A stretch of 64,000 bases of DNA, from NCBI GenBank assembly GCA_030446625.1, contig JAUJMY010000003.1, forward strand, positions 124,001 to 188,000, read 5' to 3'. A model generated the notes under the pieces. That model saw nothing but the letters and a program-made list of their open reading frames with translations. It had not been told where the DNA came from and did not search any database. The DNA is from Gaiellaceae bacterium. Lineage in GTDB: Bacteria; Actinomycetota; Thermoleophilia; Gaiellales; Gaiellaceae. A program made the translations under genes and the position numbers. Positions 1-64,000 of this stretch are shown here, in pieces (within the stretch, counting starts at the first letter, position 1; the number at the start of each line of letters is the position of its first letter).

Positions 1-309
1 GTTGCACACGCCGGTCTCGACGGCGACCGTCGCTCGCAGGTGGCGCAGGATCGCGTACAGCCGGATCCCCTCGCCGTATCCGGCGCGTCCGGTGACGCGG
101 CCCGTGTTGTAGCGGTGTCCGCGCGTCGTGACGCCCTGGACGGTGCTCCAGAAGACCTCCGCCTGCCGCTCGAGGTGCTCGACGAGCCTGCTCGCGCGCA
201 CCTCCTGCTCGTAGCGCTCGAGCGCCGCGCGATCTCCGAGGAAGCCGGCGACGAAGCGCTGGTCGATGTGCGCGTCCGCCGCGCCCTGCGCAGTGCCGGC
301 CGTCGTCAC
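1..309 (-). CDS. SAM-dependent methyltransferase, N-terminal part (cut by window edge)
   Basis: Only the first 103 residues are inside the window; the gene continues past base 1. The start is a GTG at 309, because the nearby ATG at 320 is in another frame and stops after four codons. The visible part is a helical, charged leader (about 1-75) followed by a strand that ends in VAVETGVCN. That is the usual beginning of motif I (ETG-x-x-G-x-S) of class I SAM methyltransferases that modify small molecules or sugars. Codon bias is strongly G/C at third positions, as in its neighbours. It is transcribed away from the rest of the island, so a role in glycan methylation is only a guess. The family call rests on one motif, so confidence is moderate. 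Confidence 0.55.
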   Translation of the reverse strand, partial: MTTAGTAQGAADAHIDQRFVAGFLGDRAALERYEQEVRASRLVEHLERQAEVFWSTVQGVTTRGHRYNTGRVTGRAGYGEGIRLYAILRHLRATVAVETGVCN

Positions 310-360
310 GACTGCGCCATGTTACAGCGGAGGTGCCGGCGGAACCGGGCGCGGGCGGCG

Positions 361-756
361 CTACGAAAGCCTGATCGGGAAGAGGAACGCGACGCGGTTC
401 CAGCGCGCGATGTTGCAGCCGTCGCCGCGGTTGAAGCGAGCGTAGACGGACCTGCCGCGGTGACGGCCGCGGACGAGGGCCTCCTCCGGGCCTCCGTAGA
501 TCTGCGTGCAGACGCTGCCCTCGGGAACCGGCCGGAACGGGGAGTCGAGACGCGCCAGCGCCGTGCACGCGGCCGCGCGTCGGGGCAGCGTGCCTCCGAC
601 CGGGCCGCAGCGGAGCGTCCAGCTCTTCGACGCGGCGCCCTCGCCCGCGGGCCACACGGTGATCGTCAACTGCGTCCGGGGCGGGGTCGTCGCACCCTGG
701 GCGCACGCGACCGCGACCGAGACGAGCAGGGCGAGCGATGCCACTGCGACGCGCAT
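361..756 (-). CDS. Secreted subtilisin-inhibitor-like (SSI family) protein
   Basis: This 131-residue protein has an N-terminal signal peptide (about 1-20, hydrophobic core ALLVSVAVA, likely cleaved after ACA). The mature part carries the four-cysteine pattern of Streptomyces subtilisin inhibitor: C50 and C64 around GGTLPRRAAAC, and C83 and C114. In SSI these form two disulfides, and the reactive-site loop follows the third cysteine. Here the loop reads VCTQIYGGP, so Gln85 would take the P1 place held by Met in classic SSI. Members are exported and block serine proteases. The gene is divergent from the epimerase at 786, with only 29 bases between starts. The lipobox is poor (Ala at -3), so I favour a soluble secreted protein. 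Target protease unknown. Confidence 0.75.
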   Translation of the reverse strand: MRVAVASLALLVSVAVACAQGATTPPRTQLTITVWPAGEGAASKSWTLRCGPVGGTLPRRAAACTALARLDSPFRPVPEGSVCTQIYGGPEEALVRGRHRGRSVYARFNRGDGCNIARWNRVAFLFPIRLS

Positions 757-785
757 TGGCCTAGCGTAGCGCCGTTAGACTCAGC

Positions 786-1760
786 GTGGTGCCCCTCGCC
801 GGGAAGCGCATCTTCATCACGGGCGCGGCCGGCTTCATCGGCTCGACGCTCGCGCGGCGGCTCGTCGACGCGAACGAGATCGTCGCGCTCGACAACCTGC
901 ATCGCGACGCCCTGACGGGGACGGACCTCGCCGCGCACCCGAACCTCGAGTTCCACCAGGGCGACATCCTCGAGGCCGAGCTCGTCCGCGAGCTCGCGGT
1001 CGAGGCGACGCACGTCGTGCACTGCGCGGCGATCGCGGGCGTCGACACGGTCGTGGAGAGCCCGGTGCGGACGATGCGCGTCAACCTGATCGGCACCTAC
1101 AACGTGCTCGAGGCCGCGTACGCGACGCTCGGCAGCGTCGAGCGCTTCGTCGACTTCTCGACGAGCGAGGTCTTCGGGACGCACGCGTTCCGCGTCCAGG
1201 AGGGGCAAGTCTCGACGATCGGCTCGGTCGGCGAGGCGCGCTGGACCTACGCGGTGTCGAAGCTCGCGGGCGAGCACATGGCGCACGCATACCACGACGA
1301 GTTCGGGCTCCCGGTGGTGACCGTGCACCCGTTCAACGTCTACGGCCCGGGGCAGATCGGCGGCGGCGCGATCCGCGCGTTCATCGAGGCGGCGCTCGCC
1401 GGCGGCGACCTCGTCGTCCGCGGCGACGGCTCGCAGATCCGCGCGTGGTGCTACGTCGACGACATGGTCGACGCCGTGCTCCGCTGCCTCGAGCGGCCGG
1501 AGGCGACGGGGAACACGTTCAACGTCGGCAACCCCCGCTCGGCGGTGACGATCTACGACCTCGCACAACGGATCAAGCGGCTGACGAACGCACCCGGCGA
1601 GATCGTGTTCGAGCCTCACCGCTCGGCCGACGTCGAGCTGCGCATCCCGAACGTCGAGAAGGCGCGCGAGGTGCTCGGGTTCGAGGCGCGCGTCGAGCTC
1701 GACGAGGGGCTCGCGAGGACGATCGCGTGGTACCGGCAGCGGACGCTCGCATCCGCCTAG
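786..1760 (+). CDS. NAD-dependent epimerase/dehydratase (extended SDR)
   Basis: This 324-residue enzyme should act on a nucleotide-activated sugar in the cytoplasm. It has the Rossmann signature GAAGFIGS (residues 13-20), a STSEVFG catalytic Ser/Glu strand near residue 125, and the YAVSK catalytic pair Tyr155 and Lys159. The substrate-domain motif NVYGPG and the tail (EVLGFEARVELDEGL) are typical of UDP-glucose 4-epimerase and UDP-glucuronate decarboxylase relatives. Start is GTG 786 or the adjacent GTG 789. Its 3' end overlaps the aminotransferase start by 34 bases, so the two are translationally coupled and probably act in sequence on one sugar. Exact reaction (4-epimerase, decarboxylase or 4,6-dehydratase) cannot be decided from sequence alone. 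Confidence 0.85.
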   Translation: MVPLAGKRIFITGAAGFIGSTLARRLVDANEIVALDNLHRDALTGTDLAAHPNLEFHQGDILEAELVRELAVEATHVVHCAAIAGVDTVVESPVRTMRVNLIGTYNVLEAAYATLGSVERFVDFSTSEVFGTHAFRVQEGQVSTIGSVGEARWTYAVSKLAGEHMAHAYHDEFGLPVVTVHPFNVYGPGQIGGGAIRAFIEAALAGGDLVVRGDGSQIRAWCYVDDMVDAVLRCLERPEATGNTFNVGNPRSAVTIYDLAQRIKRLTNAPGEIVFEPHRSADVELRIPNVEKAREVLGFEARVELDEGLARTIAWYRQRTLASA

Positions 1761-2809
1761 CGCCCCCCGACGTCGGCGCGGAGGAGGCCGCGGCGGTCGC
1801 GGAGGTTCTCGAGTCTGGGCAGCTGACCATGGGGCCGAAGGTCGCCGAGCTCGAGGCGGAGCTCGCGCGCGCGTGCGACGTCGAGCACGCCGTCGTCGTC
1901 TCGTCGGGAACGGCGGCGCTTCACCTCGCCGTGCTCGCGCTCGGCCTGGAGCCGGGCGACGAGGTGCTCGTGCCGGCGTACACCTTCCCCGCGACGGCGA
2001 ACGTCGTCGCGCTCAGCGGCGCGCGCCCCGTCCTCGTCGACGTCGACCCGCGCACGATGAACCTCGACGCGGCGCGCATCTCGGCCGCAGTCACGCCGCG
2101 CACGCGCGCGGTGCTACCGGTCCACCTGTTCGGGCGCCCGCTCGACTGGGACGCGGTCGCCGAGGCCGTTCCGCCGGGCGTCGCACTGGTCGAGGACGCG
2201 GCGGGCGCGCTCGGAGCCCGCCGCCGCGGCAAGCCGTGCGGGGGGCTCGGCGTCATGGGCTGCCTCTCGTTCCACCCGCGCAAGATCGTCACGACGGGCG
2301 AGGGCGGAGGGGTGACGACGAACGACGCCGAGCTCGCGGATGCGATCCGGCGGACGCGCCACCACGGGATCGAGCCGCGCGGGGAGTTCGAGATTCGCGC
2401 GCCCGGCCTCAACTACAGGCTCTCGGACATCCTCTGCGCGGTCGGGATCCCGCAGGTGCGCCGCCTGGACGAGCTCCTCGCCGCTCGTGCACGCGTCGCG
2501 GACGCGTACACGCGCCGCCTGGACGGGCTCGTCGAGGCCCCATCTGCGGACGACGGCGACACGCACGGGTGGCAGGCGTACGTCGTACAGCTCGACCGGC
2601 GCGACGAGGCGCTCGCGGCGCTGCGCGCGCAGGGAATCGAGGCGCAGATCGGCACGTACGCCCTGCACCGGCTCGCGGCGTACGCGGGCGCGGGCGATTT
2701 CCCCGGAGCGGATGCCGCGTTCGCGCGCGCGCTCGCGCTCCCGTTCCACTCGCAGCTCGACGACGCGGACGTCGACCGCGTCGTCGCCGCGCTCCGGCCG
2801 TACGCCTAG
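1727..2809 (+). CDS. DegT/DnrJ/EryC1 PLP-dependent sugar aminotransferase
   Basis: This 360-residue aspartate-aminotransferase-fold enzyme would convert a keto sugar nucleotide to an amino sugar. The first residues after a GTG at 1727 (VVPAADARIRLAPPDVGAEE) give a normal family N terminus, and this start overlaps the upstream epimerase by 34 bases. Landmarks are SSGTAALHLAV (cofactor phosphate binding), VEDAAGALGA (Asp that pairs with the pyridine nitrogen), and FHPRKIVTTGEGG, where Lys186 should form the Schiff base. The tail has the usual family order. Coupling to the epimerase suggests a 4- or 3-amino sugar product. It is one of three aminotransferases in the window, and they are not close duplicates. 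Confidence 0.9.
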   Translation: MVPAADARIRLAPPDVGAEEAAAVAEVLESGQLTMGPKVAELEAELARACDVEHAVVVSSGTAALHLAVLALGLEPGDEVLVPAYTFPATANVVALSGARPVLVDVDPRTMNLDAARISAAVTPRTRAVLPVHLFGRPLDWDAVAEAVPPGVALVEDAAGALGARRRGKPCGGLGVMGCLSFHPRKIVTTGEGGGVTTNDAELADAIRRTRHHGIEPRGEFEIRAPGLNYRLSDILCAVGIPQVRRLDELLAARARVADAYTRRLDGLVEAPSADDGDTHGWQAYVVQLDRRDEALAALRAQGIEAQIGTYALHRLAAYAGAGDFPGADAAFARALALPFHSQLDDADVDRVVAALRPYA

Positions 2810-2849
2810 TCGAGGGTGCGCGGCGGGGTACGCGGGCGCCCCGCGGCAG

Positions 2850-3713
2850 TCAGTCTCGGAGCTCGGCCCCGCGCAGCAGCTCGTAGCCGACCGACAGGAA
2901 CGGTGTCCGGTCGATCAGCGCGCGCACGTCGTGGGCGCTCGCCGCGCCCTCCTCGGTGACGATCTCGTCGATCAGCTCGGGCGGCGTCAGGTCGAAGATG
3001 TCTGCCTCCTCCTCGAGCGCGGGAGCGTCGGCCGCGTCAACCGGGACGAGCTTCAGCACCTCGCAGGCGACGACGGTCGCGATCCCGCGCTCGTCGGCGG
3101 CGCGTGCGAGCGGCTCCGTCCCGATCTTGTTGCAGACCGTGCCGTCGCTGTAGACGGCGTCGGCGCCCAGCAGGAGCAGCGTGGAGTCGCGGACCGCCTG
3201 CGTCGCGTCCTCGTCACGAATGAGCTCCGCGCGCACGCCCGCCTCGCGCAGCTCCTCGACGAACGCGCGGCCCTCCTCGTGCGGGTGCGAGACGGTGCAG
3301 ACGACGCGCTCCGGAGGCGTGTGCACGAGCGCCTCGCGGACCGTCTCGGACGCCGAGTGCGTCAGCACCAGCGCGTCCGGCAGGCGCGGCGCGAGCTGGA
3401 TCGCGATCGAGCGCGCGGCCCGCTCGCCGCTGCCGAGGATCCCCTGCACCTCTGCGGCGACGAGCCGGCGCAGCTCGTCCGGCGGGAGGTGCGTCTGCAG
3501 TCGCGCCGTCGCGAGCACGCGCCCCGCGGCGCCCGCGATCGCCCCGACCCCGGGGCGGCTCGCGGCGAGCCGGCGGCCCGCCTCCGTGAGCCGGTCGAGC
3601 AGCTCCTCGCTCGTCTCCGCCGGCTCCTCCGCGACCTCCAGCAGCGCCTCGACGTCCGCGCGGCGAGAGCGGACGGCATCCAGACGATTGTAGTGCGACT
3701 GCGTATCCTCCAC
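2850..3713 (-). CDS. eIF-2B alpha/beta/delta-like protein (isomerase-family fold)
   Basis: This 287-residue protein belongs to the eIF-2B/MtnA/ribose-1,5-bisphosphate isomerase superfamily. It has a helical N-terminal domain (1-100) and a Rossmann-like domain with THSASETV, VSHPHEEGR, GADAVYSDGTV and CNKIGTEPLA. The isomerases use a Cys in a THC-type motif plus an Asp in the GAD region. Here the Cys position reads Ser (THSAS) while the Asp is kept, so classic isomerase activity is doubtful and a regulatory or different sugar-phosphate role is possible. The only reasonable start is GTG at 3713, two bases from the GTG of the divergent gene at 3716, so promoters must lie inside the coding regions. 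It converges on the aminotransferase with 40 bases between stops. Confidence 0.75.
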   Translation of the reverse strand: MEDTQSHYNRLDAVRSRRADVEALLEVAEEPAETSEELLDRLTEAGRRLAASRPGVGAIAGAAGRVLATARLQTHLPPDELRRLVAAEVQGILGSGERAARSIAIQLAPRLPDALVLTHSASETVREALVHTPPERVVCTVSHPHEEGRAFVEELREAGVRAELIRDEDATQAVRDSTLLLLGADAVYSDGTVCNKIGTEPLARAADERGIATVVACEVLKLVPVDAADAPALEEEADIFDLTPPELIDEIVTEEGAASAHDVRALIDRTPFLSVGYELLRGAELRD

Positions 3714-3715
3714 TC

Positions 3716-3994
3716 GTGCTGTACGCCACGCAGGTCGCCGAGCAGCTCGTCTCCTACGACGAGCGCGTCGCCACGCGCATCCTCGCCGCGCTCTGCGCCG
3801 AGCTCGGCGGACCGACCGCGACCGGGCACCCCGACCTGACGCGGATGAAGGCGTTCCTCGGGCAGCCCGACGCGCGCGCGCTCGCGGAGACGGACGATCC
3901 GCAGACGACGACGGCCGAGTGGAAGGCCGACTTCGGCCACTACGAGGCGACGCGAAGCCTCGCCGGCGCGCTCGCGGCGCTTCTCGACCGGTAG
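3716..3994 (+). CDS. Small conserved-looking protein of unknown function (92 aa)
   Basis: I do not recognise this 92-residue protein. It starts at GTG 3716 (LYATQVAEQLVSYDERV) and is predicted to be soluble and mostly helical, with no signal peptide, membrane segment, Cys cluster or nucleotide-binding motif. Third codon positions are almost all G or C, which supports real coding. It starts head to head with the eIF-2B-like gene (two bases between start codons) and is followed after 7 bases by a GT2 gene, so it probably leads that operon. The start could be later (ATG 3847), but that would leave only about 48 residues. Confidence 0.6.
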   Translation: MLYATQVAEQLVSYDERVATRILAALCAELGGPTATGHPDLTRMKAFLGQPDARALAETDDPQTTTAEWKADFGHYEATRSLAGALAALLDR

Positions 3995-4001
3995 GCGCCC
4001 C

Positions 4002-4970
4002 GTGGCGCGGACGGAGACGCTGACGAGGTCGACGCGGCTCGAGGAGCTCGCGGCGCCGCCGGACGTCTCCGTCGTCGTGACGCTCCTCGACGAGGAGGCG
4101 AGCGTCGAGGAGCTGTGTCGCCGCGCGGTCGCGGCGCTGGAGGCGCTCGGGCGCCCGTTCGAGCTCATCTTCGTGGACGACGGGTCGCGCGACGGGACGT
4201 TCGCGATCCTCGAGCGCCTGCACCGCGGCGACGGCCGCGTCCGCGCCGTCCGCTTCAAGCGCAACTTCGGGCAGCACCCCGCGATGCACGCCGGGCTCTC
4301 TCGCGCGCGCGGCGACGTCGTGGTGACGATGGACGGCGACCTGCAGAACGCGCCCGAGGACATCCCGCGGCTCGTCGCCGCGGTGGACGCGGGTGCGGAC
4401 GTCGCGAGCGGCAGGCGCGCCGCACGGCACGACTCGTGGGGCAGGACGCTGCCCTCGAGGCTGATCAACGGGATGCTGCGCCGTTTCACCGGCGTCTCGA
4501 TCTCCGACTTCGGCTGCGCGTTCAACGCGTACCGGCGCAGCGCCGTGGAGCCGATGCTCGGCGCGATCGGCCGGCAGAAGTTCACGAAGGCGCTCATCCT
4601 CTCGGGCGGCGCGAGCGTCGTGGAGGTCGACGTCGCGCACGCGCCCCGGCGCGGCAAGTCGCGCTACTCGCCGCTCCGGCTCACGCGGCTCGCGCTCCAC
4701 GTGCTCGCCGGGTTCTGGCCGCAGCCGATCCAGTGGATCGGGGTCGGCCTCGGGATCCTCTGCACGCTGCTCGCCACGATCCTCGGCGTCTACGGCGCCT
4801 GGTACTGGATCGACCGCTCGGACTTCCCCGGACCGCTTCTCGGCGGCGTCGCCGTCCTCTTCGTGCTCGGGATGCAGGGCTTCATCCTCGCGCTCGTCGG
4901 CGAGCACCTCGGCCGCATCCAGCGCGAGGTCGAGGGGCGGCCGCTGTACGCGATCGAGCGCGAGCTCTGA
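4002..4970 (+). CDS. GT2 polyprenyl-phosphate glycosyltransferase (DPM1/GtrB type), membrane-anchored
   Basis: This 322-residue family 2 glycosyltransferase likely transfers a sugar from a nucleotide sugar to polyprenyl phosphate. The GT-A domain (about 20-240) shows VVVTLLDEE, FVDDGSRDGT, the NFGQHPAMHAG loop and the metal-binding TMDGDLQNAPEDIP, which is a hallmark of the DPM1/GtrB/ArnC group. Two C-terminal membrane helices follow (about 245-270 and 280-305). Start GTG 4002 is 7 bases after the small upstream gene. Membrane GT-C enzymes in the window, such as 10760, could use such lipid-linked donors. A near-relative lies at 63187. Confidence 0.88.
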   Translation: MARTETLTRSTRLEELAAPPDVSVVVTLLDEEASVEELCRRAVAALEALGRPFELIFVDDGSRDGTFAILERLHRGDGRVRAVRFKRNFGQHPAMHAGLSRARGDVVVTMDGDLQNAPEDIPRLVAAVDAGADVASGRRAARHDSWGRTLPSRLINGMLRRFTGVSISDFGCAFNAYRRSAVEPMLGAIGRQKFTKALILSGGASVVEVDVAHAPRRGKSRYSPLRLTRLALHVLAGFWPQPIQWIGVGLGILCTLLATILGVYGAWYWIDRSDFPGPLLGGVAVLFVLGMQGFILALVGEHLGRIQREVEGRPLYAIEREL

Positions 4971-5014
4971 GCGCGCCGCCGGCCGCCGGCCCGGAACGGG
5001 AGCCGCGGCACGAG

Positions 5015-5509
5015 ATGGAGGCGGCGGAGGTCGTCGCGGTGCTCTCGGAGCTGGAGCGGGCAGGCGTGGAGGCGTGGGTGGACGGCGGCTGGGGGATCGA
5101 CGCGCTCCTCGGCGAGCAGACGCGCCCGCATGACGACCTCGACCTCGTCGTCGCGCTCGAGGACGTGCCGACGCTCGAGCGCGCTCTGGGCGACCGCGGC
5201 TACGCGCACGCGGGAGGAGGTGCTCCGATGAGCTTCGAGCTCACCGACGCGCAGGGTCGCCAGATCGACGTCCACCCGGTCGTGTTCACGGATGCGGGCG
5301 GGGTCTACACGATGCGAACGGGTGAGCAGTGGACGTACCCGGCCGACGGCTTCCGGGGGTCGGGTGAGGTGCTCGCCGTCCGCGTGCGGTGTCTCACGCC
5401 GGAGGTCCAGGTTCTCTGCCACGCCGGCTACGACCTCGACGAAGACGACCTGCACGACCTGCGAGCTCTGCGCGAGCGCTTCGGCGTCGCCGTCCCCCGC
5501 TTCGCCTGA
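5015..5509 (+). CDS. LinA/ANT(2'')-type nucleotidyltransferase
   Basis: This 164-residue protein has the small nucleotidyltransferase fold seen in lincosamide and aminoglycoside nucleotidyltransferases. The signature is DGGWGID followed by HDDLDLVV, the GG(W)-x-D-x-D metal-binding arrangement, and later RQIDVHPVVF, where another acidic residue completes the site. Enzymes of this shape transfer AMP or another nucleotidyl group to a small hydroxylated substrate. Many chromosomal copies have no known resistance role. Start is ATG 5015; no earlier in-frame start exists after the previous gene ends at 4970. It sits between a GT2 and a dehydratase gene, so acting on an island metabolite is possible but unproven. 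Confidence 0.75.
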   Translation: MEAAEVVAVLSELERAGVEAWVDGGWGIDALLGEQTRPHDDLDLVVALEDVPTLERALGDRGYAHAGGGAPMSFELTDAQGRQIDVHPVVFTDAGGVYTMRTGEQWTYPADGFRGSGEVLAVRVRCLTPEVQVLCHAGYDLDEDDLHDLRALRERFGVAVPRFA

Positions 5510-5524
5510 GCTAGCCTCCCGCGC

Positions 5525-6526
5525 ATGGCCAAGCGCGTCCTCGTAACCGGCGGTGCGGGGTTCATCCCGTCGAACTTCATCCGCCACCTGCTCGCGCACA
5601 CACCGTACGAGGTGGTCTCGCTCGACGCCCTCACCTACGCGGGCAATCTGGAGAACCTCGCGGACGTGATGTCGCACGAGCGGCTCTCGTTCGTCCACGG
5701 CGACATCCGGGACGCGGCGCTCGTGCGCGACGTGGTCGCCGAGGTGGACGTGATCGTGAACGCCGCCGCCGAGTCGCACGTCGAGAAGTCGATCGAGGAG
5801 GGCGCGTCGGAGTTCGTGACGACGAACGTCGAGGGCACGCAGATCCTCCTGGACGCGATCCGGGCGCGCCCGATCGAGCGCTTCATCCTGATCTCGTCGA
5901 GCGAGGTCTACGGAACCGCCGAGCGCGACCCGATGGACGAGCAGCACCCGCTGAACCCGCGCAGCCCCTACGCCGCGACGAAGGCCGGCGGCGACCGCCT
6001 CGCGTACTCCTACTACGTCACCTACGGGCTGCCGATCGTGATCGTGCGCCCGTTCAACAACTACGGGCCGCGCCAGCACCCCGAGAAGGTGATCCCGCGC
6101 TTCATCACGCAGGCGCTCTCGGACGAGCCGCTGACGATCCACGGCGACGGGCACGCGAGCCGCGACTGGCTCTACGTCGACGACGACGCGGAGGCGATCG
6201 AGGCGATCATCGAGGCGCCGCTCGACCGTGTCGCTGGCGAGGTGCTGAACGTCGCGACCGGCGTCGACATGTCCGTCGCGGCCATCGCGACGAGTGTGCT
6301 CGAGGCGCTCGGGAAGCCGCTCTCGCTGCGCGAGCACCTCCCGGAGCGCCCCGGGCAGGTCGACCGGCACATCGGCTCGACCGAGAAGATGGAGCGCCTT
6401 ACGGGCTGGAGGGCGCGCACGTCGTTCGCGGAGGGGCTCGAGCGCACCGTCGCCTGGTACCGGGAGAATGAGGCGTGGTGGCGGGCGATCCGTCGCGAGC
6501 ACGTCAGCAGCGCCTCCTCGTCCTAG
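5525..6526 (+). CDS. NAD-dependent nucleotide-sugar epimerase/dehydratase
   Basis: This 333-residue extended SDR resembles dTDP-glucose 4,6-dehydratase in its first half (VTGGAGFIPSNFIRHLL, then DALTYAGNLENL) and carries YAATK with Tyr149 and Lys153. Where true RmlB has Thr-Asp-Glu, this protein reads ISSSEVYG, so the acidic residue needed for RmlB dehydration is missing and the Glu alone is kept. I therefore do not name it rmlB. The third glycine of the nucleotide loop is Pro (GFIPS). C-terminal motifs (NNYGPRQHPEKVIPRF, DWLYVDDDAEA) are normal. It overlaps the next ATP-grasp gene by 52 bases, which suggests a shared pathway. Confidence 0.82.
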   Translation: MAKRVLVTGGAGFIPSNFIRHLLAHTPYEVVSLDALTYAGNLENLADVMSHERLSFVHGDIRDAALVRDVVAEVDVIVNAAAESHVEKSIEEGASEFVTTNVEGTQILLDAIRARPIERFILISSSEVYGTAERDPMDEQHPLNPRSPYAATKAGGDRLAYSYYVTYGLPIVIVRPFNNYGPRQHPEKVIPRFITQALSDEPLTIHGDGHASRDWLYVDDDAEAIEAIIEAPLDRVAGEVLNVATGVDMSVAAIATSVLEALGKPLSLREHLPERPGQVDRHIGSTEKMERLTGWRARTSFAEGLERTVAWYRENEAWWRAIRREHVSSASSS

Positions 6527-7722
6527 GAGCGGGCCCGGCGCAGCTCGGCTTGCTCGCGGCGGCGCGCGCGCGCGGGCTGTTCGTGATCGCCGCCGACCGC
6601 GACCCGTCTGCCCCGGGGTTCGAGTACGCAGACCGGCGGGCGCTCGTCTCGGCCGAGGACGAGGACCGGATCTGCCGGCTCGGCGAGGCGGAGCGCGTCA
6701 ACGGCGTCGTCGCGCCGGGGATCGACTGGCCCGTCGCGATCGCGGCGCGCGTCGCGGAGCGTCTCGGGCTGCCGCACGCGATCTCGGGCGCGACCGCGGC
6801 CCTCGCGACGTCGAAGCTGAAGCAGCGGGAGCGCTTCCGCGCCGCTGGCGTGCCGCAGCCGGCGTTCGAGCTCTGCCGCTCGGTGGCGGAGGCCGACGAG
6901 GCCGCGGCGCGCCTCGGCTACCCGTGCGTGCTGAAGGCGCCGGACCGCCAGGGTCAGCGCGGACTCGGGCTCGTCCGCGGGCCGGAGGACGTCACGGCCG
7001 CGGCGTCCGAGGCGGTCGAGGCTTCGCGCGGCGGGCTCTGCCTCGTGGAGGAGTACGCCGAGGGGCGCGAGGTCACGGTCAACGCCTTCCTAGCGGGCGG
7101 ACGCTTCTTCCCGCTCACCGTCACCGACCGGGACGTCGCCGAGCCGCCCGCGTTCGGCGTTGCGCTCGCGCACGTCTGGCCGAGCGCCCTCGAGCCGGAG
7201 CAGATCGGCGCGGCCGTCGAGGCCGCCGCGGCCGCCGCGGCCGCGCTCGGGATCTCGGACGGCCCTACGTACACGCAGATCCTCGCGACGGCCGATGGCC
7301 CCCGTGTCGTCGAGCTCGCCGCGCGCCTCGGCGGCGGCCACGACGCGGAGCTCTGCAACGCGGCGCTCGGCGTGGATCTCAACGCGCTGACGCTCGCCGG
7401 CGCGCTCGGCGAGGAGGTCCGTGACGAGGCGCTCGCGCCGACGGCGCGCGCGGGCGGCGCCTGCGTGCGCTTCCTCGTCCCGCCGCCGGGGCTCGTGCGC
7501 GAGGTGACGGGGCTGGACGCCGCGCGTTCGCTCCCGGGCATCGAGCTCGTGCGCGTCTACAGGTCGGCGGGCTACGTGTTCGGGCCGCTCCGCCGCGGCT
7601 CCGACCGCGCGGGCGCCGTCCTCGCCGTCGGCGCCTGCCGTGCGGAGGCCGTGGAGCGTGCGGCCGCCGCGGCCGACGCAATCCGCTTCGCGACGGCCGA
7701 CGCCGTCGAAGCGATCGCCTGA
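6475..7722 (+). CDS. ATP-grasp carboxylate-amine ligase-like protein
   Basis: This 415-residue ATP-grasp enzyme would activate a carboxylate as an acyl phosphate and join it to an amine or similar nucleophile. The N-terminal preATP domain has LLVLGAGPAQLGLL. The ATP-grasp core shows a glycine-rich loop after YPCVLKAPDRQGQRGLG, then VEEYAEGREVTVNAF and VVELAARLGGGHDAE for Mg-ATP binding. Start is GTG 6475 or the adjacent GTG 6478, inside the upstream dehydratase gene. It lies directly between a dehydratase/epimerase and an aminotransferase (7773). That makes acylation of an amino sugar, for example with an amino acid, an attractive inference. Purine or biotin-type carboxylases are the alternative relatives but do not fit the context. 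Confidence 0.78.
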   Translation: MVAGDPSRARQQRLLVLGAGPAQLGLLAAARARGLFVIAADRDPSAPGFEYADRRALVSAEDEDRICRLGEAERVNGVVAPGIDWPVAIAARVAERLGLPHAISGATAALATSKLKQRERFRAAGVPQPAFELCRSVAEADEAAARLGYPCVLKAPDRQGQRGLGLVRGPEDVTAAASEAVEASRGGLCLVEEYAEGREVTVNAFLAGGRFFPLTVTDRDVAEPPAFGVALAHVWPSALEPEQIGAAVEAAAAAAAALGISDGPTYTQILATADGPRVVELAARLGGGHDAELCNAALGVDLNALTLAGALGEEVRDEALAPTARAGGACVRFLVPPPGLVREVTGLDAARSLPGIELVRVYRSAGYVFGPLRRGSDRAGAVLAVGACRAEAVERAAAAADAIRFATADAVEAIA

Positions 7723-7772
7723 CCGGCGCGCGACAGCGGCCGGCGCGGGATCGGCGGGTACGCTTCGCGCCC

Positions 7773-8918
7773 GTGCAGGAGGTCTCTCAGCGGCGGGCGA
7801 CACCGCTCGGCTTCCAGCCCCCCGCGATCGGCGACGAGGAGATCGCGGCCGTCGTCGAGACGCTCCGCTCCGGGTGGCTGACGACCGGCCCGCGTGCCGC
7901 GGAGCTCGAGCGGCGGATGAGCGAGTACCTCGAGGCGGAGCACGTGATCGCGGTCGCTTCGGGCACAGCCGCGCTGCATCTCTCGCTGCTCGCGCTCGGC
8001 GTCGGCCCGGGCGACGAGGTGATCACGACGCCGATCACGTGGCCGGCGACGGCGAACGTGATCGTCCACGCGGGCGCGACGCCCGTGTTCGCGGACGTGC
8101 GCGAGTCCGACCTGAACATCGATCCCGCGCGCGTCGCGGAGCTCGTGAACGCGCGGACGAAGGCGATTCTCCCGGTGCACCTCGCCGGGCAGCCGGCCGA
8201 CCTCGACCCGATCCTCGCGCTCGGCGCGAAGCACGGACTGAGCGTCGTCGAGGACGCTGCGCACGCCGCCGAGAGCGCGTACCGCGGCCACAAGGTCGGC
8301 GGCCTCTCCGACGCCACCTGCTTCTCGCTCTACGCGACGAAGAACATCGCCGCGGGAGAGGGCGGGCTCGTCTCGACCGACCGCGACGACGTTGCCGCGG
8401 CGATCCGCGACCTCCGGCTGATGCGCCGCGGCGACGGGTCGCTCTACGACATCGCGGTCCCCGGGTACAAGGCGAACCTCTCCGACGTGCTCGCCGCGAT
8501 CGCCCTCGTCCAGCTCGACAAGGTCGAGGCGCACGGCGAGATCCGGCGCCGCCAGTTCGCGCTCTACAACGACGCGGTCGGCGACCTCGACGGGATCGAG
8601 CCGCTCGCGCGCGACGACCGCGACACGCACGCCTACCACCTCTACGTCGTCCGGATCGACGAGGAGGGCGCCGGTGCGACGCGCGACGCGTACCAGCGCG
8701 CGCTCGCCGCTGAAGGCATCGGGACGAGCGTCCACTTCCTGCCCGTCCACCGCCTCTCGTGGTACCGCGAGCGCTTCCCGGAGCAGCCGCCGCTCCCGGT
8801 GGCGGAGCGCGCCGGAGCCGAGATCCTCTCGCTGCCGCTCTCGCCCGCGCACTCGGACGAGGACATCGGCGACGCGATCGCCGCGCTCCGCCGCGTGCAC
8901 GCGCAGTTCACGGGATGA
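7773..8918 (+). CDS. DegT/DnrJ/EryC1 PLP-dependent sugar aminotransferase
   Basis: This 381-residue fold-type I aminotransferase has ASGTAALHLSLLA, TPITWPATANVI, VEDAAHAAESAYRG and YATKNIAAGEGG, with Lys190 as the likely Schiff-base residue. The TWPATAN segment and the VHFLPVHR stretch resemble UDP-4-keto-sugar C4 aminotransferases (PseC/ArnB-like). The product would then be a 4-amino sugar nucleotide, but that specificity is inference. Start is GTG 7773. Its stop overlaps the next gene in an ATGA junction at 8915, so it is in one transcription unit with the membrane protein and the GT2 that follow. Confidence 0.9.
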   Translation: MQEVSQRRATPLGFQPPAIGDEEIAAVVETLRSGWLTTGPRAAELERRMSEYLEAEHVIAVASGTAALHLSLLALGVGPGDEVITTPITWPATANVIVHAGATPVFADVRESDLNIDPARVAELVNARTKAILPVHLAGQPADLDPILALGAKHGLSVVEDAAHAAESAYRGHKVGGLSDATCFSLYATKNIAAGEGGLVSTDRDDVAAAIRDLRLMRRGDGSLYDIAVPGYKANLSDVLAAIALVQLDKVEAHGEIRRRQFALYNDAVGDLDGIEPLARDDRDTHAYHLYVVRIDEEGAGATRDAYQRALAAEGIGTSVHFLPVHRLSWYRERFPEQPPLPVAERAGAEILSLPLSPAHSDEDIGDAIAALRRVHAQFTG

Positions 8919-9886
8919 AGACGACGCTGCGCGTCGGTGCGACGCTGCTCGTCACCGGCCTCTGTACGGCGTACCTGCTCTGGAAGATCGACGTCCGCGA
9001 GACCGCGGAGATCGTCGCGAGCGCTCGCGCGGTGGACGTCGCCGCGGCGATCGCGATCATGCTCGTCACGGTCGTCCCGATGGCGTGGCGCTGGCAGCTC
9101 CTGCTCGCCGCGCGCGGGATCAGCGACCGTCTCGGTTGGCTCCTGCGCGCGTACCTCGTGTCGTACACCGCGGGGCAGATCCTCCCGACTGCGGTCGGCG
9201 GCGACGCGATGCGCATCTACGAGTCCGCGCGCCGCCACCCCGGTCGCGGCGGGGACATGGCCGGGTCGGTCCTGCTCGAGCGCGCGCTCGGCGGCGCGGC
9301 GACGCTCGCGCTCGCCGCCGTCGGCTTCGCGCTCGCGCTCGGCCGCTACGACGTGGGCGCGTACCTCTGGATCGAGCTCGTCTTCATCCTCGGCACGATC
9401 GTGCTCGGCTTCGTCTTCTTCTCGCGCTCGCTCCGCCGCCCGCTCGCGGCCGCCGCCCCACTCCTGCGCCGTCTCCGCCTCGAGCGGCCGCTGCGCTCCT
9501 TCTACGAGGGCGTCCACGCCTACCGCGACCACGCGCGCCTCCTGCTCGGCGTGAGCGCGATCACGCTCGCGCTCCAGGCGGTCAGGATCTTCGCGATCTG
9601 GTTCACGGGGCGCGCCGCGGGCGTCGACCTCTCGCCGCGCGTCTACTTCGTGATGGGCCCGCTGCTCTTCCTCGTGATGCTCGTCCCGTTCACGATCAAC
9701 GGCCTGGCCGTGCGCGAGGCGTTCTTCGTCAGCTTCCTCGGCACGGTCGGCGTCGGCGCCGACGCCGCGTTCGCCACCGGCTTCCTCATCTTACAGGTGT
9801 CGATAGCGATGGCGCTCCCGGGCGGGGTGTTACTAGCCGGGGAGGGGGTTCGGGGCGCCGGGCGGCCCAGCGTCGGCCATGGCTAG
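8915..9886 (+). CDS. LPG-synthase-TM/UPF0104-type integral membrane protein
   Basis: This 323-residue protein has about seven hydrophobic segments and the family landmarks GQILPTAVGGDAMRIY, LLERALGG and PFTINGLAVREAF. These mark the lysylphosphatidylglycerol-synthase membrane-domain family, common next to glycosyltransferases in polysaccharide loci. The catalytic GNAT-like lysyl-transfer domain of MprF is absent. A role in lipid or lipid-linked sugar translocation has been proposed for such stand-alone domains but is not settled. Start ATG 8915 overlaps the aminotransferase stop (ATGA). The end overlaps the next GT2 start by 8 bases. A second family member is at 60750. Confidence 0.85.
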   Translation: MKTTLRVGATLLVTGLCTAYLLWKIDVRETAEIVASARAVDVAAAIAIMLVTVVPMAWRWQLLLAARGISDRLGWLLRAYLVSYTAGQILPTAVGGDAMRIYESARRHPGRGGDMAGSVLLERALGGAATLALAAVGFALALGRYDVGAYLWIELVFILGTIVLGFVFFSRSLRRPLAAAAPLLRRLRLERPLRSFYEGVHAYRDHARLLLGVSAITLALQAVRIFAIWFTGRAAGVDLSPRVYFVMGPLLFLVMLVPFTINGLAVREAFFVSFLGTVGVGADAAFATGFLILQVSIAMALPGGVLLAGEGVRGAGRPSVGHG

Positions 9887-10763
9887 AAGCGATATCAGCG
9901 TCGTCGTCGTGACGTACGACGCGCTGCCGTACCTGGAGCAGTGCCTGGAGAGCGTGCGCGCGTACGAGACGATCGTCGTCGACAACGGCTCGACGGACGG
10001 CACGGTGGCGTTCGTGCGCGAGCGGTTTCCGGAGGCGACGCTCGTCGAGCAGGCGAACCGCGGTCTCGCCGCGGGCTGGAACGCGGGGATGCGGCTCGCC
10101 CGCGGGAGCTACTTCCTGATCCTGAACGCCGACGCGTGGCCGGTCGAGGACGCGGCCGAGAAGCTCGCGGCGTTCGCCGACGCGCACCCGGACGTCGCCG
10201 TCGTCGGGCCGCGGCTGCGCAACCCCGACGGGTCGCTCCAGCGCTCCGTGCGCGGTTTCCCGACCGCCTGGCGGATCGCCACCGAGTACTTCTTCCTGCG
10301 CAAGCTCGCGCCGCGCTCGCGGGCGCTGAACGCGTTCTACGGCGAGAACTTCGCGCACGATCGCGTCCGGGAGGCCGAGTTCGTGATGGGCGCGTGCATG
10401 CTCGTGCGCCGCGCGGCGGTGGAGGACGTGGGGCCTGCCGACGACGCCTTCTTCCTGTTCAGCGAGGAGACCGACTGGTGCTACCGGTTCCGCCGCGCCG
10501 GCTGGAAGGTCGTCTTCTACCCGGGCGCCGACGTCGTGCACGTGCTGGGGGCCTCGCACGCGGGCAGGCTGTTCCGGGAGCAGGTCCGCGGGCACCTCCG
10601 CTTCCTCGCCAAGCACCGCGGCCTGCGCGAAGCGGAGCGGGCGCGCACTCTGATGCGGGTCGCACTGCGCGCGCGCGGGGCGATCTTCCGCGGTGAGCGC
10701 GGCCGCGCGTACGCCGAGACGGCACGCTGGCTCGACTCGGGACGCGTCCCGGAGCTGCTGTGA
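9879..10763 (+). CDS. GT2 glycosyltransferase (rhamnosyltransferase-like)
   Basis: This 294-residue soluble GT-A enzyme should add a sugar to the growing glycan at the cytoplasmic face. It shows SVVVVTYDALPYLEQCL, IVVDNGSTDGT, the donor-binding LNADAWPVEDA at the DxD position and LFSEETDWCYRFRRAG, the conserved ED-W-x-R acceptor/base region of WbbL-like transferases. No membrane helix is seen. It overlaps the preceding membrane-protein gene by 8 bases and the following gene by a GTGA junction, so it lies in the middle of a coupled operon. Donor sugar unknown. Confidence 0.9.
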   Translation: MARSDISVVVVTYDALPYLEQCLESVRAYETIVVDNGSTDGTVAFVRERFPEATLVEQANRGLAAGWNAGMRLARGSYFLILNADAWPVEDAAEKLAAFADAHPDVAVVGPRLRNPDGSLQRSVRGFPTAWRIATEYFFLRKLAPRSRALNAFYGENFAHDRVREAEFVMGACMLVRRAAVEDVGPADDAFFLFSEETDWCYRFRRAGWKVVFYPGADVVHVLGASHAGRLFREQVRGHLRFLAKHRGLREAERARTLMRVALRARGAIFRGERGRAYAETARWLDSGRVPELL

Positions 10764-12799
10764 TCGCCGGAGCGCTACGCGTCGTGATCGCGCTCGCCGC
10801 GCTGCTCGAGCTCGCGTTCGTCCGCCTCCTGCCCGAGAGCGGGCCCGGGCTCTACGCGCGGCTCGCGGCCGCGACCGTCGTCGTGCTCCTCCCCGGGGGC
10901 CTGATCTGCGACGCGCTGAACCGGCGCAGCGCGTCGGCGACGCTCGTCTGGAGCCTCGCCTCGCTCACCGTCGCCCTCGTCGCCGTCTTCGCCACCGGCT
11001 CGTCCCTCTCGCTCGCGCTGTGGGTGCTCGCGGGGATCTCGGTCGCGGCGCTCGCTGTCTCGATCGCCCGCCGGCTCCCGCGCCCGCCACGCATCGGCGG
11101 GAGCGCGATCGCCGCCGCGGCGGGAGCGCTGTTCGGCATCGCGCTCTGGCACGTCGCGGGGCCGGTCGACGGGGACGCGCTCTTCCACCTCGCGCGCGTC
11201 CGCAAGCTCGCGGCGTTCGACGAGCTCTCGCTCCACGCGGTGAACGAGTTCGCCGACGGCGGGCTCCACCCCGGCTACGCGTTCCCGCTCTGGCACGCGT
11301 TCCTCGCCGTCGTCGCGCAGCTCGCGGGCGTCGACCCGCAGCTCGTCGTGCTGCACGAGGCGAGCGTGCTCGCGCCGCTCGCGTTCCTCGTCGTCTACGA
11401 AGCGGGGACGATGCTCTTCCGCTCGGGCTGGCTCGGCGGCGGCGTGGTGGCCGCGAACACCGCGCTGATCGCGCTCGCGCCGGGGCACGGCGGCGCGTTC
11501 GCCTCGCTCGCGCTCCCCGCGACGTCGAGCCGGCAGCTGATCGTTCCCGCCGTGCTCACGCTCGTGTTCACGCAGCTGCGGGAGCCGTCCGCGGCCGTGC
11601 TCGCGGGGATCGGCGCGGGCGCGCTGACGCTGACGCTCGTGCACCCGTCGTACACCGTGTTCCTCGGCGTGCCGCTCGCGGGATTCCTGCTCGTGCGCGC
11701 GCTCTGGGACCGGCGCGACGCGCTGCGGCTCGGCGCGGCCGCCGTGGCGTATGCCGTCCCGACGGGAGCGGCGCTCCTCTGGCTGCTCCCGATCGTGCGC
11801 GAGACGGCGTCGCACAACCCGTCGCGCGGTGAGGTGCGGCGTGCGCTCGAGCAGTACCCGGGGCAGCTGGAGGTGCTGCGGGACGGGAGCTACCGGCTCG
11901 GGCCCGAGCTCTTCTCGCGCAGCGGCGCCGTCGCGGTCGCGGCGCTCGCGCTGATCCCGCTCGCGGGGCTCGCCGGCCGGCGGCGCTGGGCGTCGTTCGT
12001 CCTCGGCGGCTCGGTCGCGGTGCTCGTGGTGATGCTCCTGCCGGAGCTCTTCACGCGCCTCTCCGACGCGACCTCGATCTCGCAGTCGCGCCGCCTCGCC
12101 GGTTTCCTCCCGTTCGCGTTCGCGGTCGCGGGCGGCGCGGCCGTGCTCGCGCGCCTGTTCTGGGTCGGCGTCGTGCCGCTCGGGCTCGTGGCGGGGATCG
12201 CGCTCCAGCGCGCGTTCCCGGGCGACTTCACGCTCAAGATCGAGGGCGGCGGCGGGCCGGAGCGGCTGACGTGGTTCGCGCTCGTCGGCGGACTGGCCGG
12301 GATCGGCGTCACGCTCCTGCTGCGCGTCCTGCGCCGGCGCGGGGTCGACGCGGGACGGGAGTGGCTCGCGGGCGTCGCGGTGATCCTCTTCGCGCTCCCG
12401 GTCGCGGCGCACGCCGCGCGGAACTGGAGCCCCTCGCCCGAGCGCGAGGCGAGCCCGCTGACGCCGGGCCTCGTGCGCGCGCTGAGCGAGCACGTCTCCG
12501 AGCGCGCCGTCGTCTTCTCCGATCCGCAGACGAGCTACCGCATCGGCGCGGAGCTCCCGGTCTACGTGGCCGTTAACCCGGAGACGCACGTCGCGGCGAC
12601 GAAGAAGAACCGCCCCTACGAACGGCGCGACGACGCCCTGCGCTTCTTCCGCAAGGGCGGCGACCTCGCGATCCCGCGCCGCTACAGGGCGGGCTGGCTC
12701 GTGGTCGACCGGAAGGAGTTCAAGCGCGTGCGCGTCGAGCTCCGGCCGGTGTACGAGGACGACCGCTACGAGCTCTACCGGCTGCGCGCGCGGCGCTGA
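10760..12799 (+). CDS. Large membrane GT-C-like glycosyltransferase or polymerase
   Basis: This 679-residue protein has about 12 or more membrane segments and a C-terminal soluble domain (from about 560). An early periplasmic loop carries GDALFHLARVRKL, with Asp and His placed like the acidic loop-1 motif of lipid-dependent GT-C glycosyltransferases. LPATSSRQL is another recognisable stretch. I cannot name the subfamily with certainty. The start is GTG in a GTGA junction with the upstream GT2. A lipid-linked donor made by an enzyme such as 4002 would suit it. It ends the operon; a hairpin follows at 12812. Confidence 0.65.
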   Translation: MIAGALRVVIALAALLELAFVRLLPESGPGLYARLAAATVVVLLPGGLICDALNRRSASATLVWSLASLTVALVAVFATGSSLSLALWVLAGISVAALAVSIARRLPRPPRIGGSAIAAAAGALFGIALWHVAGPVDGDALFHLARVRKLAAFDELSLHAVNEFADGGLHPGYAFPLWHAFLAVVAQLAGVDPQLVVLHEASVLAPLAFLVVYEAGTMLFRSGWLGGGVVAANTALIALAPGHGGAFASLALPATSSRQLIVPAVLTLVFTQLREPSAAVLAGIGAGALTLTLVHPSYTVFLGVPLAGFLLVRALWDRRDALRLGAAAVAYAVPTGAALLWLLPIVRETASHNPSRGEVRRALEQYPGQLEVLRDGSYRLGPELFSRSGAVAVAALALIPLAGLAGRRRWASFVLGGSVAVLVVMLLPELFTRLSDATSISQSRRLAGFLPFAFAVAGGAAVLARLFWVGVVPLGLVAGIALQRAFPGDFTLKIEGGGGPERLTWFALVGGLAGIGVTLLLRVLRRRGVDAGREWLAGVAVILFALPVAAHAARNWSPSPEREASPLTPGLVRALSEHVSERAVVFSDPQTSYRIGAELPVYVAVNPETHVAATKKNRPYERRDDALRFFRKGGDLAIPRRYRAGWLVVDRKEFKRVRVELRPVYEDDRYELYRLRARR

Positions 12800-12811
12800 A
12801 AAAAAGCGACG

Positions 12812-12830
12812 CCCCACCCATCGGGTGGGG
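12812..12830. terminator. GC-rich hairpin after the operon (possible terminator)
   Basis: A perfect 8-bp stem (CCCCACCC with GGGTGGGG, 3-base loop) begins 13 bases after the stop of the membrane GT-C gene. No T-run follows on the + strand. A run of seven A residues lies just before the hairpin, which on the minus strand would be a T-run six bases after it. It may slow or stop transcription, or act in the minus direction, but it is not a textbook terminator. Confidence 0.4.
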
Positions 12831-12947
12831 AGCTTCCACCCTCCACCCGCCGCTGACGCTACCGCCGAACGACGCGCGCGTCCGTGACGGGAGCGTGCCG
12901 AGTCCGTGCCGATTCGTCCACGGCGGCGCCACTAGGATCGTGTCGCC

Positions 12948-14195
12948 GTGAAGGTCCTGCTCGTGACGATGTACTTCCCGCCCGCGGGCGGCGCGGGGGT
13001 GCAGCGGCCGCTCAAGTTCGCCGCGCAGCTCCCCGCGCTTGGAATCGAGACGCACGTGCTCGCGCCGGACGACCCGAAGTGGATCCACCCGGACCCGGAG
13101 CTCCAGCCGCCGACGCAGGCGTGGATCCACCGCGCGCGCTACGTCGGCCCGGGCGGCCTGAGGCTCGCCGAGGAGCTGCACGGGAAGCAGGGGCTCGAGC
13201 GCGCCTCGACCCTCGCGCGCGTCGCGTTCCGGCGCGCGCTCGTCCCCGACGAGAACGTCACCTGGAACGCGACGGCCATCCCGGCCGCGCTGCGGATCGT
13301 GCGCGACGAGGGGATCGACGTCGTCCTCACGACCTCGCCGCCGAACTCGGTGCACCTGGTCGGGGCGGCGGTCAAGCGGGCGACGGGCGTGAAGTGGGTC
13401 GCGGACCTGCGCGACTCCGTCGTGGCGCACCCGCACCGCCGGTCGGAGCGGCTCGCCGCCCGCGCGAAGGAGAAGACGCAGGACGTGGTCGCGCGCCTCG
13501 TCGCGCGCTCCGCCGACGCGATCGTCGCCGTCTCGGACGCGATCGCGGACGAGGCGCGAGCGTTCGAGCCGCGCGGCCCCGTCCACACGATCGGCAACGG
13601 CTGCGACTTCGACGACTTCGGCGAGCTCCGCTACCGGCGCGCCGACCGCTTCCGGATCACGCACACGGGCAGCTTCTTCGGCAAGCGCGACCCGCGGCCG
13701 TTCCTGGCGGGGCTCGCGGAGTCGCGGCTCGACGTCGTCGCTCGCTTCGTCGGCGACTTCCGCAGCGCCGATCGCGAGTGGGCGGAGTCGCTCGGGCTCG
13801 GCGACCGGCTCGAGCTGCACCCGTACGTCCCGCGGCGCCGGTCGCTCGAGCTCCAGCGCGACTCCGAGGCGCTGCTCCTGCTGATCCCGGACGCCGGCGG
13901 GCGCGGGCGCGGCGTCGTCTCCGGCAAGGTCTTCGAGTACCTCGCGGCGGAGCGGCCGATCCTCGCGGCCGTGCCGCCCGACGGCGCGGCGGCGACGCTG
14001 ATCCGCGAGACGGGGACGGGCGTCGTCGCCCCGCCCGACGACGTGCCCGCGCTCCGTGCGGCGCTCGAGGAGCTCCATGCACGCTGGTCCACCGGCACGC
14101 TCGACGCGACGCGGCTCTCGGAGCGTGACCGGGAGCGGCTCTCGCGCGGGGCGCGCGTCGAAGAGCTCGCGGACGTCCTCCGCGCCGTGGCGTGA
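12948..14195 (+). CDS. GT4-family glycosyltransferase (GT-B fold)
   Basis: This 415-residue GT-B transferase starts MKVLLVTMYFPPAGGAGVQR, the glycine-rich N-terminal loop typical of GT4 enzymes such as WbuB-like amino-sugar transferases. The linker region has TTSPPNSVHLVG and WVADLRDSV. The C-terminal donor domain has ITHTGSFFGKRDP and VSGKVFEYLAAERPILA, the SGKxFEY form used by several GT4 enzymes instead of the plain EX7E motif. Start GTG 12948 follows a 148-base gap, so it heads a new transcription unit with the aminotransferase and methyltransferase downstream. Donor unknown, possibly an amino sugar given the neighbouring aminotransferase. Confidence 0.88.
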   Translation: MKVLLVTMYFPPAGGAGVQRPLKFAAQLPALGIETHVLAPDDPKWIHPDPELQPPTQAWIHRARYVGPGGLRLAEELHGKQGLERASTLARVAFRRALVPDENVTWNATAIPAALRIVRDEGIDVVLTTSPPNSVHLVGAAVKRATGVKWVADLRDSVVAHPHRRSERLAARAKEKTQDVVARLVARSADAIVAVSDAIADEARAFEPRGPVHTIGNGCDFDDFGELRYRRADRFRITHTGSFFGKRDPRPFLAGLAESRLDVVARFVGDFRSADREWAESLGLGDRLELHPYVPRRRSLELQRDSEALLLLIPDAGGRGRGVVSGKVFEYLAAERPILAAVPPDGAAATLIRETGTGVVAPPDDVPALRAALEELHARWSTGTLDATRLSERDRERLSRGARVEELADVLRAVA

Positions 14196-15298
14196 CGGTT
14201 CCCTTCCTCGAGCTCGCGCGCGAGACGCAAGAGCTCCGCGACGAGCTCGACGCGGCGATCGACCGCGTGCTGCGCGCGAGCGCGTTCGTGCTCGGCGAGG
14301 AGGTCGAGCGGTTCGAGCGTGACTTCGCCGCGTACTGCGGCGCGGAACACGCGGTCGGCGTGGCATCCGGGACGGACGCGATCGCGATCGCACTACGCGC
14401 CGTCGGCGTGCGCGCGGGCGACGAGGTGATCACCGCCGCGAACACGTGCACGCCGACGATCGCGGGGATCGAGCACGCGGGTGCGGTGCCCGTCCTCGCC
14501 GACGTCGACGCCGGGACATACACTCTCGATCCGGCTGCCCTCGAGCGCGTCGCGACGCCGCGGACGCGCGCGATCGTGCCCGTCCACCTCTATGGCCAGT
14601 GCGCCGAGATGGAGCGGATCCTCGGCTTCGCCCGCGCGCACGGGCTGAAGGTCGTCGAGGACGCGGCGCAGGCACACGGAGCCGAGTACGGCGGCGCTCG
14701 GGCGGGCTCGCTCGCCGACGCCGCGGCGTTCAGCTTCTATCCGACGAAGAACCTGGGCGCGCTTGGCGACGGCGGCGCGGTGCTCACGAGCGATGGCGAC
14801 GTGGCCGAGCGAGCGCGCCGCCTGCGGAACTACGGCGAGCGCGAGCGCCACGTCTCGGACGAGCGCGGCACGAACAGCCGCCTCGACGGCCTTCAGGCTG
14901 CGCTGCTCGGCGTCAAGCTCGCGCACCTCGAGCGCTGGAACGAACGGCGTCGCCGCCTCGCGAGGCGGTACGACGAGCTGCTCGACGACACCGCGTTCCA
15001 CCGCCCGCAGGAAGCCGGCGGGCGCCGCCACGTCTACCACCTGTACGTGCTCCGGAGCCGCGAGCGCGACCGCGTCCGCGCGGCGCTGCACGCGCGAGGA
15101 ATCGAGACGCTCGTCCACTATCCTCGCCCGGTGCATCGCCAGCCGGCGTACTCGGAGCTTGCGCCGGAGGGGGGTTTGGAGGTGAGCGAGCGGCTCTGCG
15201 ACGAGGTGCTGAGCCTCCCGCTCTATCCGCAGCTCGCCGACGCCGAGCTCGAGGAGGTCGCCGCGGCACTCGCGGACCTCGCGGCGCCGGCCACGTGA
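14192..15298 (+). CDS. DegT/DnrJ/EryC1 PLP-dependent sugar aminotransferase (FdtB/QdtB-like)
   Basis: This 368-residue aminotransferase starts VPFLELARETQ and shows ASGTDAIAIALRA, VEDAAQAHGAEYGG and FYPTKNLGALGDGG, with Lys186 as the predicted PLP lysine. The Thr-Asp in SGTDA and the PTKNLGALGDGG stretch are typical of the 3-keto-sugar aminotransferase branch (FdtB/QdtB/DesV-like). A 3-amino-3-deoxy sugar is therefore the likely product, as an inference from family resemblance. It joins the upstream GT4 and downstream methyltransferase through GTGA overlaps. No dedicated 3,4-ketoisomerase was found next to it. Confidence 0.9.
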   Translation: MTVPFLELARETQELRDELDAAIDRVLRASAFVLGEEVERFERDFAAYCGAEHAVGVASGTDAIAIALRAVGVRAGDEVITAANTCTPTIAGIEHAGAVPVLADVDAGTYTLDPAALERVATPRTRAIVPVHLYGQCAEMERILGFARAHGLKVVEDAAQAHGAEYGGARAGSLADAAAFSFYPTKNLGALGDGGAVLTSDGDVAERARRLRNYGERERHVSDERGTNSRLDGLQAALLGVKLAHLERWNERRRRLARRYDELLDDTAFHRPQEAGGRRHVYHLYVLRSRERDRVRAALHARGIETLVHYPRPVHRQPAYSELAPEGGLEVSERLCDEVLSLPLYPQLADAELEEVAAALADLAAPAT

Positions 15299-16275
15299 GC
15301 GACCCAGCTCCCGTGCCGGCTGCGGCGCGGATCCGCTTGCTGGTCAAGAGCGTGACGCCGCCCTTCCTGTGGCAGCTGCTGAAGCGGGCGAAGGACGCGG
15401 CGCGGCCGGCGGGCGCACCTCCCGCGGCGGCCGCGCCCCCCCAGCCGCAAGAAGACGGGCCACGGCCGCGCCCCCCGGAGTGGGAGTACGTCCCGGAGGG
15501 ATGGGCCAGGCAGGCGAGCGATCCACGCGTCAAGGGATGGGACGTGAACGCGATCGCAGCCTCGTACCGTGCGAAGTGGCCCGCGTTCGTGCGGGCGCTC
15601 GAGCCGCCGCGCCCGCTCGGGATCGCGCACGAGGTTCCGGTCGGGGTCGAGGTGCCGAACGACGATCGCGCGGCACACAACACGCTCGTCTCGTACGCAT
15701 ACGTGCTCGCGCTCGCGGCGGGCGGCCGCCCGCAGGTCTCGCTGCTCGACTGGGGCGGCGGCAGCGGCCACTACTACCTGGTCAGCAAGTCCGTCCTGCC
15801 GGGCGTCGAGATCGACTACCACTGCAAGGACGTTCCGAAGCTGTGCGCGCTCGGGCGGGAGCTCGTACCGGAGGGCCGCTTCTACGACGACGAATCGTGC
15901 CTCGAGCGCACATACGACCTCGTGCTCGCGAGCGGGTCGCTCCAGTACAGCGCGCCGTGGCAGGAGACGCTCGCGCGGCTCGCCGCCGCCGCCGCGCGCT
16001 ACCTCTTCGTCACGCGCCTGCCGATCGCTCTCGACACCGACTCGTTCGTCGTCGTTCAGCGCCCGTACGCGTACGGGTACGAGACGGAGTACCTGGGCTG
16101 GGTCCTGAACCGCGGCGAGGTCATCGCGGCCGGCGAAGCGGCCGGGCTCGAGCTCGCGCGCGAGTTCCTGATGAGCGCGTGGCTCTCGGCCGAAGGAGCC
16201 CCCGAGGTTCCGGTCGAGTACCGCGGCTACCTCTTCCGCCGCCCCGAGCGCCCGCGCCACGCGAGCACCCGTTAA
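15295..16275 (+). CDS. TIGR04325-type putative methyltransferase
   Basis: This 326-residue protein opens with a basic, hydrophobic-patch region (residues 10-35) and a Pro/Ala-rich linker (38-65). It then shows WEYVPEGW and the SAM-binding SLLDWGGGSGHYYL, followed by YDLVLASGSLQYS. The WGGG-x-G form and the overall layout match the TIGR04325 family (first noted in Leptospira LPS loci), which is nearly always encoded in polysaccharide clusters. Start GTG 15295 is inside the aminotransferase stop (GTGA). The likely job is methylation of the glycan or of a sugar precursor. The acceptor group is unknown. Confidence 0.75.
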   Translation: MSDPAPVPAAARIRLLVKSVTPPFLWQLLKRAKDAARPAGAPPAAAAPPQPQEDGPRPRPPEWEYVPEGWARQASDPRVKGWDVNAIAASYRAKWPAFVRALEPPRPLGIAHEVPVGVEVPNDDRAAHNTLVSYAYVLALAAGGRPQVSLLDWGGGSGHYYLVSKSVLPGVEIDYHCKDVPKLCALGRELVPEGRFYDDESCLERTYDLVLASGSLQYSAPWQETLARLAAAAARYLFVTRLPIALDTDSFVVVQRPYAYGYETEYLGWVLNRGEVIAAGEAAGLELAREFLMSAWLSAEGAPEVPVEYRGYLFRRPERPRHASTR

Positions 16276-16299
16276 CCTCCGTAGCCCGCGAGAGGGGCG

Positions 16300-18111
16300 A
16301 TGCAGACGAGCGAGGCAGAACAGGCGGCGACGGCGTCGGCGCGCGCCGTCGAGCGGGCGCCGGAGAACCTCGGGACGGGGTCGGTCGCGCTCTCCGTCTG
16401 CTGCATGACGGCAGGGCCGGGTCCGCGCGTCGCCGCGCTGCTCGAGCTCTTTCGCCCCGTCGCAGGCGAGATCCTCGTCGCCGTCGACGACCGGGCCGGC
16501 GCGGACGTCCTCGCCGCGCTCGAGCGCGTCGCCGACCGGCTCCTCGTCTACCCGTACGCAGACCCTGTCGACCGGCCGCTCGCGTGGCTGCACGCCGAGT
16601 GCCGCGGGCGCTGGGTGCTGCTCCTCGACGACGACGAGATCCCGAGCGGGCCCCTCTTGCGCGGGCTCCCGGCCCTCGTCGCCGCGAACGACGTGACGCA
16701 CTACTGGCTACCGCGACGGTGGGTCTTCCCCGACGCGACGCGCTACCTCGACGAGCCTCCGTGGCGCCCTGACTACCAGCTCCGGCTCGTCCGCGACGAT
16801 CCGCGCTTCGTCCGCTTCTCGGACGAGTTCCACCGTCCGATCGTCGCGCGGGGCGCTGGCCGGTTCCTCGAGGAGCCGCTGTGGCACGTCGACTGCGTGC
16901 TCCGCTCCGAGGCGGTACGTCGGGAGAAGGCGCGCAAGTACGAGCGCAGCCGCCCCGGAATGCGCATCGCCGGACGCGCGTACAACTTCGCCGTCTACGT
17001 GCCCGAGCTGCGCCCGGACGCGGTCACGTCGCCTGTGCCCGAGGAGGAGCGCCGGACGATCGCGCGGGTGCTCGCGGGCGACGTCGCCGCGGGCGACGGC
17101 TCGGCCCACCTCGCGCGCGTCGGGCGAGTGGAGATCGACCGGCTCTGGCCGGGCCGGCCGCTCGCGGCGGAGGCATACCGCGCGCGGCTCGAGCCGCTCG
17201 AGCCGGCGCGGCCACTCGTCGTCGGCGAGCAGCGCACGATCGACGTGCGCGTCCACAACCTCGGGCCGGAGCTGTGGGACTGGGGGCGCGACGCCGAGCC
17301 GAGCATCCGCGTCGGCACGCGGTGGCGCGACGCGAGGGGCGAAGCGGTCGCGGCCGAGGAGCTCAGGAGTCACTTCCCCGCGCCGCTCCCGCCCGGCGAG
17401 TCGGATCTCGTCCCGGTCCACGTGCGCGCGCCGGGTCAGCCCGGACGGTACCGGCTCGAGGTCGACCTCGTCCACGAGCACGTGCGGTGGTTCGACTGCG
17501 CCGTCGGGTACGACGTCGAGGTACGTCCGCGGCGCCGCATCGCGATCGTCGGCGACGAACCGAGCGTCGAGCGGAGCCTCGAGCTTCTCGGCCTCCTCCC
17601 GGAGCTCGAGCCGCTGCTCCTCTCGCCGGGCGAAGAGCTGCCGATCGAGCGCCACGGCTACGCGCGCGCGCCCGGGCTCCGCTCGTACCTCCTCTTCGGC
17701 GCCGCGGATGCGGGAAGGGCGGTCGTCGCGGCGACGCTCGCTGCCCGAACCGCCGCTCTGCTGCGCGCGGCGCGCGCGCGCCGCGACGGTCGCGCTGCGG
17801 CGCCGCTGCCGAACGGGGCGCAGACGTTCCTCGAGCAGGTGTCGCAGTGCGAGCTGCTCCTCGTCGCCGGCAACGACGCAGAGCCTGGCTCCGCGGTCTC
17901 GCGCGAGCTGTGGCGGCTGGCGGCGACGGTGCTCGCCGCCGACGCGCTCGGTGTCCCCGTCGCGTCGCACCGCGGCGTCTTCGGCGGCGCGCGACGCCGC
18001 GTCGACGACGCGCTCGTGCGCCTCGCGCGCGCTCGCGTCGCGGCGAGCTTCGACGACGCGCTCGATCTCGCGCCGCGTCTCGCACAGCCGCTGAACCGCG
18101 CGCGCGCGTGA
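16300..18111 (+). CDS. Multidomain glycosyltransferase-like protein with Ig-like middle domain
   Basis: This 603-residue protein has three parts. Residues 28-235 look like a GT2-type GT-A domain (SVCCMTAGPGPRVAALLELF, then WVLLLDDDEIPSG as the DxD region and LWHVDCVL). Residues 290-410 look like an Ig-like beta sandwich (IDVRVHNLGPELWDWG, PGRYRLEVDLVHE). Residues 415-600 are alpha/beta and start RIAIVGDEPSVE, possibly a degenerate GT-B-like half. I do not know this combination as a described family. Start ATG 16300, 24 bases after the methyltransferase. It ends in a GTGA overlap with the epimerase-like gene. A glycan-assembly role is inferred from context and the DxD stretch only. Confidence 0.6.
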   Translation: MQTSEAEQAATASARAVERAPENLGTGSVALSVCCMTAGPGPRVAALLELFRPVAGEILVAVDDRAGADVLAALERVADRLLVYPYADPVDRPLAWLHAECRGRWVLLLDDDEIPSGPLLRGLPALVAANDVTHYWLPRRWVFPDATRYLDEPPWRPDYQLRLVRDDPRFVRFSDEFHRPIVARGAGRFLEEPLWHVDCVLRSEAVRREKARKYERSRPGMRIAGRAYNFAVYVPELRPDAVTSPVPEEERRTIARVLAGDVAAGDGSAHLARVGRVEIDRLWPGRPLAAEAYRARLEPLEPARPLVVGEQRTIDVRVHNLGPELWDWGRDAEPSIRVGTRWRDARGEAVAAEELRSHFPAPLPPGESDLVPVHVRAPGQPGRYRLEVDLVHEHVRWFDCAVGYDVEVRPRRRIAIVGDEPSVERSLELLGLLPELEPLLLSPGEELPIERHGYARAPGLRSYLLFGAADAGRAVVAATLAARTAALLRAARARRDGRAAAPLPNGAQTFLEQVSQCELLLVAGNDAEPGSAVSRELWRLAATVLAADALGVPVASHRGVFGGARRRVDDALVRLARARVAASFDDALDLAPRLAQPLNRARA

Positions 18112-19118
18112 TCGCACCGGACCTCGCGGAGGAGTTTCGCGGCAAGCGAATCCTCGTCACCGGCGGCCTCGGCTTCATCGGCTCGCACCTCGCGCGCGCG
18201 CTCGTGGCCGCGGGCAGCGACGTCCTGCTCGTCGACTCGCTCATCCCCGAGTACGGCGGCAATCTCGCGAACATCCGCGGGATCGAGGAGCGTGTCCGGG
18301 TCAACGTCTCCGACGTCCGCGACGCGCACAGCCTGCGCCAGCTGGTGCGCGGCCAGGATGTCGTCTTCAACCTCGCCGGCCAGACCAGCCACGTCGACTC
18401 GATGAGCGACCCGCTCACCGACCTCGAGATCAACTGCCGTGCGCAGCTCTTCATCCTCGAGGCGTGCCGTCGCCACAACCGCGACGCGACGATCGTCTAC
18501 GCCGGAACGCGCCAGGTCTACGGGCGCCCGCAGTACCTGCCCGTCGACGAGGCGCACCCGGTGACGCCCGTCGACGTGAACGGCGTCAACAAGCTCGCGG
18601 GCGAGCAGTACCACCGGCTCTACGCGGAGGTGCACGGCCTGCGCTGCTGCGTGCTCCGGCTGACGAACACCTACGGCCCGCGCATGCGGGTGAAGGACGC
18701 GCGGCAGACGTTTCTCGGCGCGTGGCTCCGCGCGGCCGTCGCAGGCGAGGAGATCGTCGTCTTCGGCGACGGGCGCCAGAGGCGCGACTTCAACTACGTC
18801 GACGACGCCGTGCGTGCGTTCCTGCTCGCGGCGGCGCGGGAGGAGGCGGCGGGGGAGGTCTTCAACCTCGGCGACGACCGCGTCGTGACGTTGCTCGAGC
18901 TCGCCGAGCTGCTCCTCGCGATCCACGGCTCCGGGCGGTTCCGTCTCGAGCCGTTCCCGGAGGAGCGGCGGACGATCGACATCGGCGACTACTACGGCGA
19001 CTACCGGAAGATCCGCGACACGCTCGGCTGGGCGCCCACGGTCCCGCTCGAGGAGGGGCTGAGCCGCTCGCTCGACTTCTACGCCGACCACGGCGACCTC
19101 TACTGGGGCGACCCGTGA
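18108..19118 (+). CDS. Epimerase/dehydratase-family protein with Asn in place of the catalytic Tyr
   Basis: This 336-residue extended SDR has a sound NAD loop (VTGGLGFIGSHLARAL) and the C-terminal nucleotide-sugar region (NTYGPRMRVKDARQTF, RRDFNYVDDAVRAF). The usual YxxxK is DVNGVNKLAGEQYH, so the Tyr position is Asn158 while Lys162 remains. The Ser/Thr strand reads YAGTRQVYGR. Tyr is the general base in characterised members, so this protein either uses another residue, for example a Tyr of EQYHRLY, or has a different reaction. Start GTG 18108 overlaps the upstream gene (GTGA), and it ends the same way into the polymerase gene at 19115. The fold is certain; activity is open. Confidence 0.82.
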   Translation: MIAPDLAEEFRGKRILVTGGLGFIGSHLARALVAAGSDVLLVDSLIPEYGGNLANIRGIEERVRVNVSDVRDAHSLRQLVRGQDVVFNLAGQTSHVDSMSDPLTDLEINCRAQLFILEACRRHNRDATIVYAGTRQVYGRPQYLPVDEAHPVTPVDVNGVNKLAGEQYHRLYAEVHGLRCCVLRLTNTYGPRMRVKDARQTFLGAWLRAAVAGEEIVVFGDGRQRRDFNYVDDAVRAFLLAAAREEAAGEVFNLGDDRVVTLLELAELLLAIHGSGRFRLEPFPEERRTIDIGDYYGDYRKIRDTLGWAPTVPLEEGLSRSLDFYADHGDLYWGDP

Positions 19119-20446
19119 CACGCACGCACCGGCTGACCGACCTCCTCTTCCTCGCGACGCTCTTCAGCATCACGTTCGAGAAGCTGCGCTGGGAGGCGCT
19201 CGGGGGGGCGATCCTGCCCGACCTGCTGACGATCCTCTTCCTCGTCGCGTTCGCCGCGGATCGCGTCGTGCGCGGAGACGTGCGGCTGCCGCGCGCGGCC
19301 GCGACGGTCGGCGTCTTCTTCGTCGCGTTCCTCGCGGTCTACCTCGTCGGCTTCTTCAACCTCGAGACGGAGCAGGCGCTGGTCCAGTACGCGAAGGGGC
19401 TCGCGAAGTTCGTGCTCCACTTCCTGTTCCTCGCCGCGGGAGTCGCGCTGCTCGTGCGGCGGTCGGAGCGCTTCTACTGGCGCGCGCTCGCGACCCTCGT
19501 CGTCGGCATGGCCGCGAACGCGGCGTACGGCGTGCTCCAGCTCGCGGCGGCGCGCGCCGGCGTGAACCTCGACAGCGTGGTGCTGGCGCCGCTGACGGGC
19601 GGGGCGAGCGCAATCAACGTCTACGGCGCCGTCGAAGGTGCGCGCGTCTACCGCACGAACGCGCTCACGGGCGACCCGAACCACCTCGCGATCATGCTGC
19701 TCGTGCCGCTGCTCGTCCTCGCGCCGCTCTACCTGCGGCTCGAGCGCGGGCACCGGCTGCGCCTCCCGCTCGCCGCGCTGCTCGCGTTCCTGCTCCTGGT
19801 CTTCCTCTCCACGCTCTCGCGCAGCGGCGCGCTCGGCCTCCTCGTGGGGCTGCTCGTGCTTGCGGTGCCGTACCGGCGTCTGCTCGTCTCCCGCGCGCTG
19901 CTCGCGCCCGTCGCCGCCGCCGCCGCCGTGGTCGCGTACGCCGTCTACCGCCGCCTGGACTTCTTCACGGTGGTGCTCCGCTCCCGCTTCCAGACCGACG
20001 ACCGCTCGACGTCGGTGCACCTCGAGGTGTACGAGTTCATCCCCGACGTGCTCGCGGCGCACCCGCTGTTCGGCCTCGGGCTGAACAACTTCTCGGTCTA
20101 CTACGAGTTCGTCACCGGGAAGACGAACTGGGGCCCGCACTCGTTCTACGTCGCCCTCCTCGTCGAGACGGGGCTCGTCGGCCTCGTCGTCTTCGCGGTC
20201 TTCCTCCGCTGGCTGTTCGGGCGGATCCGCGCCGCGCGCTCGGTCGGGAGGGCGCTCGCCGCGCTGCGCGACCCCGCGGCGGCGCGCGTGCGGCCGCTCG
20301 CGTGGGGGCTGACGGCGGCGCTCGCGGGCACGCTGGCGGCCAACCTCTTCTACCTCACGATGATCCTCTACTACTTCTACGCCTTCGCGATCGTGGCGGT
20401 CGCCGCGCCGGCAGTCTTCGACCGGCGTGTGCGACCATATGCTTAG
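19115..20446 (+). CDS. O-antigen polymerase/ligase-family membrane protein (Wzy/WaaL-like)
   Basis: This 443-residue integral membrane protein has about 11 predicted helices and the Wzy_C landmarks GDPNHLAIMLL, STLSRSGALGLLVGL, HPLFGLGLNNF and PHSFYVALLVETGLVG. The last includes the conserved His/Glu-rich periplasmic loop of O-antigen ligases. It would polymerise lipid-linked repeat units or attach glycan to an acceptor at the outer face of the membrane. Start GTG 19115 is in a GTGA overlap with the epimerase-like gene. It ends 10 bases before the toxin-antitoxin pair. A second, larger family member lies at 22810, so one could be polymerase and the other ligase. Confidence 0.85.
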   Translation: MTRTHRLTDLLFLATLFSITFEKLRWEALGGAILPDLLTILFLVAFAADRVVRGDVRLPRAAATVGVFFVAFLAVYLVGFFNLETEQALVQYAKGLAKFVLHFLFLAAGVALLVRRSERFYWRALATLVVGMAANAAYGVLQLAAARAGVNLDSVVLAPLTGGASAINVYGAVEGARVYRTNALTGDPNHLAIMLLVPLLVLAPLYLRLERGHRLRLPLAALLAFLLLVFLSTLSRSGALGLLVGLLVLAVPYRRLLVSRALLAPVAAAAAVVAYAVYRRLDFFTVVLRSRFQTDDRSTSVHLEVYEFIPDVLAAHPLFGLGLNNFSVYYEFVTGKTNWGPHSFYVALLVETGLVGLVVFAVFLRWLFGRIRAARSVGRALAALRDPAAARVRPLAWGLTAALAGTLAANLFYLTMILYYFYAFAIVAVAAPAVFDRRVRPYA

Positions 20447-20451
20447 ATATG
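20436..20451. promoter_or_regulatory. Short AT-rich inverted repeat, possible antitoxin operator
   Basis: CATAT and ATATG flank a 6-base spacer just before the GTG start of the ribbon-helix-helix antitoxin gene and across the stop of the polymerase gene. Ribbon-helix-helix antitoxins usually repress their own operon by binding short palindromes, and an AT-rich patch stands out in this GC-rich DNA. Promoter and operator role is inferred from position and symmetry only. Confidence 0.4.
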
Positions 20452-20455
20452 ACGA

Positions 20456-20704
20456 GTGGCGCGCCGCCAAGTACTCGTGCAGCTCTCGGACTCGCTCCTG
20501 TCGCTACTCGATCAGCGAGCCGCGTGCGCAGGCATCTCGCGGTCGGAGCTCATCCGGCGCTCGCTCGAGGCGCACCTCGCCGCGGATCGCTCGGCTGCGA
20601 TTGATCGCGCGATCGTCGAGGGATACACCCGCATCCCGTCCGGGCGCCGAGACGCGTGGTCCGTCGCCGCGCTCGACGAGTCGCTTCGGGACGAGCCGTG
20701 GTGA
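20456..20704 (+). CDS. Ribbon-helix-helix (CopG/MazE-like) antitoxin
   Basis: This 82-residue protein has a short N-terminal strand (RRQVLVQLSDSL) followed by two helices with GISRSELIRRSLEAHL, the standard ribbon-helix-helix DNA-binding pattern. The C-terminal tail (GYTRIPSGRRDAWSVAALDESL) is a typical extended toxin-neutralising arm. As dimer it would bind DNA and sequester the toxin encoded next. Start GTG 20456. The stop overlaps the toxin start region (GTGGTGA), so the two are coupled. Together they form a type II toxin-antitoxin module inside the glycan island. Confidence 0.85.
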   Translation: MARRQVLVQLSDSLLSLLDQRAACAGISRSELIRRSLEAHLAADRSAAIDRAIVEGYTRIPSGRRDAWSVAALDESLRDEPW

Positions 20705-21009
20705 CGCGCGGCGAAGTCTGGTGGGTCGAGCGCCCCTCCGGACGCAGGCCGCATCTCGTCCTGACCCGGCAGGCCGCGATTCCCGTCTTGCACTCCGTCC
20801 TCGCCGTGCCGGCGACGCGAACGATCCGCGGGATTCCGACTGAGGTGAAGCTTGGGCCTGAAGACGGGATGCCGGCTCACTGCGTGCTCACGCTCGACAA
20901 CGTCGTGACGGTGAGGCAGGCGTACTTCGTCGATCGCATCACGCGGCTTCGTCCGGACAAGATGGACGAGGTCTGCGCGACGCTCGCGATCGCCGCCGGC
21001 TGCGGCTGA
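20701..21009 (+). CDS. MazF/PemK-family endoribonuclease toxin
   Basis: This 102-residue protein matches the MazF/PemK SH3-like barrel: TRGEVWWVERP at the start, RRPHLVLTRQAA, LAVPATRTIRGIPTEV and AHCVLTLDNVVTVRQ. In the family, the Arg of the N-terminal region and the Thr after the central strand help cleave single-stranded mRNA. The N-terminal motif is the usual GEVWW rather than the GDIVW seen in some enzymes. Start is GTG 20701 or the adjacent GTG 20698, overlapping the antitoxin stop. It could stabilise the island or serve stress response. The downstream GT4 gene starts 6 bases later and may be co-transcribed. Confidence 0.88.
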   Translation: MTRGEVWWVERPSGRRPHLVLTRQAAIPVLHSVLAVPATRTIRGIPTEVKLGPEDGMPAHCVLTLDNVVTVRQAYFVDRITRLRPDKMDEVCATLAIAAGCG

Positions 21010-21015
21010 CGCGTC

Positions 21016-22029
21016 GTGAAGGTCGTCGTCCTGACGACGTCGTACCCGCGCTATCCGGGCGACGCGGCCGGGCGGTTCGTCGCTGACGCCGTCGAGCACG
21101 TGCGGGAGCGCGGGGTGGAGGTCGAGGTCGTCTCCCCCGCAGAGTTCCGCCACTACGGGATCGCGTACGGGTCGGGCGTCGTCGGCAACCTGCGGCGGCG
21201 CCCGTGGCTCGCGTTGTTCGTCCCGCCGATGCTGGTCACGTTCGCGCGTGCGGCCCGGCGCGCGACGCGCGACGCCGATCTCGTCCACGCGCACTGGCTG
21301 CCCGCGGGTGCGGTCGCGCTCGCGACGCGGAAGCCGGTGGTGGTCCAGGTGTGGGGGACGGACGTGGAGCTCGCGCGGCGGGTGCCGCGGCTCGCGCGGC
21401 CCGTTCTCCGCCGCGCGCAACTCGTCATTGCCGCCTCGCGCGCGCTCGCGGACGCGGCGCGCGAACTGGGCGCGCGCGAGGTGCGAGTGATCCCGAGCGG
21501 CGTCGACATACCGGCGGAGATCGGCGAGGAGGCCGAGCCACCGGAGGTGCTCTACGCGGGACGGCTCTCCGCGGAGAAGGGCGTCCTCGAGCTGATCGAG
21601 GCCGCGCGCGGGATGAACCTCGTCGTCGCCGGCGACGGCCCGCTGCGCGACCGTGTGCCCGGCGCGCTCGGGTTCGTCCCGCACGACGAGCTCCAGACGC
21701 TGTACGCGCGCGCCGCCGTCGTCGCGTGCCCCTCGCATCGCGAAGGCTTCGGCGTCGCGTGCGCGGAGGCGATGGCGCACGGCAAGCCCGTCGTCGCGAG
21801 CGCGGTCGGCGGTCTCGTCGACCTCGTCGCCGACGGCGAGACCGGGATCCTCGTCCCGCCGCGGGACGTCGAGAGCCTGCGCGCGGCGCTCGAGCGACTG
21901 CTCGCAGAGCCCGAGCTGCGGCGGCGGGTCGGCGGGGCGGCACGGGCGCGCGCGCGTGCAAGATTCTCGTGGACGGCCGCGACAGACGCGACCCTCGCCA
22001 CCTACGCAGACGCGCTGAACCGATCCTGA
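21016..22029 (+). CDS. GT4-family glycosyltransferase (GT-B fold)
   Basis: This 337-residue retaining GT4 enzyme has the N-terminal loop VVLTTSYPRYPGDAAGRF, VHAHWLPAG in the acceptor domain, LYAGRLSAEKGVLELIEA at the domain interface and CPSHREGFGVACAEAMAHG, a clear EX7E nucleotide-sugar motif. It is predicted soluble or peripheral at the membrane. Start GTG 21016 lies 6 bases after the toxin gene, so promoter activity of the toxin-antitoxin module may influence it. It converges with the Ser/Gly-repeat gene; a long inverted repeat follows at 22076. Donor sugar not predictable. Confidence 0.9.
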   Translation: MKVVVLTTSYPRYPGDAAGRFVADAVEHVRERGVEVEVVSPAEFRHYGIAYGSGVVGNLRRRPWLALFVPPMLVTFARAARRATRDADLVHAHWLPAGAVALATRKPVVVQVWGTDVELARRVPRLARPVLRRAQLVIAASRALADAARELGAREVRVIPSGVDIPAEIGEEAEPPEVLYAGRLSAEKGVLELIEAARGMNLVVAGDGPLRDRVPGALGFVPHDELQTLYARAAVVACPSHREGFGVACAEAMAHGKPVVASAVGGLVDLVADGETGILVPPRDVESLRAALERLLAEPELRRRVGGAARARARARFSWTAATDATLATYADALNRS

Positions 22030-22075
22030 GGAGCGCTCCGCGCCGCGGGTAGTGCGCGCGGGCGAGGCCGGCCTA

Positions 22076-22148
22076 CTAAGAAGCTCTAACGGAATGACGA
22101 CGCGTCGCGCGACGGCGGCCCGTCCTTCGGTTCGTTAGAGCTTCTAAG
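22076..22148. terminator. Long inverted repeat between convergent genes (possible bidirectional terminator)
   Basis: Arms at 22076-22091 and 22133-22148 pair over 16 positions with one mismatch (core AGAAGCTCTAACG with CGTTAGAGCTTCT). They are AT-richer than their surroundings. The 41-base interior includes the 12-base palindrome CGTCGCGCGACG. The right arm contains the stop codon of the minus-strand gene at 22144. It lies exactly between two converging genes, so a transcription stop in both directions is the simplest reading. Bases 22030-22075 hold nothing else I can support. Confidence 0.5.
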
Positions 22149-22782
22149 CCACGCGGCGGCGCAGCGCGACCGCCACGCCTCCGGCCGCCACGAGCGCCCC
22201 CGCGATCGAGGCGAGCAGGATCGCCAGCCGGCTCGAGCCGTCGTCGTCGGCGGGCGGAGCTGCCGCTGCCGCCGAGGCGTCATCGTCTGTAGTGACCGCT
22301 CCGCCTCCCTCGCTGCTTCCACCCTGACTGCTGCTTCCACCCTGACTGCTGCTTCCACCCTGACTGCTGCTTCCACCCCCACTGCTGCTTCCACCCTCAC
22401 CTTCACCCTCCTGGGCGCCCGGGGCCGCGCGTCCGCCGGAGTCGTTCCGCGATCCGCCCGCGCCGCCTCGCGCCCGTTGTGTCAGGGACTGCTGCGGCGC
22501 CCCGTAGGCCGGCGAGGTGGCGAGCTGCTCGAGCTCCTCCGCATCGGCCCCGCCCTGTTGTTGCAGGCGCCGGGCGCTCGCCTTCGCCAGCGGCTTCTTT
22601 CGCTTCGTCGGCCGTCCGGCTTCGGCGGGCCCGGCTCCAGTCGGCATCTGCTCGACGTACTGTGCGATCGACGGGTCCGTAGGCGGAGTCGCTGCCGGAG
22701 CCGCCGCGGACAGCGCGAGACCGGCAAGAGCGCATAGCGCGTAAAAGGACGCTCGCGGAGAGATGCGATTGGGAGTCGACAT
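22144..22782 (-). CDS. Secreted, Ser/Gly-repeat protein with C-terminal membrane anchor
   Basis: This 212-residue protein has a signal peptide (about 1-32, core FYALCALAGLALSAAA), a Lys/Arg/Gln-rich region (60-110), a low-complexity stretch of GGSSSQ-type repeats (about 133-160), an acidic spacer and a C-terminal helix (about 182-205, LAILLASIAGALVAAGGVAVAL) ending in three Arg. This is the layout of a protein held in the cytoplasmic membrane with the body outside. The Ser-rich repeats could be glycosylated, which would fit the neighbouring O-antigen ligase-like gene, but that is inference. Start ATG 22782, 27 bases from the divergent start at 22810. No sortase motif is present. No homologous family recognised. 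Confidence 0.7.
   Translation of the reverse strand: MSTPNRISPRASFYALCALAGLALSAAAPAATPPTDPSIAQYVEQMPTGAGPAEAGRPTKRKKPLAKASARRLQQQGGADAEELEQLATSPAYGAPQQSLTQRARGGAGGSRNDSGGRAAPGAQEGEGEGGSSSGGGSSSQGGSSSQGGSSSQGGSSEGGGAVTTDDDASAAAAAPPADDDGSSRLAILLASIAGALVAAGGVAVALRRRVA
22312..22401 (-). repeat. 18-bp tandem coding repeats (about five units)
   Basis: Five consecutive 18-base units, starting at 22312, 22330, 22348, 22366 and 22384, encode GGSSSQ or close variants in the anchored protein. Three units are the same at base level (+ strand GCTGCTTCCACCCTGACT) and the last two differ by a few bases. The unit length keeps the frame, so gain or loss of units would only change the repeat length of the protein. 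Confidence 0.9.
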
Positions 22783-22809
22783 CGAACTCGTCGATACGCT
22801 AGCAGCGTC

Positions 22810-24732
22810 TTGTCGGTGCCGAACGGAATGTTTACACCGGGGAAACGGGTTTGGGTGAACGTGACCGCCGCGTCGGTGGGGCTGGTCACGCTCGTACTCG
22901 CGTACGACGGCGGCGCCTACGCGCTCCTTCCGCGCTCGCTCCTCGCGATCGGCGTCTGGAGCGCGATCGTCATCGCCACCTTCCTCGGGGTCTGGCGAAC
23001 GCACTCGCTACCCCGACCGGCTCTCGCAGCCGGTTCGCTGCTCGGCGCCTTGCTCGTCCTGACCGGACTCTCGATCGTCTGGACAGAGAATCCGGAGAGG
23101 ACCTTCGCGGAGTTCAATCGCGTCGCGTTGTACCTGGGCGTCTTCGTCGTCGCGCTCATGCCGCGCCGCCTCCCGACCGCACGCGCGTGGAGCAACGGGT
23201 TCGCGATCGCAATCGTGCTGACGGGCCTGCTCGCGCTCGCGAGCAGGCTCTTCCACGATGCAATCGGCGCAGGCGACACCACACCTCTCCTCAGCCATCC
23301 GATCGGGTATTGGAACGGTCTGGCGATGCTCGTCGGGATCGGGATCCCGCTGCTCCTGCGGCTCGCAGTCGACGCGGAGGGCGCGATCCGGCGAGGGCTC
23401 GCCGTCGCGCCGTTCCCGGCGCTCGTCGCGACGCTCTACCTCACGTCGTCGCGTGGCGGAAGCGTGACCGCCCTCGTGGGTGCGGCGGCGTTCGTCGCGC
23501 TGAGCCGGCGCCGGTGGCAGGCGAGCCTCGCGCTCGCGCTCGCCGCGCTCGGCGGCGCCGGCGCCGTCGCGGTCCTGCGCGGCAACCGCGCGCTCGTCGA
23601 TGGACCCTTCGCCTCCGCCGAGGCGGCGAGGCAGGGCGTCGTCGCGGCGCTCGCGATCGGAGGGCTCTGCGCCGCGGCCGCGCTCCTCTATGCCGCGTTC
23701 GGGCGCATCTCGTTACGCGCACGCGTGGGCGCGCCCGCCCGCCGTGCGCTCGTCGCCGGAGCCGCCGTCGTCGTGCTCGCCGGCGTCGGCCTGTCAGACC
23801 CCCTCGAGCGCTTCGACGACTTCCGCGCGCCTCCCGGGGACAACTCTGCGTCCGCGGGGCTCGTCGAGTCGCACTTCACGAGCGTCAACGGGAGCGGGCG
23901 CTGGCAGTTCTGGACGGCCGCGATCGATGCGTTCGAGTCGGCGCCGCTGCTGGGCCGCGGCGCCGGCTCGTTCGAGGCGTGGTGGGCGCAGGAGCGCACG
24001 ATCAGCATGTTCGTGCGCGACGCGCACTCGCTGTACCTCGAGACGCTCGCGGAGCTCGGCCTCGCAGGCTTCCTCCTCGTTATCGGCATCGTCGCGACGG
24101 GCGTCGCCACCGGCGTCAGGCGCGCGGCCCGTGAAGGCGGCGCCGCGTCAACGGCGGCGGCGCTGACGGCGGCCTTCATCGCGTACGCGGCTGCCGTCAG
24201 CATCGACTGGATGTGGGAGATGACGGTCGTCAGCGTCGTCGGCGTCGCCTGTCTCGGGCTGCTGACGGGCGCCGCGACCACAACGCCATCGCCGCACCTG
24301 GTCGGGCTCGAGGTCGGTAACCGTCGCGCGCGCGGGAGGCGCTTCGGTCTCGGCGCTGCCGGCCTCGTCGCGGGATGGCTCCTCGTCTGCGGGCAGGCGA
24401 TTCCGCTGCTGACGCAGCTGAAGATCGAGGACAGCCAAGCGGCGGTCGCGCGCGACGATGCCGCCGCGGCCCTCGACGACGCGCGCGCCGCGCGCGGTCT
24501 CCAGCCATGGGCGGCGTCACCGTACGTGCAGCTCGCGTTGGTGGAGGAGCAGCTCGGAGAGCTCGACGTCGCACGCTATTGGATCTCCGAGGCGATCGAG
24601 CGCGCCGACGACGACTGGAGGCTCTGGTTCATCAAGGCGCGCCTCGAGACGAATGCCGGAGACATCGACGAAGCGCGCGAGAGCCTCGCGCGCGCGCGAG
24701 AGCTCAACCCGCGCTCGCAGCTCTTCCTGTGA
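22810..24732 (+). CDS. O-antigen ligase-family membrane protein with C-terminal TPR-like region
   Basis: This 640-residue protein has about 12 membrane segments (about 15-535) with Wzy_C landmarks: SHPIGYWNGLAMLVG, LYLTSSRGGSVTALVGA and DAHSLYLETLAELGLAGF. A soluble tail follows (about 540-640) with paired helices and RADDDWRLWFIKARLETNAG, a TPR-like repeat region. Ligases of this shape (PglL/O-OTase-like and WaaL-like) attach or polymerise lipid-linked glycans outside the membrane, and TPR tails often bind protein partners. Start is TTG 22810, GTG 22816 or ATG 22828. The divergent Ser-rich anchored protein could be its acceptor; this is untested. Confidence 0.82.
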   Translation: MSVPNGMFTPGKRVWVNVTAASVGLVTLVLAYDGGAYALLPRSLLAIGVWSAIVIATFLGVWRTHSLPRPALAAGSLLGALLVLTGLSIVWTENPERTFAEFNRVALYLGVFVVALMPRRLPTARAWSNGFAIAIVLTGLLALASRLFHDAIGAGDTTPLLSHPIGYWNGLAMLVGIGIPLLLRLAVDAEGAIRRGLAVAPFPALVATLYLTSSRGGSVTALVGAAAFVALSRRRWQASLALALAALGGAGAVAVLRGNRALVDGPFASAEAARQGVVAALAIGGLCAAAALLYAAFGRISLRARVGAPARRALVAGAAVVVLAGVGLSDPLERFDDFRAPPGDNSASAGLVESHFTSVNGSGRWQFWTAAIDAFESAPLLGRGAGSFEAWWAQERTISMFVRDAHSLYLETLAELGLAGFLLVIGIVATGVATGVRRAAREGGAASTAAALTAAFIAYAAAVSIDWMWEMTVVSVVGVACLGLLTGAATTTPSPHLVGLEVGNRRARGRRFGLGAAGLVAGWLLVCGQAIPLLTQLKIEDSQAAVARDDAAAALDDARAARGLQPWAASPYVQLALVEEQLGELDVARYWISEAIERADDDWRLWFIKARLETNAGDIDEARESLARARELNPRSQLFL

Positions 24733-24812
24733 TGAGATGAGCTTCGGGCTGCTACCGCCGACTCTCCGTCAGCTGCGCGCCGGCGCTCGGACGCTCGCGG
24801 GAGGACGTGACG

Positions 24813-26270
24813 ATGATCGAGCGTGAGCGTTCGCGGCTCCCGACACGGGAGCCCGTCGAGGGATCCGATTCGCGCGGCCTCCTCGAAACGCTCGTCGATC
24901 CCACGGGCGAGCTCGCGCCGGGTCACCGCGCCGGTGTCTGGCGCGATGCCCTCCTGCGCCGGATGCTCGCCGTCGCGGACGCAGCCGCGGTCGTGCTCGT
25001 CAGCGTTGCGATTGGCGTGGCACCCGAGGACGGCGCCGACGCCGGTCTCTGGTCGGCAGTCCTCCTTCCCGTGTGGCTCCTCCTCGCGAAGCTGCACGGG
25101 CTCTACGACCGCGACCAGCGCTCGCTCCGGCACCTCACGGTCGACGAGCTGCCCGGCGTGTTCCTCTGGGCACTCACCGGAACGGCCACGATGTCGTTCC
25201 TGCTCATGCTGACGCCGGCGGGGTCGCTCGAGCTGACGACGTTGCTCCGCGCCGCCATCGTCGCCGGGGTCGCGGCGTTCGTGCTCCGCAGCGTCGCGCG
25301 CCTGCTCTGGCGGTGGAGCACGCCGCCCGAGCTGACGCTCATCGTCGGCGACGGAGCGCTCGCAGCCGCAACACGGAGGAAGCTGGAGCTCTTTCCCGAC
25401 ACGCACGTGCAGCTCGTCGCGGGCGAGGCGGAGGTGACGCTGGACGAGCTTCGCGAGCACCGTCAGCGCCTGGCGCAGCACGACCGCGTGATCCTCGCGT
25501 CGCAGACGATCGACGAGGCCGTGATCGCGGAGCTCGTCGCCTTCTGCCGCGAGGCGCACGTCAAGCTCAGCGTCGTCCCGCCGGCGCGCGGGATGTTCGG
25601 CACCGCGGTGCGTCTCGACCACCTCGCGGACCTCCCGATCGTCGAGTACAACACGTGGGACGTCTCGCGCTCGACGCTCTTCTTGAAGCGCGTGCTCGAC
25701 GTCGCGGTCGCGACCGTCGCGCTCGTGGTGCTCCTCCCGGTGTGCGTCGCCGTTGCGGGCGCGATCCTCGTCGACAGCGGTCGCCCCGTGCTGTTCGCGC
25801 AGCGGCGCGCGGGCATGCGAGGCGCGCCCTTCGACATGTTCAAGTTCCGGACGATGGTCCGGAACGCGGAAGACCTGCTCGGCGAGCTCGTCACCTTCGG
25901 CGAGCTGCGCGAGCCGATGTTCAAGCTCGTCAACGACCCGCGCGTGACGCGTGTCGGTCGGTTCCTCCGGCGCACGAGCCTCGACGAGATCCCACAGCTC
26001 TTCAACGTGGTCCGCGGTGACATGAGCCTCGTCGGCCCACGCCCCGAGCAGGTCGAGCTCGTGGAGCGCTACCTGCCGGAATACCGCTTTCGGCTCGCGG
26101 TCAAGCCCGGCATCACCGGGCCGATGCAGGTCTACGGCCGCGGCGACCTCACCTTCGAGGAGCGGCTGGCCGTGGAGCGCGAGTACGTCGAGAACGTCTC
26201 CTTGCGCCGCGACCTCAGAATCCTGGCGCTGACGGTCTCGGCGATCTTCGGCGGCCGCGGCGCGTTCTGA
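24813..26270 (+). CDS. Polyprenyl-phosphate sugar-1-phosphate transferase (WbaP/WecA-like PHPT family)
   Basis: This 485-residue enzyme would start glycan synthesis by moving a sugar phosphate from a nucleotide sugar to undecaprenyl phosphate. The N-terminal half has about four membrane helices and a CoA-binding-like domain (140-260). The C-terminal catalytic part (about 285-485) has KRVLDVAVATVAL, VLFAQRRAGMRG, FDMFKFRTM, RRTSLDEIPQLFNV and DMSLVGPRPE, all hallmarks of bacterial sugar transferases (PF02397). ATG 24813 is preferred over GTG 24807 because a GGGAGG ribosome-binding site is 8 bases from the ATG but only 2 from the GTG. It is the only such initiating enzyme seen in the window. 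Confidence 0.95.
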   Translation: MIERERSRLPTREPVEGSDSRGLLETLVDPTGELAPGHRAGVWRDALLRRMLAVADAAAVVLVSVAIGVAPEDGADAGLWSAVLLPVWLLLAKLHGLYDRDQRSLRHLTVDELPGVFLWALTGTATMSFLLMLTPAGSLELTTLLRAAIVAGVAAFVLRSVARLLWRWSTPPELTLIVGDGALAAATRRKLELFPDTHVQLVAGEAEVTLDELREHRQRLAQHDRVILASQTIDEAVIAELVAFCREAHVKLSVVPPARGMFGTAVRLDHLADLPIVEYNTWDVSRSTLFLKRVLDVAVATVALVVLLPVCVAVAGAILVDSGRPVLFAQRRAGMRGAPFDMFKFRTMVRNAEDLLGELVTFGELREPMFKLVNDPRVTRVGRFLRRTSLDEIPQLFNVVRGDMSLVGPRPEQVELVERYLPEYRFRLAVKPGITGPMQVYGRGDLTFEERLAVEREYVENVSLRRDLRILALTVSAIFGGRGAF

Positions 26271-26277
26271 GGCCGCG

Positions 26278-27423
26278 CTACGGCGAGACGGCTTCCGCGA
26301 TCAGCTCCGCCCACGACGGCCCGAGTCGCGCGAGCGCGCGCGACCGCTCGAGCGCAGCGGCTGCGAGCTCCGCGCGGCGCCCCTCGTCGCGCGCGAGCAG
26401 GCGCAGGTGGGCCGCGAGCGCACCGGCGTCGCCCGGCTCGAAGTAGAGGACGGCGTTGCCGCCGATCTCGCGATGCGGCGGGATCGCCGTTGCGATCGTC
26501 GGGAGACCGAAGGCGAGGCTCTCCGCGACCGGCAGGCCGTAGCCCTCGTACGCGGAGGGGCTGACGCTCGCGTGGGCGCACGCGTACAGCCGCTCCAGCT
26601 CGAGCTCCTCGAGCCATCCCGCGAAGCGGACCGTGTCCGCTACCCCCTGAGCCGCCGCGCGCCGCTGAAGCTGGTCCTCCCGGCCCTCGGTCGGGCCCGC
26701 GAAGACGACCTCGCGACGCTCCTCCGGATCGAGCAGCGCGACGGCGTCGATCACCGTCTCGATCCGCTTGTACGGGCGCAGGGCGCCGACGACGATGATC
26801 GGACCACGTACGTCGCCGCCGGGCCTCGACACGCGCGGCCGCGGGTGGTGCGCGACCACGCGTAGCGGCACCTTCTCGCCGAGGGTGGCCGCGATCTCAC
26901 GGCGCGAGAATTCCGAGACCGTGATCATGAGACGCGCGCGACGCGCGGCCCGCGGCACGACGAAGCGGTAGTAGGCGCCTTCGAGGCGGCTACTCGTCGC
27001 CGGATCCGTAAGGCGCCGCACGTCGTGCACGACGAGCACGAGTGACGCGCGTCCCCAAAGCGCTCCCTGTTCGCCGAGCGCGACGACGACGGTCGCGGGG
27101 CCGTCGCGCAATGGTGCCAGCACGTGCTGCACGAGAATCCGCAGGAGCCGCGGCCGCGTCCTTGCGATCGGCGACCAGAACCGCGTCCCTGCCGGGAACA
27201 CCTTCTCCAGCAGCGCCCGCGTCTCGCGCGCGCACCGAACCTCGAGCTCGACCTCCGCCGGCGGCACGGCGGCGAGGTCGGAGGCGAGCGCGAGCACTTG
27301 TCTTCCGACGCCCGAATACTGCGGCGCTACCTGGAGAGCGTCGAGTGCGAGCCGGCGCGGGGCGGCTGGAAGAGTGCGTCCGATACGATCCCGCCTCTGC
27401 GGTCGAAGAGCAGGGACGAACAC
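26278..27423 (-). CDS. GT4-family glycosyltransferase (GT-B fold)
   Basis: This 381-residue GT-B transferase begins at GTG 27423, the only in-frame start before the next gene's promoter space. LDALQVAPQYSGVGRQV gives the acceptor-side glycine loop, VHDVRRLTDP and TVSEFSRREIAATLG follow, and the donor domain has IIVVGALRPYKRIETVIDA and SAYEGYGLPVAESLAFG with a clear EX7E. The pattern resembles mannosyl/rhamnosyl transferases of the WbdA/MtfB type. It converges tightly on the sugar transferase gene (7 bases between stops) and is divergent from the NeuB-type operon with 51 bases between starts, so one intergenic region may drive both. Confidence 0.88.
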   Translation of the reverse strand: MFVPALRPQRRDRIGRTLPAAPRRLALDALQVAPQYSGVGRQVLALASDLAAVPPAEVELEVRCARETRALLEKVFPAGTRFWSPIARTRPRLLRILVQHVLAPLRDGPATVVVALGEQGALWGRASLVLVVHDVRRLTDPATSSRLEGAYYRFVVPRAARRARLMITVSEFSRREIAATLGEKVPLRVVAHHPRPRVSRPGGDVRGPIIVVGALRPYKRIETVIDAVALLDPEERREVVFAGPTEGREDQLQRRAAAQGVADTVRFAGWLEELELERLYACAHASVSPSAYEGYGLPVAESLAFGLPTIATAIPPHREIGGNAVLYFEPGDAGALAAHLRLLARDEGRRAELAAAALERSRALARLGPSWAELIAEAVSP

Positions 27424-27474
27424 GATCCTTCCAAAGACGGAGACTCTGTACCTCGAGACGGAGATGGATGCGTT
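27424..27474. promoter_or_regulatory. Divergent intergenic region, GT4 and NeuB-type operon
   Basis: This 51-base space separates two outward-facing genes, so it must hold at least part of both promoters and ribosome-binding sites. A GGAG element precedes the ATG at 27475 by about 10 bases. I cannot assign -35 or -10 boxes with confidence. Confidence 0.4.
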
Positions 27475-28605
27475 ATGAGCCTCATTCCCAACCGCGGCCC
27501 CGGCCTGCAGATCGAGAGCGTCGAGATCGGCGATGCGACCGACTGCTACGTGATCGCGGAGATCGGCCACAACCACCAGGGCGATCTCGAGCAGGCGAAG
27601 ACGCTCTTCACCGAGGCGCAGCGGTGCGGCGCGCAGGCGGTGAAGATCCAGAAGCGCGACAACCGCTCCCTCTACACGGCGGAGTTCTTCAACAAGCCGT
27701 ACGACAACGAGAACAGCTTCGGGCCGACGTACGGTGCGCACCGCGAGGCGCTCGAGTTCGGCCGCGACGAATACCTCGAGCTGAAGCGCCATGCGGCCGA
27801 GCTCGGAATCGCCTTCTTCGCGACCGCCTTCGACTTCGCGAGCACGGACTTCCTCGTGGATCTCGACATGCCCGCGTACAAGATCGCGTCCGGCGACCTG
27901 ACGAACACGCCGCTGCTGCGCTACGTCGCGCAGACGGGGAGACCGGTGATCTTCTCGACCGGCGCAGGGACCCTCGACGACGTGCGGCGGGCGTACGACA
28001 CGGTGTCCGAGATCAACCCGCAGGTGGCGATCCTCCAGTGCACAGCGGGGTATCCCGCAGAGTGGGAGGAGCTGGATCTGCGTGTGATCGACACGTACCG
28101 GCAGCTGTTCCCGGACACCGTCGTCGGCTTCTCGGGCCACGACAACGGCATCGCGATGGCCGTCGCCGCGTACGTCCTCGGCGCCCGGATCGTGGAGAAG
28201 CACTTCACCCTCAACCGCGCTGCCAAGGGGACGGACCACCGTTTCTCGCTCGAGCCGCAGGGACTGCGCAAGATGGTGCGCGATCTCCAGCGCACGCAAA
28301 CGGCGCTGGGAGACGGCACGAAGACGATGTACCCGAGCGAGGTCGAGCCGGCGCGGAAGATGGGCAAGAAGCTCGTCGCCGCGCGCGATCTGCCCGCGGG
28401 CCACACGCTGTCGAACGGGGACATCGCGCTCAAGTCGCCGGGCGACGGCCTGCCGCCCTACGAGCTCGAGCGGGTCGTCGGTCGCATGTTGCGCCATCCC
28501 GTGCAGGTCGACACCGCGCTGACGTTCGAGCATCTCGAGGAGCTCCTCCCGACGGAGATCGTCGGCGTCTCCGGAGCCGGCGCGATGCGCCAGCTCGGCG
28601 ACTGA
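27475..28605 (+). CDS. NeuB-family ulosonic-acid synthase (sialic-acid synthase-like)
   Basis: This 376-residue enzyme should condense phosphoenolpyruvate with an aldose to give a nonulosonic acid. The TIM barrel (1-290) has VIAEIGHNHQGD, VKIQKRDNRSLYT, FFATAFDFAST, YKIASGDLTNTPLL, LQCTAGYPA, GFSGHDNGI and VEKHFTLNRAAKGTDH. These include the metal- and PEP-binding residues known in NeuB. A SAF/antifreeze-like C-terminal domain (about 310-365, KKLVAARDLPAGHTL) closes the partner active site in the dimer. Start ATG 27475. It heads a five-gene run (SDR, aldehyde dehydrogenase, CMP-sugar synthetase, transketolase). No hydrolysing 2-epimerase (NeuC) is nearby, so the acceptor sugar may be unusual. 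Confidence 0.92.
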   Translation: MSLIPNRGPGLQIESVEIGDATDCYVIAEIGHNHQGDLEQAKTLFTEAQRCGAQAVKIQKRDNRSLYTAEFFNKPYDNENSFGPTYGAHREALEFGRDEYLELKRHAAELGIAFFATAFDFASTDFLVDLDMPAYKIASGDLTNTPLLRYVAQTGRPVIFSTGAGTLDDVRRAYDTVSEINPQVAILQCTAGYPAEWEELDLRVIDTYRQLFPDTVVGFSGHDNGIAMAVAAYVLGARIVEKHFTLNRAAKGTDHRFSLEPQGLRKMVRDLQRTQTALGDGTKTMYPSEVEPARKMGKKLVAARDLPAGHTLSNGDIALKSPGDGLPPYELERVVGRMLRHPVQVDTALTFEHLEELLPTEIVGVSGAGAMRQLGD

Positions 28606-28638
28606 CGACGCGGCTCGCCGGCTTTGCCCGCGGGAACG

Positions 28639-29424
28639 ATGCGACAGGTCTCCGAAACGGCACTCGCGACCGTCGACGCGCCACTCCGCGGCCGCATCGC
28701 GATCGTCACGGGCGCGCTCGGCAAGCTCGGGCCCGTGTGGGCGGAGGCGCTCGCGGAGGCCGGAGCGACCGTCGTGCCCGTCGACCTTCGCGACGGTGAC
28801 GGCGTGCTCTGCGCCGACGTGACCGACCGCGCAGCGCTCGACGAGGCGCGCGAGCGCGTCGAAGCCGAGCACGGCACGCCGCACGTCCTCGTGAACAACG
28901 CCGGCGTCGACCAGCCGCCGGCGGCGGCCGCGACGACGTACGCCGTGGAGGACGTGCCCCTCGAGGACTTCCGGCGGACGCTCGACGTCAACCTGGCCGG
29001 AACGTTCAACGCGATCCAGGTCTTCGGGTCGGCGATGCGTGACGCCGGCCGCGGCTCGATCGTCAACATCGGCTCCCTCTATGCGTCGATCGCGGCAGAG
29101 CCGCGCTTCTACGACCACATGGACGCCGACCCGCCGTTCCTGAAGCCCGCCGCGTACGGCGCGTCGAAGGCGGGCGTCGTCAACCTGACCCGCTACTTCG
29201 CGCGGCTCTGGGGGCCGAGCGGCGTACGCGTGAACGCGCTCTCGCCCGGCGGCGTGCGCGGCGGGCAGGATCCCGACTTCCTGCGCAAGTACAACGAGCG
29301 CGTGCCGCTAGGCCGGATGGCGGAGGCTGACGACCTCGTCGGGCCGCTGCTGTTCCTCGCGTCCGATGCGTCGCGCTACGTCACCGGGCACGAGCTGCGC
29401 GTCGACGGAGGATTCACGGCATGA
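28639..29424 (+). CDS. Short-chain dehydrogenase/reductase (PtmA-like)
   Basis: This 261-residue classical SDR has VTGALGKLGPVWAEAL (dinucleotide loop), VNNAGVD, NIGSLYASI (catalytic Ser) and YGASKAGVVNLTRYF (catalytic Tyr and Lys). The SLYAS and long loop before the Tyr recall PtmA-type reductases that sit next to NeuB-like synthases in flagellin-glycan loci. Start is ATG 28639; TTG 28624 is an alternative five codons upstream. It ends in an ATGA overlap with the aldehyde dehydrogenase gene. Oxidation or reduction of the ulosonic acid or its precursor is the likely job. Substrate unknown. Confidence 0.88.
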   Translation: MRQVSETALATVDAPLRGRIAIVTGALGKLGPVWAEALAEAGATVVPVDLRDGDGVLCADVTDRAALDEARERVEAEHGTPHVLVNNAGVDQPPAAAATTYAVEDVPLEDFRRTLDVNLAGTFNAIQVFGSAMRDAGRGSIVNIGSLYASIAAEPRFYDHMDADPPFLKPAAYGASKAGVVNLTRYFARLWGPSGVRVNALSPGGVRGGQDPDFLRKYNERVPLGRMAEADDLVGPLLFLASDASRYVTGHELRVDGGFTA

Positions 29425-30899
29425 CGATCGTCGCACCGCCCGAGACGGAGACGGTGTCGAACGTCATCGGCGGCGAGGAGCGCCCGGCCGCGAGCGGCGA
29501 GACGTTCGAGAAGCTCAGCCCTGCCACCGGGCGCGTGATCAGCGTCGTCGCACGCTCCGACGCGCGCGACGTCGACGCTGCCGTGACTGCGGCAGTGGCG
29601 GCGCAGCCCGAGTGGGCGCGGACCACGGTCGCCGAGCGCGGAGCACGCCTCCGGCGGATCGCGCAGCTCCTCGAGCGCGACCGGGAGGAGCTCGCCGCGA
29701 TCGTCCACGTCGAGACGGGCAAGTCGCCGAAGGACGCGCGCGGCGAGACGGACGCCGCGATCGAGATGGGCTACTTCGTCGCCGGCGAGGGCCGCCGCTT
29801 CTACGGCCGGACGACGACGAGCGCGGTCGCGAACCGGCAGGCGATGACGGTCCGACAGCCGCTCGGCGTCGCCGGGCTGATCATCGCGGCGAACACGCCG
29901 ATCGCCAACGTCGCGTGGAAGGTGTTCCCCTCTCTCCTCTGCGGGAACGCGGCCGTCCTGAAGGCGTCCGAGGACACGCCGCAGACGGCGCTCGCCTTCG
30001 CGCGGCTCGCGGCCGAAGCGCGTCTGCCCCCCGGCGTCCTCAACGTGGTGCACGGCTTTGGCAAGGAGGCCGGACAGCCGCTCGTCGAGGACGAACGCGT
30101 CGCCGTCGTGAGCTTCACGGGATCGACCGCCGTCGGGCGCATGATCGCGCGCGTCGCAGGCGAGCGCTTGGCCAAGGTCTGCCTCGAGCTGGGCGGCAAG
30201 AATCCGCTGATCGTCTGCGACGACGCAGACCTCGAGCGTGCCGCGGAGGCTGCGGCGCTTTCCGCCTTCTCGAACGCCGGGCAGCGGTGCGCCGCGGGCA
30301 GCAGGATCCTCGTCTTCGACTCGGTCTATGACCGCTTCAAGGAGCTCCTCGTCGAGCGCGCGAACGCGCAGCGCGTCGGCGCTGGTGAAGACGACGACTT
30401 CGGCGCTGTGATCAACGAGCGCCAGCTCCAGTCGATGCTCGACGCGATCGACCGCGCCCGCGACAACGGCGCGACCGTCGTCACCGGCGGCACGAGGCTG
30501 ACGGGGCCGGAGCACGACGGCGGCTTCTACCTCGCACCGACGCTCGTGGAGGACGCGGCACTCGAGGACGAGATCTCCTGCACGGAGCTGTTCGGGCCGA
30601 TCGCGACGCTGCACCGCGTGTCGTCGTTCGAGGAGGCGCTCGACGCCGCGCACGCGACGCCGTACGGGCTTACGGCCGCGATCTGGACGGCGAGCATCCA
30701 CCGTGCTCAGGAGTTCGTCGCACGCGTGCAGAGCGGGGTCGCGTCCGTGAACGGCCCGACCTACGGCTCGGAGCCGCACATGCCGTTCGGCGGCTTGCGC
30801 AACTCCGGCACGGGCTGGCGCGAGGCCGGGACGGAGGCGCTCGACGTGTATTCCGACTGGAAGACGGTGTACCTGAACCATGATCCCGCGGCCCTCTAG
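29421..30899 (+). CDS. NAD(P)-dependent aldehyde dehydrogenase
   Basis: This 492-residue protein is a complete aldehyde dehydrogenase. It shows IIAANTPIANVAWKVFPSLL, VSFTGSTAVGR, the catalytic Glu in LELGGKNPLIV and the catalytic Cys in SNAGQRCAAGSR. TELFGPIATL and PFGGLRNSGTG are the usual C-terminal motifs. It would oxidise an aldehyde to an acid. Its ATGA overlap with the SDR and 20-base overlap with the CMP-sugar synthetase place it firmly in the NeuB-type operon. Together they suggest a sugar aldehyde intermediate. An aldehyde dehydrogenase is not part of the standard sialic, legionaminic or pseudaminic pathways. Confidence 0.92.
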   Translation: MTIVAPPETETVSNVIGGEERPAASGETFEKLSPATGRVISVVARSDARDVDAAVTAAVAAQPEWARTTVAERGARLRRIAQLLERDREELAAIVHVETGKSPKDARGETDAAIEMGYFVAGEGRRFYGRTTTSAVANRQAMTVRQPLGVAGLIIAANTPIANVAWKVFPSLLCGNAAVLKASEDTPQTALAFARLAAEARLPPGVLNVVHGFGKEAGQPLVEDERVAVVSFTGSTAVGRMIARVAGERLAKVCLELGGKNPLIVCDDADLERAAEAAALSAFSNAGQRCAAGSRILVFDSVYDRFKELLVERANAQRVGAGEDDDFGAVINERQLQSMLDAIDRARDNGATVVTGGTRLTGPEHDGGFYLAPTLVEDAALEDEISCTELFGPIATLHRVSSFEEALDAAHATPYGLTAAIWTASIHRAQEFVARVQSGVASVNGPTYGSEPHMPFGGLRNSGTGWREAGTEALDVYSDWKTVYLNHDPAAL

Positions 30900-31617
30900 C
30901 GTCGCGCTCGTTCCGGCGCGGGCCGGGTCGTTGCGCGTGCCGCGGAAGAACGTCCTTGCGCTCGCCGGCCATCCGCTGATCGCATACACGATCGCGGCGG
31001 CGCGCGAGAGCGGCGTCTTCGAGGCGGTGGTCGTCTCGACGGACGCGCCGCAGATCGCCGAGATCGCGAGTCACTACGGCGCGGACGTCTGCGAGCTGCG
31101 GCCCGCGGAGCTCGCGACGGCGACCTCGCCGGACATCGAGTGGGTGCTGCACGCGATGGACGGTCGCGAGGAGGATCTGTTTGCGATCTTGCGGCCGACG
31201 AGCCCGTTCCGCACCGGCGCGACGATCGTGCGGGCCGTCGACCGTCTGCTCACGCTCGGGGAGGACGCCGACTCGATACGCGCCGTCGAGCTCGTCCGGC
31301 AGCATCCGGCGAAGATGTGGGAGCTGGAAGGAGATCTGATGCGGCCGCTGCTGCCACAGCCGGCGGACGGGACGCCGCTGCACTCGCGCCAGTACCAGGC
31401 CCTGCCGCCCGTCTACGTCCAGAACTCGAGCCTCGAGATCGCTTGGACACGGGTGCTGCGCGACGACGGCACGATCTCCGGCCGGAGACTCGCTCCGTTC
31501 TTCACCGTGGGCCACGAGGGCTTCACGATCGACTATCCGGAAGACGTCGAGCGCGCGGAGGCGCTGGTGGCGCGGGGCGAGGCCGAGCTTCCGCGCGTCC
31601 GCGAGACGGTCGCGTGA
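30880..31617 (+). CDS. CMP-sugar synthetase (acylneuraminate cytidylyltransferase-like)
   Basis: This 245-residue enzyme starts SVALVPARAGSLRVPRKNV, a version of the NeuA/KdsB P-loop-like CTP site, and continues with LALAGHPLIAYTIAAA, VVVSTDAPQIAEIA and FAILRPTSPFRTGATIV. It should join the ulosonic acid made by the NeuB-like enzyme to CMP. The final part keeps the IDYPEDVERAE stretch common to the family. Start ATG 30880 lies inside the aldehyde dehydrogenase gene (20-base overlap). It ends in a GTGA overlap with the transketolase gene. Sugar specificity not predictable from sequence. Confidence 0.9.
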   Translation: MIPRPSSVALVPARAGSLRVPRKNVLALAGHPLIAYTIAAARESGVFEAVVVSTDAPQIAEIASHYGADVCELRPAELATATSPDIEWVLHAMDGREEDLFAILRPTSPFRTGATIVRAVDRLLTLGEDADSIRAVELVRQHPAKMWELEGDLMRPLLPQPADGTPLHSRQYQALPPVYVQNSSLEIAWTRVLRDDGTISGRRLAPFFTVGHEGFTIDYPEDVERAEALVARGEAELPRVRETVA

Positions 31618-33497
31618 GCCTGCGCTACGTCCCGTACCACGAGCTGGAACGGATCCGCTCGCTCGACGCCGACCCGCGCGAGCGCGCCGCCGCGTTCGCC
31701 GATGCGTGCCGCCTGAACGTCCTCTACATGGTGATGCGCGCGGGATCGGGACACATCGGGACGAGCTTCAGCTGCATCGACATCCTCTCGTGGCTCCACC
31801 TCGAGGTGCTCGGCGACGACGACCGCTACTTCTCGTCGAAGGGACACGATGCACCCGGCCTCTACTCCGTGCTGATCGGGCTCGGCCGGATCGAGTTCGA
31901 CAAGCTGCACGCGCTGCGCCGGCTCGGCGGCCTCCCGGGGCACCCGGACGTCCTGGCGACGCCGCAGGTGTTGACCAACACCGGGTCGCTCGGAATGGGC
32001 GTCTCGAAGGCGCGCGGGTTCGTGCTCGCCGACCGCCGGCTCGGCCGGTCGGGACGCGTCTTCGTCCTCACCGGCGACGGCGAGCTCCAAGAGGGGCAGT
32101 TCTGGGAGTCGCTCCAGCCGACCGCGAACCGGGGCATCGACGAGCTGACGGTCATCGTCGACCACAACAAGCTCCAGTCCGACACGTGGGTCGAGCGCGT
32201 CTCGCCGCTCGGCGATCTGGCCGCGAAGGTGCGTGCGTTCGGGTGGCAGGTCGGCCGTTGCGACGGGAACGACGTGCACGCGCTCGCAGCGGAGCTCGAC
32301 CGGCTCGCGAGCGAAGGAGAGGGCGCTCCGAAGCTCCTGATCGCGGACACGCGCAAGGGCGCAGGCGTGCACCGGATGGAGCCGCACGACGTCCCGGACG
32401 AGGAGACGTCGCTGTACGGCTTCCACTCCGGCGCGCCCGTCGCCGACGATTACGAGGCCGGCGTGGAGGAGATCGCCGCGCGACTCGCGCGCCGGCTCGG
32501 TCGCGACGTTGAGCTGGTCGAGGAGCCGCTCCCGCGGCGAACGCCGCCCGAGCTCCCGCAGCGCCTGATCGAGGCGTACTCGCGCGCGATCCTCGACCTC
32601 GGCGAGCGCGAACCGAGGCTTGTCGCGCTGGACGCCGACCTCAGGCTCGACACCGGCCTCGTCCGCTTCCGCGACACCTATCCCGAGCGCTTCTTCGAGT
32701 GCGGCATCGCCGAGCAAGACATGGTCTCGATGGCCGGCGCGATGGCGCTCGGCGGCCTGCTGCCCGTGTGCCACTCGTTCGCGTGCTTCGTGACCCCGCG
32801 CGCGAACGAGCAGATCTTCAACAACGCGACCGAGGGCACGAAGGTGATCTACCACGGGTCGCTGGTCGGGATCGTCCCGGGCGGGCCGGGGCACTCGCAC
32901 CAGATGATCCGCGACATCGCGCTGATGGCATCGGTGCCGGGAATGGCGGCGATCGAGCCGTACTGCGACGCCGAGGTGGCGGCCGCGCTCGAGTGGGCGG
33001 TGCGCGACGCGGAAGGGCCCGTCTATCTCCGCCTCGTCTCGCCTCCGTGGGAGCTCGGCTTCGATCCACCGGTGACGCAGCTGGAGCAGGGCCGAGGTAC
33101 GGTGCTCCGAGAGGGGGACGACGGCGTCTTCGTCTGCACGGGGCCGGTGCTCGTCTCGCAGGCGTGGGCGGCGTGCGAGCTGCTCGCCGGCGAGGGCGTG
33201 CGGTTCGGGCTCGCCGCGCTCCCGTGGCTGAAGGACGTCGACGGGGCGTGGCTCGCGGAGGTCGCGGCCGGAGCGCCGATCGTGTGCCTGGACAACCACT
33301 ACGTCGTCGGCGGCCAAGGCGACGCGGTGCTGTCGGCGCTCGCCGCCGCCGCTCCCGAGTCGGCGGCACAGGTGCGGAAGTTCGGCGTCGACCGCGTCCC
33401 GGTGTGCGGCGCCAACGACGAGGTCCTGCGCGCGCACGGGCTCGACGCCGAGAGCGTCGCCGCGCGGGCGCTGTCGATGCTCCATTCGCGCGTGTGA
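31614..33497 (+). CDS. Full-length transketolase in the ulosonic-acid operon
   Basis: This 627-residue protein carries all transketolase domains in one chain. The TPP domain has SGHIGTSFSCIDIL, SSKGHDAPGLYS and GDGELQEGQFWES ending at VDHNK (the GDG-to-N TPP motif). The pyrimidine domain begins near 315 with FECGIAEQDMVSMAGAMAL, whose Glu activates TPP. The C-terminal domain follows from about 500. The family moves two-carbon ketol units between sugars. Start GTG 31614 overlaps the CMP-sugar synthetase stop. Placement inside a NeuB operon rather than a pentose-phosphate context argues for a dedicated role, such as making or lengthening the unusual sugar backbone. Confidence 0.92.
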   Translation: MSLRYVPYHELERIRSLDADPRERAAAFADACRLNVLYMVMRAGSGHIGTSFSCIDILSWLHLEVLGDDDRYFSSKGHDAPGLYSVLIGLGRIEFDKLHALRRLGGLPGHPDVLATPQVLTNTGSLGMGVSKARGFVLADRRLGRSGRVFVLTGDGELQEGQFWESLQPTANRGIDELTVIVDHNKLQSDTWVERVSPLGDLAAKVRAFGWQVGRCDGNDVHALAAELDRLASEGEGAPKLLIADTRKGAGVHRMEPHDVPDEETSLYGFHSGAPVADDYEAGVEEIAARLARRLGRDVELVEEPLPRRTPPELPQRLIEAYSRAILDLGEREPRLVALDADLRLDTGLVRFRDTYPERFFECGIAEQDMVSMAGAMALGGLLPVCHSFACFVTPRANEQIFNNATEGTKVIYHGSLVGIVPGGPGHSHQMIRDIALMASVPGMAAIEPYCDAEVAAALEWAVRDAEGPVYLRLVSPPWELGFDPPVTQLEQGRGTVLREGDDGVFVCTGPVLVSQAWAACELLAGEGVRFGLAALPWLKDVDGAWLAEVAAGAPIVCLDNHYVVGGQGDAVLSALAAAAPESAAQVRKFGVDRVPVCGANDEVLRAHGLDAESVAARALSMLHSRV

Positions 33498-33522
33498 CGA
33501 AGCCGCCCGTGTATCCGCTCCA

Positions 33523-34404
33523 GTGACGCCGGCAACCGCTCGCCACCGGCCGTCGCGCGAGGCGCTGCGCCACACCGCTCTGGAGGTACGGCGCGTCGTC
33601 GGCGCGCCGGTGCGCCTGGCCCGCCAGCTCGGCCGGCTCGATCACCGTCTCGGCACGACGCTCGACGTCGGTCGCCTCGACTACCCGCATGACGACATCT
33701 ACCTCCGCCTCGATTCCCGCTACGCACCTTGGCGTCTCCGCTCCTGCGCGAAGGAGCCCTGGACGGTTGCGTGGATCGAGCGCTGGCTCGAGCCGGGCGA
33801 GACGCTGTACGACGTCGGCGCGAACGTCGGCGCGTACGCGCTCGTCGCCGCCAAGGTGGCGCCCGACGCGCGTGTGGTCGCGTTCGAGCCGGGCTACGCG
33901 AGCTTCGCCTCGCTGTGCGAGAACATCCTGCTGAACGACGCCGCAGAGACGGTCCACCCGCTCCCAGTCGCCCTCGGCGCCTCGACCTGCCTCACGCTCT
34001 TCAACTACCGTGAGCTCGACGCCGGAGCGGCGCTGCACAGTCTGGGCGACGACGGCGGCTTCGTCGCAGCGTACCGCCAGCCCGTGCTCTCGTATCGCCT
34101 GGACGACCTCGTGGCCACGTTCGGCCTTCGGCCGCCCAACCACGTCAAGCTCGACGTGGACGGAGCCGAGTCGGACGTCCTCGAGGGGGCGCGGGACCTG
34201 CTGACATCCGAGACCTTGCGATCGCTGATGGTTGAAGTCGACGGACCTGCGGAGACCGCGATTGTCGGACGGCTCGCGGCCGCCGGCCTGGAGCTCGTGG
34301 AGCGGTACGAGCCACGGCAGACGCGTGTCGGCCATTCTCCTACCCATTGGTCGGGGTTGTTCGCGCGGCGCCATGTCCAGCGACCGACGGCGGAACGACG
34401 ATGA
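33523..34404 (+). CDS. FkbM-family methyltransferase
   Basis: This 293-residue protein has an N-terminal helical leader (1-75) and an FkbM-type SAM domain: ETLYDVGANVGAYALVAA (motif I), VVAFEPGYASFASL, and HVKLDVDGAESDVLEGA, the diagnostic K-D-V-[DE]-G-[AE]-E stretch. FkbM enzymes usually methylate a hydroxyl group on a sugar or other small molecule. Start GTG 33523, 25 bases after the transketolase, and an ATGA overlap with the next gene suggest it completes this transcription unit. It may methylate the sugar made by the upstream pathway or another unit of the glycan. Confidence 0.85.
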   Translation: MTPATARHRPSREALRHTALEVRRVVGAPVRLARQLGRLDHRLGTTLDVGRLDYPHDDIYLRLDSRYAPWRLRSCAKEPWTVAWIERWLEPGETLYDVGANVGAYALVAAKVAPDARVVAFEPGYASFASLCENILLNDAAETVHPLPVALGASTCLTLFNYRELDAGAALHSLGDDGGFVAAYRQPVLSYRLDDLVATFGLRPPNHVKLDVDGAESDVLEGARDLLTSETLRSLMVEVDGPAETAIVGRLAAAGLELVERYEPRQTRVGHSPTHWSGLFARRHVQRPTAERR

Positions 34405-35843
34405 AGGTCGTCTTCTTCATGTCGCACGGCGTCTTCGCGAGGAACTTCGAGTGGACGCTTCGCCTGCTCGCCGAGCGCGGCCACGACCTCGTCGTCGCGC
34501 TCGACGCACCCACGGACCAGCGTGGCCGCAGCGTGGACGAGCCGCTCGCGTCGATCGCGGCCGCGCACCCGAACGTCCGCGTCGTCGCGTCTCCGCGGCC
34601 GCGGCCGCGGCGTCGGCCCTCCTCGCTCGCCGGCGTGCTCGCCCGCCGCTGGCTCGACTACCTCCGGTATCTCGAGCCGCCGTACGACGACGTCGCGGCA
34701 CTGCGCGCAAGGGCACGCGCCGCCGCGGTCGGGTCGAGCCTCGTGCCGGAGACGGTGCTGCGCCGGTCCTCCATCCGGCGCGGCCTGAGGCGCGCGTTCA
34801 CGCTGGCGGAGCGGCGCCTGCCGCTACCGCGGGAGGTACTCGCCTTCCTCGCGTCGGAGCGGCCCTGCGTCGTGCTCGTGACGCCGGTCGTCGATCTCGG
34901 CTCACCGCAGACGGAGTACCTGCGCGCGGCGCACCGGTGTCGCATCCCGACGCTGGTGCCGGTTGCGAGCTGGGACAACTTGACCGTCAAGGGCGCCCTG
35001 CACGAGCTGCCCAACCGGATCGCCGTCTGGAACGAGACACAGCGACGCGAGGCGGTCGAGCTTCACGGCCTCCCGCGCGACCGGATCGTCGTTACCGGTG
35101 CGGTGGCGTACGACCACTGGTTCGACTGGACGCCTAGTCGCGACCGCGCGTCGTTCTGCAGCCGCGTCGGTCTCGACCCGCGACGCCCGTACGTCCTCTA
35201 TCTCTGCTCCTCTCCCTTCGCCGCACCGGACGAAGCGGCGCACATCGTCGCGTGGGCGTCCGCGCTCCGAGCATCGACCAGGCTCCGGGACGTCCAGGCG
35301 CTCGTTCGCGAGCATCCGCAGAGCACGTTGGAAAGCGACGGACTCCACGAGCTCGCGAGGCTCGACGGTGTCGCCGTCTACCCGCCCGGCGGTCGAAGCC
35401 CCGTCGACGCCGCCTCGCGGGCCGACTACTTCGACTCGATCCACCACAGCGCGGCCGTCACGGGCGTGAACACGAGCGGGTTCATCGAGAGCTCGATCGT
35501 CGGCCGGCCGGTCCACGCTCTCCTCTCGCGCCGCTACCGCGGTAGCCAGGAGCAGACGCTCCACTTCCACTACCTGCTCGAGGCGAACGGCGGCCCCGTG
35601 CGCGTCGCCGCCTCGTTCGGCGAGCACGAGCGGCAGCTGGAAGAGGCGCTCGCGACGCCGCCCGAGGCGACGCGCGGGCGCGCGCTCCCGTTCCTCGAGC
35701 GCTTCGTGCGGCCGTTCGGGCTCGGCGAGCCGGCGTCGCCGCGCCTGGTGGCGGCGGTCGAGGAGCTGGCGTCCGGCCGCCGGACCGCGACGATTCCGGA
35801 GGGGCACGTCTCGACGAGCCACGCCGCGGCGCGCGCGCCGTAG
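34401..35843 (+). CDS. GT-B-like glycosyltransferase of an uncharacterised family (SWDNLT type)
   Basis: This 480-residue protein starts MKVVFFMSHGVFARNFEWTL, a GT-B-style first strand and loop. Its central block has VASWDNLTVKG, WNETQRREAVELHG, VTGAVAYDHWFDW and YLCSSPFA. The C-terminal half has REHPQ and HHSAAVTGVNTSGFIES, which resemble the donor-side motifs of CDP-glycerol/UDP-GlcNAc-epimerase-like GT-B proteins. Two paralogues (35937 and 44980) share the same order, so this is a real family. I cannot name a substrate. It overlaps the FkbM gene by an ATGA junction. Confidence 0.65.
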   Translation: MKVVFFMSHGVFARNFEWTLRLLAERGHDLVVALDAPTDQRGRSVDEPLASIAAAHPNVRVVASPRPRPRRRPSSLAGVLARRWLDYLRYLEPPYDDVAALRARARAAAVGSSLVPETVLRRSSIRRGLRRAFTLAERRLPLPREVLAFLASERPCVVLVTPVVDLGSPQTEYLRAAHRCRIPTLVPVASWDNLTVKGALHELPNRIAVWNETQRREAVELHGLPRDRIVVTGAVAYDHWFDWTPSRDRASFCSRVGLDPRRPYVLYLCSSPFAAPDEAAHIVAWASALRASTRLRDVQALVREHPQSTLESDGLHELARLDGVAVYPPGGRSPVDAASRADYFDSIHHSAAVTGVNTSGFIESSIVGRPVHALLSRRYRGSQEQTLHFHYLLEANGGPVRVAASFGEHERQLEEALATPPEATRGRALPFLERFVRPFGLGEPASPRLVAAVEELASGRRTATIPEGHVSTSHAAARAP

Positions 35844-35936
35844 CACGCGACCGCCCACCCGGCTCTCGAGCACGTCACGCCGCGCGCGGACCGCGAAGCA
35901 CAGCTGCCGGCTCGCTGCGAGTATCCTGCCGCCACG

Positions 35937-37622
35937 GTGTCGCCGGAGAATTTCGAGCTCGGCGACCGCGCGGGTCGCGAAGGGCGTCTGCGCATCCTCT
36001 TCTTCATGCTCGCGATCAACTTCGATCGCGTCTTCGAGTGCTTCCTGCGCGAGCTCCTGGAGCGGGGGCACGAGGTACGCGTCCTGCTCGACCGCCAGAA
36101 GACCGGGCTGCCAGCCGGCGAGACCGCGCTCTTCGACGCGCTCCGCGCGGAGTTCCCCAACTTCTCGTACGCGCTGCTCGGGCGCCGCCGGACGCCGTGG
36201 CTTCGGGCGGCGACCGCGGTTCGGCACGCGATCGACTACCTCCGCTACCTCGAGCCGGAGTTCCGGGACGCCCACGCGCTGCGCGAGCGCGCCCGCTTGC
36301 GGGCCTCACGCCTCGTACGGGCTCCCCTGCGGCTTCCGCTCCTCCGCGCGCCGAGCGGCCGGTGGGCGGTGGGCCGGCTCCTCCGACGAGTCGAGGCAGC
36401 GCTGCCGATCCCCGCGAAGCACCGGAAGCTCGTCGCCGGTCACTCGCCCGACGTCGTGCTCGTCTCGCCGCTCGTCGGGCTGGGCTCGTGGCAGGGGGAG
36501 CACCTCCGCGTCGCGGCGCAGCTCGGCATCCCGAGCGTCCTCGTCGTCGCGAGCTGGGACAACCTCACCAACAAGGGAATCATCCGCGACGTGCCGACCT
36601 GGACGATCGTCTGGAACGCCGCGCAGGTCGACGAGGCGACGCGGCTACACGGGTTGGCCCCCGAGCGCGTCGTCGCGACCGGCGCGCACACGTTCGATCA
36701 CTGGTTCGGCTGGTCCCCGAGCACGACACGCGCCGAGTTCGCCGGGAGGCTCGGATTCGATCCCGCGCGGCCGATCCTTCTCTACGTCGGCTCGTCGAGG
36801 TTCATCGCCGAGGACGAGGCGGAGTTCGTGTCCGAGTGGGTGCGACGGCTGCGCGCGAGCGGCGATCGGCGGCTCGCGGAGGCGGGCGTGATCGTGCGGC
36901 CGCATCCGCAGAACGCCGGCCAGTGGCGCGAGTTCGACGTCTCGGAGCTCGGAAGCACCGTGGTGTGGCCGCGCGCCGGCGCCGCGCCGACCGACGCGGA
37001 GCGGAAGGCGGACTACTGGGACTCGCTGCACCACTCGAGCGCCGTGATCGGGATCAACACGAGCGCGCTGATCGAGGCGGCGATCGCCCGCCGGCCGGTG
37101 CTCACGCTCGCCGACGAGCGGTTCCGGCAGACGCAGGAAGGGACCCTGCACTTCGCGCACCTCGCGGGCGCCGAGGGCGACGGGGGCGTGCTGACAGTGG
37201 CGCGCTCCTGGGGCGAGCACCTCTCCCACCTCGTCGCCGCGCTCGACCGGCCCGACGTCTTCGCGAGGCGGATCGAGGGCTTTCTCGAGAGCTTCGTGCG
37301 GCCCGACGGTCTCGACCGCGCCGCGGCGCCGCAGGCGGCCGATATCGTCGAGCGGGCAGCGGCGACCGCCGTCGAGCGCGTTCCGGCGCCGGCCGCGGCC
37401 TCGGTCGCGCTCCGCGCGCTCACGCCGATCGTCGTGGCGGCGGCGGTCGCGCACGATCTCCTGCGCTTTCCCGCGCGGTGCTCGCGGTGGCTGCTCGCGC
37501 GGCGCGCGGAAGCTCAGGTAGGCCGGCGACCGAGCTCGGCCGGGCCTCGGCGCGACGTCGTCACGCCGGACGCAGCCACTCTTCCCCCGGCACGGCGCGC
37601 ATCCCGTGAGCCGCTACGCTGA
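35937..37622 (+). CDS. GT-B-like glycosyltransferase, paralogue of 34401 (SWDNLT type)
   Basis: This 561-residue protein is similar over its length to the preceding gene: LRILFFMLAINFDRVFECFL, VASWDNLTNKGI, WNAAQVDEATRLHG, TGAHTFDHWFGW, YVGSSRFIAEDE, VRPHPQ and HHSSAVIGINTSALIEAAI. An extra basic C-terminal tail (about 490-561) has a hydrophobic amphipathic stretch and Arg-rich ending, perhaps for membrane binding. Start GTG 35937 after a 93-base gap. The tandem position of two divergent paralogues suggests sequential transfers on one glycan. The substrate is unknown. Confidence 0.65.
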   Translation: MSPENFELGDRAGREGRLRILFFMLAINFDRVFECFLRELLERGHEVRVLLDRQKTGLPAGETALFDALRAEFPNFSYALLGRRRTPWLRAATAVRHAIDYLRYLEPEFRDAHALRERARLRASRLVRAPLRLPLLRAPSGRWAVGRLLRRVEAALPIPAKHRKLVAGHSPDVVLVSPLVGLGSWQGEHLRVAAQLGIPSVLVVASWDNLTNKGIIRDVPTWTIVWNAAQVDEATRLHGLAPERVVATGAHTFDHWFGWSPSTTRAEFAGRLGFDPARPILLYVGSSRFIAEDEAEFVSEWVRRLRASGDRRLAEAGVIVRPHPQNAGQWREFDVSELGSTVVWPRAGAAPTDAERKADYWDSLHHSSAVIGINTSALIEAAIARRPVLTLADERFRQTQEGTLHFAHLAGAEGDGGVLTVARSWGEHLSHLVAALDRPDVFARRIEGFLESFVRPDGLDRAAAPQAADIVERAAATAVERVPAPAAASVALRALTPIVVAAAVAHDLLRFPARCSRWLLARRAEAQVGRRPSSAGPRRDVVTPDAATLPPARRASREPLR

Positions 37623-37661
37623 GACACGGGCCGGCGTGTCCGGCCCGCCACACGAAAGACC

Positions 37662-38606
37662 GTGAGTTCCACGCCGGAGACGATCGCGCCCCCCGTGAGG
37701 CCGACGCCTGCCGCCCCGCCGGCGGGCGCGGTTCAAATCATCACGCGCAGGCAGACGGTCGCCGAGTCCCTCGTCGAGGCGTGGCGGTGCAGGCACGTCC
37801 TCTGGGCTCTCACGACCACGTCTTTCACCGGGATGTTCGACCAGGTGCTCCTCGGCCCGTTCTGGATCCCGATCACCATCGCCGTGCAGACGCTCGGTCC
37901 CGCCCTGATCTTCGGCGCCGTGCTCGACGCGCCGACCCCGAGCGGAATCCCCTACCTGCTGTTCTTCCTGGTGGGGATGACGGTGTGGAGCACCTTCCGG
38001 CGGAGCCTCAAGTTCACGATTCGGAGCTTCCACCAGTTCAGGCGGCTGACGCGCGAGGTGTCGTTTCCGCTCCTCCTCGTGCCGCTCGCGGCGATCGCGC
38101 AGCTGGCGCTCGAGATCTTCATCCACTTCGTGTTCATCGCCGGCGTCGTCTGGTACTTCTTCTACACCGACGGCGTCGTCCACGTCACCCTCGGCCCGCA
38201 GCTCCTGCTCGCCCCGGTCGCGCTGCTCTGGGCGCTGACGCTCGCGGCGGGGATTGCGTTCTTCACCGCACCGGTCTTCATGCGCGCGCGCGACATCCGG
38301 ATCATCGTGAGGCTGGCGCTGCCGTTCTGGATGTTCGTCACCCCGATCATCTATCCGCTCAGTCACCTCCAGGGCGGGGCCCGGACGGCGGCCCAGGTCA
38401 ACCCGATGACCGCGATCACCGAGCTCTTCAAGTTCGCGGTGCTCGACAGGGCCGTGGTCGAGCCGGTCGCGCTCGTGTGGAGCGGCTTCGTGACGGCGGC
38501 CGTCTTCCTGAGCGGGATCTGGTTCCTCAGCACCGTGGGAACCCGCCTGGTCGGCGTCCAGTCGCTCGCGGACGAGGACGAGGACGATGGCTCGGTTCTC
38601 GTCTAG
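37662..38606 (+). CDS. ABC-2-type polysaccharide exporter permease, no ATPase nearby
   Basis: This 314-residue permease has a proline-rich soluble leader (1-30), about six membrane helices and the ABC-2 landmarks VLLGPFWIPITIAVQTLG, FRRLTREVSFPLLLVP and FWMFVTPIIYPLSHL, as in Wzm/TagG transporters that export lipid-linked glycans. An acidic tail (DEDEDDG) ends the protein. No ATP-binding partner (Wzt/TagH-like, with Walker A and LSGGQ motifs) is encoded in the window. It either pairs with a distant subunit or has lost its partner. Start GTG 37662. It overlaps the next gene by 20 bases. Confidence 0.85.
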   Translation: MSSTPETIAPPVRPTPAAPPAGAVQIITRRQTVAESLVEAWRCRHVLWALTTTSFTGMFDQVLLGPFWIPITIAVQTLGPALIFGAVLDAPTPSGIPYLLFFLVGMTVWSTFRRSLKFTIRSFHQFRRLTREVSFPLLLVPLAAIAQLALEIFIHFVFIAGVVWYFFYTDGVVHVTLGPQLLLAPVALLWALTLAAGIAFFTAPVFMRARDIRIIVRLALPFWMFVTPIIYPLSHLQGGARTAAQVNPMTAITELFKFAVLDRAVVEPVALVWSGFVTAAVFLSGIWFLSTVGTRLVGVQSLADEDEDDGSVLV

Positions 38607-39363
38607 CGCGCCGTCGCCGCCGCCGACGGTCGACTGGAGGCGCCTCGCGGACGGCCGGCCGCGGCGTCTGAAGCGCGGCCGGCACTTCGACGCGGAGGTC
38701 TCCGATCTCGTCGAAGACGCGCACCGGGTGGCCCGCGAGCTCGGCCTGGCCGTGCGCACGTACGCCGACAAGCGCGATCCGGACAAGTACGTCTGGTTCC
38801 AGTTCGCCCGAGCCGAGATCGGGCGCGGCGAGCCGTGTCCGTGCGGCGGCACGAGGCTCCGTCGCGTCCACCTCCACTTCCTGGCGTGCGACGACTGCGG
38901 TGCGCGCCTGATCCTGCGAGACAGCGCGGCGCCGCCGCGCGAGCAGCAGGTCGAGGAGACGTTGCTCGAGGAGGCGTTGCTCGCGGAGGAGGCGGCGGCG
39001 TTCGAGGAGGCGCTGACCGAGGAGGCGAGAGCGAACGAGCGGCGGGATCACGAGCGGCGGGAGGCGAGGCGGATCGCGCGCAAGGTCGCGCGATCCGCCT
39101 CGCTCTCCACGTATCGCGACGTTCACCTCTCGAAGCAGGAGGTCGCCGGCCTCGACGCGTACGTCGGCTTCGGCGTCGACCCGATCGGGCGCGACGTCCT
39201 GCTGGTCGTCTCCGTCCTCCACGAGAACGGCGCGCCGATCCCGGATCCCGCCTCGCCGCTCGGGTACGCGCACAGGGTCGAGCGGTGGCCCGTCTGGCGC
39301 TTCCCGGACGCCGTCGACACGGCGGCTCTGCGGTCGCGCGACTGGGAGATCCACCTCCCGTAG
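38587..39363 (+). CDS. Unknown protein with zinc-ribbon-like Cys pairs and long charged helix
   Basis: I do not recognise this 258-residue protein. Residues 1-75 are basic and hydrophilic. Residues 83-105 contain CPCGG and LACDDCG, a four-Cys zinc-ribbon-like pair. Residues 115-170 are almost pure Glu/Ala/Arg and should form a long charged helix or coiled coil. Residues 175-258 look like a compact alpha/beta domain (VHLSKQEVAGLDAYVGFGVD, LLVVSVLHENGAP). Start ATG 38587 lies inside the ABC permease gene, so the two are coupled. It converges on the minus-strand GT array with 57 bases between stops. A transporter-associated or nucleic-acid-binding role are both open. Confidence 0.55.
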   Translation: MARFSSSAPSPPPTVDWRRLADGRPRRLKRGRHFDAEVSDLVEDAHRVARELGLAVRTYADKRDPDKYVWFQFARAEIGRGEPCPCGGTRLRRVHLHFLACDDCGARLILRDSAAPPREQQVEETLLEEALLAEEAAAFEEALTEEARANERRDHERREARRIARKVARSASLSTYRDVHLSKQEVAGLDAYVGFGVDPIGRDVLLVVSVLHENGAPIPDPASPLGYAHRVERWPVWRFPDAVDTAALRSRDWEIHLP

Positions 39364-39420
39364 CTCGACGCGCTGCGGCCGGCGCCGGCACGCCGACGTG
39401 TCGACGCCGCCCTGGTGCTC

Positions 39421-40584
39421 TCAGCCGCTGTTCCCGCGGCGCGAGACGACCTTCGCCGCGCGGGCGAGGGCCTTGAGCGGCCGCCGGCGAAGCTCTCGCT
39501 CGAGCGCGAGCTTCTCGCGCGTGGCGGCCAGCTTCTCGCTCAGCACCCGCACCCGTCTGCGCAGCTTCTCGAGCTCGCGCGCGTCCGGGTGCACCTCGGC
39601 GGCGCGGATCGCGCGGGCGAGCTCGCCGCGGAGGTCGGCGGCGGGCCCGGGGAGGTCGGGCCAGGCGAGGCGGGCGCCGGGGTCGGGTTCCGGGTGGGGA
39701 TGGTTGGGCGTGCGGCCGGCGCGAAGCGCGGCCAGCCGTTCCTCGAGCCGCTCGTCGACGACGAGCCGTCCGGCGCGGATCCCCTCCGCGAGCTCCTCGT
39801 CGTCGAGGAGGACCTTGTCGTAGAGCTGGCGCAGCCGCCCCTGACGGTACTCCTCGTACGGTTGCCGCTCGGGCACGGCCGTCCCGGGTGGGGGCGGCTG
39901 CTCGCCTTCCTTGCGGTGTTGCAGCCAGCCCTGGTACTCGGGGTCGAACTGCCGGCCGCGGCTTGCGACCTTGCGCTCGTAGTCGGCGTAGCTGCGCATC
40001 GGGAAGTGGAGGCACTCGATCGGCGTCCACGCCGCCGGGACGGTGGCCAGGTCGCTGTCGACCAGGTTGTGGTTGCCGCCGACGACCCGCACGTCCGGGC
40101 GGGCCCGGTGGGCGATGTTCTTGAACCGGGAGCTCGTCCCCGGCTTCGTCGTGTACGTCTCGCGGACGGTCATCCGCTCGTAGAAGGCGCCGTCCTCGTC
40201 GGGGCGGGGGAGGAAGTTGTAGACGGGGATGTCGAGGACCCCGTACTCGGGCGGGACCGCCCGGAAGACGTCGGCGAGCGAGCCGCGGCGGGCGAGATAG
40301 AACTCGTCCGCGTCGCCGTTGATCACCCAGTCGGCACCGTGCTCCGTGCAGGCCAGGCGGGCCATCCGCGTCACCCACTCCGCCTGCAGGAAGTCGGGGC
40401 TCTCCTCGCGTAACAGGACGACCCGCCCGCCGGCGGCGTACCGCTGCACGGTCTCGACCGTCCCGTCGCGCGACTGGTGGTCGGTGACGATCACCACGTC
40501 GACCCCATGGCTCAGGTGATGCTCGAGATTCGCCCCGATCACCTCCCCCTCGTCACGCACCAGCAACGTCAGCGCGAGCTTCAT
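39421..40584 (-). CDS. GT2-like glycosyltransferase, near-identical tandem copy (downstream)
   Basis: This 387-residue protein starts at ATG 40584 (KLALTLLVRDEGEVIGANL). It has VTDHQSRDGTVETV, VINGDADEFYLARRG at the DxD site and PIECLHFPMRSYADYERK, all of the GT2 type with a Glyco_tranf_2_4-like core, and ends in a charged helix. Residues 1 to about 330 are nearly identical to the upstream gene (40581-41855); the two DNA copies differ at only one base in about 987 that I can see. The C-terminal helices differ. The two genes overlap by ATGA, so this is a tandem duplication in one operon. Confidence 0.8.
   Translation of the reverse strand: MKLALTLLVRDEGEVIGANLEHHLSHGVDVVIVTDHQSRDGTVETVQRYAAGGRVVLLREESPDFLQAEWVTRMARLACTEHGADWVINGDADEFYLARRGSLADVFRAVPPEYGVLDIPVYNFLPRPDEDGAFYERMTVRETYTTKPGTSSRFKNIAHRARPDVRVVGGNHNLVDSDLATVPAAWTPIECLHFPMRSYADYERKVASRGRQFDPEYQGWLQHRKEGEQPPPPGTAVPERQPYEEYRQGRLRQLYDKVLLDDEELAEGIRAGRLVVDERLEERLAALRAGRTPNHPHPEPDPGARLAWPDLPGPAADLRGELARAIRAAEVHPDARELEKLRRRVRVLSEKLAATREKLALERELRRRPLKALARAAKVVSRRGNSG
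39592..40578 (-). repeat. Tandem duplication unit, downstream copy (about 987 bp)
   Basis: This stretch matches 40863-41849 base for base, at an offset of 1271, apart from a C here at 39624 where the other copy has G at 40895. It covers most of the two GT2 genes but not their C-terminal helices. No insertion-sequence ends or transposase flank the copies, so unequal crossover or gene conversion explains it best. Confidence 0.9.
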
Positions 40585-41855
40585 CCGTTCCCTTCGCGCC
40601 TCGCGGCGCGCCGCGAGACGGCGCTCGCGGCCCGCGCGAGGGCTCGCATCGGGCGCGGCTCCGCTTCTCGCGTCCGCGCGAGCTTCGCCCGCGCCTCGTC
40701 CAGCTTCTCTCGGGTGGCGGCGAGCTTGCGGTCCTGCGCGGCCCGCCGCTCGCGCGCCTCGGCGAGCTTCTCGCGCGTGGCGGCCACCTTCTCGCGCTCG
40801 GCGGCCAGCTTCTCGCTCAGTACGCGCTCGCGCCGGCGCAGCTTCTCGAGCTCGCGTGCGTGCACCTCGGCGGCGCGGATCGCGCGGGCGAGCTGGCCGC
40901 GGAGGTCGGCGGCGGGCCCGGGGAGGTCGGGCCAGGCGAGGCGGGCGCCGGGGTCGGGTTCCGGGTGGGGATGGTTGGGCGTGCGGCCGGCGCGAAGCGC
41001 GGCCAGCCGTTCCTCGAGCCGCTCGTCGACGACGAGCCGTCCGGCGCGGATCCCCTCCGCGAGCTCCTCGTCGTCGAGGAGGACCTTGTCGTAGAGCTGG
41101 CGCAGCCGCCCCTGACGGTACTCCTCGTACGGTTGCCGCTCGGGCACGGCCGTCCCGGGTGGGGGCGGCTGCTCGCCTTCCTTGCGGTGTTGCAGCCAGC
41201 CCTGGTACTCGGGGTCGAACTGCCGGCCGCGGCTTGCGACCTTGCGCTCGTAGTCGGCGTAGCTGCGCATCGGGAAGTGGAGGCACTCGATCGGCGTCCA
41301 CGCCGCCGGGACGGTGGCCAGGTCGCTGTCGACCAGGTTGTGGTTGCCGCCGACGACCCGCACGTCCGGGCGGGCCCGGTGGGCGATGTTCTTGAACCGG
41401 GAGCTCGTCCCCGGCTTCGTCGTGTACGTCTCGCGGACGGTCATCCGCTCGTAGAAGGCGCCGTCCTCGTCGGGGCGGGGGAGGAAGTTGTAGACGGGGA
41501 TGTCGAGGACCCCGTACTCGGGCGGGACCGCCCGGAAGACGTCGGCGAGCGAGCCGCGGCGGGCGAGATAGAACTCGTCCGCGTCGCCGTTGATCACCCA
41601 GTCGGCACCGTGCTCCGTGCAGGCCAGGCGGGCCATCCGCGTCACCCACTCCGCCTGCAGGAAGTCGGGGCTCTCCTCGCGTAACAGGACGACCCGCCCG
41701 CCGGCGGCGTACCGCTGCACGGTCTCGACCGTCCCGTCGCGCGACTGGTGGTCGGTGACGATCACCACGTCGACCCCATGGCTCAGGTGATGCTCGAGAT
41801 TCGCCCCGATCACCTCCCCCTCGTCACGCACCAGCAACGTCAGCGCGAGTCTCAT
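40581..41855 (-). CDS. GT2-like glycosyltransferase, near-identical tandem copy (upstream)
   Basis: This 424-residue protein starts at ATG 41855 (RLALTLLVRDEGEVIGANL) and shares the GT2 core of its neighbour: VTDHQSRDGTVETV, NGDADEFY and RYAAGGRVVLLREESPDF. Its C-terminal part (about 325-420) is a longer coiled coil with repeated REKLAEARE/REKLDEARA-type units, absent from the downstream copy. It starts in an ATGA overlap with the GT32 gene upstream (41852) and ends in an ATGA overlap with the downstream copy. Core identity combined with distinct tails suggests the tails choose partners or location, but this is inference. Confidence 0.8.
   Translation of the reverse strand: MRLALTLLVRDEGEVIGANLEHHLSHGVDVVIVTDHQSRDGTVETVQRYAAGGRVVLLREESPDFLQAEWVTRMARLACTEHGADWVINGDADEFYLARRGSLADVFRAVPPEYGVLDIPVYNFLPRPDEDGAFYERMTVRETYTTKPGTSSRFKNIAHRARPDVRVVGGNHNLVDSDLATVPAAWTPIECLHFPMRSYADYERKVASRGRQFDPEYQGWLQHRKEGEQPPPPGTAVPERQPYEEYRQGRLRQLYDKVLLDDEELAEGIRAGRLVVDERLEERLAALRAGRTPNHPHPEPDPGARLAWPDLPGPAADLRGQLARAIRAAEVHARELEKLRRRERVLSEKLAAEREKVAATREKLAEARERRAAQDRKLAATREKLDEARAKLARTREAEPRPMRALARAASAVSRRAARREGNG
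40863..41849 (-). repeat. Tandem duplication unit, upstream copy (about 987 bp)
   Basis: Partner of 39592-40578. The identity ends abruptly near the start codons (one copy continues CTTCAT, the other TCTCAT) and at the C-terminal coil, which is the pattern left by a recent duplication or by conversion that keeps the ends distinct. Confidence 0.9.
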
Positions 41856-42742
41856 CGCGCGGTCCGCCGCGCTCGCAAGTGCCGCCGGAGGCCGACCCGG
41901 CGCGCCGCCCGCAGCGCCCCTCTCCAGCCCCGGCGGACGCCCAGCCGGCGTGCCGCACCCACGGCGCCGGCGCGGACGGTCGTGGCGAGTAGCCATCCCG
42001 CGTGCCGGTTCAGCGCGCGTCGGGCCTCGTCCCGCTCGGCGGTCACGCGCTCGAGCCTCACCTCCGCTCGCACGCGCCGCTTCTCGGCGCGCTCGAAGCG
42101 CTCCTTCCACTTGGCGACCTCGGCCTCGAGGATCCTGCGCGCGCGCTGCTCGGGGTCGAAGCTCATCCAGCTGCGCGCCGCGTAGTGCTTGGCGTACGCG
42201 CCGTCGACGTCGTCACCGGGGTAGAAGAGGTGCGCCGGGAACACCTTCGCGTCGGGAAAGTCGGTGATCACGGATTGGAACGCCAGCGTCCCCGTGCCGT
42301 ACTTGTCGTACCGGGCCTCCTCCTCGCCGGGGCGCTCGTAGTGGACGAAGCGCGCCTCGGCGATCGCGCGGTCGAGAAGCGGGTGGCCCGGGGCGGCGCC
42401 GAAGATCCCGAGGGCGATCCGCCCCGGCTTCTGCTCGGCCGTGAAGAAGTCGAGCCCCTCGATCAGCTCGTCGATCGGGCGCAGGCACTCCATGTCGGTG
42501 TCGACGTAGACGCCGCCGTAGCGCCAGACGACCTCGTAGCGCAGGATGTCCGCCCGCTCGGCCGGCATCCGGTGCGGCTCGAGGATCTCGCGGCGGCGCA
42601 GCTCGGGGAGGTTGTCCTCGGTCCAGAGCCGCATCTCCCAGCCGGGGTGGTGCCGGGCCCACGTCTCGCCGAAGCGGACGAACTCCTCCGGCATCGGCTC
42701 GTGGCCGACCCAGACGCGGTGGAACACGCGCGGGATGCTCAC
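41852..42742 (-). CDS. GT32-type glycosyltransferase (Gly_transf_sug, DxD)
   Basis: This 296-residue protein begins at GTG 42742 (VSIPRVFHRVWVGHEPMPEEF). The GT32 core includes GETWARHHPGWEMRLWTEDN, ILRYEVVWRYGGVYVDTDME (with the YVDTD DxD site) and CLRPIDELIEG, as in OCH1-like and capsular GT32 enzymes. The C-terminal part (about 185-296) is a charged helix followed by an Arg-rich tail. It is the first of four GT32 genes in this array, with the other three farther upstream on the same strand. Donor and acceptor unknown. It overlaps the GT2 gene downstream by ATGA. Confidence 0.88.
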   Translation of the reverse strand: MSIPRVFHRVWVGHEPMPEEFVRFGETWARHHPGWEMRLWTEDNLPELRRREILEPHRMPAERADILRYEVVWRYGGVYVDTDMECLRPIDELIEGLDFFTAEQKPGRIALGIFGAAPGHPLLDRAIAEARFVHYERPGEEEARYDKYGTGTLAFQSVITDFPDAKVFPAHLFYPGDDVDGAYAKHYAARSWMSFDPEQRARRILEAEVAKWKERFERAEKRRVRAEVRLERVTAERDEARRALNRHAGWLLATTVRAGAVGAARRLGVRRGWRGALRAARRVGLRRHLRARRTAR

Positions 42743-42809
42743 GACGCGGAACCTTAGCTTGCGCGCCCGGCGGGACGAAGCCGCACGCCGAGCGACGGCG
42801 GTGCATGCT

Positions 42810-42846
42810 CCGGCCGGACCGGCTCTCGTCCGGGAGGTCCGGCCGG
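42810..42846 (-). terminator. GC-rich hairpin after the GT32 gene at 42868
   Basis: An 11-bp perfect stem (CCGGCCGGACC with GGTCCGGCCGG, 15-base loop) begins 22 bases past the stop of the GT32 gene on the minus strand and before the next start at 42742. No T-run follows, so this is a possible terminator or pausing/processing site rather than a textbook one. The remaining space 42743-42867 holds no gene I can support. Confidence 0.45.
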
Positions 42847-42867
42847 GCCGGCCACGAGGCTCCACGG

Positions 42868-43680
42868 TCAGCGCCGGAGGCGGGCCAGGATCCACGGGAG
42901 CGCGCCGGCGCGGAGCGGCCGGCGCCGCGCCGCGCGACCGGCTCGCCGCCGGGCGCGAAGGACCGCCAGCTCCTCGCGCGCTTCCTCGAGACGAGCCTCC
43001 GCCTTCCGAAGCCGTACCAGCAGCTTCTGCTCCCGCCGTTGCGCCTTTCGCAACGCCGCGTGCGTCCGCTCGAGGCGCTCCTCGACGGGCATCCAGCTGT
43101 TCACGCAGTGGTGGTCGGCATACGCCCGCTCGCGCTCCTCCGCGGTCGCCGGGTGGAAGAGCTCGGCGGGGACGACGTGTGCGTCGGCGAACTGCTTGAC
43201 GTGGCGGTGCCAGAAGCTCGGGCCGCTGCGCGACGGCACGACGCGGGGCGCGTCCTCTCCCGGGTGCTTGTAGTTGACGGCGCGGGCGTCGCGAACGGCG
43301 GCCTCGAGAATCGGATGGCCGGCAGCGGCGCCGATCGGCGAGTTGTTCAGCTGCCGCCCCTTCTTGTGCGCGGCGGCGAAGAAGTCGACGCGCTCGACGA
43401 GCTCGTCGATCGGTCGCAGGCACTCCATGTCGGTGTCCACGTAGACGCCGCCGTAGCGCCACAACAGCTCGTAGCGAAGCAGGTCCGACCGCTCCGCCGG
43501 CGCCCGGAACGCCTCGAACACCTCGCGACGCCTCAGATCACTGGGAAGGTTGTCCTCCGTCCAGAGGCGGTGCTCCCAGCCGGGATGGTGCGCCTTCCAC
43601 GTCTCTCCGTACTCGACGAACTCCTCGGACATCGGCTGATCGCCGAGCCAGATGCGGTGGACGATCCGCGGGATCGACAT
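42868..43680 (-). CDS. GT32-type glycosyltransferase with short coiled-coil tail
   Basis: This 270-residue protein starts at ATG 43680 (SIPRIVHRIWLGDQPMSEEF). It has GETWKAHHPGWEHRLWTEDN, WRYGGVYVDTDMECLRPIDE with the DxD site and KKGRQLNNSPIGAAAGHPIL, which includes the GT32 C-terminal conserved region. The last 70 residues form a charged coil (RLRKAEARLEEAREELAVL) and an Arg-rich end, closely related to the next gene upstream. Gene conversion or recent duplication within the array is likely. Substrate unknown. Confidence 0.88.
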   Translation of the reverse strand: MSIPRIVHRIWLGDQPMSEEFVEYGETWKAHHPGWEHRLWTEDNLPSDLRRREVFEAFRAPAERSDLLRYELLWRYGGVYVDTDMECLRPIDELVERVDFFAAAHKKGRQLNNSPIGAAAGHPILEAAVRDARAVNYKHPGEDAPRVVPSRSGPSFWHRHVKQFADAHVVPAELFHPATAEERERAYADHHCVNSWMPVEERLERTHAALRKAQRREQKLLVRLRKAEARLEEAREELAVLRARRRAGRAARRRPLRAGALPWILARLRR

Positions 43681-43931
43681 GCGCCGACACAGTAGCGGCG
43701 CCGTTCGCGTCCGTCTTCCTGCGCGGCTACGTTCGCTCGAACGCCGCCCGCGAACCGGTCTCGTGCGTCCGGCAGCGGCGCGGATCGACCCGAGTGGCCG
43801 CCGCCGGCGACGGCGGCGAAGACGTAGTGCCGCGGCGGCGAGGGCGAGCACGAACGGCGACCGAAGTGTCGCCGTCCCGAAGCTCGAGGCGGCGAGGACC
43901 CCGCCCGCGCAGGTGTCCGTCGCAGACGTCG
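43681..43931. other. 251-base intergenic region between two GT32 genes
   Basis: No gene is supported here. A GC-only hairpin (CGCCGCCG, loop GCGA, CGGCGGCG) lies at 43799-43818 and could affect transcription or processing of the minus-strand transcript. Long open frames that cross this region lack start signals and recognisable protein motifs. Confidence 0.5.
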
Positions 43932-44933
43932 TCAGCCGGCAGATCGCCGGACGCGGGCCAGAATCCGCGACAGCGCGCCGGCGCTTAGCGGCCGGCGCGG
44001 CGCCGCGCGACGGGCTCGGCGTCGCGCGCCGAGAACCGCCAGCTCCTCGCGCGCCTCCTCGAGACGAGCCTCCGCCTTCTGAAGTCGGGCCACGAGCTTC
44101 TCCTCCCGAGCCTCGGCCTTCCCGAGTCGCGCCTGGAGCTTCTCCTCCCGAGCCTCCGCCTCCCGAAGCCAGGCCCCGAGTCGCGCCTGGAGCTTCTCCT
44201 CCCGAGCCTCCGCCTCCCGAAGCCAGGCCAGATGCTTCTGCTCGCGAGCCTCGGCCTTCCGGAGTCGAGCCAGGAGGTTCTCCTCCGCGCGGCGTGTCGT
44301 GCTCAACACCCGCTGGACCACGACGAGGCGCTTCTCGACCGACATCCAGCTGTTCGCGTGGTGGTGCTCCGCGTATGCCCGCTCGCGCTGCTCGGCGGTC
44401 CCGGGGTGAAAGAGCTCGGCCGGGACGATGTGCGCGTCCGCGAACTGTCTGACGTGGCGGCCCCAGAAGCCGGGGCCTGTGCCGTTCCCGCGGTACTGCG
44501 CCGGCTCCTCTCCCGGATGCTCGTACTCGACGCTGGCGGCGTCCCGGACGGCGGCCTCGAGAATCGGGTGGCCAGGGGTCGCGCCGATCGGCTGGTTGTT
44601 GATCTGCCTCCCCTTCTTGTGCTCGGCGGCGAAGAAGTCGACGCCCTCGGCGAGCTCGTCGATCGGTCGCAGACATTCCATGTCGGTGTCCACGTAGACG
44701 CCGCCGTAACGCCAGACGAGCTCGTAGCGGAGCAGGTCGGAGCGCTCCGCCGGCATGCGGAACCGCTCGAGGATCTCGCGCCGCCTCAGATCACTGGGAA
44801 GGCTGTCCTCCGTCCACAGGCGGTGCTCCCAATCGGGGTGGTGCGCCTTCCACGTCTCGCCGTAACGAACGAATTCCTCCGGCATCGCGGCGCCGCCGAG
44901 CCAGACCCTGTGGAGGATCTTCGGGATCGCCAC
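43932..44933 (-). CDS. GT32-type glycosyltransferase with long repeated coiled-coil tail
   Basis: This 333-residue protein starts at GTG 44933 (AIPKILHRVWLGGAAMPEEF). The GT32 core (1-200) has GETWKAHHPDWEHRLWTED, YVDTDMECLRPIDELAEG and KKGRQINNQPIGATPGHPIL. The tail (about 215-320) has near-repeats of about 13-18 residues such as LREAEAREEKLQARLG and LGKAEAREEKLVARLQ. It should form a long coiled coil, and it ends in an Arg-rich segment. The repeat DNA is nearly the same from unit to unit, so length changes by slippage or recombination are likely. It is the most extended of the related GT32 genes. Confidence 0.88.
   Translation of the reverse strand: MAIPKILHRVWLGGAAMPEEFVRYGETWKAHHPDWEHRLWTEDSLPSDLRRREILERFRMPAERSDLLRYELVWRYGGVYVDTDMECLRPIDELAEGVDFFAAEHKKGRQINNQPIGATPGHPILEAAVRDAASVEYEHPGEEPAQYRGNGTGPGFWGRHVRQFADAHIVPAELFHPGTAEQRERAYAEHHHANSWMSVEKRLVVVQRVLSTTRRAEENLLARLRKAEAREQKHLAWLREAEAREEKLQARLGAWLREAEAREEKLQARLGKAEAREEKLVARLQKAEARLEEAREELAVLGARRRARRAAPRRPLSAGALSRILARVRRSAG
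44070..44290 (-). repeat. Repeats encoding the coiled-coil tail
   Basis: Several near-identical units of about 40-55 bases encode LREAEAREEKLQARLG-type heptads in the GT32 gene at 43932. On the + strand GGAGCTTCTCCTCCCGAGCC recurs several times. The boundaries are approximate. Confidence 0.6.
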
Positions 44934-44979
44934 CGAGCCAGCTTACGCGACAGCAGCGGCACGGCGACTCCGCGAGCTG

Positions 44980-46968
44980 TCAGTCGCGCGGCCGCTCGAC
45001 CCGCCGCGCGTACAGCGCTCGCCGCAGGGCCCGGCCGCCGCGGCGGCGAAGGCTGCGAGCGTGGTTCGTGCCGCGTGCGACGCGTAGGCGGTTCGTCTTC
45101 CGCGCGCGCCGGAAGCGCCGGCGGCCCGTCTTCCGCGCGTGCTCGAGACGCCGCCGGCCCGTCTTCCGCGCGTGCTGGACGCGCCGGCGGACGAGCTTGC
45201 GCCGTCGCTCGCGCTCTCGCTCGCTCGTCTCGAGCGCGGCCAGCAATCGCGCGACGAGGCGGAGCAGCGGCCACACGAGCAGAGCGCGCACCCGGGACGG
45301 CTCAGGTGACCGCTCCCGGCGGCCCGTCCGCTCGATGACGTCGGCGAGGATCGGGGCGGCCGGCCGGTCGAGGCCGTGCGGCCGGACGAACTCGCGCAGG
45401 AACGCGCTCGCGTCGGGCGGCGGCTCCTCCCCGCGCAGGAGCGCCGTGAGCTGCTCGGCGTGCTCGTCGACCGAGCGCGCGAGCCGCATCATCCCGCCGC
45501 CCACGGTGTGGAGGTACGCGAAGTGGGCTGACCCCTGCTGGGTTCGCCTGAACTCGTCGGTCAGGACCGAGAGCACTGGTCTTCCGACGACGGCGCTCTC
45601 GATGAGAGCCGTGGTGTTCACGCCGACGACGGCAGCGCTGTGGAAGATCGAGTCGAAGAAGTCGTCGTCCTCCCGTTCGTGGGAGCGGTCGATCGACGGC
45701 GAGGGCCAGATCGTCGCGTTCTCGCCGAGGGCCGTGCTCACGCCTGGGTCGACCCACTGCGACGTCGCCTTCGGGTGCGGGCGCACCAGGACGCCGATCC
45801 CCTCCAGTTCCGGCCTCGAGCGCACAGTCCGCGCCCAGCGCACGACCCAGTCGGGCTCGCCCGCGCCGGAGATGAAGTTCGACGACGCGAGGTAGAGGAC
45901 GTAGGGTCGCTCGGGATCGAGGCCCGCCTCGGCGCAGAACGCGCTGCGGTCGCGGCTCGGCTCGCGCTCGAACCACTTGTCGAACGGCTGCGCCCCCGTC
46001 GCGACGACGACGTCCGGGGAGACGCCGTGGATCTCGATCGCCTCGCGCCGCTGGGTCTCGTTCCAGACGGTGATCACGTCGGGGACCTCGGCGATCACGC
46101 CCTTCGAGGTCAGGTTGTCCCAGCTCCGCACGGCGCCGACGGAGGGAATCCCGAGCCGCTTCGCGGCCCTGATGAACTCCGCCTGCCTGGGATCGACGAC
46201 GAGGGCGGACACGATCAGGAGGTCCGGCCGGCGCTCGCACAGCCAGCGCGTGACGGCCGGTCCCGGAGGCATCGTCTCGACGACGACACGGAGCACGCCG
46301 GCGAGCGCTCGCCCACCCCCCGCGCACCGGCCCCCCCGGGGCCCCGCCAGCGCGTGCACCGGCCCCGGCGCGGACATACACGCCCCGTCTGGCCCCCCGT
46401 CCGGGCCCCCGAACCGGGGGCGCCGCTGCGCGGCCCTGAGTAACCCCGCCGGCGTGGGAGCGCCGCCGCGGGCGCACACGATCTGGCGGTCCGGCCGGCG
46501 CTCGCACACCCCGGGGGTGCCGGCGGGCCCCGGAGGCATCGTCTCGACGCCCACCCGGCGCACGCCGGCGCGCGCGCCCCGACCCCGCTCGCTCCTGCCC
46601 CAGCGGGTCCCGGCGAGCGCTTGCACGAGCCGCGGCGCGTACTTCCACGCCCGGTCTGGCACCGCTTCCGTGCCCGCGAAGCGAGGCGCGCGGTAGTGAA
46701 GCGCCGCGAGTCCGGTCCACGCCTTTCGGAAGAGGACGGGCTCCGGGTCGTCGTGGTCGTCGAGGCGCAGCCACTCCCGGGTGATCGCCGGGAACTCGGC
46801 GCGCAGGCGGCGGATGACGACCGTCGTGGCTTCCGGCGAAACGACCTTGCCGAAGACCATGGCTACGCTGTGGCCGCGCTCGGCGAGGATCCGCAGCGTC
46901 GGCGCGAAGACGTACGCCTGGCCCTCGACGTCGATGAGGAACGCGATTCGCAGCCGTGTCGAGGCCAT
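44980..46968 (-). CDS. GT-B-like glycosyltransferase (SWDNLT type) with an internal 267-bp duplication
   Basis: This 662-residue protein starts at ATG 46968 (ASTRLRIAFLIDVEGQAYVF). The conserved region from about residue 260 has VRSWDNLTSKGV, WNETQRREAIEIHG, VATGAQPFDKWFER, YLASSNFISGAGEPD, VRPHPK and HSAAVVGVNTTALIES. A basic tail of about 90 residues with RARKTGRRR-type repeats ends it. Relative to its paralogues at 34401 and 35937 it has about 89 extra residues (roughly 93-270 contain two versions of one segment, for example VETMPPGPA and CERRPD twice). The two versions are degraded on opposite sides. The real gene may be shorter. Confidence 0.6.
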   Translation of the reverse strand: MASTRLRIAFLIDVEGQAYVFAPTLRILAERGHSVAMVFGKVVSPEATTVVIRRLRAEFPAITREWLRLDDHDDPEPVLFRKAWTGLAALHYRAPRFAGTEAVPDRAWKYAPRLVQALAGTRWGRSERGRGARAGVRRVGVETMPPGPAGTPGVCERRPDRQIVCARGGAPTPAGLLRAAQRRPRFGGPDGGPDGACMSAPGPVHALAGPRGGRCAGGGRALAGVLRVVVETMPPGPAVTRWLCERRPDLLIVSALVVDPRQAEFIRAAKRLGIPSVGAVRSWDNLTSKGVIAEVPDVITVWNETQRREAIEIHGVSPDVVVATGAQPFDKWFEREPSRDRSAFCAEAGLDPERPYVLYLASSNFISGAGEPDWVVRWARTVRSRPELEGIGVLVRPHPKATSQWVDPGVSTALGENATIWPSPSIDRSHEREDDDFFDSIFHSAAVVGVNTTALIESAVVGRPVLSVLTDEFRRTQQGSAHFAYLHTVGGGMMRLARSVDEHAEQLTALLRGEEPPPDASAFLREFVRPHGLDRPAAPILADVIERTGRRERSPEPSRVRALLVWPLLRLVARLLAALETSERERERRRKLVRRRVQHARKTGRRRLEHARKTGRRRFRRARKTNRLRVARGTNHARSLRRRGGRALRRALYARRVERPRD
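46152..46690 (-). repeat. Imperfect 267-bp tandem repeat inside the GT gene (possible assembly artefact)
   Basis: Two copies lie at an offset of 267 bases: about 46152-46418 and 46419-46690. The shared landmark GGTCCGGCCGGCGCTCGCAC occurs at 46221 and 46488, and CCCGGAGGCATCGTCTCGAC occurs in both. The half of each copy that touches the other is degraded and full of G/C runs, while the outer halves look like clean coding DNA. Confidence 0.75.
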
Positions 46969-46982
46969 ACCGGCGGCGTCCC

Positions 46983-47831
46983 CTACGGCCAGCGGAGGCG
47001 TCCGGCGGCCCGTGCGGCGAGCGCGCGCGGCGCTCTGCGTGCGCGCCGCCGCAGCCGCGGCCACGCGACGCGGACGCGATGGCCGCCGCGCTCGAGCGGC
47101 TCGAGCGCCAGCCGCAGTGCCATCCGGCGCTCGACGCGGTCGCCGAGGGCGAGGGCGAGCTTCGCCCTCGTGCGCTCGAGCTCGGCCCGCGTCAGGTCGA
47201 GCTCCGCCTGCGCCTGGGCGAGGCGCTGCTCCGCGATCAACGTCGCCTCCCGGAAGCCCTTCGCGTCCTTCCAGCTGCGAGCCGCGTGGTGGACGGCGAC
47301 CGCCCGTTCCCGCTGCGCGGGCGTCACGGGGTAGAACAGCTCGGGCTCGAAGATCCTGATCTCCGGGTACTGCTTGACGAGCGCGTCGAAGAAGAGTGGT
47401 CCGGCGGCGTGCTTGTCGTAGCCGTGGAACTGCCGCGGGCGCAGCTCCGCGAGCGCGCGGTCGAGGATCGGATGCTCGGGCGCCGAGCCGATGATCGCGT
47501 TGTTCACGCGGCCCGGCTTTAGGTAGGCGGTGAAGAAGTCCGCGCCGTCGATGAGCGGCTCGATCGACCGGCGGCACTCGAAGTCGGTGTCGACGTAGAC
47601 GCCCCCGTAGCGGTAGAGGACCTCGAGCCGGAGGATGTCCGAGCGCTCGGCCGGGACGCGCAAGCGGTCGTACACCTCCGGGCGGCGAACGCCCTCGGGA
47701 ACCGTCTCCTCGGTCCACAGCCTCACCTCCCAGCCGGGGTGGTGCCGCTGCCAGGAGCGCCGGTACTCCTGGAACTCGTCGGGCATCGGGTCGGGCCCGA
47801 CCCAGATCTGGTGGATGATCGGCGGGATCAC
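46983..47831 (-). CDS. GT32-type glycosyltransferase (earliest in the array)
   Basis: This 282-residue protein begins at GTG 47831 (IPPIIHQIWVGPDPMPDEF). It has SWQRHHPGWEVRLWTEE, YRYGGVYVDTDFECRRSIE with the DxD site and GRVNNAIIGSAPEHPILD, a typical GT32 core. A helical tail (about 195-235, AQAELDLTRAELERTRAKL) and Arg-rich end follow. It is more divergent from the 41852-44933 GT32 group than these are from each other. It lies 14 bases upstream of the SWDNLT-type gene start and 10 bases downstream of the HAD phosphatase stop, so they probably share a transcript. Confidence 0.88.
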   Translation of the reverse strand: MIPPIIHQIWVGPDPMPDEFQEYRRSWQRHHPGWEVRLWTEETVPEGVRRPEVYDRLRVPAERSDILRLEVLYRYGGVYVDTDFECRRSIEPLIDGADFFTAYLKPGRVNNAIIGSAPEHPILDRALAELRPRQFHGYDKHAAGPLFFDALVKQYPEIRIFEPELFYPVTPAQRERAVAVHHAARSWKDAKGFREATLIAEQRLAQAQAELDLTRAELERTRAKLALALGDRVERRMALRLALEPLERGGHRVRVAWPRLRRRARRAPRALAARAAGRLRWP

Positions 47832-47841
47832 GGCGCGTACC

Positions 47842-48549
47842 CTAGCCCGGCCGCTGGCCGAGGCCGAGGGCCGCGAAGAACTCGTCGGGCGGCGGGAGCC
47901 GCTCCAGGAGGAGCCACGGCGCGTGCTCCGCGAGCTCGGCCGCCGTATGCGACCCGGTCGCCACCGCGACCGTCCGCGCGCCGATCGCGTTTCCGCAGCG
48001 AATGTCGTACGGCGTGTCGCCGACCACGTAGACGCGCCCCTCGCTGTCGTCGGCGAGCAGCTTGCGCGCGAGGCCGGCCGCTTTCCGCGCGATGTCGACG
48101 CGCGGCCCCGGCGCCTCGCAGAAGGCTCCGGGGTGCGGAAAGAATGCGTCCAGCGCGTAGTGCGCGAGCTTCGCGGTCGCGCCCGCGGCCGTGTTCCCGG
48201 TCAGGAGCAGGGAGGCGACGTCCGGCCGGTCTCGCAGCTCCGTCAAGATCTCGACCACCCCGGACAGGGCGGCGCCCCGGCGGCGATGGAGCGACGCGGG
48301 GAGGTGCCGCTCGTACGCCCGCAGGAACGCGTCGACCGTCGCCGGGTCGTCCGGCTGCCGCGCCGTGCGCAGGGCGAGCGAGGCGACCTCGGCGTCCGTC
48401 AGCCCGGAGGTCACGAGGGACGAGAGGTCGGCGTCGACGCCGCGTACTTCACGGAGCGCCTCCTCCAGAGCGAAGACGCCGGCCCGCGCCGTCGTCAGCA
48501 GGGTGCCGTCGAGGTCCCAGAACACGACGGCTTCGACGCGGCCGGTCAC
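47842..48549 (-). CDS. HAD-family phosphatase
   Basis: This 235-residue haloacid-dehalogenase hydrolase has motif I VVFWDLDGTLL, motif II LLLTGNT, and motif IV VGDTPYDIRCGNAIGARTVAV. The cap inserted between I and II (about 25-105) is helical, as in the phosphoglycolate-phosphatase-like group. The natural substrate may be a sugar phosphate from the island, for example a phosphorylated ulosonic acid, but this is only inferred from context. Start GTG 48549 is in a GTGA overlap with the capsule-type glycosyltransferase gene, so the two are coupled. Confidence 0.85.
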   Translation of the reverse strand: MTGRVEAVVFWDLDGTLLTTARAGVFALEEALREVRGVDADLSSLVTSGLTDAEVASLALRTARQPDDPATVDAFLRAYERHLPASLHRRRGAALSGVVEILTELRDRPDVASLLLTGNTAAGATAKLAHYALDAFFPHPGAFCEAPGPRVDIARKAAGLARKLLADDSEGRVYVVGDTPYDIRCGNAIGARTVAVATGSHTAAELAEHAPWLLLERLPPPDEFFAALGLGQRPG

Positions 48550-49937
48550 GAACGCGACGCGACGAGGCGGGCGCTCGCGCGTGCGGCCAAGTCCTCGCGC
48601 GCGACGCGGTCGAGCGTGCCCGCGAGCGCTCGCGCGTTCTCCGGCGAGCGGTCGACGAGCACCGGCGCGCCGGGCCGGCAGCGGCGCATGGCGGCGTGAA
48701 GGAAGCGGGTGATCCGCTCGGGATCGGGCCGGTAGCGCAGCAGCGCGGGGACGCCGTGCCGGATCTCGGCGAACGACGCCAGGTCGACCGTGACGCCGAG
48801 ACCCGCGTAGAACGGCTGCCCGAGCGTGAGCACCGGCTTCTCGTAGAGGAGCGCCTCGAGCCCGACCGTCGAGCTGATGACCGCGACCGCGTCCGCGCCG
48901 CGGATCAGCGAGTGCGAGCTCGTCAGCGGATGCACGAGGCGGGTGTTCTCGCGGCTCTGCAGGCGGCGCAGAAGCGAGAGCTTGTTCCGCCCGATCGACA
49001 TCGGGTGCTCCTTGAGGACGAGGTCGTACCCGGCCGGCAGGGCGTCCGCGATCTGCTCCGCGATCGACGCTTGGTCGACGCAGTGGGGGATCACGCGCTT
49101 GATCTTGTAGTCGTCCGTCACGTGCAGCGGGAAGTACACGTACCGCCGATCGGGCGCGGGCCGGGCGTAGAGCGGGCGTGCCGCGACGTGGCGCGCGCGC
49201 TCGCCGATGTGGCCGGCGAGCCAGCGACCCGGCCTGAGGTACTCCTCGTCGCGGTCCTCGCCCAGCCGTGCGCCGGCGTGCTCGAGCCACTGGCCCACGC
49301 GCGCCCTCGTCAGCCCGGTGCTGCGGTGCGCGCGGATAGGCTCGCCGCGGTCGGTGAAGCGACTGCGGAACCGCTCGACGTCGGTCCGCTCCTCCGGGGA
49401 GAGCGCGCGCAGCTCCTCGGGCGCGACGATCGGCGCGTGCATCGTGTCGACGTAGAGGCGCAGCGGGTCGGGGAAGATCGTGTAGAAGAGGAACAGCGTC
49501 GGGATCCCACGGTCGAGCGCGACGAGGTGCGCGGCCGTGCGGACGGTCTCGGAGCCGACCTCCGGTACGACGACCTCGGGCTCGAGCTCGTCGAAGAGGC
49601 GCTCCATCGCGCGTACGTGGCGGATCGTCCGGCGCAGGCACCACTCCTCCGGCTGCCCGGCGCACGGGCGGTCGGTCCGGTAGACGTCCCGGATCGTGGG
49701 CAGGGAGTAGCGGCGCTCGATCCGCTCGGCCTCCGCCCACGGGTCGTCCGGCTCGGAGAGCTCGGCCATCACGTCGCGCAGCGACCTGGCGTCGATCCCG
49801 CGCGCGCGCAGCCGCGTCCGCGACCGCCGCGAGACGGTCACGTGCGCGACCTCGTGGCCGCGGCGAGCGAGCTCCTCCCCGACCGTGCCGTAGAAGTCGC
49901 TCTCGAAGCTCTGGATGGTGACGAAAAGGAAGCGGAT
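48546..49937 (-). CDS. Capsule-synthesis-type glycosyltransferase with apparent ATC start codon
   Basis: This protein (463 residues from the ATC) has a C-terminal Capsule_synth-type (PF05159-like) region: KEHPMSIGRN, HSLIRGADAVAVISS and TVGLEALLYEKPVLTLG. The N terminus needs FLFVTIQSFESDFYG and GEELARRGHEVAHV, a GT-B first strand and loop. No ATG, GTG or TTG in frame precedes this. The ATC at 49937 follows an ideal AAGGAG by 6 bases. The first standard start, GTG 49841, would remove the first strand and helix. So initiation at ATC, or a G-to-C change or error at that base, is likely. Capsule_synth enzymes transfer sugars in capsule export. Confidence 0.78.
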   Translation of the reverse strand: MRFLFVTIQSFESDFYGTVGEELARRGHEVAHVTVSRRSRTRLRARGIDARSLRDVMAELSEPDDPWAEAERIERRYSLPTIRDVYRTDRPCAGQPEEWCLRRTIRHVRAMERLFDELEPEVVVPEVGSETVRTAAHLVALDRGIPTLFLFYTIFPDPLRLYVDTMHAPIVAPEELRALSPEERTDVERFRSRFTDRGEPIRAHRSTGLTRARVGQWLEHAGARLGEDRDEEYLRPGRWLAGHIGERARHVAARPLYARPAPDRRYVYFPLHVTDDYKIKRVIPHCVDQASIAEQIADALPAGYDLVLKEHPMSIGRNKLSLLRRLQSRENTRLVHPLTSSHSLIRGADAVAVISSTVGLEALLYEKPVLTLGQPFYAGLGVTVDLASFAEIRHGVPALLRYRPDPERITRFLHAAMRRCRPGAPVLVDRSPENARALAGTLDRVAREDLAARASARLVASRS

Positions 49938-49943
49938 AGCAGG

Positions 49944-49949
49944 CTCCTT
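49944..49949 (-). promoter_or_regulatory. Strong Shine-Dalgarno (AAGGAG) that places the start at ATC 49937
   Basis: The AAGGAG element reads on the minus strand and ends 6 bases before the ATC. Such strong sites are not the rule in this window. It supports translation starting exactly at the ATC codon rather than at GTG 49841. Confidence 0.7.
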
Positions 49950-49975
49950 GGCGCCGTTAGATTAGACGCGGTCGC

Positions 49976-50752
49976 ATGCGTGCCCGGCGCCCCTACCAAG
50001 CTGCGGCGCTGACCCGCCTTCGCCTGGCCCCCGACACCGACGAGCGCCACGCGCTCGCCGCCCGCCTTGCGGGACGGCCGGAGACGGTGCTCGACGTCGG
50101 CGGGGTGAAGGGGCAACTCGCCGCGCTCCTGCCGCAGAGCCGGGTCACGACCGTGAACGTCGACGAGCCGGCAGACGTCGTCTTCGATGGAGCGACGCTG
50201 CCGTTTCCCGATCGATCCTTCGAGCTCGTCACGAGCCTCGACGTGCTCGAGCACCTCCAGCGCGAAGAGCGCGCGGCGCACCTCCGGGAGCTCGCGCGCG
50301 TCGCCGCCTCGCACATCGTCCTGTGCTGCCCGCTCGGGACGCAGGCGCACGCGCTCGCCGAGGCGGAGCTCGCCGCCTGGCACGCCGCCATCGTCGGCCG
50401 CCGTCATCGTTTCCTCGACGAGCACGTGGTCAACGGCCTGCCGACGGAGGCCGAGCTGCGCGATCTCGTCGCGCCGATCGGCGACTTCTCGTTTCAGTTC
50501 CGCTACCACGGAGACTTCCGCCGGATCCAGGAGGTGTTCCGGCTCGGCGTCGTCGCCAAGGCCCGTCGGCGTCCGCGCGCCCTCGCAGCCTATGCGCGGC
50601 GACGGCTCACGAACCGTCCCGACCTCGTGCTCGACGACGCCGCAGGCCCGTTCACGAACCGCGTCTTCCTGCACGCGAGGCGGCTATCGTCACCGGCCGC
50701 ACGACCATCCGTGACCGAGCATGGCGAACCACGACCAGATGACGAACGCTGA
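49976..50752 (+). CDS. Class I SAM-dependent methyltransferase
   Basis: This 258-residue protein has motif I TVLDVGGVKGQLAALL, VTTVNVDEPADVVF for the ribose-binding acidic loop and ELVTSLDVLEHLQREER, the usual downstream acidic/His region of Methyltransf_11-like enzymes. HRFLDEHVVNGLPTEAEL and a helical C terminus complete it. Start ATG 49976. It is divergent from the capsule-type GT (38 bases from the ATC) and overlaps the next GT2 by 32 bases, so methylation of a sugar in that glycan is the likely job. Target unknown. Confidence 0.82.
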   Translation: MRARRPYQAAALTRLRLAPDTDERHALAARLAGRPETVLDVGGVKGQLAALLPQSRVTTVNVDEPADVVFDGATLPFPDRSFELVTSLDVLEHLQREERAAHLRELARVAASHIVLCCPLGTQAHALAEAELAAWHAAIVGRRHRFLDEHVVNGLPTEAELRDLVAPIGDFSFQFRYHGDFRRIQEVFRLGVVAKARRRPRALAAYARRRLTNRPDLVLDDAAGPFTNRVFLHARRLSSPAARPSVTEHGEPRPDDER

Positions 50753-51668
50753 AGCGCGCGAGGCGCCGCTCGTAAGCGTGATCATCGTCGCGTACCGCTC
50801 GCAGGAGCTCCTGCGAGCATGCCTCACCTCGCTGCGGTCGTTTGCGCCTCGGGCGCCGATGCTCGTCCACGTCGTCGACAACGACTCCGGCGACGGAACG
50901 CCCGAGATGGTCGAGCGCGAGTTTCCCGAGGTCGATGTCCTGCGCGCTGGCGGGAACCTCGGCTTCTCGGCCGCGAACAACCTCGCGATCCGGCGGACGG
51001 CGGGCAAGTACGTGCTCGTCCTGAACCCCGACACGCGCCTCCTGCCCGGCGCGCTCGAGCATCTCGTCCGCCTGATGGAGGAACGGCCGGAGATCGGGAT
51101 GTGCGGCCCGCGGCTCGTGCGCGAGGACGGCAGCCTCGACCACGCCGGCAAGCGCTCCTTTCCGAGCGTTCTCAGCGCTCTCGGGCACTTCACCGGCGTG
51201 GGCCGGCGGGCAGCGGGCGGCAAGCTTGCGGCCTACCGCGCGCCCGCGGTCGAGGGCGGTCGCGTCGATGCCGTCAACGGCGCGTTCATGCTGATCCGCC
51301 GCGCGGCGCTCGACGAGGTCGGCCTCTTCGACGAGGGGTACTGGATGTACATGGAGGACCTCGACCTCTGCTACCGGTTCGCGCGAGCGGGCTGGATCAC
51401 GTGGTACGAGCCCGCAGTCGAGGTCGTCCACGTCAAGGCGGGGACGACAGGCCCGAGCCGGAGCGCGCGGCTCGACTACGCCTTCCACTACGGCATGCAC
51501 CGCTTCTACCGCAAGTGGTACGCGCCCCGGCGGTTCTTCGCGACGAACGCCGTCGTCTACGCGGGCATCTGGGCCAAGTTCGCGCTCTCGGTGACGCGGT
51601 CGTCCGTGCGCCGCGCCCGCGCACGGACGCCGGCGCGGCTGCATCCGGCCGCTGTAAGACGTTCGTAA
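50721..51668 (+). CDS. GT2 glycosyltransferase (WbbL/rhamnosyltransferase-like)
   Basis: This 315-residue GT-A enzyme has SVIIVAYRSQELLRACL, VVDNDSGDGTPEM, GNLGFSAANNLAIRRT, LVLNPDTRLLPGA at the DxD site and GYWMYMEDLDLCYRFARAG with the conserved ED pair. It fits dTDP-rhamnose or related 6-deoxy-sugar transferases. The C-terminal helix region (YAGIWAKFALSV) may touch the membrane. Start ATG 50721, with alternatives at later Met residues (MTNAEAREAP). It overlaps the methyltransferase gene and precedes a secreted hydrolase gene. Confidence 0.9.
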   Translation: MANHDQMTNAEAREAPLVSVIIVAYRSQELLRACLTSLRSFAPRAPMLVHVVDNDSGDGTPEMVEREFPEVDVLRAGGNLGFSAANNLAIRRTAGKYVLVLNPDTRLLPGALEHLVRLMEERPEIGMCGPRLVREDGSLDHAGKRSFPSVLSALGHFTGVGRRAAGGKLAAYRAPAVEGGRVDAVNGAFMLIRRAALDEVGLFDEGYWMYMEDLDLCYRFARAGWITWYEPAVEVVHVKAGTTGPSRSARLDYAFHYGMHRFYRKWYAPRRFFATNAVVYAGIWAKFALSVTRSSVRRARARTPARLHPAAVRRS

Positions 51669-51701
51669 AATCGCGCCCGACTCCGGGCGGCCGTATCTAT
51701 C

Positions 51702-53180
51702 GTGGTGATCGTGCGAGGGGTCGCCGCAGCAGTGCTCGTCGTCGTGCTCGCGTCGTTCGCGGCGACGGCGCGCGCCGCCGGTCCGCTCGACACCGCGATC
51801 TTCGATCCCGAGACGTTCGCGGGTCCCGAAGCGTCGACGGCGTTCGCGCGCACGCGCGCGGCCGGCGCGACGTCCGTCCGCCTCGCCCTCAACTGGATCG
51901 ACGTCGCGCCGGGCGGGTCGCAGCGGCCGGCCGCGTTCGACGCGGCCGATCCGTCGGAGCCGCGGTACCGCTGGGCAGCCTTCGACCAGCAGGTGAGGCT
52001 CGCGGTTGCGAACCGGCTGACGCCGATCGTGAGCATCCAGTTCAGCCCTGTATGGGCGCAGGGACCGGGGGAAGGCCCGGACGGGGTCGTCGCGCCGAGG
52101 CCGGCGGAGTTCGGCCTCTTCGCGAAGGCGGCCGCGCGCCGGTACGGCGGCGGCTTCGGCGGTCTGCCGCGCGTCCGTTACTGGCAGGCGTGGAACGAGC
52201 CGAACATCGGGCTCTACTTCCTCCCGCAGTTCGTGAACGGGGAACCCGCCTCGCCGCGCATCTACCGCGAGATGGTGAACGAATTCGCGGCATCCGTGAA
52301 GTCCGTCCACAGCGACAACGTCGTCGTGGCGGGCAACACCGCACCCTTTCGGGACCTCCACCCGTCTGTCCTGCGAGTCCATAATCGCTGGGGGCCGTTG
52401 ACGTTCATGCGGGAGCTCCTGTGCCTCTCGCAGGCGCTTCAACGAACGTGCAACGCGAAGGTTGCGTTCGATGTCTGGGCGCACCACCCGTACACCTCTG
52501 GCGGGCCGCAGCACACGGCCGTCCTTCCCGACGACGTGTCCCTCGGCGACCTGCCCGAGATGCGACGCGTCCTCTCGGCCGGCGTCAGGACGGGCGCGGT
52601 CGTCTCACGTGCGCCTGTCCGGTTCTGGGTCACGGAGTTCAGCTGGGACTCGAACCCGCCCGACACGTGCGGCGTCCCGACGGCGCTCCTCACGCGGTGG
52701 GTGGCGGAGGCGCTGTACCGGATGTGGACAAACGGCGTCAGCCTCGTGACGTGGTTCTTGCTCCGCGACGAGCCGCTGACGAAGAGCTTCTACCAGTCCG
52801 GCCTGTACTACCGGGGGGAGGCGACCGCCGCGGACCGGCCGAAGCCGGCGCTCCGCGCATTCCGCTTTCCGTTCGTCGGCCTCCGCGACCGCGGGCGCGT
52901 CCTCGTCTGGGGTCGGACGCCCGTCCGCCGGCCGGGCCGCGTGCTCGTCGAGCAGTCGTTCAGGGGCGGCTGGAAGAAGCTCGGCGTGCTCCGAGCCGAC
53001 GCCAACGGGATCTTCCAGCAGCGGTTCCGGAGCGCGCCGGTCGGCTCCGTTCGCGCTCGACTCGTCACGACGGGCGAGCGCGCGGTGCCCTTCTCGCTCG
53101 CCTTCGTCCCAGATCGCTTCTTCAATCCGTTCGGCCATACGGTGATCTTCGAGCACCCCGAGCAGAAGGCGAACTGCTGA
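51702..53180 (+). CDS. Secreted clan GH-A-like glycoside hydrolase
   Basis: This 492-residue protein has a signal peptide (about 1-25, core AAAVLVVVLASFAATARA), then a TIM-barrel-like region (30-365) with TSVRLALNWIDVAPG and RVRYWQAWNEPN, whose Glu after Asn is the usual acid/base of clan GH-A, and FWVTEFSWDSNPP, whose Glu is the likely nucleophile. C264-type and C335-type Cys are present in loops. The C-terminal part (about 395-475) is a beta domain (GRVLVWGRTPVRRPG). Start GTG 51702. It would act outside the membrane, possibly trimming or remodelling the glycan. It overlaps the convergent GT gene by 59 bases. Exact GH family unknown. Confidence 0.75.
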   Translation: MVIVRGVAAAVLVVVLASFAATARAAGPLDTAIFDPETFAGPEASTAFARTRAAGATSVRLALNWIDVAPGGSQRPAAFDAADPSEPRYRWAAFDQQVRLAVANRLTPIVSIQFSPVWAQGPGEGPDGVVAPRPAEFGLFAKAAARRYGGGFGGLPRVRYWQAWNEPNIGLYFLPQFVNGEPASPRIYREMVNEFAASVKSVHSDNVVVAGNTAPFRDLHPSVLRVHNRWGPLTFMRELLCLSQALQRTCNAKVAFDVWAHHPYTSGGPQHTAVLPDDVSLGDLPEMRRVLSAGVRTGAVVSRAPVRFWVTEFSWDSNPPDTCGVPTALLTRWVAEALYRMWTNGVSLVTWFLLRDEPLTKSFYQSGLYYRGEATAADRPKPALRAFRFPFVGLRDRGRVLVWGRTPVRRPGRVLVEQSFRGGWKKLGVLRADANGIFQQRFRSAPVGSVRARLVTTGERAVPFSLAFVPDRFFNPFGHTVIFEHPEQKANC

Positions 53181-55560
53181 GGATGCGAGCGGCCGCGCGG
53201 AGCGGTCGACGAACGGCGGCGGCGAGCACCTGGCGCGCGAGGTGCAGCGCGGGACTCGGCGCCGGCGGTGGTGGTGCGTGCGACGGCACCGCCTCGGGGC
53301 GCGGCGACTGGCGCAGCCGCCGTAGCCGTGGCCGCCGCACGAGGCGGTCGAGCGCGTCGATGGCATGCGTCCATGCGAGCCGCTCGCGCGCGAGCCGCTG
53401 AGCGTTCCGGCTCTTCGCCGCGACGAGTTCCGGTTGCTCGAGGATGTCGCAGACGACGGACCGGAGCGCGCGCGCATCGAGCGGGTCGAGCGTCCAGCCC
53501 GCGTCGTAGTCGCGGATATAGCCGGAGAGCTCGGAGTAGTCGTCGTAGATCACGGGCAGCCCCGACCACAGGAAGACCGCGGCGCGCATCGGCACGGCGA
53601 GCTCGCGCGCGGCGCTGCGCGCCACGAGCTCGATCGCAACGTGCGCGCGCGACAAGAGCGAGCTGACGTCGTCCTCGCCGGCGCGAGCCGTGGTGACGCG
53701 CGCGCTGTGCGCGACGTCTTCGGGGAGCCGTACGTGCTGCGCGCCGGCGGGCCGCGCATCGTCCCCGTCGATGACGTGCAGGCGGCCCATCCCGCGCGCC
53801 TCCAGCTCGTGGACGAGGACTCGCAGCGACTGGCCCGAGTCCCGCCACGGAAGAAACGTGCCGTTTGCGACGAAGCTGATCTCGCCGCGCGGGTCGTGCG
53901 CGGGCAGCTCCGGGTCGAGGCAGGCAGGTACGACGCCGGTGAGGTCGCGGCGCTCGTCATCCGTCCAGCCGGCGTCGCGCAGCCAGCGCTGGAAGTGCTC
54001 GTGCTGCCGGTTGCCCACGCACGTGAAGGCGTCGGCTTCTCGCAGCGCCCGCAGCCTTTCCGCCGGGCTCTCGCCCGGCGTCGTCAGCCCGTGAAAGTCC
54101 CGGTCGAGGACGTTGGGACCCGGCTCGTCCAGGATCAACGGGACGCGGATACGCGGGTGTTGCGCGAGGTGGTCGCTGAGCGCCGACCCGCACAAGACGA
54201 CGACGTCGGGCGCGACGCTCGCGATCGTCTCGCCGATCCGGTGGTGCTGCCATGCGGTTCCGAGCGAGTCCGCAGGCACCCGGTCCTCGAGCCCGTTGAG
54301 GGAGCGCCGCGGCATCGAGAAGACGACGTCGTGGCCGCGCGCGCGCAGGCCCTGGCCGAGGCCCCACGCGCGCAGCCCAGCGTCCCCGGTTCGGGCGCCG
54401 GCGGACGGCAGGCGGTCGGCGCTGACGACGAGGACGCGTTTCGGAACGGCCGCGAACAGCTCGTGAACGCCAAGCGCCTCGCCGGCAGCGTAAGCCGTCT
54501 CCGGCCACGTCCACGGGACGGGCGGGTGGTATGGGCGCATGAGCGCGACGATCTCGGCGTCCGGGCGCCTCCGCCGCTCCTGAACGGCGCGCCTCTTCGC
54601 CATCGTCTTCGAGAGGTTCCGGGCGAACTCGTGCAGCGCGACGAGGCTGGCGGCGTTGCAGCGGTCGATGCGGACGGGCGTCGCGTCTCCGCGCGCGTCG
54701 CTCGTGAGAGCGAACGACCGTAAGTCGAGGCTGCCGCCGTCGGCGGCGCACTCCGCGACACCGGCGCCGAGTGCGAGCAGCGCGGCCGGAAGCGCGGCCA
54801 CGAGCGCCTCGTCGCCGTAGTTCTTGACGATCGTGTCGAGTGCGTTGCGGCGCAGCAGTACCTCGTAGCGGTGCTCGGGTAGGCGGTCGAGCGTTCCGTG
54901 GTGGCGGTGGCGCACACGCGCGCGCGGCGCGTAGACGACGCGGTGGCCGAGCACCCAGAGACGCCACCCGAGGTCGACGTCCTCGAACAGGAGGAAGTAG
55001 TCCTCGTCGAATCCTCCTCCCGCGAGGAACGCGTCACGTTCGATGATCATCGCGCCACCGCAGGCGAACAGGATCGGACGCGGCACGTCGAACTCGGACG
55101 CCGCCGCCGGCGCGCCCATGCCGAGCTGTGCCGCGTGGCCTGCGAAGTTCACCGTGCTGCCGCCGAAGTCGATCCGCTCGCCGCTCCAGTCGAGGATCTT
55201 CGCGCCGGCGCACACCACGTCGGGCTCCGCGGTGACGGCGGAGACGAGCTCCGTGACGAACGGCGGCTCGACGGCCGTGTCGTTGTTGAGGAAGACGATG
55301 TAGTCCGCCGTCGCGGCCTCGGCGCCGCGATTGTTCCCTGCTGCGAACCCGACGTTGGCGCCGAGCCGGACCACGCGAACCTCTGGAAAGGCCTCCTCGA
55401 CATGCTCCGGCGAGCCGTCCGTCGAGCCGTTGTCGACGAGCATCACCTCGAGCGAGTCGCGCGGGTACGTCAGCTCGCGCAGCGACGCGAAGCACTCGTC
55501 GACGTGCTCCAGGCCGTCGTAGTTGAGGACGACCACGGAGACGCGCGGCGTGCTAGCCAC
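53122..55560 (-). CDS. Fused GT2-GT4-like bifunctional glycosyltransferase
   Basis: This 812-residue protein joins two transferase-like parts. Residues 5-275 are GT2: SVVVLNYDGLEHVDECF, LVDNGSTDGSPEHV, VFLNNDTAVEPPFV and FLLFEDVDLGWRLW. Residues about 375-720 are GT-B/GT4-like: VLVVSADRLPSAGARTGDAG, SFVANGTFLPWRDSG, SLLSRAHVAIELVARSA and GLPVIYDDYSELSGYI. A basic, Pro-rich tail (730-812) follows. Such fusions build two linkages in succession. Start GTG 55560. Its last 59 bases overlap the glycoside hydrolase gene on the other strand. Upstream lies the decayed insertion sequence. Confidence 0.85.
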   Translation of the reverse strand: MASTPRVSVVVLNYDGLEHVDECFASLRELTYPRDSLEVMLVDNGSTDGSPEHVEEAFPEVRVVRLGANVGFAAGNNRGAEAATADYIVFLNNDTAVEPPFVTELVSAVTAEPDVVCAGAKILDWSGERIDFGGSTVNFAGHAAQLGMGAPAAASEFDVPRPILFACGGAMIIERDAFLAGGGFDEDYFLLFEDVDLGWRLWVLGHRVVYAPRARVRHRHHGTLDRLPEHRYEVLLRRNALDTIVKNYGDEALVAALPAALLALGAGVAECAADGGSLDLRSFALTSDARGDATPVRIDRCNAASLVALHEFARNLSKTMAKRRAVQERRRRPDAEIVALMRPYHPPVPWTWPETAYAAGEALGVHELFAAVPKRVLVVSADRLPSAGARTGDAGLRAWGLGQGLRARGHDVVFSMPRRSLNGLEDRVPADSLGTAWQHHRIGETIASVAPDVVVLCGSALSDHLAQHPRIRVPLILDEPGPNVLDRDFHGLTTPGESPAERLRALREADAFTCVGNRQHEHFQRWLRDAGWTDDERRDLTGVVPACLDPELPAHDPRGEISFVANGTFLPWRDSGQSLRVLVHELEARGMGRLHVIDGDDARPAGAQHVRLPEDVAHSARVTTARAGEDDVSSLLSRAHVAIELVARSAARELAVPMRAAVFLWSGLPVIYDDYSELSGYIRDYDAGWTLDPLDARALRSVVCDILEQPELVAAKSRNAQRLARERLAWTHAIDALDRLVRRPRLRRLRQSPRPEAVPSHAPPPPAPSPALHLARQVLAAAVRRPLRAAARILSSSPSARGARRSPYGRTD

Positions 55561-55599
55561 TGCCGTCTCGCGCGCTTGACGCGAAGCCCGGCTCCGGGT

Positions 55600-56817
55600 C
55601 CGGCGGGTCGCCTACGAGCGGGCGCAGAAGCACCGCGGCTGCCGAGGAGGTGGAGGTCGGTCGAAGTAGCGGATCGGGTTTGTCTGCTCGGTGAGTCGCT
55701 CGCGTCGAACTCGGGGGACGCGTGCCCGAGAGGCGCACGTGCTAATCGTTCCGACGCGGTCACGCCACGGCTCTTCGCAGGTCTCGGCGCCAGAGCGCGG
55801 CGCTAGCCTTGCCTGGCTGTGCGGTCGCCGGTGGTTGTAGTGCTCGAGCCAGTGTGGCAGTGCTGTGGCGCGTTCGCGGTGGGTGGGGTAGATGAGGCCG
55901 TAGGCCCATTCGCGCGCCATCGTCTGGTGGAAGCGCTCGACCTTGCCGTTGGTGCGCGGTCGGTAGGGCTGTGTGGTGAGGTGGCGGATGCCGCGCGCGT
56001 TGAGCAGCTCGCGCAGTGAGCGGTTGCGCACGTAGGCGAAGGCGTTGTCGGTCATCAACCGCTTCGCGCCGACGCCGTGGCGCTCAAGTGCGCGAGCGCG
56101 CGCTCGACGAAGGCGGTGACGGTTGCTGCGCGATCGTTGTCGTGGAGCTCGACGTAGGCCAGCCGTGAGTGGTCGTCGACGATCGCGTGCGCGTAATCGA
56201 AGCCGACGCGGGTCTCGGGTCGCATCCAGTGGCGTCCGGCCTGGGAGCGCTCGCCGGTGAGGGCCCAGCCGGGACGCGCGAACCGCGCGTAGCGGCTGAC
56301 GTCCATGTGCAGCAGGTCGCCGGGACACGGCCACTCGTAGCTGTTCGCGGGCTCCTTCGCCGTCACCCGGCGGCGCGCGAGGCCTGCCCGGTTGAGCACC
56401 TTCCACACAGTCGAGTGCGCGAAGCCGGTCGCGCCGGCGACCAGCCGCGGCCCCCAGCCGGTCTTGCGGCGGCAGTCGCAGATCCGCTCCTGCAGCTCGG
56501 GCGCGAGCAGCCGCGGCGAGCGGCGCGGCCTGCTCGAGCGGTCGAGCAACGAGCTTGCCTGGTGGCCGCCCTCGAGCCAGCGATGCCACCAGCGATGAGC
56601 GGTCGCCGCCGAGACGCTGAAGGCGGCCGCGGCCGCCTTCAGCGTTAAGACCATCCTCGATCGCGCGGACCAGCGCGAGCCGGCCAGCCAGTCCGAGCTT
56701 GGCGTTAGCGTGCAGGTACATCCGCGCCCTCCTTTGAGCGTGAGTCCGGGAAGACCCACAGCCTCGAAGGAGGGCCGGACGTTTCTCTCAGCCGTTCACA
56801 ACCTCTGTAGGCGGGAC
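55600..56817 (-). mobile_element. IS481-type insertion sequence remnant
   Basis: The right end is suggested by TGTCCCGCCTACAGAGG read inward from 56817 on the minus strand; TGT ends are usual for this family. I could not find a convincing matching inverted repeat at the left end, nor a target-site duplication, so the left boundary is approximate. The element is flanked on the right by an apparently duplicated 345-bp segment. Confidence 0.6.
55612..56721 (-). pseudogene. IS481-family transposase, frameshifted
   Basis: The remains read in three frames. HANAKLGLAGRLALVRAIEDG opens it from ATG 56721 in one frame. A single-base shift near 56645 moves to KAAAAAFSVSAATAHRWWH, the helix-turn-helix, and LLDRSSRPRRSPRLL, RKTGWGPRLVAG and HMDVSRYARF, which hold the first Asp of the DDE core. 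A second shift near 56095 leads to MTDNAFAYVRNRSLRELL and YRPRTNGKVERFHQTMAREW, with the second Asp and the final Glu. This order matches IS481 transposases. The C-terminal part after HYNHRRPHS is also doubtful. The protein cannot be made as it stands without two frameshifts. Confidence 0.85.
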
Positions 56818-56856
56818 AGCTAGGGCCGGCGGGCGCGGCGAGCTACCGCTGCCGCT

Positions 56857-57201
56857 CTCGCTCTCGCCGGAGCTCCGCGCCGACGCCGCCGTCGCCGCGG
56901 CTCGCCGCTCGCTCGGCTGCGGAGCCTCCGCCGGGTGCTCGCCGCGGTCTCGGAGCGGCTGACGCTCTCGCGCTTCCTCGAGAACGTCCGGGTCGCGGTC
57001 GAGCTGCCGCGCTTCCGCCTCCCGGGGACCCCGTCGCGGCCGAGCGTCAGCTGTGCGTCGCAGGCGCCCGATGACGCGTGCGTCTACCGCGCCGCGGCCA
57101 GGGGCGCGCGGCGGGCGAAGATCCTGATCGGCTCCTCGGCGAACTCGAGCCGCACGGTCGCCACCTCCTTCAGCCGCTCCCGCTCGATGATCGGTTGCAG
57201 A
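56857..57201. repeat. 345-bp direct repeat, copy 1
   Basis: This segment appears identical to 58870-59214 at an offset of 2013 bases, by eye and without a single difference that I found. It includes the 3' end of the pseudogene described at 58500 (+) and the last 35 codons of the GT39-like gene (-). Here both are cut off, so copy 1 is a truncated fragment. Confidence 0.88.
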
Positions 57202-57660
57202 GGCACCCGAAAAGAGCGAGCGGCGGGTCTAGACCGCCGCGCGCCGCCGGCAAGCGCTTCCAGGTAGATCGCCTCGCTCGCCCAGATTGTGCGTGAACGC
57301 CGCGACGCTGCCGCTGTGTACCGTCGCTCCCGCCTCGCCCAGCTGCTGTGCGCCGCGCGCCTCGAGCGGCTCGCGACGTCCGAGGCGTACGGCGCGCCGC
57401 AGTCGCGGTCGCTCCAGAGCGCGAAGCGCTCGAATTCGCCTGAGGCCGCCCCGGGGCCGGTGTCGGCGTAGCGCTCCTGCTCGTGCTCGTCGCGATCCTG
57501 TTAGCGCGATGATCGCCGTCGCGGCTCGCGCGCGTCGCCGCGGCGTTCTCCGGGCACCTAGCAAGGGAGTGAGCAGCGGCCGGGCGGCAGCCGCGCGGCA
57601 CGCCGAAGCTTTCCTGCCGGCGCCGCAGCGACGCGGCACGCACTACAGTACGCAGGTCGA
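57202..57660. other. 459-base region with no intact gene
   Basis: No reading frame here has a good start plus a recognisable protein. On the minus strand short coding-like pieces occur in different frames (FERFALWSDRDCGAPYAS and LGEAGATVHSGSVAAF), which suggest a decayed gene. Together with 56818-56856 this forms a non-coding gap beside the insertion-sequence remnant. Confidence 0.5.
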
Positions 57661-58104
57661 ATGAAGCGGCCGCTCATCATGTTCGTCTTCGCCACGGCTC
57701 TCGCGGCTGGACTCGTTGCGGGGACGTCTTACGCAGACACGTCGGCGCCTCAAGCTGCCCCCGGCGTCCGTGCGCAGACGACGAACCCTTACGTGGAGGT
57801 CACGCTCTTGGTCACGTCGTTCGTGACGAGACCGCGTCCGCCGAGAGCGGGCACGACCTTCACCGCGCTCTTGCGCGTACGCCGCAGCGACACCGGAGAG
57901 GCGCCTGCGCGCGCGCGTGTCTCATGTGTCGCGACGGCGGCCGGCCGGCGCGTCCGCCTTTCGTCCTCGCGCTACCGAGCCGGGGTTGCGACGTGCATCT
58001 GGCGCCTTCCGTCGCGCGCGCGAGGCAAGGTCCTGCGGGGACGGGTTGCGGTCACGGCGGCGTCACTGGTGGTCGGGCGTAGCTTCGCGAAGCGGATCCG
58101 CTGA
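57661..58104 (+). CDS. Secreted small protein of unknown function (147 aa)
   Basis: This 147-residue protein has a signal peptide (about 1-25, core IMFVFATALAAGLVAG, likely cleaved after SYA). The mature part is basic and beta-rich with TLLVTSFVTRPRPPRAGTTF and two Cys (VSCVATAAG and VATCIWRLP) that could form one disulfide, as in an Ig-like or bacterial beta-sandwich domain. No enzymatic motif is seen. Start ATG 57661. Its last 42 bases overlap an opposite-strand gene candidate at 58063. It lies inside the disturbed region, so it may be a passenger. Confidence 0.6.
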   Translation: MKRPLIMFVFATALAAGLVAGTSYADTSAPQAAPGVRAQTTNPYVEVTLLVTSFVTRPRPPRAGTTFTALLRVRRSDTGEAPARARVSCVATAAGRRVRLSSSRYRAGVATCIWRLPSRARGKVLRGRVAVTAASLVVGRSFAKRIR

Positions 58105-58350
58105 CGCGAGACGCGCGTCCGATCTCACGACCTCCCGGATGCGCGGCGCGACGCGGAGGGCGGCCGTCGCGGCGAGGATGAGGACGCCGATTACGAGCAG
58201 TCTCGCGGGCGGTCCGGTCTGAAGAGCGTCTGAGACGGCGGACAACACGCTCGGGCGCTCGAGCGTCGTCGTCGGCGAGGCGTTAGGATCGCCCGCCGCG
58301 GCGCGCGGAACGGGCGGCGCTACCGCGCGCGGAACGGGCGGCGCTACCAC
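58063..58350 (-). CDS. Putative small membrane protein or gene fragment (95 aa)
   Basis: From GTG 58350 this would encode VAPPVPRA twice, a Ser/Thr-rich linker (DPNASPTTTLERPSVL), one strong membrane helix (RLLVIGVLILAATAALRV) and a charged C-terminal tail. The VAPPVPRA repeat comes from a 24-base direct repeat. Third-position bias is only moderate. It overlaps the convergent secreted-protein gene by 42 bases. It may be a remnant of a longer anchored protein. No family recognised. Confidence 0.35.
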   Translation of the reverse strand: MVAPPVPRAVAPPVPRAAAGDPNASPTTTLERPSVLSAVSDALQTGPPARLLVIGVLILAATAALRVAPRIREVVRSDARLASADPLREATPDHQ

Positions 58351-58499
58351 GCGCGTCCGGGGTTTCCGCCTAGTTGCTGCGGTCGCGGGAGCGCGTACGC
58401 CGGCGAAGTCGTGACTCGCTCCAGCGTGCGCGCATCCACTCCGCGTTCGCGGCCGATGGCGGCGCGTAGCGAGTTGGGGAGCGGAGCGCCCGCTCCCCC

Positions 58500-59087
58500 G
58501 CGCTCGTCCCGGTGCCGCGCCGGCTCGCGTACGGCGCGGCGGCGGCGGCGATCGTCGCTGGGCGATCGTGTGCGGCACCGGCCTCCGCACGGCCTACGCG
58601 GGCACGATGAACTTCTCGCCGCCCGCGTTGATCGCGGACGAGCGCGACTGGTACGCCGCGTTCGCGCGCCGGCGCCACCCGGTCACGCTCGAGGACTACG
58701 GCCGCGCCTTCACCGTCGTGGGCGGGCGCGCGCTGAAGGAGCGCGCGGAGCGTGGTGAGCGCGTCGTCACCTTCGGGCAGCCCGGCACGACGGAAGTGAT
58801 CCGCGGGCGTCCCGGCCACGAGAAGTACCTCCCCGACCCGTGGGTGCTCGCGCGCTTCTCGCATCGCCGCTCGCTCTCGCCGGAGCTCCGCGCCGACGCC
58901 GCCGTCGCCGCGGCTCGCCGCTCGCTCGGCTGCGGAGCCTCCGCCGGGTGCTCGCCGCGGTCTCGGAGCGGCTGACGCTCTCGCGCTTCCTCGAGAACGT
59001 CCGGGTCGCGGTCGAGCTGCCGCGCTTCCGCCTCCCGGGGACCCCGTCGCGGCCGAGCGTCAGCTGTGCGTCGCAGGCGCCCGATGA
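58500..59087 (+). pseudogene. Remnant of a conserved gene, frameshifted at three or more places
   Basis: A single protein can be read only by changing frame: RRLAYGAAAAAIVAG, then CGTGLRTAYAGTMNFSPP, GGRALKERAERGERVVTFG, then LRRVLAAVSERLTLSRFLEN, and finally GDPVAAERQLCVAGAR before TGA at 59085. Single bases seem missing near 58560, 58940 and 59035. The pieces form a good alignment order and keep coding character, so a real gene has decayed or has been mis-sequenced. The product would be a soluble tail of a membrane or transferase-like protein; I cannot name it. It converges with the GT39-like gene. Confidence 0.6.
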
Positions 59088-59214
59088 CGCGTGCGTCTAC
59101 CGCGCCGCGGCCAGGGGCGCGCGGCGGGCGAAGATCCTGATCGGCTCCTCGGCGAACTCGAGCCGCACGGTCGCCACCTCCTTCAGCCGCTCCCGCTCGA
59201 TGATCGGTTGCAGA
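58870..59214. repeat. 345-bp direct repeat, copy 2
   Basis: This copy is in its apparent original context. Its left part is the end of the pseudogene, and its right part is the true end of the GT39-like gene, which continues intact to 60653. Copy 1 at 56857 is therefore the derived copy. It carries the same single-base losses. Confidence 0.88.
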
Positions 59215-60653
59215 TAGTCGAGGTACGCCTCCGGCATCACGACGATCGCCGCGGGCCGCGTCCGCTCGAGATCGCGTACGACCTCGTCCCAGGGCGGGTC
59301 GAACAGGTACGGGAAGGCCGGCATGATCGCGGGGAAGATGTAGCGCGACGCCGGCAAGCGCTCCCCCAGCCAGTACGCCGTCTGCCCCTCGAACGGCGTC
59401 GCGACGTACACCCGCTCCGACGGCGTCGTCACCTCCTGCACGATCCTTGCCACCTGCTTCTGTGCGTCGAGGGCGAAGCTCGTCCCGTAGGTGAGCCGCT
59501 CGCGCGCCGGGACAAGGGCGAGGAGCAGGAAGACGGGCGCGAGGACGGCGACCGTGACGGCGCTCCGCGCGCGCGGCTCCGGCACGACGAGCCGCCGCTC
59601 GAGGCTCGCGACGCCCGCCGCGACGAGGACGGCGAGGGGCGGGACGATCGGGACGAAGTAGTGGCTGAAGTCGCGCACGCCGGCCTTCGCGCCGATCAGC
59701 ATCAGCGCCGCCCACGCTCCCGAGATCAGGACGAGCCGCCTGTGCTCGCGGACGAGGAGCGAGAAGGCCCCAAGCGCCGCGGCGAGCGCGATGAAAGGCT
59801 CGCCCGCCGCCGAGATCGCCCAGTCGATCTGCTCGTCTGGCGCCCGGCCGAAGAGGTCGACGCGGCCGGCGCCGGCGTACAGGCGGTTGTAGTCGAGCAG
59901 GCTGTGCTGCGCGGCTCCGAGCGCTCCGGCCAGCGCGTACGGGAGCATGATCGCGCCCGCGGTGAGGACGCCCGCTCCCGCGGCCGCCACGAGCGCGCGA
60001 GCGCGCCCCGGGCGCGGCAGGAACAGCAGCAGGCCGACGAGCGGCGCCGAGAACGCGAGCTGCGGCTTGAAGAGCGCGAGACCCGCGACCGCGGCACCGG
60101 CCCCGGCGGCGAAGCGAGCGCGCCGGCTCGCGGCGTAGCGATCGGCGAGGTCGATCGCCGCGATCCCGAGCGGGAGCGAGAGCTGCTCGAGGTTCGGATC
60201 CGCGCCGTCGTAGACGTCTCCGGAGGCAGCCACGGCGTAGACGAGGACCGCGAGCCACGCCGCCCGCTCGCCTGCGTGCCGGCGCACGAGCGCTGCGAGC
60301 GACGCGAGCGAGACGACGAAGAGCGCGAAGAGCAGGAGGCGCACCGCGTGGGGCGAGGTCGGGGAGACGAGCTCGAACAGCGCGAAGAGCTCGTAGACGA
60401 GCGGCCCCTTGTGGTCGAAGACGTCGCGGTAGGGAACGAGGCCGCGGAGCCAGGCCGTCGCGATGGTGAGGTAGACCGAGACGTCGATCGTCACGGGATC
60501 GTTGATTCGCGGCAGGCGGACGAGGCCGCCGGCGAGCGCGCCTGCCACGACTGGCCGCGCGAGGAGCCCGTGCGACGCGGCGAGGGCCCGGCGGCCGAGG
60601 CGACGCGGGATCTGCGCGGTCCGGCGTCCGAGGCCGGGCGCGGTAGACGCCAT
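59097..60653 (-). CDS. GT39/ArnT-like membrane glycosyltransferase
   Basis: This 518-residue protein has about 10-11 membrane helices. The first outer loop carries DVSVYLTIATAWLRGLVPYR and VFDHKGPLVYELFALF, the Asp-containing pattern of PMT/ArnT-type GT-C enzymes that use polyprenyl-phosphate sugars outside the membrane. FKPQLAFSAPLVGLLLF and HYFVPIVPPLAV occur later. The last 70 residues are a soluble domain (VYVATPFEGQTAYWLGERL, then ARPIRIFARR-like end). Start ATG 60653. It is divergent from the next gene. The last 35 codons are repeated at 57097-57201. Confidence 0.82.
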   Translation of the reverse strand: MASTAPGLGRRTAQIPRRLGRRALAASHGLLARPVVAGALAGGLVRLPRINDPVTIDVSVYLTIATAWLRGLVPYRDVFDHKGPLVYELFALFELVSPTSPHAVRLLLFALFVVSLASLAALVRRHAGERAAWLAVLVYAVAASGDVYDGADPNLEQLSLPLGIAAIDLADRYAASRRARFAAGAGAAVAGLALFKPQLAFSAPLVGLLLFLPRPGRARALVAAAGAGVLTAGAIMLPYALAGALGAAQHSLLDYNRLYAGAGRVDLFGRAPDEQIDWAISAAGEPFIALAAALGAFSLLVREHRRLVLISGAWAALMLIGAKAGVRDFSHYFVPIVPPLAVLVAAGVASLERRLVVPEPRARSAVTVAVLAPVFLLLALVPARERLTYGTSFALDAQKQVARIVQEVTTPSERVYVATPFEGQTAYWLGERLPASRYIFPAIMPAFPYLFDPPWDEVVRDLERTRPAAIVVMPEAYLDYLQPIIERERLKEVATVRLEFAEEPIRIFARRAPLAAAR

Positions 60654-60749
60654 CGGCCAAGCATGCCCGATCGACCGCGGTCTCCTGCGGACGAGGCGTA
60701 TGAGGGCGATCGGTACTCTGCGAGGCGTGTGGGGGCGGGCGGAGGTCGC

Positions 60750-61769
60750 ATGAGCGGAGGCTCACCCGCGGCGGCAGACCCGGCGGCCGAGAGCGAGCTC
60801 TCGCGCGCCCGCGACTCGCGCACGTGGATCGTCGGGCTGGTCGTGTCGATCGTCTCGCTGGCGGCTGTAGCGTGGTGGGCGGTTCACCAGGAACGGCCGA
60901 CGCTGCCGTCGGACAGCGGGGGGATCGCGGCGCTGCTCGCGGCGATCGCCGTCTACGGGCTGGGAACGGCGCTGCGCGCGGAGCGATGGCTCTACCTGCT
61001 GCGCGGCGCCGGCGCGCGCTCGGCGCGCGCGGACGTCTACCGGCTCACCGTCGTCGGCTACATGGGCAACAACGTCCTCCCTGCGCGAGGAGGCGACGCG
61101 CTCCGGATCTGGCTGCTCGCGCCGCGCGCGGCCACCTCGAAGCGCTCGATCCTCGGGACGCTCGTGGCCGAGCGCGTTCTCGACGTCCTTGTCCTCGTGG
61201 CCGTCTTCTCGATCGTCGCGTACGGCGTCCTCACGGACGTGGCGGTTCCCTCGGGAACGCGGCTCGCCGTCGCGGGGGCGCTGGCGGCGGCCGTGCTCGG
61301 AGCCGTCGCCGTCGGGCTCGTCGTCGCGCGGCGCGCGCGCCGGCTGCGGCGGCTCGCGGAGCTCGGGCGGCCGGTGCTGGCGGCGGGCGCGGCTCTCCGC
61401 GGCCGCGGCGCGGCTGCGCTGCTCGCGCTCACGGTCGCGATCTGGGTGCTCGAGGCGGCGACCTATGTCGCGGTCGCGCACGCCGTCGACCTCGACATGA
61501 GCGCCTTCGAGGCGCTCTACGTCGTCGCGCTCACGTCGATCTTCGTGATCGTCCCGTCCGGACCGGGGTACGCCGGCACGCTCGACGCGTCGGTCGTCTT
61601 CGCCACGAAGGCGATCGGTGCGACGGGTGCCCTCGCCGTCTCGTACCTCCTCGTGCTCCGCTTCGTCCTCGTCGTGCCGATCACGGCCCTCGGCTTCGTC
61701 CTGCTCGCCGTCTATTACGGCGGCGTCTCGCGCGTGCGCGGGGCGCGTCTGCGGATGGGCGAGGCGTGA
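60750..61769 (+). CDS. LPG-synthase-TM/UPF0104-type integral membrane protein
   Basis: This 339-residue protein has about eight hydrophobic segments with VVGYMGNNVLPARGGDALRI, TLVAERVLDVLVLVAVFS and VPSGPGYAGTLDASVVF. It is the same broad family as the gene at 8915, but the two are distant relatives. Stand-alone members usually sit by glycosyltransferases. ATG 60750 is chosen because GGAGG lies 4 bases before it; ATG 60663 would add 29 hydrophilic residues. It ends in a GTGA overlap with the amine-oxidase-like gene and forms an operon with it and with the final GT2. Confidence 0.85.
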   Translation: MSGGSPAAADPAAESELSRARDSRTWIVGLVVSIVSLAAVAWWAVHQERPTLPSDSGGIAALLAAIAVYGLGTALRAERWLYLLRGAGARSARADVYRLTVVGYMGNNVLPARGGDALRIWLLAPRAATSKRSILGTLVAERVLDVLVLVAVFSIVAYGVLTDVAVPSGTRLAVAGALAAAVLGAVAVGLVVARRARRLRRLAELGRPVLAAGAALRGRGAAALLALTVAIWVLEAATYVAVAHAVDLDMSAFEALYVVALTSIFVIVPSGPGYAGTLDASVVFATKAIGATGALAVSYLLVLRFVLVVPITALGFVLLAVYYGGVSRVRGARLRMGEA

Positions 61770-63190
61770 AAGTCGCGGTGATCGGGGCCGGGGTGGCGGG
61801 GCTCACCGCGGCGCACCGGCTCTCGGCGGGCGGCCACGTCTGCGACGTCTACGAGCGCTGGCCGGGACTCGGGGGCCAGGCCGCCACGATCGACGTCGGC
61901 CAGGGGCACCTGCTCGAGCGCTACTACCACCACCTCTTCACGAGCGACCGCCACATCGCCGAGCTCTACGACGAGCTCGGCCTGCCGGACGAGCTCGAGC
62001 AGCGCCCCTCGACGGTCGCGATCTTCACCGGCGGGCGCAGCTATCCGTTCACGACGCCGCTCGATCTGCTCCGGTTCCGGCCCCTCCCGCCGCTCTCTCG
62101 GGTGCGCATGGGACTCGCGGTGGTGATGCTCCAGAGGCGTAACGGCGGTGTCGAGCCGTTCGAGTCGCAGACCGCGCGCGAGTGGATCCAGCGGACGATG
62201 GGCGGGCCGGCGTACGAGAACGTGTGGGGCCCGCTGCTGCGCGGCAAGTTCGGCGACCGCGCGGACGACCTTTCGATGGCGTGGCTCTGGAGCAAGCTGA
62301 CGCTCCGCCGCCAGATCAAGGGAGAGCAGGCGAGGCAGGAGGTGCTCGTCTACCCCCGCTCGAGCTGGGAGCTCCTCTTCCAGCGGCTCCAGTCGAGCAT
62401 CGAGGCGTGCGGAGGCCGCGTGCTGATTGACTGTCCCGCTGCGCGCATCTCGCGAGACGGGCCCCGCTTCCGCGTCACCCCCGGCGAGCCCGGCTCGTTC
62501 CGCCGGGGCCACGATCCCCGCCGGTTCGGCGTCCGCCCCGAGGTCGACGGAGGCTACGACGGCGTACTTGCCACCGTCCCGTCGGACGTCTTCGAGCAGC
62601 TGCTGGACGCCGAGCTCGCCGCGGAGGTGGGATCCGCGTACCTCGAGCGGCTCCGCTCGATCGAGTACTACACCGCGCTCTGCCTGCTGCTGGAGCTCGA
62701 CCGCCCGCTGTCGCCGTACTACTGGACGAACGTCGCCGACCTCGAGCTCCCGTTCGTCGGGCTGATCGAGCACACGAACCTGATCGAGCCGCGCCGGTAC
62801 GGAGGGCGCCGCTTCCTGTACGTGGCGAACTACAAGCCGGCCGGCGACGAGCTGCTCTCGCTCGACGCCGACGAGCTCCTCGAGCGCTACGAGCCGGGCC
62901 TGCGGAAGGTCAACCCCGCGTTCTCACGTTCGTGGGTGAAGCAGCGGTGGCGCTTCCAGGAGCCGGCTGCGCAGCCGATCGTCACCGTCGGCTACCGCAC
63001 ACGCATCCCGCCGGCGACGACCGGCGTCCCGGGGCTCCTGCTCGCGAACACGACCCAGATCTACCCCGAGGACCGGGGTACCAACTACTCGGTGCGGCTC
63101 GGGAACGAGGCCGCGCGGCTGCTCGAGTCCTCGCTCGCGGACGCCCGGCCGAGTGCGGTCCGCGGCGCGGCCGGCGGAGCGTCCGCGTGA
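61766..63190 (+). CDS. FAD/NAD-dependent amine-oxidase-like oxidoreductase
   Basis: This 474-residue flavoprotein begins KVAVIGAGVAGLTAAHRL (GxGxxG dinucleotide loop) and DVYERWPGLGGQAATID, and contains HLLERYYHHLFTSDRHIAEL, FGDRADDLSMAWLWSKL and LLLANTTQIYPEDRGTNYSV, with the final FAD-binding region. It is of the protoporphyrinogen-oxidase/UDP-galactopyranose-mutase superfamily, but a mutase needs other conserved Arg residues that I did not confirm. Start GTG 61766. Such genes next to GT2 transferases may modify sugars or lipid carriers. It ends in a GTGA overlap with the GT2. Confidence 0.82.
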   Translation: MKVAVIGAGVAGLTAAHRLSAGGHVCDVYERWPGLGGQAATIDVGQGHLLERYYHHLFTSDRHIAELYDELGLPDELEQRPSTVAIFTGGRSYPFTTPLDLLRFRPLPPLSRVRMGLAVVMLQRRNGGVEPFESQTAREWIQRTMGGPAYENVWGPLLRGKFGDRADDLSMAWLWSKLTLRRQIKGEQARQEVLVYPRSSWELLFQRLQSSIEACGGRVLIDCPAARISRDGPRFRVTPGEPGSFRRGHDPRRFGVRPEVDGGYDGVLATVPSDVFEQLLDAELAAEVGSAYLERLRSIEYYTALCLLLELDRPLSPYYWTNVADLELPFVGLIEHTNLIEPRRYGGRRFLYVANYKPAGDELLSLDADELLERYEPGLRKVNPAFSRSWVKQRWRFQEPAAQPIVTVGYRTRIPPATTGVPGLLLANTTQIYPEDRGTNYSVRLGNEAARLLESSLADARPSAVRGAAGGASA

Positions 63191-64000
63191 GCGCGACGGA
63201 GCAGAGGCGCGAGGTCGAACTGCTCAGCGTCGTCGCGCCGATGCTGAACGAGGAGGCGATCGTCCGCGAGTTCCACCGCCGCGTCACCAGCGCACTGGAG
63301 GGCGTCCCGTTCGAGCTCGTCGTCGTCGACGACGGTTCGACGGACGCGACGCCTGCGATCCTCGACGAGCTCGCGGCCTCCGACCCGAGACTCCGCGTCA
63401 TCCACCTCTCGCGCCCGTTCGGGCACCAGCTCGCGCTGACGGCGGGCCTCGATCACGCGGCGGGTGACGCCGCCGTGATGATGGACGGCGATCTCCAGGA
63501 TCCGCCCGAGGTCGTGCACGAGCTGCTGGAGGAGTGGCGCCGCGGTGCCGACGTCGTCGTCGCGAGGCGGCGCGAGCGGCCGGGAGAGACGCGGTTCAAG
63601 CTCGCCACCGCGCGCTGGTTCTACTCGCTCATGGGCCGCCTCGCGAGCATCCGGCTCGAGCCGAATGCCGGCGACTTCCGCCTGCTCGACCGCGCTGCGC
63701 TCGACGCGCTCCTGCGGCTGCGGGAGCGCGCGCGCTTCCTGCGCGGGATGACGGGGTGGGTCGGGTTCTCGCACGCGACCGTCGACTACGACCGCGACGC
63801 GCGGTTCGCGGGCGAGACGAAGTACCCGCTGCGCAAGATGGTCCGCTTCGCGATCGACGGCGTGTCGTCCTTCTCCCACGTCCCGCTCCAGATCGCGAGC
63901 TACATCGGCTTCCTGGCCACCGCGGTTGCGTTCCTCGCGCTCCCGCTCACGATCATCGCGCGCTATGCCGGCATCTACGAGCGCGGCGTGCCGACGCTGC
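63187..64000 (+). CDS. GT2 polyprenyl-phosphate glycosyltransferase, partial (runs off window)
   Basis: The visible 271 residues begin at GTG 63187 and show SVVAPMLNEEAIVREF, VVVDDGSTDATPAILDEL, the family stretch RPFGHQLALTAGLDHAAG and VMMDGDLQDPPEVV, the metal-binding site of DPM1/GtrB-type enzymes. NAGDFRLLDRAALDALL and GETKYPLRKMVRFAIDG are typical of the same group. The first C-terminal membrane helix (SYIGFLATAVAFLALPLTII) is starting at the window end. It overlaps the preceding gene by GTGA. It should make a polyprenyl-linked sugar donor for membrane GT-C enzymes such as 59097. Confidence 0.9.
   Translation, partial: MSATEQRREVELLSVVAPMLNEEAIVREFHRRVTSALEGVPFELVVVDDGSTDATPAILDELAASDPRLRVIHLSRPFGHQLALTAGLDHAAGDAAVMMDGDLQDPPEVVHELLEEWRRGADVVVARRRERPGETRFKLATARWFYSLMGRLASIRLEPNAGDFRLLDRAALDALLRLRERARFLRGMTGWVGFSHATVDYDRDARFAGETKYPLRKMVRFAIDGVSSFSHVPLQIASYIGFLATAVAFLALPLTIIARYAGIYERGVPTL

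Follow-up and report, generated by a model that had tools for sequence, protein, structure and literature searches.

The pathways for sialic acid (NeuBCA), legionaminic acid and pseudaminic acid share with the cassette described here the NeuB fold, its PEP/metal residues and activation by CMP. The Kdn pathway via Kdn-9-phosphate, described in Bacteroides thetaiotaomicron and Prymnesium parvum, also uses a NeuB-type synthase and a CMP synthetase; it requires just mannose-6-phosphate and PEP, needs neither NeuC nor an aminotransferase, and the phosphatase involved is regarded as redundant (PMC6200933). The Kdo pathway is represented by KdsA, KdsC and KdsB, together with the Kdo transferases KpsC/KpsS. 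No relevant paper that ties a transketolase (TK) to nonulosonic, legionaminic or sialic acid synthesis was found in the literature searched: in a paper on the Cobetia capsule, a transketolase appears only in the pathway legend, and transketolase is not mentioned for the Kdn capsule of Serratia, whose genes include neuA and neuB with an additional domain of the isomerase type.

We analysed a window of 64,000 nucleotides (the whole stretch of DNA under study) from a Gaiellaceae bacterium, in which five genes in the same direction encode a NeuB-family synthase, a short-chain dehydrogenase/reductase (SDR), an aldehyde dehydrogenase (ALDH), a CMP-sugar synthetase and a TK (Table 1). All five are full-length, and their family memberships were confirmed using Pfam and NCBIfam. 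The NeuB and SDR genes are separated by 33 bp, and the following junctions overlap by 4 bp (SDR/ALDH), 20 bp (ALDH/CMP synthetase) and 4 bp (CMP synthetase/TK; GTGA), exactly as given in the initial annotation. The coupling extends past the TK gene, because an FkbM gene starts 25 bp downstream and its stop codon overlaps the next gene by 4 bp (ATGA). The cassette contains SDR, ALDH and TK, all of which are absent from the Kdn pathway. It differs from the sialic, legionaminic and pseudaminic acid pathways in lacking Arg314 of NeuB, a hydrolysing epimerase and an aminotransferase or acetyltransferase set, and from the Kdo pathway in that its synthase is a NeuB with a SAF domain rather than KdsA.

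Table 1. Positions of the cassette genes and their downstream neighbours in the window
Feature	Position	Strand	Evidence
NeuB-family synthase (PEP + sugar aldehyde; C-terminal SAF domain)	27475..28605	+	Pfam NeuB 261 bits, SAF 42 bits
SDR oxidoreductase; proposed C8 dehydrogenase of ulosonic acid	28639..29424	+	Pfam adh_short_C2 151 bits
Aldehyde dehydrogenase; proposed to convert C7 aldehyde to carboxylate	29421..30899	+	Pfam Aldedh 503 bits
CMP-sugar synthetase (CTP transferase)	30880..31617	+	Pfam CTP_transf_3 72 bits
Cassette-type transketolase without sugar-phosphate ligands	31614..33497	+	Pfam Transket_pyr, Transketolase_N, Transketolase_C; residue table n=85
FkbM-family methyltransferase, accessory	33523..34404	+	Pfam Methyltransf_21; NCBIfam TIGR01444 above cut-off
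Putative glycosyltransferase, 4-bp overlap with FkbM	34401..35843	+	NCBIfam NF046086 (BFO_1060-family glycosyltransferase) 31 bits, below cut-off
Second member of the same putative glycosyltransferase group	35937..37622	+	Shares ORF cluster with the 34401..35843 gene; NF046086 19.6 bits
ABC-2 transporter permease, likely polysaccharide export	37662..38606	+	Pfam ABC2_membrane 29.6 bits, above cut-off

Distribution and conservation of the cassette

A transketolase search of ~85,000 genomes identified 80 cassette loci in at least a dozen phyla, most of them with the same order, NeuB-(KdsC-like phosphatase)-SDR-ALDH-CMP synthetase-TK. Since dozens of unrelated genomes show this order, the arrangement is far beyond chance, and the cassette itself is solid. 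Genomes related to that of the window yielded further copies, as did one Streptomyces plasmid, a megaplasmid that was the single close match in the plasmid search. In these relatives, five NeuBs are 57-71% identical and each is encoded on a contig that also carries a cassette TK, whereas the cassette TK is absent from the tested related genomes whose NeuBs all show <40% identity.

In a tally of 86 loci, TK and SDR are approximately as constant as NeuB, and ALDH is present in 58. Approximately nine loci contain NeuB, SDR and TK with no ALDH within reach; in Svornostia, ALDH is simply farther off, being linked to the CMP synthetase ~17 kb downstream of NeuB-TK. No NeuC, aminotransferase or acetyltransferase set is conserved across the cassette loci, as would be expected for a plain hexose phosphate substrate.

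A KdsC-like HAD phosphatase of ~170 aa is located between NeuB and SDR in many copies, and HAD phosphatases were found in 39 of the 86 loci, a feature reminiscent of both the Kdn and Kdo pathways. The HAD of one such locus (L048) scored below the cut-off for KdsC (113 versus 208) and far below that for the Kdn-9-phosphate phosphatase (KDN-9-PPhBT; 75.6 versus 180). The window's cassette contains no KdsC-like HAD phosphatase, and searches of the window's genome detected neither a KdsC-type phosphatase nor, with two families searched, a phosphomannose isomerase, so that a supply of mannose-6-phosphate in this genome is presumptive.

Residue and model comparisons of the cassette enzymes

The cassette TK shares its fold domains and its thiamine-diphosphate and catalytic residues with pentose-phosphate transketolase; H37, H77, H110, H258 and E366 (human numbering) are kept in all 85 cassette TKs. 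In contrast, the four sugar-phosphate ligands of the latter enzyme, R318, S345, H416 and R474, are all replaced: R318 by I/V/A/F/P/M, S345 by D in 85 of 85, H416 by L/Y and R474 by S/I/P/T/N. Asp424 is also lost (D424 to P in 83 of 85). Six or seven of the seven non-cassette TKs keep the R, S, H and R ligands. Because all four phosphate ligands are lost, the cassette TK probably acts on an unphosphorylated intermediate. It is also not the sole transketolase of its genome, since a separate housekeeping TK (C23; 454.9 bits) was found; a split TK is present on C13.

The window's NeuB belongs to the NeuB superfamily (PF03102 and SAF) and keeps the PEP and metal ligands Lys53, Lys129, Ser213, His215 and His236; ligands of both kinds are also retained in the other cassette NeuBs. 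Its scores were below the cut-offs of the NnaB model TIGR03569 (293.8 versus 399.65 bits) and the PseI model TIGR03586 (233.2 versus 340.25 bits). Arg314 (N. meningitidis numbering), which reads the N-acetyl group, is replaced by Ser in the window and lost in all 64 cassette NeuBs, while 15 of 19 other NeuBs keep R/K at this position. Human 9-phosphate synthase, to which the window's NeuB is 40% identical (an approximate value), presumably also lacks Arg314, so that the loss of this residue would by itself be compatible with an N-acetyl substrate. In a residue comparison, the cassette NeuBs most closely resembled hexose-6-phosphate-type synthases. They fall into two groups with ~37% identity, which may correspond to two substrates.

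The CMP synthetase contains the near-invariant motif P12-A-R-x-G-S-x-R ... K-N and scored below the cut-off of the PseF model (110.6 versus 205.7 bits) and far below those of the KdsB models (32-49 bits versus 155 or more). Neither NeuB nor the CMP synthetase thus reaches the curated cut-offs for sialic acid, Pse or Kdo enzymes, and the TK gene recurs in further copies of the cassette. These results support the initial proposal of a CMP-activated ulosonic acid made by no standard pathway. The cassette probably produces a CMP-activated sialic-acid-like sugar, and it is very likely that the product is, more precisely, a CMP-activated ulosonic acid.

Several gluconate 5-dehydrogenases are among the nearest solved relatives of the SDR. 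The catalytic Cys290 and Glu256 of the ALDH are near-invariant, and its best NCBIfam models are 2,5-dioxovalerate dehydrogenase and alpha-ketoglutaric semialdehyde dehydrogenase, both below cut-off.

A candidate pathway and its alternatives

The loss of the phosphate ligands from TK, the resemblance of NeuB to the hexose-6-phosphate type and the frequent phosphatase together suggest that TK most likely acts after NeuB and edits the sugar acid in its free form; none of the papers searched describes such a step. In the scheme that we propose, NeuB would join PEP to a hexose-6-phosphate, in the simplest case mannose-6-phosphate, yielding a Kdn-9-phosphate-type acid, which would be dephosphorylated by the KdsC-like HAD where present and by some other phosphatase in the window's genome. 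The SDR would then oxidize the C8 hydroxyl; the C6-C9 tail of Kdn matches gluconate C3-C6 in configuration, and gluconate 5-dehydrogenases belong to the closest solved relatives of the SDR. The resulting 8-keto end, HOCH2-CO-CHOH-, would be fructose-like (3S,4R), the configuration that TK needs in a donor, so that TK could cleave C7-C8 and remove two carbons, with C7 becoming an aldehyde. This carbon would be oxidized to a carboxylate by the ALDH, for which the nearest curated models act on 2-oxo acids with a terminal aldehyde. The product would be a 3-deoxy-hept-2-ulosaric acid (L-arabino if starting from mannose), which the CMP synthetase would activate for transfer into a surface glycan.

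A dedicated pathway to a CMP-activated, side-chain-trimmed and oxidized ulosonic acid is our best, if tentative, explanation of the cassette. The exact trimming scheme, in which substrates and step order are deduced, is put forward with some reserve, as is the possibility of a widespread unreported pathway in which TK trims a sialic-acid-like sugar and ALDH adds a carboxylate to form CMP-heptulosaric acids for surface glycans. The proposed product would be of the same kind as Dha (3-deoxy-D-lyxo-hept-2-ulosaric acid), which occurs in green algae and plant RG-II: both would be ulosonic acids of seven carbons that bear two carboxylates, although the configuration of the proposed product would differ; no link between Dha and such a cassette appeared in the titles and abstracts searched. 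If this reading is right, the cassette would provide an enzymatic route to heptulosaric acids (the literature searched describes no such route), a new class of activated sugar for bacterial glycobiology and, for transketolase, a role beyond sugar-phosphate metabolism as an editor of free sugar acids. A TK carrying Asp in place of Ser345 would then be a marker gene for such glycans in many phyla.

Acyl groups are common on nonulosonic acids, and the product may instead be Kdn or another known nonulosonic acid, with SDR, TK and ALDH making or removing a substituent (glycolyl or glyceryl) or clearing glycolaldehyde. The fact that ALDH is not universal would suit this explanation, but the cassette has no conserved acyltransferase partner and TK and SDR are about as constant as NeuB, making it rather unlikely.

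The initial annotation had the backbone built by ketol transfer, which would place TK before NeuB: TK would split a ketose and supply the aldose for condensation with PEP. Both enzymes belong to the constant core, and their genes directly adjoin in two loci (L019 and L021). However, TK lacks the four sugar-phosphate ligands while NeuB resembles synthases that use sugar phosphates and many cassettes include a phosphatase, an ordinary TK already exists in the genome, and SDR and ALDH would be left without a role; we therefore consider this order improbable. Taken jointly, TK, SDR and ALDH make better sense in side-chain trimming and oxidation. The oxidation of an aldehyde end, also part of the initial proposal, gains support as a component of a cassette with a dedicated TK.

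It is similarly doubtful that TK adds two carbons from a free ketol donor, such as hydroxypyruvate, to the ulosonic acid at an aldehyde or ketone group, so that the sugar would be extended or branched. The lost phosphate pocket and the change at Asp424 would also suit a small free donor, and ALDH is missing in some loci; against this, ALDH, where present, would compete for the aldehyde acceptor, and no decarboxylation-specific feature was found in TK. Finally, although TK, ALDH and SDR are all common families, their accidental placement as central-metabolism genes is already contradicted by the cross-phylum conservation, the separate housekeeping TK and the subfamily-wide residue changes, and its probability is minimal.

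Neighbouring and accessory genes

FkbM is present in only 19 of the 86 loci, and methyl-capping of the product, as suggested initially, is thus no conserved part of the system. A Capsule_synth (KpsC/KpsS-type) protein, another likeness to the Kdo pathway, is encoded near TK in 26 loci; the cassette in the window has no such neighbour. A DegT aminotransferase and a nucleotide-sugar dehydratase are also encoded in the window, 12-22 kb away, and given these genes an amino sugar is a conceivable NeuB substrate.

Five cassettes, three of them from the window's own family, contain a dehydratase of the enolase superfamily (MR/MLE) together with a gene resembling ketopantoate reductase. Enzymes of the MR/MLE superfamily require a carboxylate with an alpha-proton, and the presence of these sugar-acid dehydratase and ketoacid-reductase genes would fit a second carboxylate on the product.

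Composition and distribution of the cassette

The five genes proposed by the initial annotation to form a single operon (NeuB, SDR, aldehyde dehydrogenase (ALDH), CMP-sugar synthetase and transketolase (TK)) were verified in position and family by Pfam and NCBIfam, as were their junctions from the sequence: 33 bp separate NeuB from SDR, and the subsequent genes overlap by 4, 20 and 4 bp. The operon extends past TK, with an FkbM gene starting 25 bp downstream, a putative glycosyltransferase gene overlapping FkbM by 4 bp and then, closely spaced, a second gene of the same glycosyltransferase group and an ABC-2 permease gene.

A genome-contig scan using the window TK as the query yielded 307 confirmed relatives. 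The 80 that were kept share 43–74% identity with the query and are distributed in Actinomycetota, Chloroflexota, Pseudomonadota, Cyanobacteria, Acidobacteria, Planctomycetes, Nitrospirae, Myxococcota, Bdellovibrio-type bacteria, Bacteroidetes, Elusimicrobia, Gemmatimonadetes and Patescibacteria. Among 86 loci (these 80, the window and five further loci), NeuB was present in 65, SDR in 67, ALDH in 58, CMP-sugar synthetase in 64 and a KdsC-like HAD phosphatase in 39; many loci without a given gene lie on short contigs, and some lack ALDH. The proposed gene order, TK included, recurs in loci of many phyla. The commonest order is NeuB-HAD-SDR-ALDH-CMP-TK (12 loci with a Capsule_synth gene and 9 without), and the order seen in the window is also among the commonest (5 loci). 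In Svornostia abyssi, NeuB adjoins TK, and ALDH and CMP-sugar synthetase lie ~17 kb downstream. In 61 related genomes, all five non-window NeuBs with 57–71% identity share a contig with a cassette TK, which was absent from the tested related genomes whose only NeuBs are <40% identical. Because the cassette TK is present in only 20 of the 399 genomes of the class, the cassette is patchily distributed, as expected of an accessory glycan locus.

Sequence features of TK and NeuB

The cassette TK is not the sole TK of the genome, as a central TK is located elsewhere. Bit scores against the window TK show a sharp gap between cassette copies (at least 473) and all others (at most 230). When 85 cassette TKs were aligned with human TK (human numbering), the residues for cofactor binding and catalysis (H37, H77, H110, D155, N185, H258 and E366) were invariant. 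The residues binding the substrate phosphate in transketolase structures are replaced: R318 mostly by I or V, S345 by D in all 85, H416 by L or Y and R474 mostly by S. In seven non-cassette TKs, including the window genome's own, the serine is kept in all and the other three residues in six each. D424, which in such structures recognises the donor hydroxyls, is P in 83 of the 85. Since the catalytic residues are kept and the phosphate-holding residues lost, the cassette TK is probably a transketolase-type thiamine enzyme for unphosphorylated substrates, judging from its sequence.

The window NeuB scores below the curated cut-offs of sialic and pseudaminic synthases, and cassette NeuBs retain the catalytic and metal ligands. 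Arg314 of the Neisseria meningitidis enzyme, which recognises the N-acetyl group, is missing in all 64 cassette NeuBs, and R or K occupies this position in 15 of 19 others. The human 9-phosphate synthase was the nearest of four references (40% identity) and is taken as a lead only. In the NeuB tree, one branch (support 90) separates the window's group A from the Pse, Nm and SpsE references. Another group, B, is mostly proteobacterial, shares ~37% identity with group A and occurs in the same cassette, which points either to replacement of the synthase or to the use of two different starting sugars.

Proposed pathway and cassette variants

If mannose-6-phosphate is its substrate, NeuB would produce Kdn-9-phosphate, the same product as in the known route of B. 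thetaiotaomicron and P. parvum, in which other enzymes are considered able to substitute for the phosphatase (PMC6200933). The C6–C9 tail of Kdn matches gluconate C3–C6 in configuration. Oxidation at C8 would give a HOCH2-CO-CHOH-CHOH terminus configured like fructose C1–C4, the donor pattern required by transketolase, and cleavage of C7–C8 would leave an aldehyde on the ring. ALDH could oxidise this aldehyde, as in a uronic acid, and the end product would be a 3-deoxy-hept-2-ulosaric acid. This trimming scheme, drawn from stereochemistry and gene content, is tentative, but would explain SDR, TK and ALDH together, as well as the missing phosphate pocket of TK. We found no prior description in the open-access literature; one may exist elsewhere.

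Several gluconate 5-dehydrogenases are among the many proteins similar to SDR. ALDH, with a near-invariant catalytic Cys and Glu, scores best against the curated models for 2,5-dioxovalerate dehydrogenase and alpha-ketoglutaric semialdehyde dehydrogenase, both below cut-off. Five cassettes (L122, L123 and L125, of the window's own family, and L044 and L088) also encode a sugar-acid dehydratase of the enolase superfamily together with a ketopantoate-reductase-like protein, which suggests that the acid is deoxygenated or epimerised further. The substrates of this superfamily are carboxylates bearing an alpha-proton, so these variants probably involve a second carboxylate. A Capsule_synth (KpsC/KpsS-type) protein encoded near TK, often directly after it, in locus L022 and 25 others is a candidate transferase for the CMP-sugar.

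In the window's source assembly (2.7 Mb, 33 contigs, 93% complete), neither a KdsC-type phosphatase nor a phosphomannose isomerase (two families searched) was found. In L027, L031, L037, L087 and L097, where KdsC-like HAD was not found, TK is followed by a second, unrelated HAD hydrolase (HAD_2), possibly a replacement phosphatase.

Other features of the window

The two copies of a glycosyltransferase-like gene share a 300-bp stretch (98% identical, spacing 1271 bp), and the ORFs beside this duplication repeat the same protein.

Coordinates of the cassette and other features (window positions unless a locus is named)
Feature	Position	Strand	Basis	Remark
NeuB-SDR-ALDH-CMP-TK cassette	27475-33497	plus	Pfam, NCBIfam	
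Capsule_synth gene	12000-13718 (locus L022)			
PemK/MazF-like toxin gene	20656-21009		Pfam PemK_toxin, 45.5 bits	within polysaccharide region
Glycosyltransferase-like gene, tandem duplication	39493-39873 and 40770-41144	minus	98% identity over 300 bp	
Additional 147-bp repeat	42419 and 43354
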